DNA of 64,000 nt from Gloeobacter kilaueensis JS1 (GTDB lineage Bacteria; Cyanobacteriota; Cyanobacteriia; Gloeobacterales; Gloeobacteraceae): positions 4,394,234-4,458,233 of the forward strand of contig NC_022600.1 in the NCBI RefSeq assembly GCF_000484535.1. Reading direction: 5' to 3'. Within the stretch, counting starts at the first letter, position 1, and each line of letters begins with the position of its first letter. The notes below the pieces were generated by a model. It saw only the letters and a program-made list of their open reading frames with translations, was not told the DNA's origin and made no database searches. This document shows, in pieces, positions 1 to 64,000 of this stretch. Position numbers and translations under genes: made by a program.

Positions 1-170
1 GCAGAGACGATGAGATGAATCTGAAAATCCCCCAGCTCGTACCACAGACCCGCAAAGCCCAGGGCTCGATCGCGAGCCGGGGTGAGCCCCAGCACCTCAC
101 CGTAAAAGTGGGCGGACCGTTCGAGGTCACCTACCAGGATCGCCGCGTGCAAAGGACGGATGACGCGCAT
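1..170 (-). CDS. VOC/glyoxalase-fold protein, N-terminal part only
   Basis: The minus strand from an ATG at 168-170 reads through the window edge as about 56 residues beginning MRVIRPLHAAILVGDLERSA and continuing with HFYGEVLGL. This is the usual first beta-alpha-beta unit of vicinal-oxygen-chelate proteins (glyoxalase I, dioxygenase and resistance families), in which an early His is a metal ligand. The reaction cannot be told from this fragment because the second half, holding the remaining metal ligands, lies outside the window. It is transcribed away from rnpB. Family assignment is fairly safe; substrate is unknown. Confidence 0.7.
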   Translation of the reverse strand, partial: MRVIRPLHAAILVGDLERSAHFYGEVLGLTPARDRALGFAGLWYELGDFQIHLIVS

Positions 171-235
171 GATCGCCGCTCGTACGGATCGATCACGCAC
201 GATACCCCAGCAAAGCGGTGCTGTCCAATCGGTAA

Positions 236-604
236 GATAGAGGCGGAGGAGTTGGCGCGGTGGTCGCGGGCCGGGCAACCGGCCTGAGGAAAGTCCGGGC
301 TCCCCAACGAGCGGATTGCTGGGTAACGCCCAGTGCGCGCGAGCGTGAGGATAGTGCCACAGAAACATACCGCCGATGGGAGTGGCAACACTCCACAGGC
401 AAGGGTGCAAAGGTGCGGTAAGAGCGCACCAGCGACATCGAGAGGTGTCGGCTCGGTAAACCCCGTCCTGAGCAAGGCGGGGGACAGATGGGTTGCTCGT
501 TGACCGTCCCCCAAAAGCCGCTTGAGGCGTCAGGCAACTGGCGTCCCAGACAGATGACCGCCCTTCGAACAGAACCCGGCTTACGTCCGGCTCCTCCACC
601 TGAG
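236..604 (+). ncRNA. rnpB: RNase P RNA (bacterial type A)
   Basis: This is the catalytic RNA of RNase P, which matures tRNA 5' ends. The conserved core is visible: GAGGAAAGTCCGGGCTCC at 286-303, ACAGAAACATACCGCC at about 359-374, and near the 3' end AGATGACCGCCC followed by ACAGAACCCGGCTTAC (about 552-584). The 5' run GGCGGAGGAG pairs with CTCCTCCACC at the 3' end to form helix P1, which fixes the ends to within a few bases. Open frames crossing the gene on the minus strand are artefacts. Confidence 0.95.
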
Positions 605-623
605 TTTCTATCCGGTGGGTGAC

Positions 624-938
624 ATGGAAAACAACGTTCTCAGACAACTCCTCTTGATGGGCGTGGGTGCAACCGCTGTCCTCACCGAACGGATTCAGCA
701 GGCCGTCGATGAGTGGGTGGGCGAGGGCCGCCTGCGCCAGGAAGATGCCAAAGAATTTCTCGACGATCTGCTCATTCGCCTGCGCGAGGAGCAGGGCAAC
801 CTCGAAGAACAGTTCCGCCGCCAGATCAAGACGGTGCTCAAAGAATACGACGTGCCCAACCAGTCCGAAATCGAAGCGCTTAAAAACCGCCTCGACCGCC
901 TGGAGTACCAGTTACGCCAGTTGCAGGACAGGCTGTAA
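624..938 (+). CDS. Phasin-like coiled-coil protein
   Basis: A 104-residue acidic and basic helical protein. An N-terminal stretch (LRQLLLMGVGATAVLTERIQ) is followed by a long charged helix and a C-terminal heptad-like coiled coil (about residues 78-104, NRLDRLEYQLRQLQ). This resembles the small phasin or polyhydroxyalkanoate-granule-associated proteins common in cyanobacteria. ATG at 624 is preferred; an in-frame GTG at 615 would add three residues. It follows rnpB closely and is followed by 149 bp without a gene. Function is inferred from family resemblance only. Confidence 0.65.
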   Translation: MENNVLRQLLLMGVGATAVLTERIQQAVDEWVGEGRLRQEDAKEFLDDLLIRLREEQGNLEEQFRRQIKTVLKEYDVPNQSEIEALKNRLDRLEYQLRQLQDRL

Positions 939-1087
939 ACCGGATCTGCCATTGACAAAGAGCTTGACTCCACGTAAGGTAATTTTGCATGTCGGTCCGG
1001 CATTTGCCTCGAACCTTCGTCTGGAAGCGTGCCGGAGTTGTTTTTGTCTGATCGCCAACGACATCGCAGTGTTTACCAGAGGGGGCT

Positions 1088-3508
1088 ATGCAAGTATTGA
1101 TTCAAGATCTCAGCTATGGCCTGCGGTCGCTTTTGAGCAAGCCTGTCTTTACCGTCGTCGCACTGGTTGCCCTCGCCCTTGGGATCGGTGCGAACACGGC
1201 TGTCTTCAGCGTCGTCAACGCTGTCTTACTCAAGCCCTTTCCCTACAAACATCCCGAGCAATTGATCGTCGTCTCTGCAAAGGATGGGCAGATAGACGAA
1301 GGAGTGAGCTATCCCGACTACCTCGATTATCGGGAGGCCAGAACCAGCTTCACCCAGTCAGCTGCTTTTTTAGGTGAAAGCTTTGTCCTCTCAGGGGGCG
1401 GACAGCCAGAACGGCTGCGCGGTGCGTTTGTCAGCTCCGGATACCTCTCTACACTCGGTATCGCGCCCGTTCTCGGTCGTGATTTTCTGCCCCAGGAAGA
1501 TTTGCCCGGCTACCGCAGCGTGCTGCTGTCGTACAGCTTCTGGCAGAGCCGCTACCGGGGCGACCCCGGTGTACTGGGCCGCTCCTTGCGCTTAAATGGT
1601 CAACTTTTTACTATCGTCGGCGTCCTGCCGCAGGGCATATCTTTTAAATACGACGAACAGTTTCTTACCTCCTTTGGCTCCTGGCTGACCAAAGGCCGCA
1701 ATCCAAAGCTGGGGATCAACGATCCGTGGGGCCGGGGCAATCACTTTTCAATGCTGATGATCGCCCGCCTCAGGACCGGTCATACCCTCGATCAGGCCCG
1801 CTCCGAACTGGCAGCGATCGCAGCCAGGCTCGCCCGTCAGTATCCCGATACCAACGCCACCACCCAGGCGCGAGCGGTTTCGCTGAGCGAGTTCGTCCTC
1901 GGCAACATTCGGACGACGCTACTGGTGTTGATGGCGGCAGTGCTTTTTGTGCTGCTGATTACAGCGGCGAACGTCGCCAACCTTCAGATCGCCCGCTCGG
2001 CAGCCCGGCGACGCGAGGTGGCACTGCGCACCGCCCTCGGAGCAAGCCGGGGACGGATTGTCCGCCAGCTTCTGACCGAGAGCCTGCTGCTGTCCAGCCT
2101 GGGAGCACTCATCGGCTTGATCGTAGCCTCGCTCAGCATCGCTCCGATCACCGCCTTGATCCCGGCAGATGTTCCAAGAGCCAGCCAGGTTGCGATCGAT
2201 TTACCGGTGTTGCTCTTCGCGATCGGCGTGGCTGTGGCAGCTGGTGTTGGCTTTGGCGTAGGGCCGGCGATGGCTGCTGCCCGGACCAGTCCGGCAGAGG
2301 TGCTCAAGGAGGACAGCCGGGGGGCGATCGGCGGACGCAGGCAGGGGCGCTTGCGCAATAGTCTGATTGTCGCGGAAGTCGGGCTGGCTCTGGTTTTGCT
2401 CTGTGGAGCGGCCCTGATGCTGCAGAGTTTTATCAAACTGCGCAGCGTTGAGCCGGGCTTCAGCACCACCAGGACGTTGAGTGCCTACCTCAGTCTTCCT
2501 GCGCAGAGCTATCCAGATGCGGATGCGCAGCGGCGCTTTGCACAGCGTCTGATCGAACAGTTGCATACTCTACCAGGGGTGCGCTCAGCAGCGATCGTCA
2601 ACGACATCCCGCTCACGCACTTTCAATCGGGCGCGCAGGTTGAAGTGCCGGGATATGTGGGCAAGGAGCTGCCTTACGCCGACTATCTAAGCACCAGCCC
2701 CGGCTACTTTGAGTTGATGGGCATTCCGCTGCTGGCCGGGCGGACTTTTGACGAGCAGGACCAGCCGGGCCAACCGGGAGCCGTCATTGTCAACGACCTT
2801 GTCGTCCGCCGCTTCTTCCCGGACGGCAACGCGGTCGGTAAGCGCCTGCGGCTACCGGGCATCTCCGACTGGCTCACGATCGTGGGAGTGGTCAGATGCA
2901 TTCACCAAAACGATCTCAAGGAGCCGCCCAACCTCCAGGTGTACCGGCCTTTTGCCCAGGATCCCTGGGCTGAGATTGGGATCGTTCTTAAAAGCGACAT
3001 TGCGCCTACCGCCCTTGCTGCCAGCCTGCAGCGCGCCGTCCAGAGCATCGATTCGGATTTGCCGGTGACAAAGGTGCGCTCCTTGCAGAAAGTGATCGAC
3101 GACTCGGTACAGGCTCCGCGCCTGACGATGGTGCTGCTTGCGATCTTTGCCGGGATCGCCCTTGTGAACGCTGCTATCGGTATCTACGGGGTGATGAGCT
3201 ATTCGGTGAGCCAGCGCACCCACGAGATCGGCGTGCGCATGGCCCTCGGTGCCCTGCCCGCCGACGTGCTCAAGCTGGTGGTCGGCCAGGGAATGCTGCT
3301 GGTGCTGGTAGGAGTGGCGATCGGGCTGGCGGGCGGCCTTGTCGGGTTGCAACTGTTGTCGAGCCTGCTTTTTGGCATCGGGGCGAGCGATCCGATCACT
3401 TTCGGGGCCGTGGCGATGTTGCTCGTGCTGGTGGCCCTCGTCGCCTGCTATCTGCCCGCTCGCCGGGCAACCCGGATCGATCCGGCCATCGCCCTGCGCT
3501 ACGAGTAG
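1088..3508 (+). CDS. Large FtsX/MacB-type ABC permease (two-module, about 800 residues)
   Basis: An 806-residue membrane protein made of two MacB/FtsX modules: a first membrane helix near residues 20-40, a periplasmic MacB core (about 50-250), a block of helices at about 280-440, a second periplasmic core (about 450-640), and a final FtsX block of three helices at about 680-800. This double arrangement is typical of the ADOP-type permeases common in Acidobacteria and some other phyla, which act in export or lipoprotein handling. No ATPase gene is adjacent, so the partner must be elsewhere. The 3' end overlaps the convergent DUF815 gene by 10 bp. Substrate is unknown. Confidence 0.85.
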   Translation: MQVLIQDLSYGLRSLLSKPVFTVVALVALALGIGANTAVFSVVNAVLLKPFPYKHPEQLIVVSAKDGQIDEGVSYPDYLDYREARTSFTQSAAFLGESFVLSGGGQPERLRGAFVSSGYLSTLGIAPVLGRDFLPQEDLPGYRSVLLSYSFWQSRYRGDPGVLGRSLRLNGQLFTIVGVLPQGISFKYDEQFLTSFGSWLTKGRNPKLGINDPWGRGNHFSMLMIARLRTGHTLDQARSELAAIAARLARQYPDTNATTQARAVSLSEFVLGNIRTTLLVLMAAVLFVLLITAANVANLQIARSAARRREVALRTALGASRGRIVRQLLTESLLLSSLGALIGLIVASLSIAPITALIPADVPRASQVAIDLPVLLFAIGVAVAAGVGFGVGPAMAAARTSPAEVLKEDSRGAIGGRRQGRLRNSLIVAEVGLALVLLCGAALMLQSFIKLRSVEPGFSTTRTLSAYLSLPAQSYPDADAQRRFAQRLIEQLHTLPGVRSAAIVNDIPLTHFQSGAQVEVPGYVGKELPYADYLSTSPGYFELMGIPLLAGRTFDEQDQPGQPGAVIVNDLVVRRFFPDGNAVGKRLRLPGISDWLTIVGVVRCIHQNDLKEPPNLQVYRPFAQDPWAEIGIVLKSDIAPTALAASLQRAVQSIDSDLPVTKVRSLQKVIDDSVQAPRLTMVLLAIFAGIALVNAAIGIYGVMSYSVSQRTHEIGVRMALGALPADVLKLVVGQGMLLVLVGVAIGLAGGLVGLQLLSSLLFGIGASDPITFGAVAMLLVLVALVACYLPARRATRIDPAIALRYE

Positions 3509-4905
3509 GGCGCACCCGCCAGCGCCAGCTCCGAGCGCAAAAAGTCGATGAACTGGCGGGCGGTGCGCCCGGAGCGGCTGTTGTGGTGCATCACCCACTG
3601 CAGCGCACGGCGCTCGAGATCTTCGGCTGCCAGAGCAATGCCTGCCTGTTCTGCCAGGTAACGGACGATGCGCAGGTAGGTCTTCTGATCGGCGGGTTCA
3701 AACGTCAGCGTCAGTCCGAAGCGGTCGCTAAAGGACAGCTTCTCCTGCACCGTGTCCCAGGCGTGTACTTCCTCATCGCTGGGCCGGGGACGGTCGCCAA
3801 AAAATTCGCGAATCAGGTGGCGACGGTTGGAGGTGGCGTAGACGACGACATTTTGGGGACGGGCGGTCAGATTGCCTTCGAGGACGACCTTGAGCGCCTT
3901 GTAGGCTTCTTCGCCCTCCTCGAAGGACAGATCATCGACGAAGAGGACGAACTTGAGGGCGAGGGGGCGCAGGTGGTCGATGAGCAGGGGCAGCGCCTGC
4001 AGTTCGGACTTGGCGACCTCGATGAGGCGCAGGCCGCGTTCGGCGTACTCGCTCAGCATCGACTTGACCAGCGACGACTTGCCGGAGCCACGACTGCCAT
4101 AGAGCAGAACGTGCAGCGCCGGATAGCCGGCAAGCAAAAATTCGGTATTGCGGCGCAGGGTGTCGCGCTGCTGTTCGTAGCCCACCAGCTCCTGCGATCG
4201 GATCTGCTCCGGGTGGGCGATGCCGACGAGTTCCCCTGCCTGCCAGCGCAGCGCCCGGTAGCGAGCAAAAAGACCGATTCCCGCCTCGCGGTAGTGCAGA
4301 GCGAGCCGGGGCAGCGCCTCTGCCCAGGTGCCGCCCCGATCAAAAAAAGGGACCACCTTCGGCCAGTGGGGCAACGGTACTGCCTGGCCTGTAACCTGCT
4401 CCATCCACAAAGCGATTTGCTCGCTTTCTAGATCGTGCAGCCGCTGTAGGATCTGCAGGTCGTGGCGGGCAGCCTCGACGAGCGCTGGGGGCAAGACCTG
4501 CACCTCGCAGTGCTGGAGCTGAGCTGAAAAAGGATTGTCCGCCTGCAAAACGGCCTCCACCAGAGCGTCCGGCCAGCTCTGGGCGCGCTCAGCCAGGGTT
4601 TTGAACCACAGGCCGTAAGCTTCCAGACAGCGGAGAATCTGGCTCTGGTTTCCGGGTGAGGCCGAGCCCAGTCCATCGAGCAACCCGAGCAAGGCCCGCA
4701 CCGGCGGCGCTGTCAGCACCTCCTGATAGATAAGCAGGGAAGCAGCCTCCCGGCGCAGCCGACGCACTGTATCGTTGAAATCGCCCAAGCAGGTCTCTCC
4801 CAATACTTCTGCCCATTGTCGCCCTGCTGAGCGCCGGAGGAACGAGGAACATCCATCCTGGACGGTTCGTCCGGCAAACAAATAGTTAGATAACCTTACA
4901 ATCAA
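3499..4905 (-). CDS. DUF815-type AAA ATPase
   Basis: A 468-residue protein. The N-terminal half (1-240) is helical and of unknown role; the C-terminal half is an AAA core with Walker A GSRGSGKSS at about 270-278 and a Walker B-like FVLFVDDLSFEE near 320. The ending SGRTARQFIDFLRSEL is typical of DUF815, a family of unassigned ATPases found beside many metabolic genes. The start is TTG at 4903-4905. Upstream on the minus strand lies AAGGAGGG, a strong ribosome site but about 11 bases away, so a later start is possible. It is divergent from marR with only 39 bp between them. Confidence 0.8.
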   Translation of the reverse strand: MIVRLSNYLFAGRTVQDGCSSFLRRSAGRQWAEVLGETCLGDFNDTVRRLRREAASLLIYQEVLTAPPVRALLGLLDGLGSASPGNQSQILRCLEAYGLWFKTLAERAQSWPDALVEAVLQADNPFSAQLQHCEVQVLPPALVEAARHDLQILQRLHDLESEQIALWMEQVTGQAVPLPHWPKVVPFFDRGGTWAEALPRLALHYREAGIGLFARYRALRWQAGELVGIAHPEQIRSQELVGYEQQRDTLRRNTEFLLAGYPALHVLLYGSRGSGKSSLVKSMLSEYAERGLRLIEVAKSELQALPLLIDHLRPLALKFVLFVDDLSFEEGEEAYKALKVVLEGNLTARPQNVVVYATSNRRHLIREFFGDRPRPSDEEVHAWDTVQEKLSFSDRFGLTLTFEPADQKTYLRIVRYLAEQAGIALAAEDLERRALQWVMHHNSRSGRTARQFIDFLRSELALAGAPYS

Positions 4906-4928
4906 AGGGGAGTTCGCCCTCCTTTGAT
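4901..4928. promoter_or_regulatory. Palindrome between DUF815 gene and marR, candidate MarR operator
   Basis: ATCAAAGG at 4901-4908 is repeated inverted as CCTTTGAT at 4921-4928, with perfect 8-base arms around a 12-base spacer. It occupies most of the 39-bp divergent gap and overlaps the TTG start of the DUF815 gene. MarR regulators usually bind such palindromes upstream of their own gene, so autoregulation of the efflux operon is likely. That role is inference. Confidence 0.5.
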
Positions 4929-4944
4929 CTCGGACTGCAGGACG

Positions 4945-5406
4945 ATGCTGATTTCTGAGACGAGTGTCGAACAGTGCGCCGGCAGCATCGTCGAGACGCT
5001 GCCGCTATTCTTGCGCCTTATCCGCGCCGAGTTGCGCCGCCACCCGCGCCTGAACCTGTCGCTGCCGCAGTTGCGGGCGCTGGTCTACCTGCGCGATCAG
5101 CCCGGAGCGTCCGCCTCCGGCATGGCCGAGTACCTGGGGGTGACGCGGGCGACGGCCTCGACGACGATCGAGCGGCTGGTGCAGCGGGAACTGATCACGC
5201 GCACCGACGATCCCCAGGAGCGCCGCCGGGTGGTCTTGAATCTGACCGAGGCCGGTCACAGGCAACTGGAGCAGGCGAGTACGATTGCCCAGGAACGGGT
5301 GGCGGAGGCGCTGGCGGGTCTGTCTCCGTCGAGATTGCGCCGGATCAACGAGGGTCTGCTGCTGCTGCAGTCGGTACTCCACACGAGGGCGGGAATAACG
5401 CGATGA
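4945..5406 (+). CDS. MarR-family transcriptional regulator
   Basis: A 153-residue winged-helix regulator. The recognition region reads ASGMAEYLGVTRATASTTIERL, followed by the wing with RTDDPQERRRVVLNLTEAG, a hallmark of MarR proteins. ATG at 4945 is chosen because GCAGGA lies just before it; an upstream in-frame TTG at 4924 falls inside the palindrome. Its stop overlaps the next start (ATGA at 5403-5406), so it is translationally coupled to the efflux adaptor. It probably represses the operon and releases it in response to a toxic ligand. Confidence 0.9.
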   Translation: MLISETSVEQCAGSIVETLPLFLRLIRAELRRHPRLNLSLPQLRALVYLRDQPGASASGMAEYLGVTRATASTTIERLVQRELITRTDDPQERRRVVLNLTEAGHRQLEQASTIAQERVAEALAGLSPSRLRRINEGLLLLQSVLHTRAGITR

Positions 5407-6689
5407 CCGAGATGCTGGACAAGCAAAAAACGCGCCGAGGGGAGCAAAAAGTGTCGGGTGCTGCCCGTCGGGACTGGCGGCCCATCGTCCTCGGGCTGGT
5501 GGTGATCGCAATCGGCGTGTTCGCGCTGCGGACCCTCACCGATCCCGCCCGCGATGCGGATTCAAGGCCAAAGGGCAAACCGGCGGTCCCGGTGATAACG
5601 GCGGTGGCACAGCAACAGGCCGTTCCGGTCGAAGTCGATGCGGTGGGCAACGTCGAGGCAACCTCGACGGTATCGGTGCGCTCTCAAGTCGATGGGCAAC
5701 TGCTGCGGGTCCATTTTCAGCAGGGCCAACTCGTCCATAAAGGCGATCTGCTCTTCAGCATCGACCCAAGACCCGCCCAGGCGGCGGTGGCTCAGGCGGA
5801 GGCCGCCGTCAACAAAGATCTGGCCGCCGTCGAGCAGGCGAGGGCGGTTCTCCTTAAAGACCAGGCCCAGCTGCGCACCGCCCGCCTCCAGGTGCAGCGC
5901 TACGAGCTACTGCGATCCCAGGGGGCGATCTCCCAGGACCAGTTCGACCAGTACCGCACCAACGCCGACGCCCTCGAAGCGACGGTGCGCGCCGATCAGG
6001 CCAATATCCGCAACGCCCAGGCGATCGTCAATTCCGACCGGGCGGCCCTCGCCAACGCCCGCGTCCAACTCAGTTACAGCACAATCCGCTCGCCTATCGA
6101 GGGCCGCACCGGCAGCCTCAACTTTTATGCCGGCGATCTGATCAAGGCCAACGACACGACCGCCCTGGTGACGATCAACCGGATTAGCCCGATCTACGTC
6201 ACCTTCACCGTGCCGGAAGACCAGCTCGCAGCGATTCGCAGCGCGATGGCCCGCCACGAACTGAAGGTGAGCGCCAGTGCCCAGGGTGATAGCCGCATCG
6301 TCACCGGCAACTTGAGCTTTATCGACAACGCCGTCGATACGACCACCGGCACGATCAAGCTCAAGGCGACGTTTGCCAACAGCGACGGCTACCTCGTCCC
6401 CGGTCAGTTCGTCGATGCGAGCCTCACGGTCACGACCTTGAACAGGGCAGTGGTCGTGCCCTCCCAGGCGATCCAGACCAGTCAGCAGGGCCGCTTCGTC
6501 TTCGTCGTCCGCCCCGACCGCACCGTCCAGATGCAGCCCATCGAGAGTACTCTCACCTACAGGGGCCTGGCGGTGATAAATCGAGGCGTCCAGCCCGGCC
6601 AGACGGTCGTCACCGACGGCCAACTGCAACTGGTACCGGGGGCAAAGGTGCAGATCAAGCCGTCGTCGCCGGAGGCCGCTTCCCGATGA
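5403..6689 (+). CDS. RND efflux periplasmic adaptor (HlyD/MdtA type)
   Basis: A 428-residue membrane-fusion protein linking an inner-membrane RND pump to an outer-membrane channel. It has one N-terminal membrane anchor (about residues 24-44, WRPIVLGLVVIAIGVFAL), then the lipoyl half-motif VRSQVDGQLLRVHFQQGQ, a helical hairpin (about 130-220), the returning half-motif IRSPIEGRTGSL, and a beta-barrel and membrane-proximal domain. It begins inside the marR stop and ends inside the start of the pump gene (ATGA at 6686-6689), giving a tightly coupled three-gene operon. No outer-membrane factor gene is in the window. Confidence 0.92.
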   Translation: MTEMLDKQKTRRGEQKVSGAARRDWRPIVLGLVVIAIGVFALRTLTDPARDADSRPKGKPAVPVITAVAQQQAVPVEVDAVGNVEATSTVSVRSQVDGQLLRVHFQQGQLVHKGDLLFSIDPRPAQAAVAQAEAAVNKDLAAVEQARAVLLKDQAQLRTARLQVQRYELLRSQGAISQDQFDQYRTNADALEATVRADQANIRNAQAIVNSDRAALANARVQLSYSTIRSPIEGRTGSLNFYAGDLIKANDTTALVTINRISPIYVTFTVPEDQLAAIRSAMARHELKVSASAQGDSRIVTGNLSFIDNAVDTTTGTIKLKATFANSDGYLVPGQFVDASLTVTTLNRAVVVPSQAIQTSQQGRFVFVVRPDRTVQMQPIESTLTYRGLAVINRGVQPGQTVVTDGQLQLVPGAKVQIKPSSPEAASR

Positions 6690-9600
6690 ATCCTTCTGCC
6701 CTGTTTATCCGTCGCCCGATCACGACCACCCTGGTGATGATCGGGATCTTTATCTTTGGCTGCATCGCCTACCGTCTGCTGCCGGTGAGCGACCTGCCGA
6801 GCGTCGATTTTCCAACCATCCAGGTCTCGGCAAGCCAGCCCGGTGCCAGTCCCGACACGATGGCCTCGACGATCGCGACGCCGCTGGAGCGCCAGTTTGC
6901 GACGATTCCGGGCCTCGACTCGATGAACTCGACCAGCACCCTCGGTAACACCCAGATCACGCTGCAGTTTAATTTGAGCCGCAAGATCGACGGAGCGGCC
7001 CAGGACGTGCAGTCGGCGATTCAGGCGGCCTCCTCGATTTTGCCGCCGGGGATGCCCACCCCGCCTTCCTACCGCAAGGTCAACCCGGCGGATGCACCGA
7101 TTCTGTACCTGGTGCTCACCTCGCCCACGCTCCCCCTCTCGCAGGTAGACGAGTACGCTGAAACCGACGTTGCCCAGCGCATCTCGATGGTGGGCGGCGT
7201 CGCCCAGGTCAACGTCTACGGTGCTCAAAAATACGCCGTGCGCGTCCAGCTCGACCCCTACGCCCTCGCCACGCGGGGCATCGGCATCGACGAGGTGCAG
7301 TCGGCGATTAAAACCGGCAACGTCAATCTGCCCTCCGGCACCCTCTACGGCAACTACCAGGCGTACAACCTCAACGCCAACGCCCAGCTCACCGATGCCG
7401 CCGCCTACCGCAAACTGGTCGTCGCCTACCGCAACGGTGCGCCGATTCGCCTTGAGCAGTTGGGCCGGGTAATCGACAGCGTCGAGAACGACAAGACCGC
7501 CGGTTGGTTCAACAACACCCGCTCGATCATCCTTGCCATCCAGCGCCAGCCCGGCGTCAACACGATCGACGTGGTAGACAGCATCAAAAAGCTCCTGCCC
7601 ACCTTCAAGGAGCAACTGCCGGCGGCGGTCAACCTCGACATCATGTTCGACCGCTCCCAGTCGATCCGCGCCTCGGTAGGCGATGTGCAGTTTACGCTCG
7701 CAATCACGATCGGCCTGGTGGTGATGGTGATCTTTGTCTTCTTGCGCAACCTGACGGCGACGGTGATCCCCAGCCTGGCGCTGCCGCTGTCGATCGTCGC
7801 CACCTTCTCGGCAATGTATCTGTTGGGCTTTTCCCTCGACAATCTGTCGCTGGTCGCCCTCACCCTGGCGGTGGGCTTCGTCGTAGACGATGCGATCGTC
7901 GTGCTCGAAAATATCGTCCGCCACCAGGAGATGGGCGAGGACCGCCTGAGTGCTGCCTACAACGGCTCGCGCGAGATCTTCTTTACGATCTTGTCGATGA
8001 CGATCTCGCTGGTGGCGGTCTTTATTCCGATTTTGTTTATGGGCGGGATTCTGGGCCGCCTTTTTAACGAATTTGCGGTGACGATGGCGGTGGCGATTCT
8101 CGTCTCGGGCTTTATCTCGCTCACGCTCACACCGATGCTCTGCAGCCGCTTTTTAAAAAATCCGGACCACGACGCCCAGCGGCGCAACCGCCTCTACATG
8201 GCCTCCGAGCGCGTCTTCGATGGTCTTTTGCACGCCTACGAGCGCAGTCTGCAGTGGGTACTCGCCCATCGCCGCTCGACGATGGCCGTCTTTGTCGCCG
8301 TGCTCGCCGCCACCGCCTGGCTGTTTGTGATCGTACCCAAGGGCTTCATCCCTACCGAGGACACAGGCCAGATCTCAGGCAGCACCCAGGCGGCCCAGGG
8401 CATCTCCTTCGACGATATGGTGCGCCACCAGAAGGCCGTGGCGGCGATCGTCGCCCGCAATCCCTACGTCGCCTCCTACAATTCGAGCGTCGGCAACGGC
8501 GGCACCAACGCGGGCCGCATCCAGATCCGTCTCAAACCTCGCTCCGAGCGCCCGAGCGCCGACGAGATCATCCAGCAGTTGCGCAAACAGGTCGGGGCGG
8601 TTCCCGGCATCCGCGTCTTCTTTCAAAATCCCCCCGCCATCCGCATCGGCGGCCAGCAGACCAACGCCCTCTACCAGTACACCCTCCAGGGCATCGACAC
8701 CGACACGCTCTATCAGGTCGCTCCGGTTCTTGAAAATAAACTGCGCGCTCTGAGCGAACTGCAGGATGTCAACTCGGACCTGCAGCTGAAGAACCCCCAG
8801 GTCAACGTCGCCATCGACCGCGACAAGGCTGCCGCCCTGGGGATCACCGCCCAGCAGATCCAGAACGCCCTGGGCGCCGCCTACGGCAACCCGCAGGTCT
8901 CGCTCATCTACACCTCGACCAACCAGTACCGGGTGATTACGAGTGTCCTGCCGCGCTACCAGCGCAGCCCTTCTGCCCTCTCCCGGCTGTACGTGCGCGC
9001 CGGCAACGGCAAGCTGGTGCCCCTTTCGACGATCGCAAGTTTTAAGCTGGGGGCCGGGCCGCTCCAGGTCAACCACGTCGGCCAGTTCGCCTCCGCCACG
9101 ATCTCGTTTAACCTCAAGCCCGGCGTCTCCCTGGGCGAGGCGACGAGCAAGATCGACCGGATTGCAAGATCGGTTCTGCCCGAGACGATCACCGGCAGCT
9201 TTCAAGGTTCCGCCCAGGCGTTCCAGTCGTCGATCACCAACCTCGGCCTGCTGCTCATCGTGGCGATTCTCGTGATCTACATTGTGCTCGGCGTGCTCTA
9301 CGAGAGCTTCATCCACCCGCTCACCATCCTCTCAGGACTGCCCTCGGCGGGCTTTGGTGCGCTGCTCACGTTGCTCATCTTCAAGGTGGACCTGAATATC
9401 TACGCCTTTTTGGGCCTGATCTTGCTGGTGGGGATCGTCAAGAAAAACGCGATCATGATGATCGACTTTGCCCTGGAGGCGGAGCGCAACGACGGCAAGC
9501 CCGCCGAAGATGCGATCTACGCCGCCTGCCTGGTGCGCTTCAGGCCGATCATGATGACGACGGTGGCCGCCTTGATGGGCACGCTGCCCATCGCCCTGGG

Positions 9601-9766
9601 GCTTGGAGCCGGGGCGGAGACGCGCCAGCCCCTGGGCCTCGCCGTGGTGGGCGGCTTGCTCTTCTCCCAGGCAATCACGCTCTACATCACGCCGGTCATC
9701 TATCTGTATCTCGACCGCTGGGAGAAGAAGACCAACCCCGCTGCCCGCGAGCAGTACGCCGGGTAA
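6686..9766 (+). CDS. RND efflux permease (AcrB/MdtB/MdtC family)
   Basis: A 1026-residue proton-driven pump of full family length. It shows the N-terminal membrane helix ([19 protein letters not shown]), two large periplasmic loops, two blocks of membrane helices, and the helix-4 signature [18 protein letters not shown] with paired Asp residues that carry protons. [20 protein letters not shown] lies in the second half. The family exports hydrophobic drugs, bile acids or siderophores; the ligand here is not predictable. Third gene of the marR operon. Confidence 0.95.
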
Positions 9767-9824
9767 TCAGCCGGGCTGGGGCCGCTGTGGTATGCTAGGA
9801 AAGCTTGAAAATTTTGGAACGACT

Positions 9825-10094
9825 ATGCCCCTGACGCAAGAGCGCAAACAGGAACTGATTGGCACCTATCAGGTCCACGAGACCGACACCGGCTCCCCCG
9901 AGATCCAGGTTGCGATGCTCAGCGACCGGATCAACCAGTTGACCGAGCACCTGCGCAGCCATCCCAAAGATTTTTCCTCGCGGCGCGGCCTGCTCAAGCT
10001 GATTGGCCGCCGCAAGCAGCTGCTCGCCTACCTGGCAGCCAACGAGGCCGAGCGCTACCGCGCCCTGGTCGAGCGGCTGGGCCTGCGCCGCTAG
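9825..10094 (+). CDS. rpsO: 30S ribosomal protein S15
   Basis: An 89-residue protein of normal S15 length. It contains the conserved [20 protein letters not shown] and [19 protein letters not shown] segments that contact 16S rRNA helix 22 and the central domain. The ATG at 9825 gives the canonical N-terminus [12 protein letters not shown]; upstream in-frame codons are spurious. A TATGCT box at 9791-9796 lies about 30 bp upstream and could be its -10 element. Confidence 0.97.
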
Positions 10095-10104
10095 CGCCGC
10101 GATC

Positions 10105-10395
10105 ATGGAACAGGGCCTATTTGCTGCTTCCCTGTTTCCGTACCTGCTCTTTCTCTGGTATGCCACCCGTTCGGGCCGCTTTCCAAAGCTGGCCCTTTAC
10201 GGTTTTTATGGCACCCTCGTCTTCGTGGCGGTGACGATTCCTGTCGGAGCCTACTGCCAGTTCGTCCTCAAGCAGTCGCTCTCCAACGTCGATTGGCTGC
10301 ACGGTCCTGCCGAATCGCTGCTCACGCTCTCCAATATCCTGGTCGTGCTTGGCTTCAAGCAGGCGCTCACCCAACCGCCCAAAAATCGGAGCTAG
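10105..10395 (+). CDS. DUF3593-type small membrane protein
   Basis: A 96-residue protein with three hydrophobic segments (about residues 5-20, 28-50 and 70-88), beginning MEQGLFAASLFPYLLFLWYA. It resembles the DUF3593 family, which is conserved in cyanobacteria and plastids and has no established function. It starts 10 bp after rpsO on the same strand and ends convergently, 10 bp from hisZ. Confidence 0.7.
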   Translation: MEQGLFAASLFPYLLFLWYATRSGRFPKLALYGFYGTLVFVAVTIPVGAYCQFVLKQSLSNVDWLHGPAESLLTLSNILVVLGFKQALTQPPKNRS

Positions 10396-10405
10396 AGCCT
10401 GGTTT

Positions 10406-11578
10406 CTACTCCGCGAGTACCTGGTCGCGGATCGCGCCGTCCGCTGCCACCCAGCGCAGGGTTTCAGCGGCAATCGCGCGGCCATAGCCGATCGCCTCCT
10501 CGCCCTGGCGTCCTGTCAGTTCGATCTCGACGCGCTCCACTCCCTTGCGCCGCAGCGCCTGGGCAGCGGCGAGGGCCGCACCCCAGGCGCTGCGATCGAC
10601 TGGAACCACCAGCCAGCCGCCAGCCGCCCGCTCCGTCGGCAGCCGCCCGGTGGGCAACAACACCTGCTGGAGCACTTCGAGGTTGAGGGCAAAACCGGCT
10701 CCGGGGGCAGCCCGACCGTAAGAACCCAACAGTTCGTCGTAGCGCCCGCCCCGGCCAATCAGACGATTGGCGGTGCTCACCTCGAAGATCAACCCCGTGT
10801 AATAGTCAAAAGCTTCTACCAGGCTCAAGTCGAGTACCACCGGCACCGAGCGCTCCCCGAGCCAGCCTGTGAGCAATTCCAGTTCCGTCAGCTCGGCGCG
10901 CTGACTGGGGCTGAGCGGCAGAGCTGACGCCTTGCTGAGCACCGCCTCCGGCTCGCCGCGCAGATCCAGTAGCAGCAGCAGTTGCGAGCGCACCGCCGCC
11001 TCTATCGCCTCCTCTTCGAGAATCGCCACCCGGTCCAGCCGGGCGAGCGCCCGCCGCAGCCGCCCACGGGCCGGTTCGCTCACCTCTAAAAGCCACGAGC
11101 GCGTAAAGCCCACCGCCCCCAGAATGAGCGTCCAGTCCGGCAGCGCCAGCTCCTCCAGGCACTCGGCCAAAACCAGCAGTACCTCAGCGTCCGCCAGCGC
11201 CCCGTCCGCCCCAATGAGCTCCACTCCGGCCTGGTAGAATTCCTGCGGCTGGGCGGTGCTGCGAAAGACGTTCATCTGGTACCACAGGCGTACCGGCGGT
11301 GGCGCGTCGGCCAGCCTGGTCGCCACCGCCCTGGCCAGCGACGGCGTCGGGTCGGGCCGGAGTCCGAGAGAAACACCCTCCGCATCGCGCAGCTGCAAGA
11401 TCGACGAGAGGTCTACCGAGCCGCTCGCCTGCAGTGTCTCCAGCCGCTCAAGCGTCGGGGTGATGATCCGCTGGTAGCCCCAGCGGGTGAAGACCGATTG
11501 CAGGCGCTTCTCGATCCAGAGCTTTTGAGAAACGTCGAGGGGCAGCAGATCGCGGACGCCGGTCGGTGGTTGGTACAT
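10406..11578 (-). CDS. hisZ: ATP phosphoribosyltransferase regulatory subunit
   Basis: A 390-residue HisRS-like protein without tRNA-charging function. With the short form of HisG it makes the first enzyme of histidine biosynthesis. The sequence opens YQPPTGVRDLLPLDVSQKLW, has the motif-2-like LWYQMNVFRS region and ends with VFDYYTGL-type segments (AFDYYTGLIFEV) and RGGRYDELLG. hisG is not in the window, which is usual for cyanobacteria. The ATG at 11576-11578 gives the conserved N-terminus. Confidence 0.9.
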   Translation of the reverse strand: MYQPPTGVRDLLPLDVSQKLWIEKRLQSVFTRWGYQRIITPTLERLETLQASGSVDLSSILQLRDAEGVSLGLRPDPTPSLARAVATRLADAPPPVRLWYQMNVFRSTAQPQEFYQAGVELIGADGALADAEVLLVLAECLEELALPDWTLILGAVGFTRSWLLEVSEPARGRLRRALARLDRVAILEEEAIEAAVRSQLLLLLDLRGEPEAVLSKASALPLSPSQRAELTELELLTGWLGERSVPVVLDLSLVEAFDYYTGLIFEVSTANRLIGRGGRYDELLGSYGRAAPGAGFALNLEVLQQVLLPTGRLPTERAAGGWLVVPVDRSAWGAALAAAQALRRKGVERVEIELTGRQGEEAIGYGRAIAAETLRWVAADGAIRDQVLAE

Positions 11579-11772
11579 AGCCTCAGCCAGGAATGCCTAC
11601 GCATTGTACACAGCCATCTTCACTCTCTGCCCGCCTGCAGGACGGGCAAACCTGGCTGGAGGCTATCATCATCGGCCTGGACAGAGAGAGTGGATGAAAA
11701 ATAGACGACAGCAAAAATTCCGTTTCAAAAGATCAATCGGGTAAACCCAATTTTATAAAGTTAATTTTACGC

Positions 11773-12351
11773 TCACTTGCGAGTAAGATCGATGTCTTTT
11801 TCAGATTGCGACGCGGATTTTTCAGCTTCTATTTTTGCCTTTTGGTAGGCCGTTATCTGGACTCGGCGTCTACCTGTTTTAGTATCAGTAACATAACCTG
11901 CTAGTTCAGCAAGCCGCCTGGCCTTCTCTCCAGGATGCTGCCTGATCAGTTCTAAAAGGCTTTTTCCAGTCAGCACCGTCTTTTTAGAAGAAAGCTTTTT
12001 GGATGATTTATAGGGAACACTCAAATTCGATCGTTCGGAGCTACGTCCTACGGGCTGGCTTGTTTTAACTTCCGTCTTATTTATCAAATCAACAGCATGG
12101 AGAGGCTGAATTTTCATGTGGGGGCTGCACCAGCCAATTAAAAAATCCATCACATCCGCGACAACATTTTCGCTTTCCTCGTTCTCTTCGGAGCGATAAT
12201 AGTCAAATAGCTCATCGAGCAGGGCTAGAGCACTCTTGTAGGGTACTCCCTCCAACAAAGTAGTCTCGACGGTTTTACGAAGCTGCAGAACTGGATTGTC
12301 GCCTTCTACAGCTCTCATGAAGAGCTTTCTAATATCCGCACTCCCTTTCAT
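11773..12351 (-). CDS. Unknown protein with AbrB-like C-terminal segment, possible partner of a toxin
   Basis: A 192-residue protein, not firmly recognised. The N-terminal part (about 1-80) is helical and acidic; the middle is basic and low-complexity. The C-terminal part LTGKSLLELIRQHPGEKA followed by AELAGYVTDTKTGRRRVQIT resembles the TGKxLL...cGY...G..RVN pattern at the start of cyanobacterial AbrB-like regulators. The preferred start (12349-12351) overlaps the stop of the upstream gene as ATGA, so the two are coupled; an in-frame ATG at 12366 would overlap further. An antitoxin or regulator role is inference from this arrangement. Confidence 0.5.
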   Translation of the reverse strand: MKGSADIRKLFMRAVEGDNPVLQLRKTVETTLLEGVPYKSALALLDELFDYYRSEENEESENVVADVMDFLIGWCSPHMKIQPLHAVDLINKTEVKTSQPVGRSSERSNLSVPYKSSKKLSSKKTVLTGKSLLELIRQHPGEKARRLAELAGYVTDTKTGRRRVQITAYQKAKIEAEKSASQSEKDIDLTRK

Positions 12352-12758
12352 CCGACTTTCTTCCATTTCTGTCTTGTTTCCTCAAGTGCATTTTGATATT
12401 CGGCGAAGTCCATCTGCCGTGCTGGCTCTACAAAACCGTGGTCAGAATTTTTAGGGTCAGGTCTGTACTTGAGTTCTGGACCCAGATCTTGAACTTTGAT
12501 TTCCCAGGCTGGATATTTTGATTTTCCGCCAAGTGCTTCGGGCCTTCGATGCTCTGGTAGTTGTTCAGGACTTGGACTTACGGACATACCTCCGGTTCCG
12601 GGGAGCACGTTTCTATCTTCGTCAATTTTAATATCTACCTTGGGTCTTACTCCCAGTTTTGTAGCTGTGTTCCCGCAGGCAGGAAATCCACCGTCTTCTT
12701 TCATACTTCTACAAATACGAAGTGTGCGTTTGGCGATAGAGGCTCTGCTCTGAGACAA
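12348..12758 (-). CDS. Tse2-like ADP-ribosyltransferase-type toxin candidate
   Basis: A 136-residue protein. It carries the run LGVRPKVDI, PGTGGMSVSPSPEQLPEHRR, LKYRPD, DHGFVEPARQMDFAEYQNAL and a final TRQKW. From memory this pattern matches small bacterial proteins assigned to the Tse2 toxin fold: a P-TGG-SV-P core, a central His and a C-terminal W near the end. Start is TTG at 12756-12758; an internal ATG at 12702-12704 would cut off the conserved LRICRS. It is 4-bp coupled to the downstream gene, as in toxin-antitoxin pairs. The assignment is tentative, and the toxin-first gene order is less common. Confidence 0.45.
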   Translation of the reverse strand: MSQSRASIAKRTLRICRSMKEDGGFPACGNTATKLGVRPKVDIKIDEDRNVLPGTGGMSVSPSPEQLPEHRRPEALGGKSKYPAWEIKVQDLGPELKYRPDPKNSDHGFVEPARQMDFAEYQNALEETRQKWKKVG

Positions 12759-12882
12759 GGGTGGTTACATCTGTGTACATTTTGATTTGCTGCAAACAAT
12801 GCAAAATTTGCAGTGAATGCAACTTTATCATATCGCTGCTGTGTTTTAAGCTTCGCCCTGGAAGTTCGTAAAAACCGCTGTC

Positions 12883-15021
12883 TTACTCCGCCGCGCAAAT
12901 TTTGGCTGCAGCGACGGCACTGGCAGCGACTTTGACAAGCTGCACCGCGCAGGCTTTCAGTTCCGGTTGGCTGGAATCGGGGTCGGCTTCGGAGTGGGTG
13001 AGGGCGTTGGCTTCGGCCTCGTCGGCCCAGAGGCTGCCCCAGTGCATCGGTACAAAGAGCACGCCAGGAGCGATGGCAGCGGTGATCCGGGCTGCAAAGC
13101 GGGCGGTACCCCGGCGCGAGCGCACTTCGAGCCAGTCGCCGTCGTGTATGTCGAGCTGCGTTGCGTCGCGGGGGTGGATCTCGATAAAGGGCGCAGGGTG
13201 GAGGCGGCGCAGCTTTTCGATGCGTCCGGTGCGCGTCTGGGTGTGCCAGTGGCCGTAGAGGCGGCCATTGGTGAGGATAAAAGGATAGTCGGGGTCGGGC
13301 GGTTCAGCGAGGCCGCGAGCGTGAACGGCAGCGAAGCGGGCCCGGCCATCGGGGGTGGCAAAGCGATGGTCGGTGTAAAGCCGACTGCTGGCAGTGGAGG
13401 GGGGGGAGCCCGATGATAAAGGCCACTGGAGGGGACCATTCTGCCGCAGGCGCTCGTGGCTGATGCCGGTCATCTCGCAGGGCCGACCGGCGGTGAGGGC
13501 GGCAAATTCGGCAAAGACTGAAGCAGGCGTGTCGAAGGCAAACTGCTCGACAAGACCGAGACGACGGCCTACTTCAGCAAAAATCTGCCAGTCGTCCCGC
13601 GCTTCACCCACGGGTTGTTGAAAGGCCGGGCTGAGGGTGACGCGCCGCTCGGAGTTGGTCATCGTACCGGTCTTCTCGCTCCACTGGGTGGCCGGGAGCA
13701 GGATGTGGGCGAACTGGGCCGTCTCGGTCGGGTAGTAGCAATCTTGATAGACCGTAAAGGGGGAACGGGCGAGGGCGCGGCGGGTGCGGTCCAGATCCGG
13801 CAGGCTCACCGCCGGGTTGGTGGCGGCGATCCAGAAAAATTCGACCTCGCGGGCCTCAAGGGCCAGGATCATCTCCCAGACCGTCCGTCCGGGCTGGGGA
13901 GCGATGCTCCCGGTGGGCAGCTTCCAGGCTTTCTCGACCGCTTCGCGGTGGGCCGGGTCGGCGATGAAGCGATAGCCAGGGAGCAGGTGGGAAAGTCCCC
14001 CCGCCTCACGGCCCCCCATCGCGTTCGGCTGGCCGGTGAGCGAAAAAGGGCCGCTGCCGGGGTGGCCAATCTGGCCTGTGAGCAGGTGCAGGTTGATGAG
14101 CGCCCGCACCTTCGCCGTGCCCTCGATCGACTGGTTGATGCCCATCGACCAGAGCGAGAGTACCCGCTTCGATGCGGCCCAGAGGCGAGCACAGGCTTCT
14201 AACTGTTCGATCGTGATGCCGCAGCGGCGGGCCACCACCTCGGGCGGGTAGTGGCGAATCGTCTCAGCAAAGGCAGCGAAGCCAGTGGTGTGATGGGCAA
14301 TAAAATCCTCGTCCAGCTGGCCCCAGCCCACCAGCAGGTGGGCGATGCCGTTGAGCAGATCGATGTCGGTGCCCGGCTGCAGCGGTAGGTGCAGATCGGC
14401 TGCCTGGGCGGTGATGGTCGCGCGCGGATCGACGACGACGAGGCGCATCGACGGGTTCTGGCGGCGGTGGCGCAGCAGGCGGTTGAAGACGATGGGATGG
14501 CACTCGGCGGTGTTGGTGCCAATCAAAAAAGCGCAGTCGGTGCGTTCGAGATCGTCGTAGCAGGCAGGGGGGCCGTCCGAGCCGAGGCTCTGGACGTAGC
14601 CCGCCACCGCCGAGGACATGCACAGCCGCGAGTTGCCGTCGAAGTGATTGGAGCCCAGACAGCCTTTGAGCAGTTTCTGGGCAACGTAGTAGTCCTCGGT
14701 CGTAAATTGCCCAGAGCCGTACATGCAGATAGCATCCGGCCCGGTGCTCAGTCGCACCTGCTGGAGCCGAGAGGCAATCCGACCCAGCGCCTCGTCCCAG
14801 CTTGCGCGGCGAAAAGGTTCGCTAAGGGACTCGCGCACCATCGGATAAAGAAGCCGGTCCTTGTCGATCGATTCGAGGATCGTCGCACCTTTGACGCAGA
14901 GCATTCCCTGGCTGGACGGGTGGTCGCGGTCGCCGCGCACCCGGTTGTCGGCGGTGATCTCAAGACCACAGCCCACCCCACAGTAGGGGCAGAGGCTCTT
15001 TGCGACGACGTTATTCGGCAA
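12883..15021 (-). CDS. narB: Ferredoxin-dependent assimilatory nitrate reductase
   Basis: A 712-residue molybdopterin enzyme that reduces nitrate to nitrite with electrons from ferredoxin. The N-terminal [4Fe-4S] ligands are CPYCGVGCG and, after a gap, GMLCVKG. The Mo-bis-MGD region follows ([21 protein letters not shown], then [15 protein letters not shown]), and the C-terminal molydopterin-binding barrel contains [10 protein letters not shown]. The start is TTG at 15019-15021, overlapping the end of nrtD by 11 bp. It is last in the nrtABCD-narB operon, the classical cyanobacterial order. Confidence 0.95.
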
Positions 15022-15808
15022 GCACCGGGTCTCCGAAGCGGTCGTACAAGAAGGCGAGGATCTGATTTCTGAGGGTGTAGTAGGCCGGATCTTCGAGAAT
15101 GTCCGAGCGCGATCGGGGCCGGGGAAAATGCACCTCGAAGACTTCGCCGATCGTGGCGGCGGGGCCGTTGGTCATCATCACGATCCGGTCGGCCATCAAG
15201 ATCGCCTCGTCGATCTCGTGGGTGACCATCAGCACGGTCGTCCGGTTGGCCTCCCAGATCTTGAGCACCTCCTCCTGCATCTCCTCGCGGGTGAGGGCGT
15301 CGAGGGCACCGAACGGTTCATCGAGCAAGAGCACCTTCGGGCGGGTGGCGAGGGCGCGGGCAATCGCTACCCGCTGCTTCTGGCCGCCGGACAGCTCCTG
15401 GGGCTTTTTGGCCGCCTTGGCTGCCAGGCCCACCAGTTCCAGGTGCTGCTGGGCAATCGCCCGCCGCTCCGTATCGGAGAGGGAGGGACGGGTCGCCTTG
15501 ACACCCAGATAGACATTCTCAAAGGCGGTCAGCCAGGGCAGAAGGGCGTAGTTCTGAAAGACCATCATCCGGTCGGGACCGGGTTCGTCCACGTGTTTGC
15601 CTTCGAGGATGACGCCGCCTTCGGTGGCGTCGCTCAGGCCCGCGACGATATTGAGCAGGGTCGATTTGCCGCAGCCGGAGTGGCCGAGGATAGCGACAAA
15701 TTCACCCTCGCGCACCTTGAGGGCGACATCTTTGAGGGCAACAAAGGAACCTCTGGTCGTGGCAAAGGTCTTGGTGATAAAACTCAATTCGAGAAATGCC
15801 TGGGTCAT
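15011..15808 (-). CDS. nrtD: Nitrate ABC transporter ATP-binding protein
   Basis: A 265-residue ATPase that powers nitrate/nitrite import with NrtC. Walker [10 protein letters not shown] lies at 42-50, the signature is [14 protein letters not shown], and Walker B is VLLLDEP with FGALDALT. The ATG at 15806-15808 is chosen over longer frames because it gives the usual short N-terminus before the first strand. It has no fused binding-protein domain, which separates it from NrtC. Overlaps narB by 11 bp and lies 32 bp after nrtC. Confidence 0.93.
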
Positions 15809-15840
15809 AATCGGGGCTCGATGGGCAGTGAAACAACAGA

Positions 15841-17799
15841 TCAAACCGCCGCCGGAAGCTGCGGGTGGGAGATGGCGAAGCTGGCAAGGTAGGCACCGGG
15901 GTCCGCCGGATCGAGAATGGCATCCCCCGGCAGGGCCAGAGGCTGGTAGCCGGCTTCGGGAAGGACGATACCCAGCTCGGCGGCGGCCTGGCGGTAAGTG
16001 TCCTCGCACCAGACCCGCTCGATGGCCCGCTGCCAGTCCACCGGAAACGGCACCAGCCCCCAGCGGGCCATCTGGGCCAGTATCCAGAGCCGCTCGCTCA
16101 GGTTGGTGCTCGCCCCCTCGAAGAGGTTGAAGTCCTCCAGGTGGGCGGTGCGGCCAAAGCCGTAGTCGTAGGAACCAGAAAGGCCCAGGCTCGCGTAGAT
16201 CGGATCGGCGTTGACAAAGGCTTTTGCCGTTACCAGGGCGATCAACTCCTCGCGGTGGGAGGCGTCGGCGGCCCACCGGCAGGCTTCGAGGAGCGCTTTG
16301 GTGAGGGCCAGGTGGGTGCGCGGGTGGGCGTCGGCCCAGCTTTGCCTGAGGATCAACGATTTTTCGGGATGGCCGGACCACAGATCGAGGCTGGTGGCGG
16401 GCACAAAGCCCAGTCCTTCGTGGACGGCGCGGGCGTTCCAGGGTTCGCCCGAGCAAAAGCCGTCGATATTTCCGGCGCGCAGGTTGGCGACCATCTGGGG
16501 CGGCGGAATGACCACCAGTTCGACGTCGCGATCCGGGTCGATGCCCGCCCCGGCAAGCCAGTGGCGCAAGAGCAGGTTGTGCATCGAATGGGCGGAGACG
16601 ACCCCCAGCACCGGGCGTCTGGTGCCTGCCAACAATCGGGCAAAGTCCTCGCGGCTGCGCACCCCCTGCTCCCAGTAGCGGCGGTGCAGGGTGATGGCGT
16701 TGCCGTTGCGGGTGAGGGGCATCGCGGCGATGAGGGGCACCGCTGCCCGGCGAAAACTGCCCAGACTCTCTCCCAGAGCCATGGGCGTAACGGCCAGGGC
16801 AGCGTCCAGCCGCTCCTCGATGAGCCCTTCGTGGATCGCTTTCCAGCCCGGCTCGCGGACGAGCGTTACATTAAGACCCTGCTCGGCAAAGAAACCTTTT
16901 TGCTGGGCGACGACGAAGGGCACGCAGTCGGAGAGCGGCACAAAGCCAAGGCTGAGCGCCGTTTTTTCTAAGCTGGTGCTGGCAGAGGTGGCGGGCTGGA
17001 GGCGGGGGATGCCGCCCTGGGCTGCTTTTTTCGCTTTGCTCAAAAAGTACAACAGTTCGTTGCGCTGCCGGTAATAGTGGGGGTTGTTGATCACCTCCAT
17101 GCGGCTGCGGGGCCGGGGCAATTCGACGCCCATCACCTCGGCTACCCGCGCCGCCGGGCCGTTGCTCATCATCACGATTCGATCCGAAAGGAGCAGCGCC
17201 TCCTCGACATCGTGGGTGACCATCACCACCGTGATCCGGTGCGCTTCCCAGATTTTTAACAGCTGCTCCTGCAGGCGGCCACGGGTAAGGGCGTCGAGGG
17301 CACCGAACGGTTCATCGAGCAGGAGCACCTTCGGGCGGGTGGCGAGGGCGCGGGCGATCCCGACGCGCTGGCGCATTCCACCGGAGATCTGGCCGGGTTT
17401 TTTGTCCGCCGCCGCCACGAGTTGCACCAGCTGCAGGTGCTCCTCGACAATCTGCTTCTGCTCTTCGGCCCCCCGTTCGCCGTGGACGGCCCGTACGGCG
17501 AGGGCGATATTCTGGCGCACCGTGAGCCAGGGCAACAGCGAGTGGTTTTGAAAGGCCACCATCCGATCCGGCCCCGGCCCGTTCACCGGCACTCCCGCCA
17601 CCGTCACCCGGCCACTGGTGGCCAGGTTCAGCCCGGCAATCATGTTGAGCAGCGTCGATTTGCCGCAGCCGGAGTGGCCGATAATCGAGACGAATTCCCC
17701 CTCCTCGATCTGGAGGTTGACGCCTTTCAGTGCCTCGAAGCGCTCACCTTTTTTGCCGATAAAGCACTTGCCGGCGTTCTGAATTTCAAGAAAAGCCAT
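15841..17799 (-). CDS. nrtC: Nitrate ABC transporter ATPase fused to an NrtA-like domain
   Basis: A 652-residue two-domain protein. Residues 1-260 form an ABC ATPase (Walker [10 protein letters not shown] at 41-49; signature ISGGMRQRVGIARALA). After a linker, residues from about 283 to 640 repeat the NrtA fold (LGFVPLSDCVPFVVAQQKGF). In known NrtC proteins the C-terminal domain senses substrate and mediates ammonium-triggered inhibition of uptake. The length matches the family. It sits between nrtB and nrtD. Confidence 0.93.
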   Translation of the reverse strand: MAFLEIQNAGKCFIGKKGERFEALKGVNLQIEEGEFVSIIGHSGCGKSTLLNMIAGLNLATSGRVTVAGVPVNGPGPDRMVAFQNHSLLPWLTVRQNIALAVRAVHGERGAEEQKQIVEEHLQLVQLVAAADKKPGQISGGMRQRVGIARALATRPKVLLLDEPFGALDALTRGRLQEQLLKIWEAHRITVVMVTHDVEEALLLSDRIVMMSNGPAARVAEVMGVELPRPRSRMEVINNPHYYRQRNELLYFLSKAKKAAQGGIPRLQPATSASTSLEKTALSLGFVPLSDCVPFVVAQQKGFFAEQGLNVTLVREPGWKAIHEGLIEERLDAALAVTPMALGESLGSFRRAAVPLIAAMPLTRNGNAITLHRRYWEQGVRSREDFARLLAGTRRPVLGVVSAHSMHNLLLRHWLAGAGIDPDRDVELVVIPPPQMVANLRAGNIDGFCSGEPWNARAVHEGLGFVPATSLDLWSGHPEKSLILRQSWADAHPRTHLALTKALLEACRWAADASHREELIALVTAKAFVNADPIYASLGLSGSYDYGFGRTAHLEDFNLFEGASTNLSERLWILAQMARWGLVPFPVDWQRAIERVWCEDTYRQAAAELGIVLPEAGYQPLALPGDAILDPADPGAYLASFAISHPQLPAAV

Positions 17800-17835
17800 A
17801 ACAAAATTTCCCGGATGTGAAGTGGACGGTGGGCA

Positions 17836-18687
17836 TTACTCGGAGGCCACCAGGAGCCGACCGGCGTACCAGACCAGCCGGTCGAGGGCAAAGCCCACCA
17901 GGCCGACGCACAATACGGCGAGGATGATGTCGGCCATGCGCGAGCTGTTGTAAGAATCCCAGATAAAAAAGCCGATGCCGACGCCGCCGGTGAGCATCTC
18001 CGCCGCCACGATCGCAAGCCAGGCGAGGCCGACGGCGATGCGCAGGCCCGTAAAGATGTAGGAGGCCGCCGAAGGCAGGAGAATCTGGAAAAAGTAGGTC
18101 GCCTTTGAGAGGTTGAGGACGCTTGCGACGTTGCGGTAGTCCTGGGGGGTGGAGCGCACGCCGACGGCAGTATTGATGATGATGGGCCAGATGGCGGTGA
18201 TGAAGATGACGAAGATCGCGCTCGGATTGGCCTGGCTTAAAGCCGCCAGAGCGATCGGCAGCCAGGCCAAGGGCGGAATCGTGCGCAGCACCTGGAAAAT
18301 TGGATCGAGGGCGAGCTGAAAGGGCCGCAGCGAGCCCATGAGAATCCCCAGGCTGACACCTACCACCGCCGCCAGGCTGTAGCCGATCGCCACCCGCCCC
18401 AGCGAGGCGGCCAGTTGCCAGAAGATGCCCTTGTCGTTTTCGCCGTTGTCAAAAAAGCCGACAACCAGCGGCTGCACGTCCTGCACCACCTGGGCCGGTC
18501 CCGGCAGGGTACCGGTGAGGCCGGCGGCGCTCAGCACCTGCCAGATCCCCAGAAAAATCGCCACCGCCACCAGCGGCAGCACAAAGACCCCGCTGCGTTC
18601 GAGCAGTGCCTGGATTGGGAGGGCCGGGCGGGGGGTGTCCGCCTCGCGGCTGGCGGGAGCACTCATAGTCTCGTTGGTCGTTGTCAT
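17836..18687 (-). CDS. nrtB: Nitrate ABC transporter permease
   Basis: A 283-residue inner-membrane permease with about six membrane helices. The ATPase-contact loop is RTIPPLAWLPIALAALSQAN (EAA-type), and the C-terminal part has FTGLRIAVGLAWLAIVAAEM, both characteristic of the NrtB/SsuC/TauC group. Neighbours show that it forms the nitrate channel rather than a sulfonate or taurine one. Start ATG at 18685-18687; it is 27 bp from nrtA. Confidence 0.93.
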   Translation of the reverse strand: MTTTNETMSAPASREADTPRPALPIQALLERSGVFVLPLVAVAIFLGIWQVLSAAGLTGTLPGPAQVVQDVQPLVVGFFDNGENDKGIFWQLAASLGRVAIGYSLAAVVGVSLGILMGSLRPFQLALDPIFQVLRTIPPLAWLPIALAALSQANPSAIFVIFITAIWPIIINTAVGVRSTPQDYRNVASVLNLSKATYFFQILLPSAASYIFTGLRIAVGLAWLAIVAAEMLTGGVGIGFFIWDSYNSSRMADIILAVLCVGLVGFALDRLVWYAGRLLVASE

Positions 18688-18714
18688 AAATGTCCTGCGG
18701 GTGAGCGATGCAAA

Positions 18715-19992
18715 TTACGCCAGTTTTTTGAGCTTGACGCTCTTGAGATAAGCTTCCGGATGGTTCGGGTCGAAGCTGATGCCGTCGAAGAATTTTTCGA
18801 CGCCGCGCGAGGGACTCTTGGGGACCGGCTGGCCCAGGCCCTTTGCTGCCTCGCGCCAGAGATCCTCGCGGTTGACGGCGGCGACGAGCTTTTTGGTGTC
18901 GGTGGCCACTGGCAGCATTCCCCAGCGGATGTCCTCGGTCAAAAACCACAGGTCGTGGCTCCTGTACGGGTAGGAGGCAAAGCCCTGCCAGAACTGCATG
19001 GCGTGGGGGCTGTTGCGCTCGACGGGCCTGCCGTCGCCATAATCGAAGATGCCCTTGTAGCGGGCAACGATATCCGAGACCGGCGCACCGATCCACTGGC
19101 GCTTCGAGACGATCTGGGCGAGTTCGTCCTTGTTCTCGGCTTTGTCCGCCCAGATCTGGGCTTCTTGGATGGCCATCAAAAGCGCCTTGCTCGCCTTCGG
19201 GTACTTCTCCACGTAGTCGGCGCGCAAGACAAAAGATTTTTCGGGGTGGCGGTTCCAGATCTGCCCGGTGGTGAGGGCCGAATAGCCGATCTGCTGGTTG
19301 ATGAGCTGCTGGTTCCAGGGCTCGCCCACGCAAAAGGCGTCGGTTACGCCCGTCTTCATGTTGGCGACCATCTGGGGCGGCGGGACGGTGATGACCTTCA
19401 CATCCGTCTCCGGATCGACGCCCCCCGCCGCGAGCCAGTAGCGCAGCCAGGCCCAGTGGGTGCCGCCCGGAAATGTCTGAGCGACGGTGATCGGATCGCC
19501 CTTCGATCTGGCCTTGAGCGCTTCTTGCTTCATCGGCGCAGCGTCAAGGGTCAGCTTCAAAGGCTTGTACTTGTTGGCAACTGAAATTGCCTGGCCGTTG
19601 ACGTTGAGGCGGGCCAGGATAAACAGCGGTATTTTTTTGTTGCCCTTGGTGATGTTGCCGTTGCTGATCAGATACGCCATCGGCGTGAGCAGGTGCGCCC
19701 CGTCGATTCCGCCGCCATCGGCACCCAGTTCGAGATTGTCGCGGGTGACGCCCCAGGATGCCTGCTTGAGCACTTCGACTTCCTTCATGCCGTACTTGTC
19801 GAAGTAGCCCTTTTCTTTGGCAATCACCAGGGGCGCACAGTCGCTGAGGGCGATAAAGCCCAGCCGCGCCTTTGGGGTCTCCGGGGCATCGGCGGCACTG
19901 ACGTAGCCGGGCACAAACAGCGAACCGGCGGCTGCCGCTCCACTGATAAGTACGTCCCGGCGCTTGAAAGTAAATTGGGTGGAATCAGACAT
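18715..19992 (-). CDS. nrtA: Nitrate/nitrite-binding protein
   Basis: A 425-residue substrate-binding protein of the nitrate importer. The N-terminus has a twin-arginine pair (FKRRDVLISGAAAAGSLFV, Arg 11-12) and an alanine-rich export segment. Nitrate-type residues are present in TFPGGTHWAW and FCVGEPWNQQLINQQIGY; the paralogue at 27963 has TFPGGTSDLM and FCVGDPWHARAI at the same places. ATG at 19990-19992 is chosen because it places the RR motif at the usual distance. First gene of the nrt operon. Confidence 0.93.
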   Translation of the reverse strand: MSDSTQFTFKRRDVLISGAAAAGSLFVPGYVSAADAPETPKARLGFIALSDCAPLVIAKEKGYFDKYGMKEVEVLKQASWGVTRDNLELGADGGGIDGAHLLTPMAYLISNGNITKGNKKIPLFILARLNVNGQAISVANKYKPLKLTLDAAPMKQEALKARSKGDPITVAQTFPGGTHWAWLRYWLAAGGVDPETDVKVITVPPPQMVANMKTGVTDAFCVGEPWNQQLINQQIGYSALTTGQIWNRHPEKSFVLRADYVEKYPKASKALLMAIQEAQIWADKAENKDELAQIVSKRQWIGAPVSDIVARYKGIFDYGDGRPVERNSPHAMQFWQGFASYPYRSHDLWFLTEDIRWGMLPVATDTKKLVAAVNREDLWREAAKGLGQPVPKSPSRGVEKFFDGISFDPNHPEAYLKSVKLKKLA

Positions 19993-20050
19993 CGCAAAGG
20001 ATCTGCTGGTTGCGTTTCCCTCAAGAAACACGCTGTATCTTTAACGAAAC

Positions 20051-20064
20051 GTGCCGCCCGATAC
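20051..20064 (-). promoter_or_regulatory. Candidate NtcA site upstream of nrtA
   Basis: On the minus strand the sequence is GTATCGGGCGGCAC, fitting GTA-N8-TAC with one mismatch (CAC). It lies 59-72 bp before the nrtA start, a distance compatible with a -41.5 activator site. NtcA activates nrt operons in other cyanobacteria. The match is short and the downstream -10 box is not clear. Confidence 0.3.
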
Positions 20065-20150
20065 ACAAAATTTGAGAATCGCTGTTCCCGCTATCAGGTC
20101 GATAACGATCTGGAATAAAAAGGGCAAACAGCAGCCGTTTTGTCAGATAG

Positions 20151-20729
20151 CTAACGCTCGGGCGGACATTCGACTTCACGCACAAGTGCCGCGAACTGCG
20201 GTACTTGCAATTCGAGTCGCTCGAGAAGTTCCTGCACACTCATGGGTGGTCGCTTGAGTGCTTGAGCCTGCCGAACGACAGCCTGCACCATTGCTTGCGG
20301 GTCGATGTGATAGAGATGGCACAGGAAGGCATCAGGATGTTGAGCCTCGACGTCCCACGGCTGCAGATCCTCTTTTTGGAAGTCCTTAATGTTCGTGGTG
20401 ACAATCACCTGAGCACCGATTCTTACTGCTGCAGCAAGTACATGCCGGTCTTTAGGATGGTTGGTCATTGCAGCAATCAAAGCCATCGGCACTTCGACAA
20501 TCGCCTGGGGGAAGGCTTTTTGAAGAGCCTGCTGGAGATCATCTGCCTGCAACTGGTTTAGCCTCCCTCGCTTCAGTAGATTGCGGGTTACCTCTTCGAG
20601 AATGGCCAGACTCCAGTGAGGACGGTAAATTCCGGCTCCAGCAGCCCGTAGCAGAGTGTCCCGTAGGGGGAGAGGATACAGAACACAGGCATCGAGGACA
20701 ACGGGAAAAACTGGATACTCAACCGTCAT
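20151..20729 (-). CDS. PIN-domain ribonuclease toxin
   Basis: A 192-residue PIN-fold protein. The acidic metal-binding residues are visible in VVLDACVLYP near the start, in ILEEVTRNL, and in HPKDRHVLAAAV followed by VTTNIKDF. This is the longer PIN group (PIN plus C-terminal helices) rather than the 130-residue VapC type. ATG at 20727-20729 is preferred (MTVEYPVFPVVLDA); an ATG at 20750 would add seven residues. It overlaps the upstream gene by about 11 bp, as expected for a toxin following its antitoxin. Confidence 0.8.
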   Translation of the reverse strand: MTVEYPVFPVVLDACVLYPLPLRDTLLRAAGAGIYRPHWSLAILEEVTRNLLKRGRLNQLQADDLQQALQKAFPQAIVEVPMALIAAMTNHPKDRHVLAAAVRIGAQVIVTTNIKDFQKEDLQPWDVEAQHPDAFLCHLYHIDPQAMVQAVVRQAQALKRPPMSVQELLERLELQVPQFAALVREVECPPER

Positions 20730-21207
20730 CTTCGCGAACCGCTCCGGCAACTGCCTCCAAGTCGTAGAAGCCCAGATCCTGGCTCATCTGGGTGAGTTCA
20801 TCTAGAGCCTGATGGCACTGCCGGTCGCGCTGTTGCTTGTAGTCGAGCAAATCCTTGACGTAGATCCGTCGATGGGTGCCGGACCTATGGTAGGGGATAC
20901 TGCCGACTGGCTGCAAAAGTTTGTCGATGAGGAAAGGTCGTGAGACGTTTAGCAAAGCGGCAGCCTGTTGCGTCGAGAGTTCATGCTCGAGGGGCAGAAA
21001 TTCTACGGCCTTGCCTGCTTTAAGTAACGGAATGACCTGGCTGAGCAGACGGTAAACCGAGTCCGGTAGAGGAACGCTCTCTCCATCCGGACCCGTTAAT
21101 CGCGCCTGTATGGATGGAACATGCAGCAGTCGGTCTATCTGCTCCAGAGATGGTAGCTCGTCTTGAGAAGCGACGACGCCCCCCGATAAAGCCTTCTGCT
21201 CAAGCAT
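20719..21207 (-). CDS. Excisionase-type DNA-binding antitoxin
   Basis: A 162-residue protein. The central helix-turn-helix reads LSTQQAAALLNVSRPFLIDKL, followed by PYHRSGTHRRIYVKDLLDYK, the winged MerR/excisionase pattern. The acidic C-terminal tail could wrap the toxin. It precedes and overlaps the PIN gene, so it is very likely the antitoxin and autorepressor of this pair. Start ATG at 21205-21207. Confidence 0.8.
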   Translation of the reverse strand: MLEQKALSGGVVASQDELPSLEQIDRLLHVPSIQARLTGPDGESVPLPDSVYRLLSQVIPLLKAGKAVEFLPLEHELSTQQAAALLNVSRPFLIDKLLQPVGSIPYHRSGTHRRIYVKDLLDYKQQRDRQCHQALDELTQMSQDLGFYDLEAVAGAVREDDG

Positions 21208-21270
21208 GGTTGTTCTCCCGCAAAGGGATCGTGCAGCCAGGAGCCGCAGCCCAACCTCAGTTTATCCACT

Positions 21271-21288
21271 AAACGCAATAAACGCAAC
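21271..21288. repeat. Two tandem copies of AAACGCAAY upstream of the antitoxin gene
   Basis: AAACGCAAT (21271-21279) is followed directly by AAACGCAAC (21280-21288), 64-81 bp upstream of the antitoxin start and in the divergent gap to yqeY. Short tandem sites like this are often autoregulatory operators of antitoxins. That use is not shown. Confidence 0.35.
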
Positions 21289-21367
21289 GGATGCCATAAA
21301 TGACAATCCCAAGCGCATAATACACTGGTAGTATGCCCACCGATGAAGGGGGCGAGGAGATAGCTCG

Positions 21368-21826
21368 ATGTTGCTGGAGCAGATCAAAGCGGACAGTCTG
21401 GAGGCGCGCAAGCGCAACAGCAAGGAGCCGGGGGTGCATACCCGGCGCGTCAGTTTGCTGGGGACGCTCTACGCTGAGGCGAGCCGCGTCGGCAAGGACG
21501 CCGCCAACCGCCCGAGCACGGATGAGGAGGTGCTGGCAGTGGTGCGCAAATTTATCAAAAACCTCGACGAGACGATCGCCGTCTTGCAAAAGGCAGGCAA
21601 GAACACCGCTGGTCAGTTAGAAGAAAAGGCGATTCTCGAGGGCTACCTGCCGCGCCAGCTCAGTTCTGAGGAGTTGAGGGCGGCGATAGAAAGCATCGTC
21701 GCGGATCTGGGCGAAAAATCGCCAAAGGCGATGGGCGAGGTGATGAAGCAGCTCAAGGAGCGCTACGGCGGCCAGTTCGACGGCAAACTGGCCAGTGAAG
21801 CGGCGCGGACGATCTTGAATCGCTGA
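21368..21826 (+). CDS. yqeY: GatB/YqeY domain protein
   Basis: A 152-residue helical protein matching the stand-alone YqeY family, related to the tail of the GatB amidotransferase subunit that grips tRNA. Typical parts are EQIKADSLEARKRN, the basic VVRKFIKNLDETI and LEGYLPRQLSSEELRAAI, then KAMGEVMKQLKERYGGQFDG. AGGAG precedes the ATG at 21368. The cellular role of YqeY is not established. An S4 protein gene follows 11 bp later. Confidence 0.9.
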   Translation: MLLEQIKADSLEARKRNSKEPGVHTRRVSLLGTLYAEASRVGKDAANRPSTDEEVLAVVRKFIKNLDETIAVLQKAGKNTAGQLEEKAILEGYLPRQLSSEELRAAIESIVADLGEKSPKAMGEVMKQLKERYGGQFDGKLASEAARTILNR

Positions 21827-21837
21827 GGGGAGAGCCG

Positions 21838-22059
21838 GTGGCTGACTTTATCAAGCTCGACCAGTTTCTCAAGCTCGCCGGAGCCGTCCAGACGGGCGGC
21901 CAGGCGAAGCTGCTTGTTCAAGACGGGCAGGTGATGGTGAACGGTGCCGTCGAGACGCGCCGGGGCCGCAAGCTGGTGAATGGGGACGTGGTGAGGCTGG
22001 GCGAGCAGATTTACCCGGTTGAGCTGGGTGCTCCCGACGAGGACGGCGCAATCTCGTGA
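21838..22059 (+). CDS. Small S4-domain RNA-binding protein (YaaA/YbcJ type)
   Basis: A 73-residue protein consisting of one S4 domain: [39 protein letters not shown], then GDVVRLG. Members bind structured RNA, probably in ribosome assembly. The start is GTG at 21838, with GGGGAGAGCC just upstream. Its last 49 bp overlap the convergent 3' end of prfC, which is unusual but both frames are well conserved. Confidence 0.85.
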
Positions 22060-23633
22060 AACTGCAGGTGCGGGTTGCGCTCGCTCATCTGCTGCAGACC
22101 CCAGGGGGTCTTAAAGAGAATCACCAGCCGCCCCTCGACGTCTTTGAGGCCGAGGCTGTCAAAGTACCAGTCGATGGTCTCCAGATCGTCCGGGTGCTTG
22201 GCGCTCACCCAACGCGCCATCGTCCAGGGCAACGGTTCGAGCAGCGTCTCGACGTTGTACTCGCTCTCCAGCCGAAAGCGCACCACGTCGAACTGCAACT
22301 GGCCCACCGCCGCCAGGATCGGATCGCGCTTGGCCTCGTCTTGATGAAAGAGCACCTGAACCGCTCCTTCCTCGCGCAGTTGGGTGACGCCTTTGAGAAA
22401 TTGCTTGTACCTGGAGGGGTTCGGGTTGCGCAGGGTGGCAAAATGCTCGGGCGCAAAAAGCGGGATGCCCTCGAAGGCCACCGGTTTACCCAGGCAGATC
22501 GTATCGCCGATGGCGAAGGTGCCAGGGTTGATCACGCCTACGATGTCGCCCGCATAGGCTTCTTCGACCGTCTCGCGCTCCTGGCCGAACAGTTTGAGCG
22601 AACGGGAGAGCCGGACTTTTTTGCCCAGGCGGGTGTGGTGAACGGTCATGTCCTTCTCGAACCTGCCCGAGCAGACGCGAATAAAGGCGACGCGGTCGCG
22701 GTGCTGCGGGTCCATATTTGCCTGAATCTTGAAGACAAAGCCGGTAAAATCTGTGTCCTCCGGTGAGATGATCCCGGTGTCGGCGCGGTGGATGCCCGGC
22801 TTGGAGGCAAAGTCGATGAAGGCGTCTAAAAAAAGCTGCACCCCAAAATTGTTGGCGGCACTGCCAAAGAAGACAGGCGTGAGCAACCCCTGCTCGACGC
22901 GCCGCTGGTCAAATTCGGCGGCCACCGCATCGAGCAGTTCGATTTCCTCGGCCACCTGGAGGTAGGTCTGCTCGTCCATCAAGGCGCGCATCCGCTCGTC
23001 GTCGATCGAACCGACGGTGACCGGAGCGATCCGGCGGCCCCCCTGGGTGCGATCAAATAGATGAACTGCGTGCAGGAGCCGGTCGTAGACGCCCCGAAAC
23101 GTCTCGCCCATGCCGATGGGCCAGTTGACAGCAAAGACATCGATGCCCAGAACCTTCTCGATCTCGTCGAGCAATTCGAGCGGCTCGCGGCCTGGGCGGT
23201 CAAGCTTGTTGATGAAGGTAAATATCGGAATGCCGCGCATCCGGCAAACGTCGAAGAGCTTGCGCGTCTGGGCCTCGATGCCCTTGGCGGCGTCGATGAG
23301 CATCACGGCGTTGTCGGCGGCAGCCAGGGTGCGGTAGGTGTCCTCCGAAAAATCCTGGTGGCCCGGCGTATCGAGCAGGTTGATCTGGTGGTCGTGGTAG
23401 CCAAACTGCAGGACCGTCGAGGTAATCGAGATGCCGCGCTGCTGTTCCATCGCCATCCAGTCGGAGGTGGCGTGGCGCTGGTTGCGCCGGGCGCGCACCG
23501 AACCGGCCATGTCGATCGCTCCGCCGTAGAGCAACAGCTTTTCGGTGAGCGTCGTCTTGCCCGCATCCGGGTGGGAGATAATCGCAAAGGTGCGCCGCCG
23601 ACTTACTTCGGCGGCAATCGAGTCGGTAGGCAT
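22011..23633 (-). CDS. prfC: Peptide chain release factor 3
   Basis: A 540-residue translational GTPase that recycles RF1 and RF2. G1 is [21 protein letters not shown]3 is [16 protein letters not shown] and G4 is [11 protein letters not shown]3-specific segments include [12 protein letters not shown] in switch I and the C-terminal [20 protein letters not shown]. Full family length. It ends inside the convergent S4 gene. Confidence 0.96.
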
Positions 23634-23770
23634 TCAGCGCATTTGAAGAAGTGGGACATACCCCAAGCCTAACGTTCTGCAGCCGACAGGCTCAAGTTGA
23701 CAGACCAGAGAATTTGAATAATTCTGAGATTGGACTTAGTACGATCTAGCTGAATCTACAATCAGGAGAG

Positions 23771-24334
23771 ATGACGCTCATGACTGCAGCCGTTGGCCTT
23801 CCGGCCCCCAGCTTTACGCTCAAGAGCACCAAAGGTGCAACCAGCCCCAAAAACCTCGGTGCGCCGATTTCCCTCAGCGACTATCGCGGCAAGTGGCTGA
23901 TCTTCTTTTTCTATCCCCTCGATTTTACGTTTGTCTGCCCGACGGAGATCCTGGCGCTCTCCGATCGCTACGAAGAATTTGAAGCGCTCGACACCGAGAT
24001 TCTCGGCGCTTCGACCGACAGTGTCTTCAGCCACTGGGCCTGGATCAGCACCCCACGCGAAAAAAATGGCATCGCCGGGCTCAACTTCCCCCTGGTTGCC
24101 GATTACACCAAGGAGACGGCAACAGCCTACGGCGTGCTCAACGAAAAGGAAGGCTACGCCCAGCGGGGTCTATTCATCATCGATCCCGACGGCATCCTCA
24201 AGTACGCGACGATCACCGACGACAACGTTGGCCGCTCAGTCGAGGAGACGCTCCGGGTTCTGCAGGCGCTGCAGAACGGCGGTCTGTGCCCCGGCGACTG
24301 GAAGCCCGGTCAAAAAGTGCTCGAAGTCGTCTAG
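23771..24334 (+). CDS. 2-Cys peroxiredoxin
   Basis: A 187-residue thiol peroxidase. The peroxidatic cysteine is Cys56 in DFTFVCPTEI and the resolving cysteine is about Cys173 in GGLCPGDWKPGQK, so it is of the typical AhpC/Prx1 2-Cys class. Two ATGs compete: 23771, with AGGAG very close, and 23780, with better spacing. The next gene starts two bases after the stop, so peroxide reduction is probably coupled with a thioredoxin-fold partner. Confidence 0.93.
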   Translation: MTLMTAAVGLPAPSFTLKSTKGATSPKNLGAPISLSDYRGKWLIFFFYPLDFTFVCPTEILALSDRYEEFEALDTEILGASTDSVFSHWAWISTPREKNGIAGLNFPLVADYTKETATAYGVLNEKEGYAQRGLFIIDPDGILKYATITDDNVGRSVEETLRVLQALQNGGLCPGDWKPGQKVLEVV

Positions 24335-24336
24335 CT

Positions 24337-24798
24337 ATGGCACTGCGGCTGCGTTCTACCCTGCCTTCTTTTGAAGGGGCCACCCGCTGGCTGAATCGCA
24401 CCCCCCAGCCGGAGGACTACCAGGGCCAGGTGCTTGTGGTTCATTTCTGGTCGATTAGCTGCTACATCTGCCACGATGTCGTCGAGCAGTTCAACGCCAT
24501 CCGCGACGATTACCAGGCGAAGGGCGTACGCTTTATCAGCGTCCACCAGCCCCGCAGCGAGGCCGAACTCGACCTTGCAGCGGTCGAAAAGGACGCGAAG
24601 GAGAACATGCTCCTCACCCAGCCCTGTGCGATCGACAACGATCACACGATCGTCGATCGCTTTATCAACGAGTACGTCCCCGGCTACTACGTCTTCGACC
24701 GCAAAGGCGAGATGCGCCACTTTCAGACCGGCGGCAAAGGCTACGAGCGGATCACCAGGGCTCTCGACCGGTGCCTGAGCGAAGGGGACGAAGCGTAA
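24337..24798 (+). CDS. Thioredoxin-fold (redoxin) protein with CxxC
   Basis: A 153-residue protein with a thioredoxin-like fold. VLVVHFWSISCYICHDVVEQ holds the redox pair CYIC at the position of the TlpA/ResA WCxxC motif, and VPGYYVFDRKGEMRHFQTGG gives the cis-Pro strand. It has no signal peptide, so it is probably cytoplasmic. It directly follows the peroxiredoxin and may reduce it or handle the same stress; this pairing is inference. Confidence 0.8.
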   Translation: MALRLRSTLPSFEGATRWLNRTPQPEDYQGQVLVVHFWSISCYICHDVVEQFNAIRDDYQAKGVRFISVHQPRSEAELDLAAVEKDAKENMLLTQPCAIDNDHTIVDRFINEYVPGYYVFDRKGEMRHFQTGGKGYERITRALDRCLSEGDEA

Positions 24799-24822
24799 AG
24801 GGCGCAAAAAGATGCGCTTTGA

Positions 24823-24847
24823 GGGTGCCCTGCCGGCACCCTTTTTT
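24823..24847 (+). terminator. Rho-independent terminator after the peroxiredoxin operon
   Basis: GGGTGCC (24823-24829) pairs with GGCACCC (24835-24841) around a 5-base loop and is followed by six T at 24842-24847. It lies 25 bp after the stop of the thioredoxin-fold gene and just before the convergent gene ending at 24861. Confidence 0.9.
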
Positions 24848-24860
24848 ATTCGGCAGCGCC

Positions 24861-25316
24861 TTACAGCTGCACCTGGGTATAGCTCAGCAGCTGTTCTGCC
24901 CAGCGGATCTCGGAGAATCTCCGGTGCTCCGCCGCCACCTGACGCAGGCGGGTGAGATTGTCGCGCAGGCACCGATGAAGGTGGCCACTGGTCATGTCCA
25001 GCCGACACTCCCGGCTTGCTGAATCGACTAACATGCTGTCGATGCTGAACCAGGCCAGTCCGTCGGCCATCCGGCGGTCCTGTGGGCCAATCCAGGAACT
25101 GGTAAAGGGCAGATTCACAAACAGCGAGCGCTGCAAAGAAGGCGTCCGCAGCAGTTCAATATAGGCAGTTTTATTGGGGACCAGGCGCTGAAAGGCACTG
25201 AGGGCTGTATTGAGATCGGCGAATAACTGGGTGTGGTTGCCGGCAGGATGCCCCCAGACACCGGCTGAGGGTACCAGCAGGGCAAAGCTTAGAACTGGAG
25301 CTATCAGTTTTGTCAT
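24861..25316 (-). CDS. Secreted protein of unknown function
   Basis: A 151-residue protein with a clear signal peptide (MTKLIAPVLSFALLVPSAGV, cleavage near GWGHPA). The mature part is helical with two cysteines (in ASRECRLDM and HRCLRDN) that could form a disulfide. No family was recognised. GAAGGAGAGGACT before the ATG at 25314-25316 supports that start over an upstream ATG at 25331. Confidence 0.65.
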   Translation of the reverse strand: MTKLIAPVLSFALLVPSAGVWGHPAGNHTQLFADLNTALSAFQRLVPNKTAYIELLRTPSLQRSLFVNLPFTSSWIGPQDRRMADGLAWFSIDSMLVDSASRECRLDMTSGHLHRCLRDNLTRLRQVAAEHRRFSEIRWAEQLLSYTQVQL

Positions 25317-25644
25317 AGTCCTCTCCTTCACTGCTGCGCTTTATGGCAGCAGTGGAATTCAAAAGGCTGGTCGTTTGGGTTCGACCTGTCACTCCGTTGC
25401 GGAAGGCGATGCGAGCTGATCGAGGCAGGCTGCAAGCGGCAAGCCCAGGGCGACTGTGGCTCGAATGGCGGCGGTGGGGCAGACGCACTCAATTGGTTAC
25501 CTTTCACCACAATTGTAGGGATAGATCATCCGCCACTTTTAAAGACGAGATGAAGTTTGTCTCACTTTTAGCTGTAAAGCGAGGGGTGAGCGGGCAGGGC
25601 GCGCCCGTGGGATGATGGGGCAATGTCTGTTCTGGAAGGCCCGT
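25317..25644. other. Divergent intergenic region, 328 bp
   Basis: It separates the divergent secreted-protein gene and ccmP. Small open frames here show no codon pattern. It should hold both promoters; no strong hairpin or known regulator site was recognised. Confidence 0.6.
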
Positions 25645-26286
25645 TTGGAAGTTCAACTGCGCAGTTATGTCTACATCGATAGTCTCCAGTCCCAGTTCGC
25701 CGCCTTCTTAGGAACGATCGCACCGGGCTTTTTGCCGCTGCCGGGGGACGCTTCGCTCTGGGTTGAGATCTCTCCCGGCATCGAGATCAACCGGGTCACC
25801 GACATTGCCCTTAAAGCGGCGGTGGTCCGGCCCGGCCTGCAGGTGGTCGAGCGCCTCTACGGCAGCCTCGAAATCCATTCGCACCGCCAGGGCGAAGTCA
25901 AGACCGCCGGCGATGCGATCTTGCAGTACCTGGGAGCGAGTATCCGCGACCGGGCCAGACCCAAAGTGATCTCAAGCCAGATCATCCGCAACATCGATGC
26001 GCACCAGACCCAACTGGTCAACCGCTTCAAGCGCGGCCAGATGATCCTGGCAGGCCAGACGCTCTTTGTACTGGAGGTCGAACCTGCCGCCTACATCGCC
26101 CTCGCCGCCAACGCCGCCGAGAAAGCCGCCAACATCAACATCCTCGATGTCTACCCGTTCGGCAGCTTCGGACGGCTCTACCTGGGAGGTGAGGAGCGCG
26201 ACATCATGGTCGGCTCCGCTGCCGCCATAGGCTCGATGGAAGATATCTACGGCCAGCAAAATGGCTCCGCTGCCCGGAGAGAATAA
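25645..26286 (+). CDS. ccmP: Tandem-BMC carboxysome shell protein, CcmP-like
   Basis: A 213-residue protein with two consecutive bacterial-microcompartment folds. It starts [20 protein letters not shown] and contains [20 protein letters not shown], then, in the second half, [19 protein letters not shown] and [15 protein letters not shown]. From memory this is very close to CcmP of other cyanobacteria, which forms stacked trimers with a gated pore in the beta-carboxysome shell. TTG at 25645 is chosen because GGAAGG precedes it and the length equals the family's; the ATG at 25612 adds an unrelated leader. It is outside any ccm cluster in this window. Confidence 0.85.
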
Positions 26287-26339
26287 ATCTGGGTCTTCAG
26301 TCTCCAGCCAGCAATGCGGGTAGAGACAAGCTAGAGACG

Positions 26340-26855
26340 ATGAAAATTCAAATTCCTGAGCTGTCGCTGGTGGTGCTGGTTGGTTCGAGCAGTTCTGGCA
26401 AATCGACCTTTGCCCGGACGCACTTTCGGCCAACCGAAGTACTCAGTTCAGACCGGTTTCGAGGGCTGATTGCAGACGACGAGAACGACCAGTCGGTGAG
26501 CGAACAAGCATTTGAGGTATTGCACATGGTAGCAGCTAAGCGCCTTGCATTGGGCCGGCTTGTGGTTATTGATGCCACGAACGTACAGAGCAAGGCGCGC
26601 AGACCATTGTTGGAGTTGGCCGCTCGCCATCACGTTCTGGCTGTCGCTATCGTCTTTGATCTGCCGGAGCCGCTTTTGATCGAGCGCCACCAGAGGCGCA
26701 CAGACCGGCCCTTTGGTGAAGCGGTCGTCCGGCTGCACTACCAACAGTTGAAGCGTGCGCTGCCAAGTTTGCAACGCGAGGGGTTCCACCGGATCTTCAT
26801 CTTGTATTCAGAAGCGGAAGTGGCGGCAGCCGCAGTGGTTCGCCAATTGATCTAG
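26340..26855 (+). CDS. P-loop kinase resembling the bacterial Pnkp kinase domain
   Basis: A 171-residue ATPase. The P-loop is VVLVGSSSSGKSTFARTHF (about 11-29), followed by VLSSDRFRGLIADDENDQS, LVVIDATNVQSKARRPLLEL and a lid-like RHQRRTDRPFGEAVV. These steps match the 5'-OH polynucleotide kinase module at the N-terminus of Pnkp/PrpC-type RNA-repair enzymes, but without phosphatase or ligase parts. A role in nucleic-acid end repair is plausible, but small-molecule kinases share this fold. Unlinked in strand logic to maf. Confidence 0.7.
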   Translation: MKIQIPELSLVVLVGSSSSGKSTFARTHFRPTEVLSSDRFRGLIADDENDQSVSEQAFEVLHMVAAKRLALGRLVVIDATNVQSKARRPLLELAARHHVLAVAIVFDLPEPLLIERHQRRTDRPFGEAVVRLHYQQLKRALPSLQREGFHRIFILYSEAEVAAAAVVRQLI

Positions 26856-27074
26856 CGCGTTCACGAGTGCGTCTTTGCTATCCTCGCCTCTGAAAGCGAA
26901 ACGGCGGACCAGCACCAGGCGGCTGAGAGATCTTGGGCGTCGTCGCCGACGTTTCCAGGAGCTTGCAGGTCGGCGAGAGTCTGAGCGATCTGCCTGCCCG
27001 TGCTGCCGGCTAGATCGGTGACATCGAGCAGTTGAGTGGCCAGAGCGCAGATTTTGCTCTTGATTTTTGAGTGA

Positions 27075-27677
27075 TCAGGCAGGTGCGTTCTTCTCACCCG
27101 GTAGGGCGTAGACGCGGCGGCCAAATTCGAGGAGCATATCGACCAGCATCGGCAGCGAGAGGCCCAGCACATTCGTGTAGCAGCCGTCGATCGCCTCCAC
27201 AAGACCCGCTCCCAATCCCTGGATCGAGTAGCCCCCGGCGGTAGAGAGCGGTTCGCCGCTGGCGACATAAGCGGCAATCTCAGAGGCGCTCATCGCCTTG
27301 AGCTTGACTTCGGTGATGTTGCAGCGCAGCGAGCGCTGCTCCCCTTCGATGAGGGCCATGCCGGTGTAGACGGTGTGCCGCCGCCCCTGCAACTGCTCCA
27401 GCATCTCGGTGGCGCGCCGGGCGTCGAGGGGCTTGCCCAGAATCTCACGATCGGTGGCGACGACGGTATCCGCCGCCAGAATCAGATCCTGGGGATAGGG
27501 TTCCTGTAGCGCCAGCGCCTTACCGAGGCTATTGTTCAAAACAAGCCGATCCGGCGGCAAGCTCTCGTCTGCCACCTCGGCAAACTGGCTGGCAAAAGCA
27601 CGAAAGTCGATGCGCAGTTGCTGCAACAACTCGCGGCGGCGCGGCGAAGCGGAGGCTAAAAGCAAGGAGACGGCCAT
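27075..27677 (-). CDS. maf: Maf-family nucleotide pyrophosphatase
   Basis: A 200-residue house-cleaning enzyme that hydrolyses non-canonical or unpaired nucleoside triphosphates such as dTTP/UTP. Maf signatures are LLASASPRRRELLQQL at the start, LAADTVVATDREILGKP and the C-terminal GGYSIQGLGAGLVEAIDGCY. The 219-bp gap to the preceding gene at 26855 contains no supported gene. Start ATG at 27675-27677; divergent from the cmp operon. Confidence 0.94.
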   Translation of the reverse strand: MAVSLLLASASPRRRELLQQLRIDFRAFASQFAEVADESLPPDRLVLNNSLGKALALQEPYPQDLILAADTVVATDREILGKPLDARRATEMLEQLQGRRHTVYTGMALIEGEQRSLRCNITEVKLKAMSASEIAAYVASGEPLSTAGGYSIQGLGAGLVEAIDGCYTNVLGLSLPMLVDMLLEFGRRVYALPGEKNAPA

Positions 27678-27808
27678 CGTGTACTCAATTTCTCAGGGCC
27701 AGTATATCCGCGCATTCAAGTCGAAATTAAAATAGATTATGCTCTATAGATTTTCAAAAAAAGTTTGATTTCCGTCGATGGTAAGGACCGTTAGTATGCA
27801 AATGTGAA

Positions 27809-27919
27809 GGTGGCCGTGCCTTGAGGCCGCCGGAGCGAGACAAGCCTTCGCAGGACTGCGGCTGTAGAAGCGGGCAGTCCAATTCAGACGACAGGGGCCA
27901 CCGCGCGTCTTTTGACGCG
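27809..27919 (+). promoter_or_regulatory. Structured 5' leader of the cmp operon
   Basis: Within the 285-bp gap before cmpA, GGTGGCC (27809-27815) is perfectly complementary to GGCCACC (27896-27902). It encloses about 80 bases with an inner 7-bp stem, GGACTGC (27853-27859) with GCAGTCC (27874-27880). A third hairpin follows at once: CGCGTC (27904-27909) with GACGCG (27914-27919) around TTTT. A closed multi-branch fold 40-150 bases ahead of a start codon is the layout of a cis-regulatory RNA. It matches no riboswitch class that I know. The fold is read by eye only. Confidence 0.4.
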
Positions 27920-27962
27920 GCGGCGGGAAACTTGTGTGCAATTACGCGGTTGAGGACGGGAC

Positions 27963-29297
27963 ATGGAAAAAACAACAGGTGCGGAACAGGAACAGACGGC
28001 GATCAAGACGGGGCGGCGCAGTTTTCTGGTCGCTGCCGGGGCAGTGGGCGCGGGTCTACTGCTCAAGCCGGGCTACGCGGGGGCGGCGGACGCTCCGGAG
28101 GTAACGGGGGCGCGCATCGGCTTTGTCGGCCAGACCGACGCGGCACCGCTCATCATCGCCAAAGAAAAGGGCTACTTCGCCAAGCAGGGTCTTAAAGATA
28201 TCGAACTGGTGAAGTTGCCTTCTTACGCGGTGATCCGCGACAACCTCGAACTGGGAACGGACAACGGCGGCATCGACGGCTCGATGATTCTGCGGCCCAT
28301 CGGCTTTTTGATGGCCCTGGGCACGATCACGAAGGGCAACAAGAAAGTACCGATGTACGTGCCCCTGCAACTCAATATCGACGGCCAGGGGATCACGATC
28401 TCCAACGAATTTCGCAGCGAAGATCCGCGCCTCGACAGCTCGCCCATCAAGGCAAAAGTCGAGAAGGCCAAGTCCCAGAGCCGCCGCTACAAGTTTGCCA
28501 GCACCTTCCCTGGTGGGACGAGTGACCTGATGATGCGCTACTGGCTTGCCGCCGGGGGCATCGACCCCGACAGCGACGTCGAGAGCCTGATCGTACCGGC
28601 GGGCCAACTGGTGGCCAACATGAAAGTCGGCAACCTCTCCGGTTTTTGCGTGGGTGATCCCTGGCACGCACGGGCGATCAGCGAAAAGACCGGCTACACC
28701 GCGCTGATTTCAGGTGAGATGTGGCGCGACCATCCCGAAAAAGCGCTCACCCTGCGCGCCGACTGGAGCGACAAGAACCCCAAGGCGACGCGGGCGATCG
28801 TGCGGGCGGTGATCGAGGCCCAGCAGTGGTGCGACGTGATGACCAACCGCGAGGAGCTGGCAAAGATTCTCTCTGGCCGCGAGTACACCAACGTGGCTGC
28901 CGCCGACCTGCTGCCCCGCCTCAAGGGCACAGTCGATTACGGCGACGGACGGGTAGTGCAGAACAGTCCCTACATCATGCGCTACTGGAAGAACAACGCT
29001 TCTTACCCGTACAAGAGCCACGACCTGTGGTTTTTGACCGAAAACATCCGCTGGGGCAAGTTGCCGCCGGACTTTGCCCAGGTGCGCAAGGTGATCGATC
29101 AGGTCAACCGGGAAGATGTCTGGCGCACCGCCGCCAAAGAACTGGGCGTCCCGGCTGCTCAGATTCCGAAGAGCACCTCCCGAGGCGTCGAGACGTTCTA
29201 TCCCGACAAAGTCAAATTCGATCCCAAAAATCCGGAGGCGTACCTGGCGAGCCTCAAGATCAAGCGGGTCACCGACATCAAAGTAAAGCGCACCTGA
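27963..29297 (+). CDS. cmpA: Bicarbonate-type ABC substrate-binding protein
   Basis: A 444-residue paralogue of NrtA. A twin-arginine signal (TGRRSFLVAAGAVGAGLLL, Arg 18-19) points to export by Tat. In the pocket region it has TFPGGTSDLMMRYWLAAGG and FCVGDPWHARAI, where nrtA has THWAW and GEPWNQQ; GDPWHARA is what I recall from CmpA of other cyanobacteria. With a carbonic anhydrase inside the operon, bicarbonate is the most likely ligand; nitrate or cyanate cannot be excluded. GAGGACGG precedes the ATG. Confidence 0.8.
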   Translation: MEKTTGAEQEQTAIKTGRRSFLVAAGAVGAGLLLKPGYAGAADAPEVTGARIGFVGQTDAAPLIIAKEKGYFAKQGLKDIELVKLPSYAVIRDNLELGTDNGGIDGSMILRPIGFLMALGTITKGNKKVPMYVPLQLNIDGQGITISNEFRSEDPRLDSSPIKAKVEKAKSQSRRYKFASTFPGGTSDLMMRYWLAAGGIDPDSDVESLIVPAGQLVANMKVGNLSGFCVGDPWHARAISEKTGYTALISGEMWRDHPEKALTLRADWSDKNPKATRAIVRAVIEAQQWCDVMTNREELAKILSGREYTNVAAADLLPRLKGTVDYGDGRVVQNSPYIMRYWKNNASYPYKSHDLWFLTENIRWGKLPPDFAQVRKVIDQVNREDVWRTAAKELGVPAAQIPKSTSRGVETFYPDKVKFDPKNPEAYLASLKIKRVTDIKVKRT

Positions 29298-29330
29298 TCG
29301 TGCAAGCACCCTGACAGGAGATTTTTGGCG

Positions 29331-30170
29331 ATGACGACAACACTGGACACGCGCAGCCGTCAGACCACCAGCCAGCGGTGGACGGCTCTTATCAACGGCA
29401 AGAAGTTGCAGCGGATCATTGCTCCGGCGGTGGCGATCACCTCGGTGCTGGTGCTCTGGCAGCTCCTGTGCTCGCTGCCGGGGGCGACCCTGCCCACCCC
29501 GACCCAGGTGGTTAGCGACACCTGGGAGCTGATTGTCAATCCTTTTTATCAGGGCACCGGCACCAACAAGGGCCTGTTCTGGCAGATCGCCGCGAGCCTC
29601 CAGCGCGTCGCGATAGGTTACACCGCAGCGGCGATCGTGGGGGTGGCGCTGGGGATCTTGATCGGGGTCAACCGCCTCTTCTACGCCGGTCTTGACCCCC
29701 TGGTGCAGGTATTTCGCACGATTCCGCCCCTGGCCTGGCTGCCGATTTCGCTTGCGGCCATCCAAAAATCGGAACTGGCGGCGCTGTTTGTGATCTTTAT
29801 CACCGCCATCTGGCCCATCTTGATCAACACTGCCGTCGGCGTCCAGCGCATTCCGGCTGACTACAACAACGTCGCCCGCGTCCTCAAGTTGCCGAAGCTC
29901 AAGTACTTCTTCAAGATCTTGCTGCCAGCCTCGCTGCCTTACATCTTCACCGGCCTGCGGCTGGGCATCGGTCTATCGTGGCTTGCGATTGTAGCGGCGG
30001 AGATGCTCATCGGCGGCGTCGGCATCGGCTTTTTTATCTGGGACGCCTACAACAGCGCCAAGGTGAGCGACATCATCCTCGCCCTGCTCTACGTCGGCCT
30101 GGTGGGCCTGCTGCTTGACAAACTGGTCGGTTTTGCAGGCTCGCTGATCGTCCCGGCGGAGCGCAAGTAA
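29331..30170 (+). CDS. cmpB: Bicarbonate ABC transporter permease
   Basis: A 279-residue permease of the NrtB/CmpB group with about six membrane helices. The coupling loop is RTIPPLAWLPISLAAIQKSE; the C-terminal segment is FTGLRLGIGLSWLAIVAAEM. It is closely similar to nrtB at 17836. AGGAG at 29316-29320 supports the ATG at 29331; an in-frame TTG six bases earlier is less likely. Second gene of the operon. Confidence 0.85.
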   Translation: MTTTLDTRSRQTTSQRWTALINGKKLQRIIAPAVAITSVLVLWQLLCSLPGATLPTPTQVVSDTWELIVNPFYQGTGTNKGLFWQIAASLQRVAIGYTAAAIVGVALGILIGVNRLFYAGLDPLVQVFRTIPPLAWLPISLAAIQKSELAALFVIFITAIWPILINTAVGVQRIPADYNNVARVLKLPKLKYFFKILLPASLPYIFTGLRLGIGLSWLAIVAAEMLIGGVGIGFFIWDAYNSAKVSDIILALLYVGLVGLLLDKLVGFAGSLIVPAERK

Positions 30171-30212
30171 GACTTTACCGCCCCCGTCTACTTTCATCAG
30201 GAGAACCATCCC

Positions 30213-30914
30213 ATGCACTCTCAAAGTCATCATTTCTCGCGCCGCACGCTCATCCAGGCTACCGCCACCGGTCTTTTCGCCACCTACCTGGGCCTGAAGG
30301 CCGACCCGGCGGCTGCCGTCACCGACCTCACCGCCGCCCAGGCATTGCAGCGGCTCAAAGACGGCAACAAGCGCTGGGTAAACAACAAGCTGGAGCACCC
30401 GGATCTGACCACGACGCGCCTCAAGGAAGTGGCCAAGGGCCAGAATCCCTTCGTGGCGGTCCTCAGTTGCGCCGATTCGCGGGTGCCAAGCGAGATCGTC
30501 TTCGATCAGGGCCTGGGCGACATCTTCGTCACCCGCGTCGCCGGGAATTTTCTGGACGACAACATCTTAGGGAGCCTCGAATTTGCCACCTCCGTGCTCG
30601 GTGCGCCGCTCATCGTGGTCATGGGCCACTCTCGCTGCGGTGCGGTGCAGGCAGCGAGCAAGGCCGTCACCGAAGGAACGGTTTTTCCGGGCCACCTCGC
30701 CGATTTTGTCGATGCGATCAAACCGGCGGTGCTCTCGGTCAAGGACCAAAAAGGCGACCTGGTCGATAACGCGATCAAGGCAAACGTGCTGCGCAACGTC
30801 GAGAAGATCAAGCTCGCCCGGCCCATCATCGCCAAGCTCGTCGATGACAACAAAGTAAAAGTCGTCGGAGCCCGCTACGAGCTGGACACCGGCGAAGTGG
30901 TCTTCTTCGAGTAG
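30213..30914 (+). CDS. Exported beta-carbonic anhydrase
   Basis: A 233-residue beta-class carbonic anhydrase interconverting CO2 and bicarbonate. Zinc ligands are Cys86 (SCADSR, with Asp88 and Arg90 as the catalytic dyad), His139 and Cys142 (GHSRCGAV). The first 35 residues are a Tat-type signal: SRRTLIQATATGLFATYLGL and an AAA cleavage region, so the enzyme should work in the periplasm. It lies between cmpB and cmpC, the slot that holds a porin gene in the Synechocystis cmp operon. The placement suggests that it supplies bicarbonate directly to CmpA. Confidence 0.92.
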   Translation: MHSQSHHFSRRTLIQATATGLFATYLGLKADPAAAVTDLTAAQALQRLKDGNKRWVNNKLEHPDLTTTRLKEVAKGQNPFVAVLSCADSRVPSEIVFDQGLGDIFVTRVAGNFLDDNILGSLEFATSVLGAPLIVVMGHSRCGAVQAASKAVTEGTVFPGHLADFVDAIKPAVLSVKDQKGDLVDNAIKANVLRNVEKIKLARPIIAKLVDDNKVKVVGARYELDTGEVVFFE

Positions 30915-30946
30915 GCAGACGCATCCTTTATCTGTGAGTGGCAGCT

Positions 30947-32917
30947 ATGACCGTATTCATCGAAATCGAACAGGTTGACAAGGTCTTTACCCTCGCCGAC
31001 GGCGGCGAGTACATCGCCCTCGAAAACATCGGACTTACGATCCGCAAGGGCGAATTCGTCTCGCTCATCGGCCACTCCGGCTGCGGCAAATCGACCCTGC
31101 TCAACATCGTGGCCGGGCTGGACATGCCCACAAACGGCAGCGTTATCCTGGCAGGCCAGCCGGTGGTCGAACCGGGTCCGGACCGGATGGTGGTCTTTCA
31201 GAACTATTCGCTTTTGCCTTGGCTCACGGTGCGCGAAAATATCGCCCTCGCCGTCGATGAGGTCTACGCCGACAAATCGAAGCAGGAGCGCAACGCCATC
31301 GTCGAGGAGCACATCGCTCTGGTGGGCCTCAAAGCCGCCGCCGACAGCCGCCCGGAGCAGCTTTCCGGCGGTATGAAGCAGCGGGTAGCGATTGCCCGCG
31401 CCCTTGCCATCCGCCCGCAGCTGCTGCTTTTGGACGAACCTTTCGGTGCCCTCGACGCCCTCACCCGAGGTTCGCTGCAGGAGCAACTGATGGCGATCTG
31501 CGAGGAGAGCCGTCTCACCTGCTTGATGGTCACCCACGACGTGGACGAGGCGCTGCTGCTCTCCGATCGGATTGTCATGCTCTCCAACGGCCCTTCCTCG
31601 GGCATCGACCAGATTCTGGAGGTACCCTTTGCCCGGCCCCGCCACCGCCTGGAAGTGGTGAACGACCCCGGCTACTACAGCCTGCGCAGCGAGATGATCT
31701 ATTTTCTCAACAAGCAAAAGCGGATCAAGCAGCTGCGGGCCAGGGCACCCGTCGCCCGCCACGGCCTTGAGAAGATCAACCTGCAGATTGGCTTTGTGCC
31801 CCTCACCGCCTGTGCGCCCCTCGCGATTGCCCAGGAGAAGGGCTTCTTTGCCCGCCACGGCTTAGAAGAAGTCCGCCTGGTGCGCGAGGGAAACTGGCGG
31901 GCGATCAGCGACGGCATCGCCGGCGGCTGGTTCGACGCTGCCCAGATGCCCGCCGGGATGCCCCTGTGGTTCAGCCTGGGCGGGGCGAACGAGAAACCCC
32001 TGCCGGTGGCGACGGCCCTCACCACCACCCGCAACGGCAACGCGATCACCCTTGCCCGCCGCTTTCTCAAAGAAGATATCTTTTCGCTCGAAAGCTTCGC
32101 AGACTACCTCAAGCGCACGCCGGACCTGCGCCACACCCTGGGGGTGGTGCATCCTTCGTCGATGCACAATCTGCTGTTGCGCTACTGGCTGGCAGCCGGC
32201 GGCATCCACCCCGACCGGGACGTGGATCTGCGCACCATCCCCCCAGCCCAGATGGTCGCCAACCTGCGCGCCGGAAACATCGACGGCTTCTGCGTGGGTG
32301 AACCCTGGAACATCCGCGCCGCCGTCGAGCAAATTGGCTTCACCGTCGCCACCGACCTTGAGATCTGGCTCGGGCATCCGGCCAAGGTGCTGGGTGTGCG
32401 CGAGGACTGGCTTGTTGCCCATCCCAATACCCACCTCGCCCTCATCAAGGCGCTGCTTGAAGCCTGCCGCTTCTGCGCCGAGGAGGCCAACGCCGAGGAG
32501 GTGCGCGCCATCCTCCGCGATCCGCGCTACCTCGACACCGACCCGGCCTACGTTCAACTGGGCGACGACGATCCGACCAGCTGCCGCATCGGCGACAACT
32601 ACCGCCCCTACGCCCACCACGAATTTTTTGGCCCCGGCCTCAATCGCCCGAGCCGCACCGAACAGCTCTGGATTCTCACCCAACTGGCGCGCTGGGGCAC
32701 CGTGCCTTTTCCGCGCAACTGGGTCGAAATTCTCGAACGCGTCTGCCGGGTGAACGCCTTTTCGACCGCTGCCCGCGAACTGGGGCTCGACGTCAACTAC
32801 CGCCGGGGACCGATCGAGCTGTTCGACAGATTGCCCTTCGACGCCGACGATCCGATCGGCTACCTGGGGCGGCTCACCATCAAGAACGAAGTCTACATCG
32901 CCGATGTCGCCCTTTGA
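30947..32917 (+). CDS. cmpC: Bicarbonate ABC transporter ATPase fused to a binding-protein domain
   Basis: A 656-residue protein built like NrtC: an ABC ATPase (Walker [10 protein letters not shown] at about 41-49, signature [16 protein letters not shown], Walker B LLLDEP) followed from about residue 280 by a CmpA/NrtA-like domain (IGFVPLTACAPLAIAQEKGF). In the related proteins the C-terminal domain is regulatory. ATG at 30947 is preferred; an in-frame GTG at 30938 is possible. It is 32 bp after the carbonic anhydrase gene. Confidence 0.85.
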   Translation: MTVFIEIEQVDKVFTLADGGEYIALENIGLTIRKGEFVSLIGHSGCGKSTLLNIVAGLDMPTNGSVILAGQPVVEPGPDRMVVFQNYSLLPWLTVRENIALAVDEVYADKSKQERNAIVEEHIALVGLKAAADSRPEQLSGGMKQRVAIARALAIRPQLLLLDEPFGALDALTRGSLQEQLMAICEESRLTCLMVTHDVDEALLLSDRIVMLSNGPSSGIDQILEVPFARPRHRLEVVNDPGYYSLRSEMIYFLNKQKRIKQLRARAPVARHGLEKINLQIGFVPLTACAPLAIAQEKGFFARHGLEEVRLVREGNWRAISDGIAGGWFDAAQMPAGMPLWFSLGGANEKPLPVATALTTTRNGNAITLARRFLKEDIFSLESFADYLKRTPDLRHTLGVVHPSSMHNLLLRYWLAAGGIHPDRDVDLRTIPPAQMVANLRAGNIDGFCVGEPWNIRAAVEQIGFTVATDLEIWLGHPAKVLGVREDWLVAHPNTHLALIKALLEACRFCAEEANAEEVRAILRDPRYLDTDPAYVQLGDDDPTSCRIGDNYRPYAHHEFFGPGLNRPSRTEQLWILTQLARWGTVPFPRNWVEILERVCRVNAFSTAARELGLDVNYRRGPIELFDRLPFDADDPIGYLGRLTIKNEVYIADVAL

Positions 32918-32930
32918 GGAGGTCAAAACC

Positions 32931-33743
32931 ATGTCCACTTCTCATCTCACCCGCCCCGAGACGCTCCTCGCCCTGCGCAACGTCTCCAAAGTCTTCCCGT
33001 CCTCCACCGGTCCGCGCACCGTCCTCCAGCAGGTCAACCTCACCGTCAGCGAGGGCGAATTCGTCTGCATCATCGGCCACTCCGGCTGCGGCAAGACGAC
33101 CCTGCTCAACATGGTGGCGGGATTTCTCACCCCCAGCGAAGGGGAGGTGCTACTCAAATCCGAGCCCATCACCGCCCCCGGACCAGACCGGATGGTGGTC
33201 TTTCAGGGCTACGCCCTGTTGCCGTGGCTGTCGGCCTTCGAGAACATTTATCTGGCCGTCGATGCGGTCTGGCCCACCAAGTCGCGCACCCAGAAGACAG
33301 CGATCGTCCGCGAGAACCTGGCCCTTGTGGGCCTCACCGACGCCGCCCACAAAAAGCCCAACCAGCTTTCCGGCGGCATGAAGCAGCGGGTGGCGATTGC
33401 CCGCGCCCTTTCGATCCGGCCCGAAGTCTTGATTCTCGACGAACCGTTCGGTGCCCTCGATGCGATCACCAAAGAAGAACTGCAGGAAGAACTGCTCAAG
33501 ATCTGGAATGCCAGCCGCTGCACGGTCTTGATGATTACCCACGACATCGACGAGGCGCTGTTTTTGTGCGACCGGCTGGTGATGATGACCAACGGTCCCG
33601 CCGCCCGGATCGGCGAAATCCTCACCATTCCCTTTGCCCGCCCCCGCGAGCGCTCCCGGATTATGGAAGACCCGGCCTACTACGAACTGCGCAACACCGC
33701 CCTCGACTTTCTCTACCGCCGCTTCGCCCACACTGAGACCTAA
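32931..33743 (+). CDS. cmpD: Bicarbonate ABC transporter ATP-binding protein
   Basis: A 270-residue single-domain ATPase, the counterpart of nrtD. It has Walker A GHSGCGKTT, signature [15 protein letters not shown], Walker [12 protein letters not shown] and the ending DFLYRRFAHTET. GGAGG ten bases before the ATG at 32931 fixes the start. It is last in the operon. Its final 41 bp occur again in direct orientation at 40419-40459, bracketing an accessory island. Confidence 0.87.
   Translation: MSTSHLTRPETLLALRNVSKVFPSSTGPRTVLQQVNLTVSEGEFVCIIGHSGCGKTTLLNMVAGFLTPSEGEVLLKSEPITAPGPDRMVVFQGYALLPWLSAFENIYLAVDAVWPTKSRTQKTAIVRENLALVGLTDAAHKKPNQLSGGMKQRVAIARALSIRPEVLILDEPFGALDAITKEELQEELLKIWNASRCTVLMITHDIDEALFLCDRLVMMTNGPAARIGEILTIPFARPRERSRIMEDPAYYELRNTALDFLYRRFAHTET
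33703..33743 (+). repeat. Left copy of a 41-bp direct repeat (3' end of cmpD)
   Basis: TCGACTTTCTCTACCGCCGC and the rest of the cmpD tail up to the stop codon match 40419-40459 at 38 of 41 positions. The first 31 bases are identical. Such a duplicated gene end is the usual footprint of a site-specific integrative element (attL-like). Confidence 0.6.
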
Positions 33744-34082
33744 CCCCCGCATCACCAGTCCGATAGACACCGGACCTTGGACAGGTGTCGTCGCTGACCT
33801 CCTATGGCAGCAGGAAGAGCTGGAACCCCAAAACACTCAGCAAAAGTAGAAGTGCTTTGTCTGCGAACCGGCTATCAACCAGAAGAAAGTAAACCACCTT
33901 GGTGGTGCCTAAAGTCGAACTTGTGTCGGTTTCAGGTGTTTGCCAAACTTATACGTTCAGCAATTCGCTCAGGCGTATTCATATGCAGTGGGTGAATTGT
34001 CGTCCGTCCCTCTGGCGTTAATCCCACCAACTCCCCTTCTCTCAATTAGAAGTGCTCTTGCCAGTTCTGAGAGCGTGGATTA
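33744..34082. other. Gene-poor left edge of the accessory island
   Basis: 339 bp between cmpD and the first insertion sequence. Short frames here have no recognisable content. GACACC and GGTGTC (about 33767-33790) could form a weak hairpin after cmpD, but no T-run follows. A small perfect inverted pair ACCACC/GGTGGT lies near 33893-33906. Confidence 0.5.
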
Positions 34083-35010
34083 GAGCTTGTTTGTAAATCA
34101 GATTCTAGACTGAGGCTATGCCTCAACCTCTCTATCCATCAGGCGAGTGGGCTCTGCTCGAGCCCCTACTGCCTCCGCCGTCACGCTCTGGTCGTCCTCG
34201 CCTTGCCTATACGTCACCTGCTCAATGCCCTACTCGTATGTATTGCGCACTAGCCGCCAGTGGCGCGCTTTCCCAAAGACTTCCCGCCCTGGCAAACCGT
34301 CTACGCCCTGTGGCGATTGTGGCTGGCTCATGGCTTCTGGCAGCGCTTGAATACTGCACTCAGAGAGCGCACCCGGCTGGCTGCTGGTCGCAATGCTCAA
34401 CCCACTGGCGTGATTCTCGATAGTCAATCGGTCAAGACCACCGAACATGGTGGCCCTAGAGGCTACGATGGCGCGAAAAAACTCAATGGTCGAAACTCCC
34501 CATGCCCCCATGCCGGGGCCAAGTCGGAGGGCAGGCCGCCATATCCTTACCGACACTCAGGGCTGGCTGCTCAAGGTGGTGGTCCACCCGGCACACATAG
34601 CTGACCGTGACGGAGCCCTATTGGTATTGGAAGGAGTTAGTCAGAGTTCTCCTCAGTTGCAGAAGGTGTGGTTAGACATGGGCTACCGTGGAGCACGCTT
34701 GATGAACTGGGTGCAGCAGCATCTGCCACAGGTGAAGCTGGAAGTAGTGCAACGCCCAAGACGGTGGGTGCGAGTGCCTGCCAATGAGGAACCACCACCA
34801 ATGCCTCAAGGATTTCAAGTGCTCCCTCGACGATGGCATGCTGCCCCCGCAGGGGGGGTGGTAGAGCGGACGTTCGCATGGTTATGTCGCAATCGGCGCT
34901 TGAGTAAAGACTATGAGCGTTTAGCAGAGACGAGCGAGTGTCTGGTATGCCTGGCGATGAGCAAGCTGATGCTGAGAAGGTTAGCAGGATTATGATTTAC
35001 AAGCAGGCTC
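34083..35010. mobile_element. IS5-family (IS427-like) insertion sequence, decayed copy
   Basis: Terminal inverted repeats GAGCTTGTTTGTAAATC (34083-34099) and, inverted, GAGCCTGCTTGTAAATC (34994-35010) differ at two of 17 positions. Flanks are TTA on the left and TGA on the right, the TNA target type but no longer identical. The element is related to the intact copy at 37076-37942. Its transposase frame is broken, so it is likely an old insertion. Confidence 0.8.
34118..34995 (+). pseudogene. IS5-family transposase, frameshifted
   Basis: Transposase segments lie in different frames. MPQPLYPSGEWALLEPLLPP is at 34118 in one frame, DFPPWQTVYALWRLWLAHGF and GVILDSQSVKTTEHGG in 34260-34604 in a second, and ILTDTQGWLLKVVVHPAHIA to VERTFAWLCRNRRLSKDYER in 34447-34995 in a third. 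The last shift, near 34480-34500, may correspond to the family's programmed frameshift, but the break before 34260 is true damage. DDE residues are partly visible (DSQSVK; DMGYRG; VERTFAW). Confidence 0.8.
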
Positions 35011-35050
35011 TGAGGAGTCACTGCACTCACGAACATGTCGAAGACTAACT

Positions 35051-36046
35051 CTACGGAAAAATTCTTTGTGTAAAATCCCATTCCCCGTTTGACGAATCTA
35101 TGAAATCTTGCCGCAAATCACGCTTGGAAAACTGGCGGAGTACCTCTCCTGCAACGTACTGTGCTGTCATAAAATAATTGCCAAGTTCAATACGAGAAAT
35201 GTTCTGCGCAGTATATCGAGTTGCAACGAATCCAGGAAAGGTCTGGATTGTATTACGTAGTCTAAAACCATCAATATTTGCAAAATGGGTGACGACTTCA
35301 TGTACTAGCCTGTTAAGATCGTGACCGTAATTGTCCCTGAGCCTTCTTTCGTTAAAGCCGTGAACGGTAAGAAGAGCACCCTTCAAAAGAACTTCTACTG
35401 CAAGACAACAGTTTTGAATAGCAACATATTTATTGAATGAGCTTAGAAGAGTAGCTGCTGCAGCTTCTAGATACTGCTTTGCGAGATAAAACCACTCAAT
35501 AGATCTATCAGGCAACGGTGCTGCAGTCATTTCAACTTCTTTGAGACTATGAGCAAAGTCAAAACAATCAAAGAATTGGTCGAAATATCTGTTTGCTACA
35601 GACTCTTCACTAAAGAGCCATTGCTTTTGCAGCTCAGTCATATCAAAGGAGCGAGCAGAACTTGAAAGAAAATCGCTGGGGCGAATTGCACCGCTTTCCC
35701 AGTCTAGAGCAGGATTAGAAAAAAATAGATAATCAGTTATATACAATTTCCAGTCTGGAATATAAATGGGGAAAAATACGTCTCGAAACATAACGGCCCC
35801 TGCATAGACTGGAGCACCCCATAAATCTACTTCACGATACAGATCTTGATAGATAGACTTGACTAAATCTAACAAGGGATCCCCGTATTGCAGTACAAGC
35901 AAGAAATCACTGATCCTTTTCAATTGGAAAGCAATCTGCTGATACGCATAAATGGGCCTCACATGAGGAAGCACCCCATCAGCTACCAGCTGATTGTCAA
36001 TTTTAAGAACAAGTTTGAGCAAAATGTTTTTATCCAAGTTTGCCAT
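35051..36046 (-). CDS. HEPN-like protein of unknown function
   Basis: A 331-residue protein, not matched to a named family. The region from about 200 to 260 looks like a HEPN helical fold: AIQNCCLAVEVLLKGALLTV followed by RDNYGHDLNRLVHEV, where Arg237 and His242 make the R-x4-H motif of HEPN RNases. The first 130 residues have no recognised domain (aromatic-rich, WGAPVYAGAVMF). The gene is clearly AT-richer than the chromosome genes around it, which fits recent transfer. HEPN proteins often act in defence or toxin modules; that role here is inference. Confidence 0.5.
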   Translation of the reverse strand: MANLDKNILLKLVLKIDNQLVADGVLPHVRPIYAYQQIAFQLKRISDFLLVLQYGDPLLDLVKSIYQDLYREVDLWGAPVYAGAVMFRDVFFPIYIPDWKLYITDYLFFSNPALDWESGAIRPSDFLSSSARSFDMTELQKQWLFSEESVANRYFDQFFDCFDFAHSLKEVEMTAAPLPDRSIEWFYLAKQYLEAAAATLLSSFNKYVAIQNCCLAVEVLLKGALLTVHGFNERRLRDNYGHDLNRLVHEVVTHFANIDGFRLRNTIQTFPGFVATRYTAQNISRIELGNYFMTAQYVAGEVLRQFSKRDLRQDFIDSSNGEWDFTQRIFP

Positions 36047-36555
36047 TTTACACCAAGTCGGGGTTTTGTAGTATCATATTACTTTAATTGCGAGTTGGCG
36101 ACTAATGTGCTTCCTTACTCCGGGTTCATGTGGAGCTTGTGGTCTACAAGCCAATATTGCTTGTTGTCGAGTAGCCGTCCATGGGCTCGCGGTCGCTCCA
36201 GAGTAGCCCATGTTTGCCAGTGCGAGCCGGTGTCTGGTCTTATATAGTGGACCGCAAGCGGCTTGCTGCTGGCAGTCGTCGTTAGCTTGAATGGCGTGGC
36301 CCGCTCTCTCGGTGCTCCTCGTCGCTGTCAGATGCTCACTCTTCGAGTAGCCCTATTGTGACTTGACGTACAAGTTCGCCACTATTGGAAGCATAAATCT
36401 GAGGAAGTAGGTTTATGCTTCCAGTAGCTGTCTTCAGAATTAGCCCGGCGCTGTGACGGATGCAATGGGCTTCACTATCTCTGAGATTTGAAGGAGCTGG
36501 GGGTGCAGGGAATTACTCTTACCCCCCAATCGCGCGCTCAGAAAAAATGTCTTTT
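36047..36555. other. 509-bp noncoding stretch with several inverted repeats
   Basis: No gene is supported. Inverted pairs are dense: ACAAGC/GCTTGT (about 36147-36165), CATGGGCT (36180-36187) with AGCCCATG (36205-36212), and the long pair GGAAGCATAAA (36387-36397) with TTTATGCTTCC (36412-36422). The last pair extends outward to 16 bases with one mismatch. The last could be a bidirectional terminator-like hairpin or a small mobile palindrome. Confidence 0.5.
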
Positions 36556-37075
36556 CTAATTAGTTAGTCCCTTAGATTGACTACGTTGCTCAGCCAGAGA
36601 TATGTGATTCTCTATCAGCCTGCAGAATTGCTTGAGAGCGGTCTGCATTCGTGATGATTGTACAACTAAAGTAGAGAATACATCTTCAAATGTAATTGGC
36701 TTGGTAGCTCCAAAGCCTTTCAGATAAATTAGATCTTCACAGACAATTTTTTTAGAGGGCACTTCTGTCTCTTTTGGAACCGGCTCAATAAATCCATGGT
36801 CCGACATATAATATCCTTTAATAACATCACGTTGAATTACGGGTCTTACTCCCAATTGTAGTTTCGGAGGTATTCGATGCTGTCTTAAAGTGCGGTAATT
36901 GCCCATGAGTTCAGCATGATATTCATCATTAATATGGTGGATTGCCTTGAGCAATTCTTCTCCTGCAGACCATCTTTTGCATTTAAACACTTTCGCTAAA
37001 AAATTAACATCTATTTTTCTATTATTTAGAGACACATTGCCGAAGATTTTCTCAAGTTTTGGTGCATCAGTGTGA

Positions 37076-37942
37076 GAGCTTGTTTATAAAGATAGGAAGG
37101 AGCTATAGTCTACGCAGATAATTACCCTGTGCCGATGTCTCGCAAGCCCTATCCAACCGATCTCACTGACCAAGAGTGGAACTGCATTGCTCCGCTGTTG
37201 CCAGCCGCGAAGTTTGGCGGCCACCCGCGCACGACCGACTTGCGCGAGGTGCTCAACGCCATCTTCTACCTCAACCGCACCGGTTGCCAATGGCGGATGT
37301 TGCCCAGTGAGTTCCCGGCCTGGCAGACGGTCTACGCTTACTTTGCCCGCTGGAGAAATAAAGGCGTCTGGGAGGCGATCAACCGCACTCTCAGGCAGCG
37401 GGTGCGCCTGCAGGCCGGGCGGGAGGCGGACCCCAGCTTGGCCTTACTCGACAGCCAGTCAGTCAAGAGCACAGAAAAAGGGGCTTCGAGACGGGCTACG
37501 ACGGCAACAAAAAGCTCAAGGGCCGCAAGCGCCATATCGCCGTAGACAGCCTTGGCTTGCTCCTGTTTGTCTTTGTGCATGCGGCCAACATCCATGACAG
37601 CCAGGGAGCAGTGGGGGTGCTGATGGGCATGAAAGACCAGCAACCGCGCCTTTTGACGGTGATGGCTGACCAGGGTTATCAGGGACCTTTAGGTGAGGCA
37701 ATCGAGCGGGTCTGTGGCTGGAAGGTACAAATCGTCGAAAAGCAGGGCAAGGGTTTTGTGGTGCAGCGCCAGCGATGGGTGGTGGAACGAACGTTTGGTT
37801 GGCTAGGTCGCTGTCGTCGTTTGAGTAAAGATTATGAGCAATGGCCGGAGACGCATGAAGCGATGGTGTACGTGTCGATGATCCGACTGATGCTCAAGCG
37901 CTTGCACCCACCAAAATCTGAAGCGACTTTATAAACAAGCTC
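37076..37942. mobile_element. IS5-family (IS427-like) insertion sequence, apparently intact
   Basis: Perfect 16-bp terminal inverted repeats: GAGCTTGTTTATAAAG at 37076-37091 and its complement at 37927-37942. It is flanked by identical TGA triplets (37073-37075 and 37943-37945), the expected 3-bp TNA target duplication. The length of 867 bp is normal. It interrupts the 304-codon gene. Confidence 0.92.
37135..37934 (+). CDS. IS5-family transposase made by -1 frameshifting
   Basis: The first frame runs from ATG 37135 (MSRKPYPTDLTDQEWNCIAP) to DSQSVKSTEKG. The second frame continues GFETGYDGNKKLKGRKRHIA through VVERTFGWLGRCRRLSKDYE to 37934. The frames overlap at the slippery run AAAAAGGGG (37475-37483), where a -1 slip joins them into one DDE transposase of about 265 residues. 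Two overlapping frames with an A-rich slip site are normal for this IS group, so the gene is read as functional. DDE residues: Asp in LLDSQSVK, Asp in MADQGYQG, Glu in VERTFGW. Confidence 0.85.
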
Positions 37943-38196
37943 TGAAAAACATCTGCATAACAAGCATGAACTGCACAGTAGATGAAGCGTTGCTTAATTT
38001 CATAGGGCTGATGCAAGCAAAAGTATAGGGGAAGCCATGTAAATTCTCTATTAATATAGTATTTATCAATGACCTCTGAAAAAGATTTCAAAACCTTCTG
38101 CCATATTTGCTGCACATGAATATAATAGTTGAAGTCATTAATTTCATCTACTAGTGTTTCCAGATAGCTTTCTACAGATATTACATAATCGTTATT

Positions 38197-38205
38197 AGGA
38201 TGTTG
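38197..38205 (+). repeat. Left target-site duplication of the IS4-type element
   Basis: AGGATGTTG directly precedes the left inverted repeat and is repeated identically at 39486-39494. Confidence 0.9.
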
Positions 38206-39485
38206 TTCAAGGGGTGACAGAGTAAGCTACGTTCGGCCCAGTATCAGCTTTGCAGCTTCCATGCCTCGTCGATAGTACTTGACTTTACTCGGGCAGGCCA
38301 CTACCAATTCCTCCAACAATTCCCACCACTGCTCCACCTGCTGCGCCCACACCTGAGCGTACTGACCCAGGCGGAAGCTACTATGACGAGCCAGTTCTCG
38401 CTGGTTTTCCTGCGGACGACCCCCATACTTATCCAGTCTTTTCTTTCGCAGTTCCAGACCCTTGAGCATCGCCATGCTCCAGGCAATCGCGGCAAGCAAC
38501 AGCACCCGCATCATCCTCTCAAAACTCACCCGTACTCCCTCCAGATGGTATCCGCCAGACTTCACATCCTTGTGCCATACCTCGATGCCCCAGCGCTCTT
38601 TGTAGGCATCAATCGCTTTTTGCAGACTGGGTAAATTCGTCAAGATGTACCAGCCTTCTGCTGGACGCATGTTCCGCACTTGCTCGGCGTAATGACAGGC
38701 AATATTGAAACGAGCAAACCCCTTCCTCATCCTGCGCTTTGTTACACGTACACCCTGGATGAACAGCGATATTCCAGGGTGCAGATTCAGCGAACTCAGG
38801 CAGACAAACTCCTTGTCCGTTTGCTGAAAGTTCGCACTGACTCGCAAGCGCAGACAAAGCTCGACGCCCCTACGGTGCAACCAGTTGGCGAGTTCGATGC
38901 TGCAAAATTCTCTGTCGGCTAAAAGCCGTAATTTGTAATTTGACAGTAGCTGGAAGACTGGCAACAGCAGCAGTTGCTGGTCTGTGAAGTCTGAGTTGCC
39001 CGTGTGCTCCAGCAATATCCAGTGCAGTGGTAGAGCATGACGCTCCCACACCAGGACGACAGACAGCACGTTGTAGTGCCACCAAGTCGTGCGGTCGATT
39101 GCCAGTTTGAGGACGTGGTGTGGGGAAAAATATTCCCTCACTAGATACAGCACTAGCGGAAACCATGCTTCGAGGATATTGAGTCGTTCCAGCAGCAGAA
39201 AACGTTGGACTGCCGTCTTGCGACTGTCAGCCTGAATCGGCAGGGGCAAAGCTTCAGACAGCTTGCCGAGGCAGAGATGTTTATGGGTCTGAAGAGTCTG
39301 AAGCAGTAGAGACAAAAGGATGTACTGTCTCTGGGTGAGGAGATGGCGAAAGAAAGTCTGGTAGAATTGAGGCAACATTTTTGTTGGCTGGACTCGGGGC
39401 AGTGTTCCGAGTCTCTTTTTTTATGTAAGCGGAGCCTGGAACGCTTGTCTAGCCTGATGCGCAGCCTACTCTGTCACCCCTTGAA
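38206..39485. mobile_element. IS4-family insertion sequence, intact, 1280 bp
   Basis: Perfect 19-bp inverted ends TTCAAGGGGTGACAGAGTA (38206-38224, complement at 39467-39485) with a 9-bp target duplication outside. It contains one full-length transposase gene. Perfect ends and duplication suggest a recent jump into the 304-codon gene. Confidence 0.93.
38227..39378 (-). CDS. IS4-family DDE transposase
   Basis: A 383-residue transposase. Catalytic Asp residues are in LKLAIDRTTWWHYN and RLLADREFCS. The catalytic Glu lies in YKERWGIEVWHKDVK, which fits the IS4 Y-x2-R-x3-E-x6-K signature exactly. The ATG at 39376-39378 lies 107 bp inside the right end. No damage is visible, so it is probably active. 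Confidence 0.92.
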   Translation of the reverse strand: MLPQFYQTFFRHLLTQRQYILLSLLLQTLQTHKHLCLGKLSEALPLPIQADSRKTAVQRFLLLERLNILEAWFPLVLYLVREYFSPHHVLKLAIDRTTWWHYNVLSVVLVWERHALPLHWILLEHTGNSDFTDQQLLLLPVFQLLSNYKLRLLADREFCSIELANWLHRRGVELCLRLRVSANFQQTDKEFVCLSSLNLHPGISLFIQGVRVTKRRMRKGFARFNIACHYAEQVRNMRPAEGWYILTNLPSLQKAIDAYKERWGIEVWHKDVKSGGYHLEGVRVSFERMMRVLLLAAIAWSMAMLKGLELRKKRLDKYGGRPQENQRELARHSSFRLGQYAQVWAQQVEQWWELLEELVVACPSKVKYYRRGMEAAKLILGRT

Positions 39486-39494
39486 AGGATGTTG
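39486..39494 (+). repeat. Right target-site duplication of the IS4-type element
   Basis: AGGATGTTG directly follows the right inverted repeat, identical to 38197-38205. One copy belongs to codons of the interrupted gene. Confidence 0.9.
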
Positions 39495-39660
39495 AACTTC
39501 ACAGGGATATCTAAGGTACTGAAGTTCGGCTAATCTTTCAACTTCCTGGTTTAAGGAAATCTCCTGGTATTTCTCATAAGCCCTTTTTAATAGATCGACG
39601 TGTCTGATATACTGGTCGTGGTCTTCCATTGTTTGTTCGAAAGCTACTTAGCATTTCATC

Positions 39661-39891
39661 CTAACTCACTTTTAGTAGCCTTCGTGCTGTGCCTTTATGT
39701 CGGTTTCAACGCCAACTGGTGAGCGCAAGATTATTTTCATTTGTCTCTCCGCCGTGTTTCTCAGCAACTACATGATCGATTTCATGGGAGAAGAATGATG
39801 CCCCAGTGGGTAACTGGCAGTACTCACAGCGTTCTTCTGCCCTGGCTTTGACCGAGCGGCGCAGAGCTGCTGAGATGTATGTACCGCTCAA
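39661..39891 (-). pseudogene. HNH endonuclease fragment with premature stop
   Basis: The frame from ATG 39889-39891 reads SGTYISAALRRSVKARAEER, then CEYCQLP, HEIDHVVAEKHGGETNENNL and ALTSWR. A TGA at 39706-39708 replaces the expected cysteine of RCNRHKG; after it the same frame continues NRHKGTARRLLKVS to a stop at 39661. The intact family (about 140 residues) has CxxC, HxIDH and a second CNR..KG zinc-knuckle half, so this copy is a nonsense mutant that has also lost its C-terminal part. It follows the small gene at 39888 with an ATGA overlap. Confidence 0.75.
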
Positions 39892-40232
39892 GCGGCGCTT
39901 TGCAGGAAACGCAGACTGCCTGCTTTTAGCATCACCATCAAGTGTTCAATGCGTTCATACTCCTGCAACTCTTGAACGTCTTTGCTCGACAGCTCACCGT
40001 TACGGCTGCGCTCAAGCAGGACTTTCAGGCGTTCTTGCATTGCAGGGTCTGGCCGGAACGCCACCACCTGCTCATGGGTTGGGTTGCTCGCCAGAAACTC
40101 TAGAATGTGTCGGTAGATATGCCCCGGAACTTCAGGCTGGCGGATAGCCTGCGCCACCAGTTCGGAGAGGCGATCCTCTACCTGGGCGACTTGTTCTGCC
40201 AGTTCATCCGGTATTTCCAGCGTAATCTTCAC
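39888..40232 (-). CDS. Small cyanobacterial partner protein of the HNH gene, antitoxin-like
   Basis: A 114-residue protein starting MKITLEIPDELAEQVAQVED with PEVPGHIYRHILEFLASNPT, AFRPDPAMQERLKVLLERS and a terminal YERIEHLMVMLKAGSL. I recall this as a widespread cyanobacterial family whose gene is often followed by an HNH nuclease gene, as here with a 4-bp overlap. The N-terminus looks like a short ribbon-type DNA-binding segment. It may regulate or neutralise the nuclease; no function is proven. Confidence 0.7.
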   Translation of the reverse strand: MKITLEIPDELAEQVAQVEDRLSELVAQAIRQPEVPGHIYRHILEFLASNPTHEQVVAFRPDPAMQERLKVLLERSRNGELSSKDVQELQEYERIEHLMVMLKAGSLRFLQSAA

Positions 40233-40418
40233 CGCCAGACCACCTCAAGTTCTGCTCATAGCTTACCTAACTGGAACATTTTCATGTCTGAAAAAGTTAA
40301 GCTTTTCAGAGCCTTATTGCTCTTGGGGCGATTCATCAATCACCTTTCCCGTTGGACTCTCTGGTGCTAAACCCGTGTCGGTCGGAGCATTAAAGACCAC
40401 TGATCGGCGTAATCGCCA

Positions 40419-40459
40419 TCGACTTTCTCTACCGCCGCTTCGCCCACACCGAGACGTAG
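40419..40459 (+). repeat. Right copy of the cmpD 3'-end repeat
   Basis: Encodes DFLYRRFAHTET and a stop, as cmpD does, but with nothing of cmpD before it. The differences from 33703-33743 are three bases, one of them in the stop codon (TAG for TAA). Orientation is the same as cmpD, so the 6.7 kb between the copies is bracketed by direct repeats (attR-like). The 263 bp from 40233 to 40495 hold no other gene. Confidence 0.6.
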
Positions 40460-40495
40460 TACCTCACATCAGCCATCAAGCTTTGTGCCCCATTA

Positions 40496-41131
40496 TCAAG
40501 GCAGCGAGCGGATGCGCTGTGGCAGGAACGTCCACAGTTCTGTGCGCAACAGGTGGCCTTGATGGAGAAGCTGTTCCAGTTGCGCACGGTTTTGGGCGAC
40601 GTAGTCCGGATCCTTGATGCTGTCGAGGTTGATCGCCACGTTCAGCAGGGCAGCTTCAAGCCCGCTCAGGGCAAACAGCAGAGCCACTGCCGCGTCGGAG
40701 CTGGCGTTGGGGTTGCCTTTTTGGAGCACCCGCCAGGCCAGTTGGGCCACCTCCAGGCAATGATGGGCGACGGCGAGGGGTGTGGCGGCGGCTCCCTGCA
40801 GGGCAGCCTGAATCGCGGCGGTGCGCTCCTGCTTTTCGGTGGGTGTCTGCCTGGGTCTGGCAAAGGCAAGGACCACCTGCTCGTAGGCGAGGGCGTCCTC
40901 GTCGATGGCCTGGCTCAACCGGGTTCTCAGGGCGTCAGCTTTTTCGAGCCATTCCGGTTGCTCGGTAAAATCTGGCTGGTCCTTCGTCAGGCGGGCCACC
41001 ATCGCGGCCAGGGAGGCTGCCACTGCCCCGGCCAGGGCCGCCGCCGAGCCGCCGCCAGGAATCGGCTCGCTGCTCGCGAAGCGTTCGAGCAGGCCCGTGA
41101 GGGGAAGATTCGCAAGAGAATTGTCGGGCAC
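40496..41131 (-). CDS. Formiminotetrahydrofolate cyclodeaminase / methenyl-THF cyclohydrolase family protein
   Basis: A 211-residue helical enzyme of the FTCD_C/FchA family. EPIPGGGSAAALAGAVAASLAAMVARLT is the folate-binding glycine-rich segment (positions about 23-50), and helices rich in Ala follow. In this operon it most likely releases ammonia from formimino-THF made by the upstream transferase. It is 5 bp after ftcD. Confidence 0.9.
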   Translation of the reverse strand: MPDNSLANLPLTGLLERFASSEPIPGGGSAAALAGAVAASLAAMVARLTKDQPDFTEQPEWLEKADALRTRLSQAIDEDALAYEQVVLAFARPRQTPTEKQERTAAIQAALQGAAATPLAVAHHCLEVAQLAWRVLQKGNPNASSDAAVALLFALSGLEAALLNVAINLDSIKDPDYVAQNRAQLEQLLHQGHLLRTELWTFLPQRIRSLP

Positions 41132-41136
41132 AGAAA

Positions 41137-42039
41137 TTACTCCTTGTCGAGCATCGCCTGTTCGAGGACGAGGCTGGGCTGCCAGTTTTCGATCTGCAGG
41201 TAGTAGGCGGCGGCCTCGATCAGGGCCGCCTGGGGAACGAGGCCGACGATCTCAGCGCCCGTTACCTGCACGCCGTAGCGCCGCGCCTCGATCTTGACCA
41301 GCTCTTGAATGCGATGGATGGGCGTCTTTTCGTAGTTGAGCAGGTTCATCGAGACCTGGGCCTGGTTGCGCTCGGCCAGAAAGACTCCCATCGCCTGGAT
41401 ATTGGCGAGGCCGCCGGAGCTGGCGCGCACGGCCCTGGCGATGGCGTTGGCAATTTTAAGATCGCCTGTCGAGAGCTGCAGGTTGTAGGCGATCAAGAAA
41501 AAGCGCGCCCCGATCGCACTTGCCCCGGCAGTCGGGTGGGGATGGGCAGGACCAAAGTCCGGCTGCCACTCGGGTTGGGCCAGTTTGGCTTCCAGGTTCT
41601 CAAATTCGCCCTTGCGGATTTCGGAGAGCACGCGGCGGTTGGGAGCACTGGCCGCTTCGGCGTAGAGGAAGACGGGCACATCGAACTGGCGGGCAATTTC
41701 TTCTGCCGTGCTTCTGGCCAGGGCGACGCAATCGGCCATCGTCGCCTGGCGAATCGGGATAAACGGCACGACATCGACTGCCCCCATGCGCGGATGGCTG
41801 CCCTGGTGCCGGCGCAGGTCGATGTGTTCGAGGGCCAGGCTGTAAAGCCTGACAACCGCCTGCTGCAGCCCTTCGGCGGAACCCACCAGGGTAAAGACCG
41901 AACGGTTGTGGTCGAGGTCGCTGGAGCTGTCGAGCAGAACCACCCCCGGCACCTGGGAAAGCTCACGGCTAAACTGCTCGATTACCTCCGCTCGGCGGCC
42001 TTCGCTGATGTTAGGAACGCACTCGATTAGCTGGGACAT
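41137..42039 (-). CDS. ftcD: Glutamate formimidoyltransferase
   Basis: A 300-residue enzyme transferring the formimino group from N-formimino-glutamate to tetrahydrofolate. Family motifs are LIECVPNISEGRRAEVIEQF, SDLDHNRSVFTLVG, HQGSHPRMGAVDVVPFIP and PIHRIQELVKIEARRYGV near the C-terminus. ATG at 42037-42039 is chosen because it starts at MSQLIECVPN; the longer frame overlaps hutI in full. It overlaps the end of hutI by 13 bp. Confidence 0.93.
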   Translation of the reverse strand: MSQLIECVPNISEGRRAEVIEQFSRELSQVPGVVLLDSSSDLDHNRSVFTLVGSAEGLQQAVVRLYSLALEHIDLRRHQGSHPRMGAVDVVPFIPIRQATMADCVALARSTAEEIARQFDVPVFLYAEAASAPNRRVLSEIRKGEFENLEAKLAQPEWQPDFGPAHPHPTAGASAIGARFFLIAYNLQLSTGDLKIANAIARAVRASSGGLANIQAMGVFLAERNQAQVSMNLLNYEKTPIHRIQELVKIEARRYGVQVTGAEIVGLVPQAALIEAAAYYLQIENWQPSLVLEQAMLDKE

Positions 42040-43301
42040 GGCGACGAACCGTTTGAAGAATAGAGAATCTGGCCGCGCTTGAGGACGGTGCGCACGAGGC
42101 TGGTGCCCATGTGGTAGGGGATGAGGCGATAGTCGTCGGCATCCCAGATGACCAGATCTGCCTGCTTGCCCACTTCGAGGCTCCCCAGCCGCTCCCCCAG
42201 GCCAACAGCGTAAGCGCCGTTTATCGTCGCGGCGACCAGGGCCTCGGCGGCGGTGAGACGGCACTGGCTCACAGCAAACGACATGACGAGCGCCAGCGAT
42301 TCGCAGTAGCAGGAGCCGGGGTTGAAGTCGGTGCCCAAAGCCAGCGGCACCCCAAGCTCGATCATCCGCCGGGCCGGAGCCTGAGTCTTAAGACCCAAAA
42401 AGACGGCTGTTCCTGGCAGGAGGACGGCGATCACACCGGCGGCGGCCATCTGAACCAGCCCCACCTCCGAAGCGCAGTGCAGGTGATCGGCGCTGATCGC
42501 CCCGACGCGGGCCGCCAAACTTGCCCCGCCCGTGTCGTGCAACTCGTCGGCATGGACGCGGGGGCGCAGGCTGTGGGCCATCCCTGTGCGCAGGATGCGC
42601 TCCGACTGCTCGGGTGTGAAGACCCCAGCTTCGCAAAAAACATCGCAGAAACGGGCCAACCCCCGGCGGGCCACTTCTGGGATCGCCGCCTCGCAGAGCC
42701 ATTCGACGTAGGACTCGGGATCTGCGCCGGAAGGAACGGCGTGGGCACCCAGAAAAGTCGGGGCGATATCGAGGGGCTGGCCGTCCAGCTCCATAAGAAC
42801 CGCCAGCTGTCGGCACTCGGTCTCAAGATCGAGGCCATAACCGCTTTTCGCCTCCAGCGCCGTCGTCCCAAAGCGCGCCATCGAGCCGAGGTGCCTGCGG
42901 GCAGTGGCCAGAAGTTGTGCCGCATCCGCCGCTCGGGTGCGACGAACGGTGTCGTAGATGCCGCCCCCGGCTGCCAGGATCTGCCCATAGGTGGCACCCT
43001 GGGCGCGCAGGTCAAATTCTGCCACGCGCGTACCGGCGAAGACCAGATGGGTGTGGCTGTCCACCAATCCCGGCGTCACCACCAGACCCGCTGCGTCGAT
43101 CTGGATTGTCCGCCCATCGAGCGGCAATTTGCGAAGCAGCTCTTCGGTGGAACCCACAGCGACGATCCGGCCCTCGCTCACCGCCACTGCCCCGTCTTCG
43201 ATGATCGAAAGTTCCGACTGGAGAAGGCCGGCGCGCGGAGCAGCCGGACCAGCCAGGCTGACCAGTTGACGGGCGTTGCGCACCAGCAGATCGACGGGCA
43301 T
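42027..43301 (-). CDS. hutI: Imidazolonepropionase
   Basis: A 424-residue amidohydrolase opening the imidazolone ring. Metal ligands are in PGLVDSHTHLVFAG, with further His in HADELHDTG and ALGTDFNPG carrying the late Asp. QGATYGQILAAGGGI is typical of HutI. Third reaction of histidine degradation; directly after hutU with no gap. Confidence 0.95.
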   Translation of the reverse strand: MPVDLLVRNARQLVSLAGPAAPRAGLLQSELSIIEDGAVAVSEGRIVAVGSTEELLRKLPLDGRTIQIDAAGLVVTPGLVDSHTHLVFAGTRVAEFDLRAQGATYGQILAAGGGIYDTVRRTRAADAAQLLATARRHLGSMARFGTTALEAKSGYGLDLETECRQLAVLMELDGQPLDIAPTFLGAHAVPSGADPESYVEWLCEAAIPEVARRGLARFCDVFCEAGVFTPEQSERILRTGMAHSLRPRVHADELHDTGGASLAARVGAISADHLHCASEVGLVQMAAAGVIAVLLPGTAVFLGLKTQAPARRMIELGVPLALGTDFNPGSCYCESLALVMSFAVSQCRLTAAEALVAATINGAYAVGLGERLGSLEVGKQADLVIWDADDYRLIPYHMGTSLVRTVLKRGQILYSSNGSSPCPS

Positions 43302-45011
<1,710 letters not shown>

Positions 45012-45228
45012 GACGCCCTTCCTTTTATCGCCCGCTCGAACGGGCAATATTCGCGTCCAGTATGGCACCGGCCCCCACCCACCAGCCAGAACGTATACCC
45101 CAGTCCAGGCAAGCCTTTCATCGAGTGAGACTTTCGATGGCCCAAATGTCTCCAAAAAGGCAGAAAAATGTTTGCAGGCGGATAAATTGAGGCAAAATCA
45201 AGTCAAAGCCGCGCTCCTACCGCATCCG

Positions 45229-45483
45229 ATGTTGCAAGACCCTAAGACCATCCGCTACTACCAGCGCCTGTCCGACACCCTGGTAGAACTGTGGCGTCGC
45301 CGCTACCGCAACGAAGAGTTGCGCCTCTTTGCCGAGGGGTTCATTACCGCCCTGCGCTACAGCCAGGAACTCGATCCCGCCCAGATCCTCCGGCTCGAAC
45401 AGGAAATCTTGAGCTTTATGGCAAGTCCCGAAAACTTCGAGCCGCCGGACTTTTTACCCCAGCCCGAGCGGGAGCGCAACTGA
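45229..45483 (+). CDS. DUF6761-type small cyanobacterial protein
   Basis: An 84-residue protein, MLQDPKTIRYYQRLSDTLVE onward, helical and ending in a proline-rich tail (FEPPDFLPQPERERN). It resembles a family conserved across cyanobacteria with no assigned function. ATG at 45229 is preferred; the long upstream frame overlaps divergent hutU. It converges with the exopolysaccharide operon, 8 bp from its end. Confidence 0.7.
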   Translation: MLQDPKTIRYYQRLSDTLVELWRRRYRNEELRLFAEGFITALRYSQELDPAQILRLEQEILSFMASPENFEPPDFLPQPERERN

Positions 45484-45491
45484 AACAGGCG

Positions 45492-46028
45492 CTATGGGCG
45501 CTTGAACATACCGAAAATGGTGGCAAGACCACGGCTTTTGGTCGCGGCGGGATCTTTAAAATCGACGAGTAGAACCACGCGGGTGCGGTCGCTGCGGTTC
45601 CAGGCTTCGTGCTCGGTCGTATCGTCGAAGACCATGCTGCCCCCCTCGCGCAGCGAGCGCTGCTCGGGACCGACCCGCAGAGTGCAACCTTCTGGAACGA
45701 TGAGCCCCAGGTGATAGCGGAGCAGCCCAGCCGGTTCACCCCGGTGGGGCCGGACGTGGGTACCCGGTGCCAGCGAGGAGAAGACCGCCGTTGCCATACC
45801 GGGGATCTGCTGGACCAGCCGCGCCGTCTCGGGGCAGAGCTTGCAGTTTTTGCCCAGGGCGACGCCGTAGGTGTAGAGCGCAAAGATGTTCCAGCCTTCG
45901 CCGTAGTACTGCTTTTCGGGCCAGGCAAAAAAATGTTCGCCCCCGAGCTGGTCCAGTTCCTGGCGAATCGTCCGCCAGTTGGCCTCCAGCATTGCGATAA
46001 AAGGATAGTCCGCTTCTTTGAGAAACAT
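45492..46028 (-). CDS. LpxO/aspartyl-hydroxylase-like 2-oxoglutarate oxygenase
   Basis: A 178-residue iron oxygenase of the aspartyl/asparaginyl beta-hydroxylase family. The iron and substrate region is HVRPHRGEPAGLLRYHLGLI, followed by FDDTTEHEAWNRSDRTRVVL with the second His. LpxO members hydroxylate lipid A acyl chains; the neighbours here (cell-surface polysaccharide) fit a surface-lipid substrate. ATG at 46026-46028 starts MFLKEADYPFIAML. Confidence 0.82.
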   Translation of the reverse strand: MFLKEADYPFIAMLEANWRTIRQELDQLGGEHFFAWPEKQYYGEGWNIFALYTYGVALGKNCKLCPETARLVQQIPGMATAVFSSLAPGTHVRPHRGEPAGLLRYHLGLIVPEGCTLRVGPEQRSLREGGSMVFDDTTEHEAWNRSDRTRVVLLVDFKDPAATKSRGLATIFGMFKRP

Positions 46029-46036
46029 CTTTTCGT

Positions 46037-46276
46037 TCAGTCCTTGACGATGCCCAGCTTGAGGAGCGCACAGCGAATCGACTTGGGGACGATCATCAGC
46101 AGCGCCCCGACCCCGGTACCCAGGGCGCGCAGCAGCGCTACCGGGCTGTCGAGCCGCCCGACCATCTGCCAGACAAACACCAGCCAGTCGCGGCCCTTTT
46201 TTACTTCTCCCCAGAAGGTGATCCGCTCCTCGGGCACACTCTGAGTGCCCTGCGCCAGGTTGCCGGTGGACTTCAT
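46037..46276 (-). CDS. Small protein of unknown function in the polysaccharide operon
   Basis: A 79-residue protein with a mildly hydrophobic C-terminal half (ALLRALGTGVGALLMIVPKS). It was not recognised. It sits 8 bp upstream of the oxygenase gene and 66 bp after the glycosyltransferase, all on one strand, so it is probably co-transcribed. Confidence 0.5.
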   Translation of the reverse strand: MKSTGNLAQGTQSVPEERITFWGEVKKGRDWLVFVWQMVGRLDSPVALLRALGTGVGALLMIVPKSIRCALLKLGIVKD

Positions 46277-46342
46277 CGCTGTGCTTCCCTCTTTGTCCCG
46301 GCGATTTTACCACTTCGCAGCCGGCGGTTGCGTCGGGATGGA

Positions 46343-47485
46343 TCAGAGCACAGCAGCGAGAATCGCCCGGTAAAAGTTTTCCTCAAAGACCGCCAGATCG
46401 AACTGCTGCAGGACGCGGGCTCTGTTGCGGGCGATCTGCGCCCCGTTGTCCGCCTCGATCGTGCGTAGCAGCGTGCGCACAAACTCGTCGCCATCGCCGC
46501 AGGCAAACAGCCACTGCTCAGGCAAAATCTCGGCCATCGCGTCGATCGCCGAGGCGACGACGGGCAGACCGTGGCCCATCGCTTCGAGCATGACGAGGGG
46601 AAGCCCTTCGAGAAAAGAAGGCATGACGACAAGATCGAGGGCGGAGTAAATTTTTGCCGGTTCGTCCGACCAGGGACGCAGATAGACCAGATCCGCAAGG
46701 CCGTTGCGCTCGATCAACTGCTGCAACTTCCCGCTGTCCGGGCCATCGCCCACCAGCAAAAACCGAATATTGTCGAAGCGGTGGCGATGGGCAGCGACAG
46801 ATTCCACCAGAAAGTCCTGGCCCTTCTGGGCAAAAAGAATCCGACCTATCAGGCCCACCCAGTAGCAATCCTGGGCCAGACCGAGCTGCGTGCGCGCCTG
46901 ATATCTGTCCAATCGCACCAGCGCCTTTGTGTCGATGCCGTTGGGTACAACCGCGATCCCCGTGCGCACCCCCTTTAGCTGCAGGCGCTTTTGGGTCACC
47001 CCGTCCGGCACGATGTAGTGCTCGGGCAACCTGTAAAAAAACTGCCCGACCGCATCGACGAGGGCACTGGCGATTTTGCTGCGACCGCGCTTGATCTGGG
47101 CCATGTCGTGGGCGAGGGGCAGGTAGCTGATAAGCCGCTCACCGCTCAGCCGGGCGGCGAGCAGGCCGAGCATGCACTGCTCGATGCGGCCCTGGGCAAC
47201 GACGATTAGATCCGCTTTTAAGGCTCTCATCTGCTTTTGCAGCAGCGGCACCCGCCAGAGCGACAACAGATTGGCGACAAACGTCGTGGATCGAAACGAA
47301 CTGGGATAGAGCCGAACCTTCGAGCCTTTTAATTCTCTGGCCAGCCGCTCGTTTGCGCGGTTATAAACAAAACTGACCTTGCAATTGCTCTTGGTGGCCA
47401 GATAGGTTGCCGCTCGCACCGTCATCGCCTGATGCCCGCCGTAAAAGCCGATGTCGTCGTAGAACAGAATATGAGCGATCGACAT
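46343..47485 (-). CDS. GT4-type glycosyltransferase
   Basis: A 380-residue GT-B enzyme. FYGGHQAMTVRA at the N-terminus binds the acceptor side; the donor domain has VGLIGRILFAQKGQDFLVES, VVMPSFLEGLPLVMLEAMGHGLPVVAS, the E-x7-E pattern of retaining GT4 enzymes. It likely adds one sugar to a lipid-linked repeat unit. It lies 5 bp after the methyltransferase gene in the operon. Confidence 0.88.
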   Translation of the reverse strand: MSIAHILFYDDIGFYGGHQAMTVRAATYLATKSNCKVSFVYNRANERLARELKGSKVRLYPSSFRSTTFVANLLSLWRVPLLQKQMRALKADLIVVAQGRIEQCMLGLLAARLSGERLISYLPLAHDMAQIKRGRSKIASALVDAVGQFFYRLPEHYIVPDGVTQKRLQLKGVRTGIAVVPNGIDTKALVRLDRYQARTQLGLAQDCYWVGLIGRILFAQKGQDFLVESVAAHRHRFDNIRFLLVGDGPDSGKLQQLIERNGLADLVYLRPWSDEPAKIYSALDLVVMPSFLEGLPLVMLEAMGHGLPVVASAIDAMAEILPEQWLFACGDGDEFVRTLLRTIEADNGAQIARNRARVLQQFDLAVFEENFYRAILAAVL

Positions 47486-47490
47486 AGATA

Positions 47491-48462
47491 TCAGCCAATT
47501 TTTCTAAGATAAAAACAGGCAGAATCTCCTAAGCCAAGCTTATTCAGTTCTGCCGCCCGCTTTCTAAAGTCGTTAATCTGCTCTTTAGAAAAAATCGACC
47601 GTTCAGGATTTTCTTGATAAGAGTTGGATGCGGTCAGCGGTATATCTCTCAAGTATTGTTCACTTCCCCAGAACTGAAAATCAGTTGAATCATAAGTAAC
47701 CTGCATCAGATCAAATCCACTTACAGCCGCAAGCTGCTCTATACTCTTTTGGGTGTGCAAGTAGAGATGGCGGGGCGCGTCGAGCTGGACCCACTTCTCT
47801 CGATAGTGTTGCCAGGCATAGGAAGAAGCAACTGGAATCCGCAACAGAAGAAACTGGTCTTTCTCAAGAATGCGATGAACTTGCTTGAGGACAGTCTGTT
47901 GCTCTGGCATGTGCTCAAAGGAGTGATTGAACATCACAAAATCAAATGGCTCGGTCACTGACGAGAGTTGTTTTTTGTAAATTCTTAAACCACTTCGATA
48001 GACTCTGTCGCCATCGATAAAGGGATCGATGCCTGTTAGATTGCGAAATCCAGACTTATACAGACCAAACAGCAATTGGCCGTTTCCACAACCGACATCC
48101 AGAATTTTCGAGTGAAAATCTAGAGGAAGGTTGGGTAGCCAGTGCCGGAATTCGTCGTTTCTCGCTATTCTTGACACGATATACCCCAACCAGTGCCTGC
48201 GGTTCAGGTAATAGCGCACTCGTTGTTTTTTGAAGAACGCCACAGCCGGATGATCTTCGACGAATTCTGCTGGTTGTAAAGAGTAATAGCCGCCAGAATA
48301 ATATCTGGATAGATCCTGAGGAATATCTGCTAATTGTAAGCAGCCGCAACCACCGCATTCAAAATAATCGAATTCTTCTCGCATTCCATACATCATTTCT
48401 TTTGCTGCGAAAGTGGCTGCACAGTCTTCGCTGCCACATATTCTGCAAACGTTTTTGGTCAT
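47491..48462 (-). CDS. SAM-dependent methyltransferase with N-terminal zinc-binding cysteines
   Basis: A 323-residue class I methyltransferase. N-terminal cysteines CRICGSEDC and CGGCGCLQL resemble the zinc region of sugar C-methyltransferases; the SAM site is ILDVGCGNGQLLFGLYKSGF, followed by FDFVMFNHSFEHMPEQQTVL. It probably methylates a sugar or its precursor in the polysaccharide pathway. AT-richer than the flanking transferases. Confidence 0.85.
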   Translation of the reverse strand: MTKNVCRICGSEDCAATFAAKEMMYGMREEFDYFECGGCGCLQLADIPQDLSRYYSGGYYSLQPAEFVEDHPAVAFFKKQRVRYYLNRRHWLGYIVSRIARNDEFRHWLPNLPLDFHSKILDVGCGNGQLLFGLYKSGFRNLTGIDPFIDGDRVYRSGLRIYKKQLSSVTEPFDFVMFNHSFEHMPEQQTVLKQVHRILEKDQFLLLRIPVASSYAWQHYREKWVQLDAPRHLYLHTQKSIEQLAAVSGFDLMQVTYDSTDFQFWGSEQYLRDIPLTASNSYQENPERSIFSKEQINDFRKRAAELNKLGLGDSACFYLRKIG

Positions 48463-48477
48463 GATCGGTTCAAGCCT

Positions 48478-49422
48478 CTATATTCGGGCAATCATACCGA
48501 TAGTGCTGACCAGGCCATGTCTGAAGAAGCGATTCCGTACCAGTTTCACCCGTTTACCCCAGAAATTTTCTTCCACTAAAGAAACAAAATCCTCGATGAT
48601 CCGGAGCGTGGGCACGTTCAATCGCGTCCGATAACAGTCCAGGAAGGTGCGAGCGTGAACTACCGATTGTGCCGTCGCCTGTTGGAGCTGGGTGTTGTCA
48701 GAGAAGTGGAGCAGTTTTGTGAGCGCCCGCCAGGCGTTGTACTCCTCAGCACCTGCCCAGTTGTGGCCGTGCTGGCGGTACTGGCCAAGAACGGCGTCGA
48801 TCGGCACTATTCGCCCAAAGATACTGGCCACCAGAACCAGCCACCAATCGTGCATCAAAGCCCCTTCGGCAATCGGCACCGCTATTTCCCGCAAGGGTCC
48901 ATTGAACAACATGGCACAGCCTGGAATTGGGTTTTGCACCAGCAAACGATTGAGAGTGCAGCGACCGGGCTTGATGGCGTGGTACTTCCAGAAAGAATCA
49001 CAGATGGTCTGTAACTGCGCGTCTACGACTTCTAGATCCGCATGGATTAGAAGCGGAATCTGGCCGTATTCTTGCTCGACACTCTGCATCTTTTGCAGCA
49101 TCGTCTCGATCTTGTTGGCGTGCCACCAGTCGTCTTGATCGCAGAACATGGTGTATTGGTTGCTGGGAGATGCCTGCAACAGGTGGGCAAAGTTTCTGCA
49201 GGCTCCCAGCCGTTTGCCGTCACTGGCTACAACCTGGATTCTTAAATCCTGCCTGGCAAATTGCTCGATAATCTCAGGGGTACTGTCGGTCGATAGATCG
49301 TCCCGGATCCAGAGTTGCCAGTGGGGATAGGTCTGTAGTTGCAGGCTTTTGATCTGCTCGGCGATGAACTGGCTGCCGTTGTAGGTAGCCATCAAGAGCT
49401 GAACGGTTTCGGCGGTTGCCAT
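48478..49422 (-). CDS. GT2-type glycosyltransferase
   Basis: A 314-residue GT-A enzyme. It starts VQLLMATYNGSQFIAEQIKS, has IRDDLSTDSTPEI and the metal site MFCDQDDWWHANKIETML (DxD-like). This is the rhamnosyltransferase-like group of GT2 common in O-antigen clusters. It follows the flippase gene on the same strand. Confidence 0.9.
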   Translation of the reverse strand: MATAETVQLLMATYNGSQFIAEQIKSLQLQTYPHWQLWIRDDLSTDSTPEIIEQFARQDLRIQVVASDGKRLGACRNFAHLLQASPSNQYTMFCDQDDWWHANKIETMLQKMQSVEQEYGQIPLLIHADLEVVDAQLQTICDSFWKYHAIKPGRCTLNRLLVQNPIPGCAMLFNGPLREIAVPIAEGALMHDWWLVLVASIFGRIVPIDAVLGQYRQHGHNWAGAEEYNAWRALTKLLHFSDNTQLQQATAQSVVHARTFLDCYRTRLNVPTLRIIEDFVSLVEENFWGKRVKLVRNRFFRHGLVSTIGMIARI

Positions 49423-49447
49423 CGCTTTATCCTGCAGGAGTAGCCGA

Positions 49448-50971
49448 CTAATCCATCTTGAACCTGAGGGTCCGCTCGCTCACAATGCGCAGCATGGCCT
49501 GCCGCTCCTCCGGTGCCAGCAGCACCGACCACGTTACCACAATCCAGGCTGGCAAGACGATGAAAAGATATACAAGTTTGGCGATCGGGCCGATGAGAAC
49601 AAAGGCTGGGATGAAGCTGAGCATCGGCACCCCGAGCAGCAAAAAGAGTTGTCTGAGCCGCTTCCACCTGCCAGGCAGGTACTTTTGGATCAGAACAAAG
49701 AGCAGCACCATATCTGCTGTGACTCTTGCAAGCCAGGCAAGAGCTGCTCCTTCGATACCAGCCTTGCTCACCAGCCAATAGAGCCCGACGAGATAGAGCG
49801 GCGCTTCTACGAAGTGCAGCCTGGCGGAAAGATCGGGTTTACCGACAGCCTGTACCAGGCACAGTGCGATCTGAGCAAGCGAGTTGACGTAGATGCCGAT
49901 GAGTATCCACTGGGCCACCCGATAACTGTGACTAGCAAATTCACTACCCAGCCAGAGACTCAGAATCTCCTGCGAAAGGGTTGTTCCGACTAGAACAACT
50001 GGAAGCAAGACAAAGGACAGATATCTAAGGCTGCGGACGAACAGCAATTCTGTATACTTTCGATCTTGAATATAACTGGTGGCAAACGCCGGGAACATGA
50101 CATTGGCGATCGTTCCGGCCACCAGACTCAGTCTTGAAACAGCCTCGCTCGGCGTGGCGTAGTAGGCCGCCGCGCTAATCGAAACCACAGCGCCAATCAA
50201 GAAGCGGTCTACGTAGGCAAGAAGCGGGCTAATCACGTTGCTCACGGTCATCCAGCCACCGAAGCGCAATAGTCTCGGGAGCACTTCTTTTGAAAACTCG
50301 ATGCGGCCCTTGAGGTACGGAAAAGCGCGCAGGCAGAGAAGGTAGTGGGCCAGACAGGTGATGAGACGACTGGCTGCGAGGACGAGCACCACTGGCACCA
50401 GACTTCGGGAGAAGGGCAGAACCAGTACCGGCCCCAGGTAGTTGAAGATCCCGGCAGGAATGCGAATCGCGTTGATCAGATCGAAGCGCTGCAGCACTTC
50501 CAGGATGCCGCGCAGACCGGCGGTGACGATCACGCAGGGAATCGATGCACTCAACAGGTAAAAAGAGGCGAGCGTCTCCTGTTGCAGGGGAAGGGGCACC
50601 TTCAAGGCGCTGTAGACCAGCCACGGCGTCACCGCGACGAGGATGGCCGCACCGGTCAGGCCGAGACCGAGCATGAGTAGCAGGGAAGTCCAGGTAAGAC
50701 TGCTCAGCTTCTCCTGCTCGCCCAGACCCAACTGCTCCGCCAACAACTGGGTCAGAGCCCGCCCCAGGCCAAAGTCGAACAGGCTGAAGTAGCCTATTAC
50801 CACCCAGGCCAGGGTCAGGACACCGAAGCGGTCCGTTCCAAGTTGACCAATAAGAATCGGGATCGCAAAAAGCGAAACCAGCACCGGCACAGCCTGGGCA
50901 GCAAGACTGGAGATCGTATTTTTGGCCAGCAGGCGACCACCGGTTAAGGTGCCAGCAGTAGATTCAGGCAT
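49448..50971 (-). CDS. Polysaccharide flippase (Wzx-like)
   Basis: A 507-residue membrane protein with about 12-14 helices, beginning GRLLAKNTISSLAAQAVPVL and ILIGQLGTDRFGVLTLAWVV, typical of the MOP/Wzx family that flips lipid-linked repeat units across the inner membrane. C-terminal ERQAMLRIVSERTLRFKMD is cytoplasmic. Its partner polymerase is the divergent gene at 52444. Confidence 0.88.
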   Translation of the reverse strand: MPESTAGTLTGGRLLAKNTISSLAAQAVPVLVSLFAIPILIGQLGTDRFGVLTLAWVVIGYFSLFDFGLGRALTQLLAEQLGLGEQEKLSSLTWTSLLLMLGLGLTGAAILVAVTPWLVYSALKVPLPLQQETLASFYLLSASIPCVIVTAGLRGILEVLQRFDLINAIRIPAGIFNYLGPVLVLPFSRSLVPVVLVLAASRLITCLAHYLLCLRAFPYLKGRIEFSKEVLPRLLRFGGWMTVSNVISPLLAYVDRFLIGAVVSISAAAYYATPSEAVSRLSLVAGTIANVMFPAFATSYIQDRKYTELLFVRSLRYLSFVLLPVVLVGTTLSQEILSLWLGSEFASHSYRVAQWILIGIYVNSLAQIALCLVQAVGKPDLSARLHFVEAPLYLVGLYWLVSKAGIEGAALAWLARVTADMVLLFVLIQKYLPGRWKRLRQLFLLLGVPMLSFIPAFVLIGPIAKLVYLFIVLPAWIVVTWSVLLAPEERQAMLRIVSERTLRFKMD

Positions 50972-51016
50972 AGAAGCAGAGCCGCCAATAGAAGTGGGCC
51001 GTCACGAACTCATCTG

Positions 51017-52183
51017 TCAAATCGTAGCCCCCGCCGGGATGGCCCAGCGCTCCTGCACGAGTGAGCCAATCGTCATTGCCCAGCTATCCCAGTTCAGCCG
51101 TGCCTCGAAGGCAGCCCGACTAGATCGTACCAGGGCGATGTAGCGTTCAGGCTCGCCGTAGATCCAGGCTATTTGTCGGGCATAGGCTTCTCCCCTGGCT
51201 TCGTAGGGTAGGATAAAACCGTTCTCGCCGTCTTGAACGGCACCGGCCACACCGCCAGTATCGGCGACAAGCACCGGCAAGCCAGCAGCGGCGGCTTCGC
51301 AAAGCACAATTGGGGTACAGTCGGCCCGCGTCGGCAACAGCAAAAAATTGGAGGCAAGCAACAGAGTCAGTAACTGGCGACTTTGGGCTGGATTGTTTTT
51401 GCCAAGAAAGGGGATCACCTTTAGATGTGGATGGTCAAATCGGGCTGGTGGCACACAGCCGCAGATCGTTAGCTGTGCCGGAATGCCCAACCTATCGAGA
51501 GCTAAAAGTGTCTCAAAGGTAATCTCGCCCCCTTTGCGCTGCCAGTCCACACCCAAAAACAGTAGCTGGCACCGGTCACCGGGCTGGCGGCCCAGGGCTT
51601 CCTCGTGCGCCGGTGCCGGTTCGAGGTTCGCACCGAAGGGTACGACCACCAGCCTGTCTGAATCGACGCCGTAATCTCGCCGCGCCGAAGCGGCTGCCCA
51701 TTGTGAAGGATAGACGAGCAGGCCCGCCCGACGAGTGGCACGTCTCTCGATCTCCTCTGCCTCCTTTTCGTTTGTCAGATTTGAAAAGTCAGGGTAGTAG
51801 CCCCGCAGCAGAGAGACAGTTGCGTCCGACAGGTAGACGAGCGGCAGCGGCGTGTCTAGAAAAGCAATCTCAGTAGAGGCAGCCGGAGCAAAAACCCAGT
51901 CGAAGCGCTCCCGCGCAAGCTTTGCGGCGAATCTCTGAGCGTAGTGCCGGGCAATAAGGGTGCTGAAGGCGTAATCGTATTTTTTGCCCAGGAGGCGCAA
52001 AGAGAGCTGGTTGCGCACTTTGCCCAAATAAAGGGTGATGTCCGGTGGCACTGGCCCGAGGGGCACAACCTCGCCGCAGTGCCGTTCGAGTGCCCAGAAC
52101 ATACTGGCCAGCGTGCCTGACCAGGCGCGTCGATCCCCCGGATCGCGGGCTGAGACAAAGGCGATGCGCGGCCTTTTCTTCAC
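51017..52183 (-). CDS. GT4-type glycosyltransferase
   Basis: A 388-residue GT-B enzyme. It begins KKRPRIAFVSARDPGDRRAW; the donor half has LLFLGVDWQRKGGEITFETL and LLPTRADCTPIVLCEAAAAG, again with the E-x7-E neighbourhood. The start is GTG at 52181-52183, which overlaps the stop of a 39-codon frame as GTGA. First clear gene of the minus-strand polysaccharide operon. Confidence 0.87.
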   Translation of the reverse strand: MKKRPRIAFVSARDPGDRRAWSGTLASMFWALERHCGEVVPLGPVPPDITLYLGKVRNQLSLRLLGKKYDYAFSTLIARHYAQRFAAKLARERFDWVFAPAASTEIAFLDTPLPLVYLSDATVSLLRGYYPDFSNLTNEKEAEEIERRATRRAGLLVYPSQWAAASARRDYGVDSDRLVVVPFGANLEPAPAHEEALGRQPGDRCQLLFLGVDWQRKGGEITFETLLALDRLGIPAQLTICGCVPPARFDHPHLKVIPFLGKNNPAQSRQLLTLLLASNFLLLPTRADCTPIVLCEAAAAGLPVLVADTGGVAGAVQDGENGFILPYEARGEAYARQIAWIYGEPERYIALVRSSRAAFEARLNWDSWAMTIGSLVQERWAIPAGATI

Positions 52184-52299
52184 ATCGGACTTTTCATGAT
52201 GCGGCCTGACCGGGAAAGCCAGAGCTGCTCGGCAGCCCGTTTGCCAAAGACGCCAAGGGCAGCCAGAGCACAGATTCCAGTGGAGGCGGGCACCTGCAT
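52180..52299 (-). CDS. Possible 39-residue leader ORF with a PEP-CTERM-like tail
   Basis: ATG at 52297-52299 opens MQVPASTGICALAALGVFGK then RAAEQLW and a stop at 52180-52182 that overlaps the next start. VPxSTG, a short hydrophobic stretch and a KR pair resemble a VPEP/PEP-CTERM sorting tail, but the Pro-Glu-Pro core is imperfect and 18 residues follow the basic pair. It could be a leader peptide, a gene remnant, or chance. Confidence 0.25.
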   Translation of the reverse strand: MQVPASTGICALAALGVFGKRAAEQLWLSRSGRIMKSPM

Positions 52300-52443
52300 G
52301 TTTCTGGATGAGACGAGATAATTCGCACAGAAGCTACCACACCGAGCCAGCTCCGTCAATCTGCCGGGTAAGAGCCTGGAGACTGGGGATACTGGACACC
52401 TCTGGTATTCTTAAAAAGGCCGCGCTGCCTGATAGATAGACAA

Positions 52444-53847
52444 ATGGATTTAGGTTTTTTCTGTATCGCCGCGATCTGCCTGCTGGTGGGACTTGCCTGG
52501 TTGGAGCATCGTCGGCTGGGCTGCATCTCACCCTGGTCAATTTTCCTGACGGCCTACGGTCTGCAGACGCTCGCAGCTTACTTTTTTATTCCGCTGGCCA
52601 GTCTGGTAGTGGGTCCCTTCGCTGCTGAGACGATCTCAAAGAGCGCCGACACAGCCTTACTGGTCAATCTGGTGGGCCTGGCTTTTCTAGTAGTAAGTTT
52701 CTACCTGTTTCGGCTCGTCTCCCAGGCAAAAGGGCAGGTATCCATCCAGGACAAGGCTCCAGCAGAGCCGTTGGCTGAGAGTGGCTTGATTAGCGATCGA
52801 CGAGCTGCGTACCTGTTTGGGGCCGTCGCTCTTGCCTCTGCCCTGGTGCTTCTGAGTGTCATGCTCTACGCCCAGACCATCCCGGGACTGAGCGAGGACG
52901 TGGCTTCTGCCCGCACGTTTATCAATGACTATCCCGAACTGCGTCCGCTCTACAACACTGCCAATTCGCTGGGCGCGCTTGCGCTCGAATTTTTTGGTCT
53001 GGCACTGATACTGCGCTGGCGGCAACTGCCCTGGCAGTCTCTGGTACCATTGCCACTGCTGGTGATCGTTCTGTTGCTGACTGGCAACCGCTCCTACCTG
53101 GCAGGGCTCCTCTTTGGCCTCATCAACGGCCTGTCGCTGCGTTGGCTGGTACAAGGCCGGAGCTTCAAAGTTTCATATCCGCTCTATCTGGTCTTTATCT
53201 TTCTGTTTACGCTCTTGAGCGGCCTCAGTAGTCTGGTCCGTGAAGCTGGGGTGCCTCAGTTCGCTGGCTGGCTGGTGAGCAATCCAGTTGCTCTGCTCTC
53301 CTACGCCGCCTTCTACGCTTACGCTGGTAACAATTTCTCGGAGTTACGCGACTTTGCTTGGGTACTCTCAAACTTCGACGGCGAATTTTTGGGCGGCAAA
53401 ACGCTGCTGGCCGGGATTGCTGGTTTCATCCCGACTGCGATCTTGCCATTCAAAGAGGACTATCTATTCTCCCGTGTGACAAATCAGATCGTCGGATTGC
53501 CTACCGATACGCACTTTGGCCTGCGCGCCTCTCTTTTTGGAGAATGGTATCTCAATTTTTTCTGGATCGGCGTGGTTGTGTTCGCCGTAGTAGCAGGGGT
53601 GAGTTTTGCGCTGCTGCAGCGGCGTTTCGAGCGGCGGCTGGTAGTCCTCGCTGGCACGGGTCGCTGGAGTGCAGTTGGTATCCTGACACTTTTCTGGTTC
53701 GCTAACGTCATCCAGGCTGTCGGCAGTACAGCTAACCTTTCACAGCTGTATGTTCAGGGATTGTTGTTGACAGGAGCTTACGTTCTCATCCGGCCCCGGC
53801 CTGCCGATCCCCCCACTGCGGCTGCGCCGTCGGAGGTTTCCCGATGA
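52444..53847 (+). CDS. O-antigen/exopolysaccharide polymerase (Wzy-like)
   Basis: A 467-residue integral membrane protein with about ten or more helices and a large loop in the second half (SNFDGEFLGGKTLLAGIAGF, then THFGLRASLFGEWYLNFFWI), the pattern of oligosaccharide repeat-unit polymerases. Sequence identity in this group is low, so the call rests on topology and context. No clear ribosome site precedes ATG 52444. The 3' end overlaps the next start by ATGA. Confidence 0.75.
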   Translation: MDLGFFCIAAICLLVGLAWLEHRRLGCISPWSIFLTAYGLQTLAAYFFIPLASLVVGPFAAETISKSADTALLVNLVGLAFLVVSFYLFRLVSQAKGQVSIQDKAPAEPLAESGLISDRRAAYLFGAVALASALVLLSVMLYAQTIPGLSEDVASARTFINDYPELRPLYNTANSLGALALEFFGLALILRWRQLPWQSLVPLPLLVIVLLLTGNRSYLAGLLFGLINGLSLRWLVQGRSFKVSYPLYLVFIFLFTLLSGLSSLVREAGVPQFAGWLVSNPVALLSYAAFYAYAGNNFSELRDFAWVLSNFDGEFLGGKTLLAGIAGFIPTAILPFKEDYLFSRVTNQIVGLPTDTHFGLRASLFGEWYLNFFWIGVVVFAVVAGVSFALLQRRFERRLVVLAGTGRWSAVGILTLFWFANVIQAVGSTANLSQLYVQGLLLTGAYVLIRPRPADPPTAAAPSEVSR

Positions 53848-56186
53848 AGGGTGCTGTCCTGGGTGCTGTCCTGCTACTGGCTACCAGCGCACCGGCATTC
53901 GCTGCTGATGATCACGGATTCTGGGTTGCCACCGACAACTCTGCTCCTCTGGCTGCAGGGATGGTCGATTACCTTGCGCGCTGGCAGCAGGAGGTACCTT
54001 CTTTGCGGCTGCTACTTGTCTTCAGTAAGGAAAATCGCCTGACACAGGCACTCGATCGGCTGCGACCGCTCAGCTTGCCCGTGGGCCTGCAAACGATTGG
54101 TGTCGGCTACGAGCAGGACGTGGGGCGGATCTGGGAGCAGGCGGACTATAGTCACCCGGATAGCTGTGCGGTGCTTGGTCCCCAGACCAGCCAGTGCTGC
54201 GAACCTGAAGCGCTCTGCGCCTCCTCGTTGCACATGGCGGCGATGCTCGCTCCGTCCTACGCGCGCGTCTGGCAGGGATGGCTTGATTTTGCCCGCACCC
54301 GGCCACAGATATTTACCGTGAGCTATTCGGACTCAGTCTGGCCCTGGGCTACCCGTGGGGTGCCAGGCCGGGCGGGTTATAGTCCCACTACCCAGGCAGC
54401 TTTCCGCACCGATCTGGCTGGTCGAGACGAAAAGTTGCTTGTGCTGTCCCCTCAAGGAGCAGCGCGCCGCCTCAGCTTCGCTGATTATGCCGCTTTTTAT
54501 CTGGGTGAGAAGCCTACCCCGGCCTACTTTGGGGTGTCCAAGTGGTCCGAGTGGCAGCCTCCGGCCACTGCCTTGCAGATGATGGCAATAGCCAACCGCA
54601 ATCGTCCGGTTGTGGGTTGGAGCCACGACCCCCAGCTCACCCTCTTCGATTTGCTGGTGAGCTACGAGTGGTTGAAGTTTCAGCAGCGTCTGGCGCTGTA
54701 CGCCCGCGAGCGCCGCAGTGATCTGTCCTACCAGCTCATCGCTAATCCAGAAGCGATCGGCGTCGGCACCGACTTCAAGTGGTTGATGCGCCTTGCTGCC
54801 TATCCTTTTGCTGCCCAGGAGTGGTTCGTAAACAGCTCGGTAGTTGACGGCGCTTACGTCAATGCTCACTACTATACCGACGCAGCGGTACCGCGACCAC
54901 GAGTAGGAATTTCTCTGGAAGCGGGAGAAGGGGGTAATGGTACGCCCTACCACGATGTCCAGACAGCCTATGCCCTCGCCTACGATCTGGGGGCGGCGGT
55001 AAACGCTTCCTGGCTAGAGGGTGATTTTTTGCCCCAGATGCCTCCCACCGAGATGGTGCGGCTCTGTTTTTCAGACGCTCAGCACAACTGTCAGTTTTAC
55101 CGCCGGGCTCTCGGACTGCGGGCTTACGGTCTTGGCTATCAGGATTATCAGCGGGACGCTCCGGTGCCCCGACCAAGTGCCCTGCTGGCTATCACTAGTC
55201 GCAATCTCTTTCGTCCCTACTCCATAGGCTTCCGTGCCTGGGAGTGGTCTGCGACGGGCAATTACGAAACGACGCTAGGGGCTGTGGTCGAGTTGGGCTA
55301 CCAGCTCAAGGGAACAGCCGAGGACAGCGAGATAGCCGCTGCCCTCGAGCGTTCGCGCACCGTTTTCTACGAACCCCTCTTTGCCCTCCAAGCAGGCTGG
55401 CAGCGGGTGCGTCAATGGCTCACCACCAGCCAGGGGCGGATGCTGTTGACGACTGCAGGGGTCTGGCAGCGGCCCATCCTCAATACACGCGCTCAACTGC
55501 TACCGGCGCGCGAGGAATTGCTGCGGCTGGCGGCTCCGAAACAGTGTTCAGCTGGTGCCGTCTCCGGAGCTACCCGCTCGTTCTCGCTCTATCCGCTCGC
55601 CCAGCCTGCGGGCTGGCAAACCCTGGTTGCCTGCGGCTCTCAGCCTCTGGTCAGTGTTCGTCCACTGGGCCGGGGCCGGATCGTATTCTTGCACTTCGAT
55701 CCGTCTGAACCCGCCGTGCGAGAATCGCCGCTGATGGCCGAACTGTACAGAGCGCTGCTACCGCGACTTGGCCTGGTCGCTCCCGTCCAAGCAACAGGCG
55801 CAAATGTACATCTTTACAGCACGCGAGACTATCAGATTGCGGCTGTGCGCAGTCGTGCGCTCGACAAGCCCGGTTCCTGGCGGTCTCCGGACGGCACTCC
55901 CCCGATCGCCGTCACCCTGCAGGCCGGTAAAGCCAATCAGGATTATCACTTACGGATGCTGCTCAACAACGAAGAGATGACATTGCGGACAGACAGGGCT
56001 GGCTGGCTGCGCTTCAACGTGCCCAACCGCTACGAACTGGTATTTTTGCAACCCGCTACAAAAGCTGAAACGGCAGCCTGGAGAGCGTTGCGTGAGCGAT
56101 CGCGGCGTCTGGGATCGTTGTTTGCCGCCGAGACGGATCCCAGCACCTGGACACCGGGCAACTCTTCCCTACAGGTTGCGAAGTAA
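53844..56186 (+). CDS. Large secreted protein linked to the polymerase gene, function unknown
   Basis: A 780-residue protein with a signal peptide (MKGAVLGAVLLLATSAPAFA, cleaved before ADDHGF). The mature part has cysteine pairs (SQCCEPEALCASS) and blocks such as VGWSHDPQLTLFDLLVSYEW and GISLEAGEGGNGTPYHDVQT. A C-terminal domain contains LGRGRIVFLHFDPSEPAVR, which resembles glutaminase-type Rossmann segments near carbohydrate enzymes. No family was firmly recognised. Coupling by 4-bp overlap to the Wzy-like gene implies a role in processing or exporting the polymer; this is inference. Confidence 0.65.
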   Translation: MKGAVLGAVLLLATSAPAFAADDHGFWVATDNSAPLAAGMVDYLARWQQEVPSLRLLLVFSKENRLTQALDRLRPLSLPVGLQTIGVGYEQDVGRIWEQADYSHPDSCAVLGPQTSQCCEPEALCASSLHMAAMLAPSYARVWQGWLDFARTRPQIFTVSYSDSVWPWATRGVPGRAGYSPTTQAAFRTDLAGRDEKLLVLSPQGAARRLSFADYAAFYLGEKPTPAYFGVSKWSEWQPPATALQMMAIANRNRPVVGWSHDPQLTLFDLLVSYEWLKFQQRLALYARERRSDLSYQLIANPEAIGVGTDFKWLMRLAAYPFAAQEWFVNSSVVDGAYVNAHYYTDAAVPRPRVGISLEAGEGGNGTPYHDVQTAYALAYDLGAAVNASWLEGDFLPQMPPTEMVRLCFSDAQHNCQFYRRALGLRAYGLGYQDYQRDAPVPRPSALLAITSRNLFRPYSIGFRAWEWSATGNYETTLGAVVELGYQLKGTAEDSEIAAALERSRTVFYEPLFALQAGWQRVRQWLTTSQGRMLLTTAGVWQRPILNTRAQLLPAREELLRLAAPKQCSAGAVSGATRSFSLYPLAQPAGWQTLVACGSQPLVSVRPLGRGRIVFLHFDPSEPAVRESPLMAELYRALLPRLGLVAPVQATGANVHLYSTRDYQIAAVRSRALDKPGSWRSPDGTPPIAVTLQAGKANQDYHLRMLLNNEEMTLRTDRAGWLRFNVPNRYELVFLQPATKAETAAWRALRERSRRLGSLFAAETDPSTWTPGNSSLQVAK

Positions 56187-56202
56187 TACACTGAGAAGCG
56201 AG

Positions 56203-56442
56203 CTACAGCGGTGGGCCATCCGGTACTGGTTCGGCAGGTTCGGTCCCTGGGCCTGGTATAACCCGTTCCGGTGGCAGGGGCGTGGGCGGCTCCGGCGCAG
56301 GAGTGGGCACAGGTAATTCCGGCGGCGGGTCCGGGGTGGGAGCCGGGGGAGATTCAGGAGGCGGTGCGACCGGACCTGGAATTGGCTGCGGCTTTGGGAA
56401 CGGCACCTCGATCGCCAGTGGATTTTCAATAACAGTCGGCAT
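56203..56442 (-). CDS. Small proline-rich protein
   Basis: A 79-residue protein, about 40 percent proline, with repeated P-x-P units (FPKPQPIPGPVAPPPESPPA and onward). It has no signal peptide and no recognised domain. GGAGAACCTGT precedes the ATG at 56440-56442 at good spacing, which argues that it is a real gene. It follows thrC on the minus strand after 69 bp. Confidence 0.5.
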   Translation of the reverse strand: MPTVIENPLAIEVPFPKPQPIPGPVAPPPESPPAPTPDPPPELPVPTPAPEPPTPLPPERVIPGPGTEPAEPVPDGPPL

Positions 56443-56511
56443 ACAGGTTCTCCAGGCACTGCGTATCGCCTCAGTCTAGAGAACCTGCCCAGTAGAAACC
56501 TCTAGAAAAAG

Positions 56512-57702
56512 TTACATCTGACCTGCGAGAGCCTCGGCCATCGCCTCAGGGTACTTGAGGGCGGAGCCGGTGTTGATAATTACGACGCGCTCGTCGGAGA
56601 AGATCTTGCCCTCTTCCTGGAGCCGTTCCACAGCGGCGAGGGTGGCCGCTCCCTCAGGTGCAGCAAAGATACCGGCCCGCTCCGCCAAAAGCCGCATCAT
56701 CCTGGCACAATCGGCGTCACTCACCGCCAGGGCCGTACCGCCGGTTTCGCGCACCGCCTGCAGTACCAGAAAATCACCCAGAGCCTTGGGTACGCGCAGG
56801 CCCGAGGCGAAGGTACGGGCGTTCGGCCAGAACTCAGACTCCGGCTGCTGCTCTTCAAAGGCTTTGACCAGCGGCGCACAGCCTTCGGCCTGGACGACGA
56901 TCAGCCGGGGCAACTTGCCACTCACCCAACCGATGGCGCGCAGCTGCTTCAAAGCCCGCCAGATGCCGATGATTCCCACGCCGCCTCCCGCCGGATAGAC
57001 GATCGCATCGGGCAGTTGCCATCCCAGTTGTTCAGCAATCTCAAGGCCAAGCGTCTTCTTGCCCTCGATGCGGTAGGGTTCCTTGAGCGTCGCAGCGTCG
57101 AACCAGCCGTGTTCCCGAATGCCCTGGGCAATCTTTTTGCCTGCGTCTGAGATGAGCCCGTCCACCAGTTGCAAGTCCGCGCCGTAGAGGCGGCACTCCA
57201 GCTGGTTGATTGCGGGGGCATCCTTTGGCATCGCCACATGCACGCGAATGCCGGCAGCCGCTCCGTAACAGGCCCAGGCTCCACCGGCATTGCCCGCTGT
57301 GGGCAACGCCACCGCCCGGATACCAAATTCTTTGGCCTTCGAGATGCCGCAGGAAGCCCCCCGCGCCTTGAAGGAACCGGTGGGGTTAAGCCCGTCGTCC
57401 TTGAGCCAGACCTGAGTTAACCCCCAAGCGCGGGTGATCGAGCTGATGTTCAGCAACGGCGTGAAGCCCTCGCCCAGGCTCACGATCTGCGTAGGGTCGC
57501 CTACCGGTAGAAATTCGCGGTAGCGCCACATCGTCGGCGTACGCTCGGAGATGGTCTCTTTGCTGACGGCAGTGCGGAGGCGATCGAGGTCGTACTCGAC
57601 TAAAAGCGGCGACTGACAGGCGACACAGAGATTTTGAATGGTCTGTGGATCGTGCTGAAGCTGGCAGCGTGGGCAGATAAGGGCAGTGACAAAGGCAGAC
57701 AT
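56512..57702 (-). CDS. thrC: Threonine synthase
   Basis: A 396-residue PLP enzyme converting O-phosphohomoserine to threonine. A zinc-ribbon-like N-terminus has Cys10, Cys13, Cys26 and Cys29. The PLP lysine is Lys112 in NPTGSFKARG; PTAGNAGGAWACYGAAAGI binds the phosphate; IIGIWRALKQ and GSALKYPEAM are late motifs. The first 34 codons plus upstream DNA are duplicated at 59895-60050. Confidence 0.93.
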   Translation of the reverse strand: MSAFVTALICPRCQLQHDPQTIQNLCVACQSPLLVEYDLDRLRTAVSKETISERTPTMWRYREFLPVGDPTQIVSLGEGFTPLLNISSITRAWGLTQVWLKDDGLNPTGSFKARGASCGISKAKEFGIRAVALPTAGNAGGAWACYGAAAGIRVHVAMPKDAPAINQLECRLYGADLQLVDGLISDAGKKIAQGIREHGWFDAATLKEPYRIEGKKTLGLEIAEQLGWQLPDAIVYPAGGGVGIIGIWRALKQLRAIGWVSGKLPRLIVVQAEGCAPLVKAFEEQQPESEFWPNARTFASGLRVPKALGDFLVLQAVRETGGTALAVSDADCARMMRLLAERAGIFAAPEGAATLAAVERLQEEGKIFSDERVVIINTGSALKYPEAMAEALAGQM

Positions 57703-57756
57703 GGCGAGTGCAGCAGTGAGGCTCCCTTCATAACACGCATTCTGAGGCTAATCATG
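57601..57756. repeat. Left copy of a 156-bp direct repeat covering the thrC start
   Basis: Matches 59895-60050 base for base without gaps, with about 12 differences (92 percent). It covers thrC codons 1-34 and 54 bp upstream. Confidence 0.85.
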
Positions 57757-57816
57757 CGCGCAAGCAAACACTTTCATCACCTGCATGCAGTTATCTACAT
57801 CGAATCGCACAAATAT

Positions 57817-59340
57817 TCAGATGGATGGCTTTAAAGGCGTCTCGCTTAGTAAATTCGCGGAAATGAGTCGAGCTTCTAGGTCTCTTCTTCTTGCGATCTC
57901 CGCATTAAGAAGTATTTGCAAAAGATTGACAAGTTCGGCGACTTTTCTAGCTTCCGTTGAACTGTATCTATGCGATGGATTTCTCAGTGGCTCAATACGG
58001 CAGTATTCTGGATCTATGGCAGCAGGAAGTACAGCTAGCTTCATATCTCCCTCAGCAAGAGCAGCAAGTTTGGGGTTGCCAGAGGGATTAGACTTATAAT
58101 TTCCTGATGCAATCGTGGTAGTTCCTAGAACTAAATTGTCAACAAAATTATTGCCACCATTAAGAGCATCACATTTCAAGTTACCTGTGATGACGTTGAA
58201 GGCATAGTAACCATTTATTGCAAATCCATCGACATAAAGTGAAGCCATAGTGCAGTTAGTAATGTAGACACCTAGGCCGGTACCTCCCTTGTGAGTCACA
58301 GAAACGTTTCCTATATCACAGTTTGTGAAACGTTGATTGGAAGCGCCAGAATAGTCAAGAATTACATTTCCAACTTTAGAACTATCTACTTTGAATCCTG
58401 GAGTAATACCAACATTATATAAATTACCAGTATTTTCGCAGGTTGATATGTAACTTCCGGCAGTTATACCACTTGTAGGATGGCTAACTCCATTTAAATC
58501 CCGTGAGTTCACAAAGGTGGCAATTCCGTAACCTGTAAACGTAAACCCAGTCTTAAATTGCGACAATGCAACTTCACTGAAGTTAAAATCTCCACCTTCG
58601 GCCCTGAAAAATTCATAAACCCCCGACGGGCCAGTTCTTACTTCACCATGCACTTGTGAGAAAGAAATCCCGATGGGACCAGATCCAGAGCCGAGCTGCA
58701 CAAAGATGTATGGAGAGACATTATTCTGTTCACACTCTAAAACGTTAAAGCGCAGCATATTGCAGGCATCATTCTGAATACTGCTCGTCAAATGTATTGC
58801 TCCGTAAGTAGTTTTACTTGGATCAGTTGGGTCACCTGACGTTCGTCCGCAACCCTGCACATTTAGATTTCTAAATTCGCTATCTTGGCATTTATCGAGG
58901 AGTAGGCCAGCTCCATTAAAGCTAAGAATCTGAACGTCAGTGAGCAGTGCATAAGCTATGTATTTAAGATAGATTCCGTGACATGTAGCAGAACCACTGC
59001 TATTGTAGTTGCCTTGAAAGGTGAGATGCTCAATCACGATTCCCCAAGAGAAGTTACTCGCATCTGCGAAGTACTGCAAGGCTCCCTTGCTACTGTTGGA
59101 AATAGAACAGACGATGATAGAATAAGTATTGCTGGTGCCAGACAGCCTAACTGTTCTGCCATTTGGTACTGATGGAGGCACAGTCAGTGGTTGTTTGATC
59201 AACCAATATCCCGCAGGAAAATAAAGATTTGTGTAGCCATTATTAAGTGCATTCTGTAAGAGCGAATAGTTGTCAAAAATACCGTCTCCTTTGCATCCCA
59301 AATCACGAACATCCGTCAGAGTTTCTTTGTACGTAGTCAT
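57817..59340 (-). CDS. Right-handed beta-helix protein of the phage-tailspike / pectate-lyase-3 type
   Basis: A 507-residue protein. The N-terminus VRDLGCKGDGIFDNYSLLQN is the typical first motif of the pectate-lyase-3 beta-helix; residues about 90-430 are short beta-strand repeats rich in Gly, Asn and Ser. A short coiled coil (LVNLLQILLNAEIARRRDLE) at the end could trimerise it. No signal peptide is present. The gene is far AT-richer than thrC and stands between copies of the thrC start, both signs of transfer. A polysaccharide-degrading or polysaccharide-binding role is inferred from the fold. Confidence 0.75.
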   Translation of the reverse strand: MTTYKETLTDVRDLGCKGDGIFDNYSLLQNALNNGYTNLYFPAGYWLIKQPLTVPPSVPNGRTVRLSGTSNTYSIIVCSISNSSKGALQYFADASNFSWGIVIEHLTFQGNYNSSGSATCHGIYLKYIAYALLTDVQILSFNGAGLLLDKCQDSEFRNLNVQGCGRTSGDPTDPSKTTYGAIHLTSSIQNDACNMLRFNVLECEQNNVSPYIFVQLGSGSGPIGISFSQVHGEVRTGPSGVYEFFRAEGGDFNFSEVALSQFKTGFTFTGYGIATFVNSRDLNGVSHPTSGITAGSYISTCENTGNLYNVGITPGFKVDSSKVGNVILDYSGASNQRFTNCDIGNVSVTHKGGTGLGVYITNCTMASLYVDGFAINGYYAFNVITGNLKCDALNGGNNFVDNLVLGTTTIASGNYKSNPSGNPKLAALAEGDMKLAVLPAAIDPEYCRIEPLRNPSHRYSSTEARKVAELVNLLQILLNAEIARRRDLEARLISANLLSETPLKPSI

Positions 59341-59891
59341 ACCAATAACCTCTCAGATGCGGCAATTGTTACATTGGGAATTTTGCCTTGTCTGTATTCC
59401 ATAACACATGCAAGTACTGGCAGCAATGCGCCTCAAATATTGCTATTGGTACCTTTGCTCAATAACGGCGGAGCCCCCTATATGCCTATTCCTGTGCGTT
59501 CCACTCTTCTCAAACTGCTGGCACAGGCTGCTCTAATCCTGTCTCTACTCGTTTTCGACGTCATTTATGAGAGATATATTTACCTTAATGAGGCTCCTTG
59601 GCTCTATGTGGAGTAGAACAAATCCGGCGCTGTAAGCAGGAGAGGGTGCACAAAAAGCTCACCAAGGAGCCGCGACGGAAATCGGAGACGAGAGGGTCAT
59701 ACTCAATTATCCCTAATCTGTCACTTCAAGGTTTTTCAACGAGGGCAGTGCGTTTCAGGCTACGAGAAATCAACGTTTCACCCTGGTTTGACAAATCAGG
59801 GTTATAGCCATTGCCAGTCTGATTAGGACATTTCGAGAGGGCTGTGGTGTAGGTACTCCTGAGCTTTATGTCCTGAAAACCCTGGCGACAG

Positions 59892-59996
59892 CTATAAAAG
59901 TGGCGACTGACAGGCGACACAGAGATTTTGAATGGTCTGTGGATCGCGCTGAAGCTGGCAGCGCGGGCAGATAAGGGCAGTGACGAAGGCAGGCAT
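59892..59996 (-). pseudogene. thrC: Orphan 5' fragment of thrC
   Basis: From ATG at 59994-59996 it reads MPAFVTALICPRCQLQRDPQ and on to CVACQSPLL, then TAG. Against thrC it has two amino-acid changes (S2P, H17R) and several silent ones. All four cysteines are kept. It is a remnant, not a gene. Confidence 0.85.
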
Positions 59997-60050
59997 GGCG
60001 AGTGCGGCAGTGAAGCTCCCTTCATAACATGCCCTCTCCGGCTAATCATG
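59895..60050. repeat. Right copy of the 156-bp thrC-start repeat
   Basis: Direct orientation relative to 57601-57756, offset 2294 bp. Between the copies lies only the beta-helix gene and AT-rich DNA. Confidence 0.85.
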
Positions 60051-60079
60051 AGGATAGGCTGGGATCTCGCCCTTCTCCG

Positions 60080-61360
60080 CTACGGCACCGCTACCTCCGC
60101 CAGACCATCGACGAACTCGGCAGCGCGCTCGAAGCGCGGGGCAATGACAAACTGGCCCTTTTTGTCGATGTAGCCGTACTTGCCATCCACGGCAACCGCA
60201 GCCAGCCCATCGGAGAACGAACCGGCAAAAGTGAAGCGCGGGGCGATGGCAATGTTGCCTCTGGTGTCGTAGTAGCCCCACTTGCCGTTCTGCTGGAAGG
60301 GCGACAGTTCTTCTGAGTACAGGAGCGCAGAGCTGGATCGTGGTGCAACGACGAAGGTGCCGTTGCGATCAATTACGCCCCATTTTCCATCGATGTATCG
60401 TGGCCCTTCCCAGCGCTCTTCGACCGCAACCTGGGCCTGGCCACTGCAAAACTCGTAGGCACTGGTAAATCGCGGCGGAATGACAAAGTGACCGGCATGA
60501 TCGATGTAGCCCCATGTTCCTCCAACCTTTAACCGTGAAAGCAGGGGGTGGGGTTTGGCACCAACGTTCACAGCCGCCAGACCGCCGCTGAAGGCGGTGG
60601 CATTGTCGAACTGGGGAGCAATCACAAATGTGCCGGTTCGGTCGATGTAGCCCCACTTGTTGCCGGAAGCCACCGGAGCCAGACCATCAGTACCGAATTC
60701 TCTGGCTTCATCGAACTGGGCAGCGATCGCAAAATGACCTGTGCGATCGATCCAGCCCCACTTGCCGCCGCGCTTGTCCTGATAGCGGCCCTGGGCACCA
60801 ATGTTGACCAGCGCCAGACCGTGACAGAAACCTCGGGCGATGTCGAACTGGGCCGGGATGACCAGTTGACCGGTGCGGTCGATGTAGCCCCACTTGCCGC
60901 TGTTGACCGCACCGACGGAACTGACTTCGCCCCCGACGTTGACGGCAGCCAGACCCTCGCAGAAGGGTTGAGCGGCGGCGTAGGTGGGTGTCACACAGGT
61001 GCCGGTCCGATCGATGAAGCAGGTTTTATCCCCCTTGCGCACGATGGCGAGCCCATCGCTAAATTCACCGGCCCTGTCAAATTGGGCGGGAACCACGATT
61101 GCCCCTGTCCGGTCGATATAGCCGTACTTGCCTTTGACCTGGAAAGCGGATAACCCTTCTGAAAAAGGCGCTGCACCGTCGAACGCCTGGGGCGGAATGA
61201 CGAACTTTCCGGTCGTATCTATATAGGTTATTTTGTAAGTAGTGCCGGATGGTGCGCTCTGATTTGGAACAAAGATTCCATGCGGAGTCGGAAAAGCAGA
61301 AGCGCTGCCTGCAAGGATCTGGCCCATGAAAACGACGAAGCAAGCCCATGTTTTAGCCAT
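60080..61360 (-). CDS. Secreted WG-repeat protein
   Basis: A 426-residue protein with a signal peptide (ACFVVFMGQILAGSASAF) and ten WG-type repeats of about 35-45 residues. Each has the form YIDRTGxFVIPxQFDxAxxF followed by GLAxVxxxGKWG. The repeats form a small beta-propeller-like or solenoid surface; no enzymatic residues are known for this family. The role is probably extracellular binding. Confidence 0.88.
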   Translation of the reverse strand: MAKTWACFVVFMGQILAGSASAFPTPHGIFVPNQSAPSGTTYKITYIDTTGKFVIPPQAFDGAAPFSEGLSAFQVKGKYGYIDRTGAIVVPAQFDRAGEFSDGLAIVRKGDKTCFIDRTGTCVTPTYAAAQPFCEGLAAVNVGGEVSSVGAVNSGKWGYIDRTGQLVIPAQFDIARGFCHGLALVNIGAQGRYQDKRGGKWGWIDRTGHFAIAAQFDEAREFGTDGLAPVASGNKWGYIDRTGTFVIAPQFDNATAFSGGLAAVNVGAKPHPLLSRLKVGGTWGYIDHAGHFVIPPRFTSAYEFCSGQAQVAVEERWEGPRYIDGKWGVIDRNGTFVVAPRSSSALLYSEELSPFQQNGKWGYYDTRGNIAIAPRFTFAGSFSDGLAAVAVDGKYGYIDKKGQFVIAPRFERAAEFVDGLAEVAVP

Positions 61361-61440
61361 AGGATTTTCCGCGAATCGTTCGCAGTTATCGTATCATTGA
61401 TTCCGGCTTTTGGGCGCGAGTCGGTATCGATTTTTTGGAA

Positions 61441-62208
61441 CTACTGTTCTTGATAATTCCAGAGCAGGCCACCATCGACGAAGAGGGTGGTGCCGGTGAT
61501 GTAGTCGGCGTCGGTAGAGGCGAGAAAGAGCACGGCTCCGGCCACGTCTCTCGGCTGGCCCAGCCGCTTGAGGGGAATGTTGGCGAGCAGGGCGTTCAGT
61601 TTTTCGGGATCGTTGAGGAGCTTGGTGTTGATCGGCGTCTCGATCGCACCGGGGGCAACGTTGTTGATCGTGATGTTAAAAGGTGCCAGCTCGATCGCCA
61701 GGTTGCGGGTCATCATCTTCAAACCGCCCTTGCTTGCACAGTAGGAGGTGAAGTGGGGAAAGGGCAGCTCCTCGTGGACGGAGCTGATGTTGACGATCTT
61801 GCCGGGCCGCTTCGCTTCGATCAGGTGCTGAACGAACGTCTGGGTAGCAAAGAAAACGCCCTTGAGGTTGGTATCCAGAACCGTATCGTAGTCCTCCTCG
61901 CTCACCGTCCAAAAATCGGCGTTCTTTTCGACACCGGCGTTATTGACGAGAATATCCACGGTGCCGAAGTGGGCAACGGACTCCTTTACCAGACGGCGAA
62001 TGTCCTCTACAGAGGCGAGATCGGCCTGGACGACCAGCCCTCTGCTACCGGCAGCTTCGACCTGGGAGAGGGTCTGCTTGGCCCCGTCCGGGTTGCTGCG
62101 GTAGTTGATGACAACCGCTGCGCCTGCCTGGGCAAGGCGGATAGCGATGGCCTGGCCGATGCCCTGACTGCCGCCGGTGACGAGAGCAACTTTGCCTTCG
62201 AGCTTCAT
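61441..62208 (-). CDS. SDR-family glucose/sugar 1-dehydrogenase-like oxidoreductase
   Basis: A 255-residue short-chain dehydrogenase. NAD(P) site [24 protein letters not shown] motif in [11 protein letters not shown], catalytic Ser in VNISSVHE and Tyr-x3-Lys in [12 protein letters not shown]. The closest named group is glucose 1-dehydrogenase; substrate is not certain. Its start overlaps the rpiA stop by 4 bp, so it belongs to the pentose-phosphate operon, where glucose oxidation to gluconolactone would fit. Confidence 0.88.
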
Positions 62209-62915
62209 GGATGTTCTCCTCCTGCCTGTAAAGTCTGGATGCCTTCTGGGCGAGCAACGATGACCTGAGAGGCCATGCCGATAAAAAGACCGCTCTCGAC
62301 GACGCCGATCGTGGTGGCCAGGGCGATTTCCAGCCCAGCCGGATCGGCGATGGGGCCGGTGGCACAGTCGAGAATGTAGTGGCCACCGTCGCTCAGGTAC
62401 GCCTGGCCGTCGGTGCCCAATCGCAAGGTGGGCCGGAGGCCCATGTTCTGCAGGCGGGTCTGAGTTGTCCGCCAGCCAAAGGGCACAACTTCTACCGGCA
62501 ACGGGGAGCGGCTACCGAGGCGATCCACCAGTTTGCCCGCGTCCACGACGATGACGAGCCTGGTGCTGGCGGCGGCGACGATCTTTTCGCGCAGCAGGGC
62601 ACCGCCCAATCCCTTGACGAGAGCCAGGCTCTCGACTTCTACCTCGTCCGCGCCGTCGATGGTCAGGTCGAGGCGGGGCTGCTCCTCCAGTGTGGCGAGG
62701 GGAATGCCCAGGCTGCGGGCCTGCTGAGCGGTGCGCTCGGAGGTGGGCACACCGACAATTTTCAAACCGGCCTGCACCCGCTCGCCGAGGGCGGCGACGG
62801 CGAAGGCGGCGGTGCTGCCGGTGCCGAGGCCCAGTACCATGCCGTCCTGGGCAAGGGCGACAGCCTGCCGGGCGGCGGCTTCTTTGAGCTGGTCAATCTG
62901 GGTCTGGGTGCTCAT
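62205..62915 (-). CDS. rpiA: Ribose-5-phosphate isomerase A
   Basis: A 236-residue isomerase interconverting ribose-5-phosphate and ribulose-5-phosphate. Motifs: [20 protein letters not shown] (phosphate binding), [11 protein letters not shown] with catalytic Asp, and [20 protein letters not shown] at 62913-62915 ([16 protein letters not shown]) is used; the longer frame lies inside rpe. Confidence 0.95.
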
Positions 62916-62919
62916 AGAT

Positions 62920-63606
62920 TTAGCGGGTAGGGGCGGTGGCAGGTCGTCTGCTGTTGCGAATCCCGGCGATGGCAGCGGCGTAGTCGCCGGAGCCGAAGAT
63001 GGCCGAACCGGCGACGATCGCATTGGCTCCGGCTTCGATGGCTTCCCAGGCGTTGTCGGGTTTTTCGCCGCCGTCCACTTCGATCCACGGATCGAGGCCG
63101 CGCTCGTCACAGATTTGCCTGAGAGTGCGGATCTTGGGGAGCATCGGGCGGATGAATTTTTGACCGCCGAAGCCGGGGTTGACGGTCATCACCAGGATCA
63201 CATCGCACAGGTGCAGCACGTAGTCGAGAAAGTCGAGGGGAGTGGCCGGATCGACTACCGCCCCCGCCTTTTTGCCCAGTTCGCGAATCTGGGTGAGGGT
63301 GCGGTGCAGATGACCGGTTGCCTCTACCTGCACCAGGATGTGATCGGCTCCGGCGCGGGCAAAATCGGCGACGTAGCGCTCCGGTTCGACGATCATCAGG
63401 TGGACGTTGAAGGGTCTGGCGCTCAGGGGCCGGATCGCCTGGATGACCACAGGACCAATCGTGATATTCGGTACGAAGCGGCCATCCATCACATCGACGT
63501 GGATCCAGTCGGCTCCGGCGGCATCTATAGCCTGCACTTCTTCGCCCAGGCGGGCAAAGTCGGCAGAGAGAATCGACGGGGCGACGACGATCGGTTTAGA
63601 GCCCAT
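62920..63606 (-). CDS. rpe: Ribulose-phosphate 3-epimerase
   Basis: A 228-residue TIM-barrel epimerase of the Calvin and pentose-phosphate cycles. [35 protein letters not shown] (metal His and Asp), [22 protein letters not shown] and [12 protein letters not shown] are all canonical. ATG at 63604-63606. It is 4 bp before rpiA, 13 bp after pgl. Confidence 0.96.
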
Positions 63607-63619
63607 CGCAAAAATCTCC

Positions 63620-64000
63620 CTACAGCAATTTTGCCGCCGCTTCGTCCACCATCCAGAGCAGCGTGCCGTCGGTGGGCCGCACGATCTGGCTGGGAAACTG
63701 TTCGGGCTGAAACTCCCCTTCGAGGACGCTCTTGAGGGTCTGAGCCTTCTCCTCGCCGGTGACAAAAAAGAGGATATGGCGGGCGTTGTTGATCACAGGC
63801 GGGGTAAAGGTGATCCGGAAAGTATTGAACTTGGCCACCCAGGGAGCGGCCACCAGCCGCTCGCGCTCGTGGACGAGGGGTGTGCCCGGAAAGAGCGAAG
63901 CGGTGTGGCCGTCCGGTCCCATGCCGAGCATGATCAGATCGAAGCGGGGCAGTTCTGGACCCGTCAGCTTAAAAAATTGCCGCAACTGCGCCTCGTACTC
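63620..64000 (-). CDS. pgl: 6-phosphogluconolactonase, C-terminal part
   Basis: The visible 126 residues read [20 protein letters not shown], the catalytic and phosphate-binding motif of Pgl, then [18 protein letters not shown]-type sequence ([20 protein letters not shown]) and [13 protein letters not shown]. The start lies beyond the window. With the dehydrogenase, rpiA and rpe it forms a sugar-phosphate operon on the minus strand. Confidence 0.93.

Follow-up and report, generated by a model that had tools for sequence, protein, structure and literature searches.

The question raised by this locus of Gloeobacter kilaueensis JS1 is how the beginning of thrC came to stand on both sides of an insert, and whether its second copy arose inside this genome or arrived together with the DNA beside it. 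In the window (the whole stretch of 64,000 nucleotides analyzed here), the intact thrC gene of threonine synthase type (56512-57702, minus strand), a PLP enzyme by its PF00291 match (E = 4e-77), includes the left repeat copy, which covers codons 1-34 and 54 bp of leader (57601-57756, minus strand). The right copy (59895-60050, minus strand) is an orphan with the same leader portion, which reads M-P-A-F-V... up to codon 34 and has TAG next; upstream of it lies a gene for a WG-repeat protein (60080-61360, minus strand; PF14903, 10 stretches). Comparison of the window with itself gave the two copies as a direct repeat of 156 bp with 0 gaps and 12 mismatches (92.3% identity, or 7.7% divergence; E = 7e-60). 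The edges are sharp, with 2 of 10 bases identical beyond the left edge, and 1 of 4 and then 4 of the next 10 identical beyond the right edge. The ungapped repeat of about 92% and the orphan of the first 34 thrC codons with upstream DNA, both described in the sequence-only reading, were thus confirmed.

The insert between the copies (57757-59894) is 2138 bp long and has 44% G+C, in comparison to 60.5% for the genome (PMC3806779). It carries a gene for a 507 aa protein of right-handed beta-helix type (57817-59340, minus strand), which is AT-rich, with a GC3 of 0.36 versus 0.77. This gene does lie between the copies as had been claimed, but not exactly, since 554 bp more follow before the right copy. 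No gene was read in these 554 bp, which hold an open reading frame of 80 aa (59374-59616, plus strand) and a MITE-like element (59711-59801). This element is about 91 bp long and is bounded by imperfect terminal inverted repeats; 3 further copies of it occur in the JS1 genome and similar stretches in the relatives G001, G002 and G003 (one, partial, in the last). An imperfect inverted repeat (59803-59896) terminates at the edge of the right copy; it was considered as a second mobile element and rejected, as it has no other copy in the genome and its folding was not significant (13 of 200 shuffles fold equally well).

The beta-helix gene had been taken for a foreign-looking tailspike-type gene, and this part of the earlier description was not supported. 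One copy of the gene is present in each of three congeners (G001-G003) and in a sister genus, where it adjoins nfi, while none was obtained for G004; among the relatives searched, it adjoins thrC in JS1 only, and blastn against the loci compared found no remnants of nfi-region DNA in the insert. The JS1 protein is 60.8% identical to that of G001 and 59.3% to that of G005, and these near-equal values fit a xenolog as well as they fit an ortholog that is old and AT-rich. By its PF12708 match (29.5 bits with a cut-off of 27, residues 10-77 only) and its predicted fold, the protein is of the right-handed beta-helix (pectate-lyase-like) class, as far as a model with repeated predicted strands and a modest pLDDT of 72 indicates. 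Neither the G001 nor the G005 ortholog matched a Pfam family, and no PDB sequence matched the family profile. Foldseek matched the model to beta-helix proteins, all with TM-scores below 0.5 and 8-17% identity among the best 50 matches; the Sf6 and CBA120 tailspikes and the RbmB lyase are among the best PDB matches of the predicted fold, but the insert protein differs from them in being encoded by a chromosomal Gloeobacterales gene whose fold is predicted here from the modest model at those TM-scores. A PHROG tail spike family matched it distantly (8e-13), the best phage matches were partial and 25-45% identical with 0 of 17 records reaching 80% coverage, and none of 8 viral stretches matching a pattern was confirmed. 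On these partial matches, the lack of a confirmed viral stretch and the chromosomal orthologs beside nfi, the gene does not look like phage cargo or a phage tailspike gene, and that reading was rejected.

The two thrC copies differ in 7 of the 54 leader bases and in five codons, of which three are silent, consistent with the earlier remark that the differences are partly silent, and two change an amino acid (S2P and H17R). The unit of about 2.3 kb is absent beside thrC in G001-G004, which are all four relatives with a matching thrC. Alignment was suggested as a way to recognize the native copy, and it was run against G001 and G003, but the differing codons did not point to either copy as the native one; the nearest thrC relatives compared have about 77-78% DNA identity, among them no close relative lacking the insert was found, and the protein is 78-79% identical to those of three congeners. 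A tandem duplication inside one genome, followed by insertion or deletion between the copies and free decay of the orphan, accounts for a direct repeat made of one intact and one partial copy, and at thrC taken alone it is compatible with the two replacements among five changed codons, as the codon test did not reject simple decay (P = 0.17).

The layout was considered over a larger sample, 1.6 of the 4.72 Mb of the JS1 genome, in which repeat pairs were accepted with E <= 1e-6, length >= 40, identity >= 80% and spacing of 0.2-20 kb; with these limits, rarer or older cases escape the survey, and that the identities fall in a narrow range is partly an effect of the limits themselves. An intact gene end, an insert and a diverged orphan of that end were found for five genes besides thrC, namely an ABC ATPase, a PfkB kinase, nfi and two unnamed genes, with repeats of 45-156 bp that involve the ends (5' and 3') of unrelated genes. 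The ABC ATPase case is the one that we take to be meant by the claim that the window has a second insert between duplicated ends of a housekeeping gene: the 3' end of the intact gene (32904-33743, plus strand) at 33698-33742 is repeated, with its stop codon kept, in an orphan at 40414-40458 (plus strand; 45 bp, 93.3% identity), and 6.7 kb with transposase genes lie between them.

The surveyed 1.6 Mb contained 36 direct versus 7 inverted pairs, and 16 versus 2 after exclusion of dispersed repeats (more than two copies in the sample) and of pairs lying within a single reading frame, an excess of direct orientation that favors import. One excluded pair, 4526854/4532740 (152 bp, 92.1% identity), looks similar to the thrC case. 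In 400 kb of G003, 8 direct and 4 inverted pairs were found, and 3 direct (two of them being its thrC case) and 2 inverted pairs remained after filtering. In 400 kb of the distant cyanobacterium G013, 70 direct and 45 inverted pairs were reduced to 1 direct (99.7% identical) and 0 inverted, although G013 is a poor control because of its many dispersed repeats.

Six of the 16 filtered direct pairs, chosen by eye for a readable gene end, were used in the codon test, so that the pool is small and selected. The pairs left out were long similar gene pairs (304985 and 1112753), unclear or non-coding pairs (4527024, 1014619, 1004234, 97864, 389367, 2771166 and 2860327) and a tRNA-like 3' end (2871879); for gene 193367-195814, the sixth case, the comparison was limited to the final 54 bp, avoiding a 2-base gap. 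The results showed that 7 of the 24 changed codons in the pooled six loci alter the amino acid, in comparison to about 17 expected for a decaying orphan (P ~5e-5; for each of four transition shares, 0 of 20,000 simulations gave so low a value), and that the result holds when thrC is taken out (P = 1e-4). For five of the six cases, pS was 0.17, pN was 0.022 and the non-coding divergence was 0.13, and the six tested orphan segments contain no premature stop. Given so few amino-acid changes, the two copies at each locus were probably functional alleles of separate lineages while they diverged. The pooled changes are thus not the neutral ones of a simple tandem duplication with decay, and we regard this origin as unlikely.

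The codon pattern by itself would be predicted equally by old functional paralogs standing side by side, one of which was later trimmed to its end by insertions and deletions, as selection between two such copies should leave, by reasoning, the same trace as between two alleles. This explanation requires a tandem paralog for six unrelated genes, each trimmed to the insert-facing end, and no second full thrC of more than 40% identity was present in any Gloeobacter genome among the matches listed; we consider it quite improbable.

Further evidence came from the congener G003, where thrC-CAP sequence flanks an insert on both sides. The leader and the part of CAP adjoining the intact thrC are 87.4% identical to G001 and 82.8% to G002, while for the copy beyond the insert the values are 92.9% with G002 and 82.9% with G001; the DNA that follows this copy is 96.6% identical to G002. 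On these identities, G003 shows an independent case of a like process at thrC, in which the two CAP alleles appear to be of different ancestry; that they differ in nearest relative also argues against tandem duplication. For the thrC fragment on the far side of the insert, identity is 90.6% with G002 and 93.0% with G001, so that this fragment lacks the G002-like signature of the neighboring DNA, which counts against import. The claim that the insert came from a related strain and not by tandem duplication is hence favored by the six pooled loci and by G003, but not by thrC alone.

G003 also bears on whether the JS1 arrangement was produced by misassembly, that is, by joining in the published sequence two co-existing strains, one with the WG gene next to thrC and the other with the beta-helix gene next to thrC. 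The culture from which JS1 was sequenced was not axenic (PMC3806779), and a second strain would also yield a similar divergence at many loci. Against this stand the like layout in G003 and the assembly as reported, in which 9-kb mate pairs linked all contigs, a single scaffold was obtained and nine long-range PCRs covered suspicious regions (PMC3806779), and misassembly is in our judgment an improbable source of the repeat.

Elements which insert into icd carry a replacement gene end, and the replacement ends of such elements are also diverged, with changes that are mostly silent. If an element of this kind integrated site-specifically at gene ends, the outcome would thus resemble what is seen here, and the tRNA-like 3' end at 2871879/2874135, duplicated around 2.2 kb, speaks for such an event. 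The targets and the ends involved (5' and 3') vary, and no integrase or recombinase family was found among 16 scanned proteins from four of the five other JS1 inserts (all but the one by gene 193367) and from the G003 insert, the families present being ParE, IS605 TnpB, C39-like peptidase, DDE transposases, BrxL and AbiEii; in the thrC insert, the beta-helix gene is the one gene read. We therefore hold this reading to be very unlikely.

The explanation that we favor, and that we regard as probable to a fair degree, is that DNA of a related lineage, bringing that lineage's thrC start, was inserted next to thrC and did not replace it. Its observed part consists of the layout, the recurrence in the surveyed part of the genome, the allele-like pooled divergence and the independent case in G003. 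Homology at thrC would anchor the incoming molecule, and the other end, in unrelated DNA, could be closed by a single crossover of a molecule circularized with a partial homologous stretch or, alternatively, by illegitimate joining near codon 34. Either closure would place the orphan start copy next to the upstream gene, followed by the insert with its beta-helix gene and then by the second start copy, which leads into the thrC body. The 156-bp repeat is the direct duplication of a homologous stretch at both insert ends that is expected of a single-crossover (Campbell-type) event. We infer the transfer itself, its route, its direction (which start came in) and the exact joining mechanism. Natural transformation is a plausible route: families of ComEC and DprA are present in the JS1 genome, and a review lists all three com homologues and a nearly full pil set for JS1 (PMC7690421).

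Gloeobacter is thought to have branched off before the other known cyanobacteria, and gene order is poorly conserved between the first two of its species to be sequenced (PMC3806779). It is conceivable, although we would not count on it, that additive imports have marked the JS1 chromosome throughout, that all of them came from a single unsampled sister lineage about 7-8% diverged (pooled silent divergence 0.17), each leaving a gene end with a second, short allele, and that such imports may be a main cause of the lost gene order. If true, the orphans would be donor fossils that locate gene gain without any donor genome. Partial second alleles beside inserts are readable scars of the entry of accessory DNA into a chromosome, and by the codon pattern alone an insert that brought in a relative's allele can be tested against one that came after a local duplication. 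In Gloeobacter, such scars could reveal which rearrangements are due to gene exchange as well as the character of the missing donor lineage.

A limited search found no paper on partial gene duplication with illegitimate recombination in natural transformation, nor on Gloeobacter horizontal gene transfer with partial duplication, and the nearest known systems each share part of the JS1 layout. About 10% of variable segments in E. coli have direct repeats at their base, and deletion between the repeats was considered there as a cause of variability (PMC2884548). In the orphan immunity-gene arrays of Vibrio T6SS (PMC5361080), old genes likewise remain after entry of a new module, by a mechanism the authors liken to homology-facilitated illegitimate recombination, but whole immunity genes remain there, whereas JS1 has repeats of 45-156 bp with ends of unrelated genes. 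Homology-facilitated illegitimate recombination, described in Acinetobacter, Streptococcus and Pseudomonas (PMC3240628, PMC5361080), would be similar in its anchoring by homology at a single end, in the little homology needed where the second end is joined and in the entry of foreign DNA next to a conserved sequence, a feature on which the differing composition of the insert and the recurrence of the layout bear in JS1; it generally deletes recipient DNA while JS1 keeps a duplicated gene end, and that classical one-sided events mostly delete and do not duplicate (PMC3240628) counts against import. A likeness in form is offered by the single crossover of a circular molecule with truncated homology in E. 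coli (PMC3240628), in which part of the target gene is likewise directly duplicated around the insert, with partial duplications of 109-950 bp ascribed to circular molecules missing part of the homology, and this speaks for import in JS1; that case involved a laboratory plasmid with lacZ sequence, whereas the copies in JS1 differ by 7.7%.

The sequence-only reading had described a 156-bp direct repeat of the start of thrC (a threonine synthase type gene), and this description was correct. The left copy (57601-57756) holds the start of the intact thrC (56512-57702, minus strand, PF00291), while the right copy (59895-60050) holds an orphan, that is, a short and diverged leftover copy of a gene end beyond the insert from the intact gene, consisting of thrC codons 1-34 followed by TAG. 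The two copies align without gaps with 12 mismatches (E = 7e-60), comprising five changed codons, three of them silent, and 7 of 54 leader bases, and the similarity falls away at either repeat edge. At 4,724,791 bp, the JS1 genome forms a single contig. Two strains may have been misassembled into one sequence at this locus, because the culture is described as non-axenic, but the mate pairs and long PCRs of the published assembly speak against such a mixture (PMC3806779).

The same layout recurs in JS1. In four blocks of 400 kb each (1.6 of 4.72 Mb), repeat pairs 0.2-20 kb apart, of at least 40 bp and at least 80% identity, numbered 36 direct and 7 inverted, and 16 direct and 2 inverted after removal of dispersed and within-one-reading-frame repeats, in comparison to 3 direct and 2 inverted pairs kept in a 400-kb control block of the congener G003, and 1 and 0 in that of a distant cyanobacterium. 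Six of the 16 direct pairs enclose an insert between an intact gene end and its orphan, namely the thrC start (156 bp, 92.3%), an ABC ATPase 3' end (33698-33742 and 40414-40458; 45 bp, 93.3%), a PfkB kinase start (139 bp, 93.5%), the 3' end of the endonuclease V gene nfi (52 bp, 92.3%), and ends of genes 1161428-1163614 (58 bp, 91.4%) and 193367-195814 (68 bp, 89.7%). Between the two ABC ATPase copies lie 6.7 kb that hold unknown genes as well as DDE transposases, and the orphan there still ends in a stop codon (TAG vs TAA in the gene). The cargo of the other inserts includes a ParE-type toxin gene, TnpB and DDE transposases, and no integrase was found among the insert proteins scanned. At the nfi locus (L089 8013-12446; G000:C1:1188013-1192446) two such inserts are adjacent, one, next to the nfi 3' end, carrying the ParE toxin gene, and the other, ahead of the PfkB kinase, carrying TnpB and a C39-like gene. 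Separately, a tRNA-like 3' end, recognized by eye, is doubled around 2.2 kb (G000:C1:2871879-2871925 and 2874135-2874183), resembling what tRNA-targeting integration would leave, and a repeat pair at 4526854/4532740 (92.1%) lies close to a second, partial DprA match under the family cut-off (G000:C1:4525442-4525723).

If an orphan were the decayed twin of its intact gene, changing neutrally, its codon changes would be expected to ignore amino acids. With the six pairs pooled, 24 codons differ and 7 of these alter the amino acid, in comparison to a mean of 17-18 in simulated neutral orphan change. With the transition share set to any of four values spanning 0.5-0.85, every one of 20,000 runs exceeded 7. 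The test gave P = 1e-4 without thrC and P = 0.17 on thrC alone, which by itself is no evidence and is compatible with a decayed twin at that locus. For the five ungapped pairs, pS was 0.17, pN 0.022 and non-coding divergence 0.13. Orphan and intact copies thus probably diverged with both under selection, either in two separate lineages as alleles or, on a less simple view, as paralogs of long standing. The like divergence of the six pairs would fit a single donor lineage, within the limits of few loci and a narrow search.

A comparison of the thrC region with relatives had been proposed for recognizing the native copy. A DNA search of five relatives with positions 50000-64000 found thrC in four, with the other region genes dispersed and no gene order around thrC in common; either copy may be the native one. 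A CAP family or CAP-like ORF adjoins thrC in the congeners G001 and G003. In G001, a second match to the thrC 3' end (L035 4235-4289; about 50 bp, 90% identical) lies immediately downstream of thrC, and such scraps are present in three of four Gloeobacter genomes, none being seen in G002 by this search. In G003 (L037 5244-13216), two thrC-CAP blocks surround BrxL and AbiEii remnants: next to an intact thrC and a truncated CAP gene come roughly 5 kb carrying these remnants and then a 172-bp thrC fragment, which runs directly into a thrC start, leader and intact CAP gene. On the side of the intact thrC, the leader and CAP sequence shares 87.4% identity with G001 and 82.8% with G002, in comparison to 82.9% and 92.9% for the copy past the insert, and these opposite affinities point to two alleles of different ancestry on one chromosome. 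The following 5.8 kb is 96.6% identical to G002, so that, on sequence comparison, the G002-like CAP allele is joined to a G002-like flank. For the intact thrC, identity is 91.3% to G002 and 89.5% to G001; the 172-bp fragment, at 90.6% and 93.0%, is at odds with a tidy story. The G003 arrangement is an event independent of the JS1 case.

The insert beside thrC (57757-59894) is 2138 bp with 44% G+C. Its beta-helix gene (57817-59340, minus strand) showed a weak RHGA/epimerase match and three PHROG matches, including one tail spike family. Matches to the gene occur in 5 of the 30 genomes searched, once each in JS1, its three congeners and the sister genus (G005). It is a chromosomal gene of Gloeobacter and its sister group despite the tail spike match, and the earlier label "tailspike" misleads on origin, given the single chromosomal match per genome and the adjoining nfi in G001-G003 and G005. 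In JS1, nfi lies at 1.19 Mb vs 4.45 Mb for the beta-helix gene, and an IS605-type TnpB gene stands on the side of nfi where the congeners have the beta-helix gene. A scan of genome contigs with two conserved patterns returned 43 stretches and confirmed only the G002 and G005 loci, missing those of G001 and G003, and is thus not exhaustive; no viral contig with the gene was confirmed among viral sequences searched by pattern, and phage relatives of the protein are partial and remote. GC3 of the beta-helix gene is 0.36 in JS1, 0.77-0.79 in the congeners and 0.435 in G005. The JS1 protein is nearly equally identical to those of G001 (60.8%) and G005 (59.3%), a result that suits a xenolog and an old AT-rich ortholog alike. 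Structures matched by its predicted model (pLDDT 72) include adhesins, lyases and tailspikes of the beta-helix type, all with TM-scores below 0.5 among the 50 matches listed; a role in surface polysaccharides is putative. The remaining 554 bp of the insert include a MITE-like element of about 91 bp (59711-59801), with three further copies in JS1 and similar stretches in G001, G002 and G003.

The insert at thrC is likely imported homologous DNA, as the sequence-only reading held, and sequence comparison now gives this reading grounds beyond its own in the pooled codon pattern, the recurrence and the G003 case. The uptake genes ComEC and DprA are present in JS1, and com and pil gene counts in a review also show uptake genes (PMC7690421). 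The layout fits two known routes. By one, a molecule homologous at one end would anchor in thrC and its other end would close illegitimately; by the other, a circle whose homologous stretch is cut short would integrate through a single crossover. In an E. coli study, deletions arose from one-sided events, and duplications of 109-950 bp were ascribed to one crossover of a circular molecule with truncated homology (PMC3240628); by this analogy, the duplication at the JS1 thrC would slightly favour a single crossover over one-sided joining.
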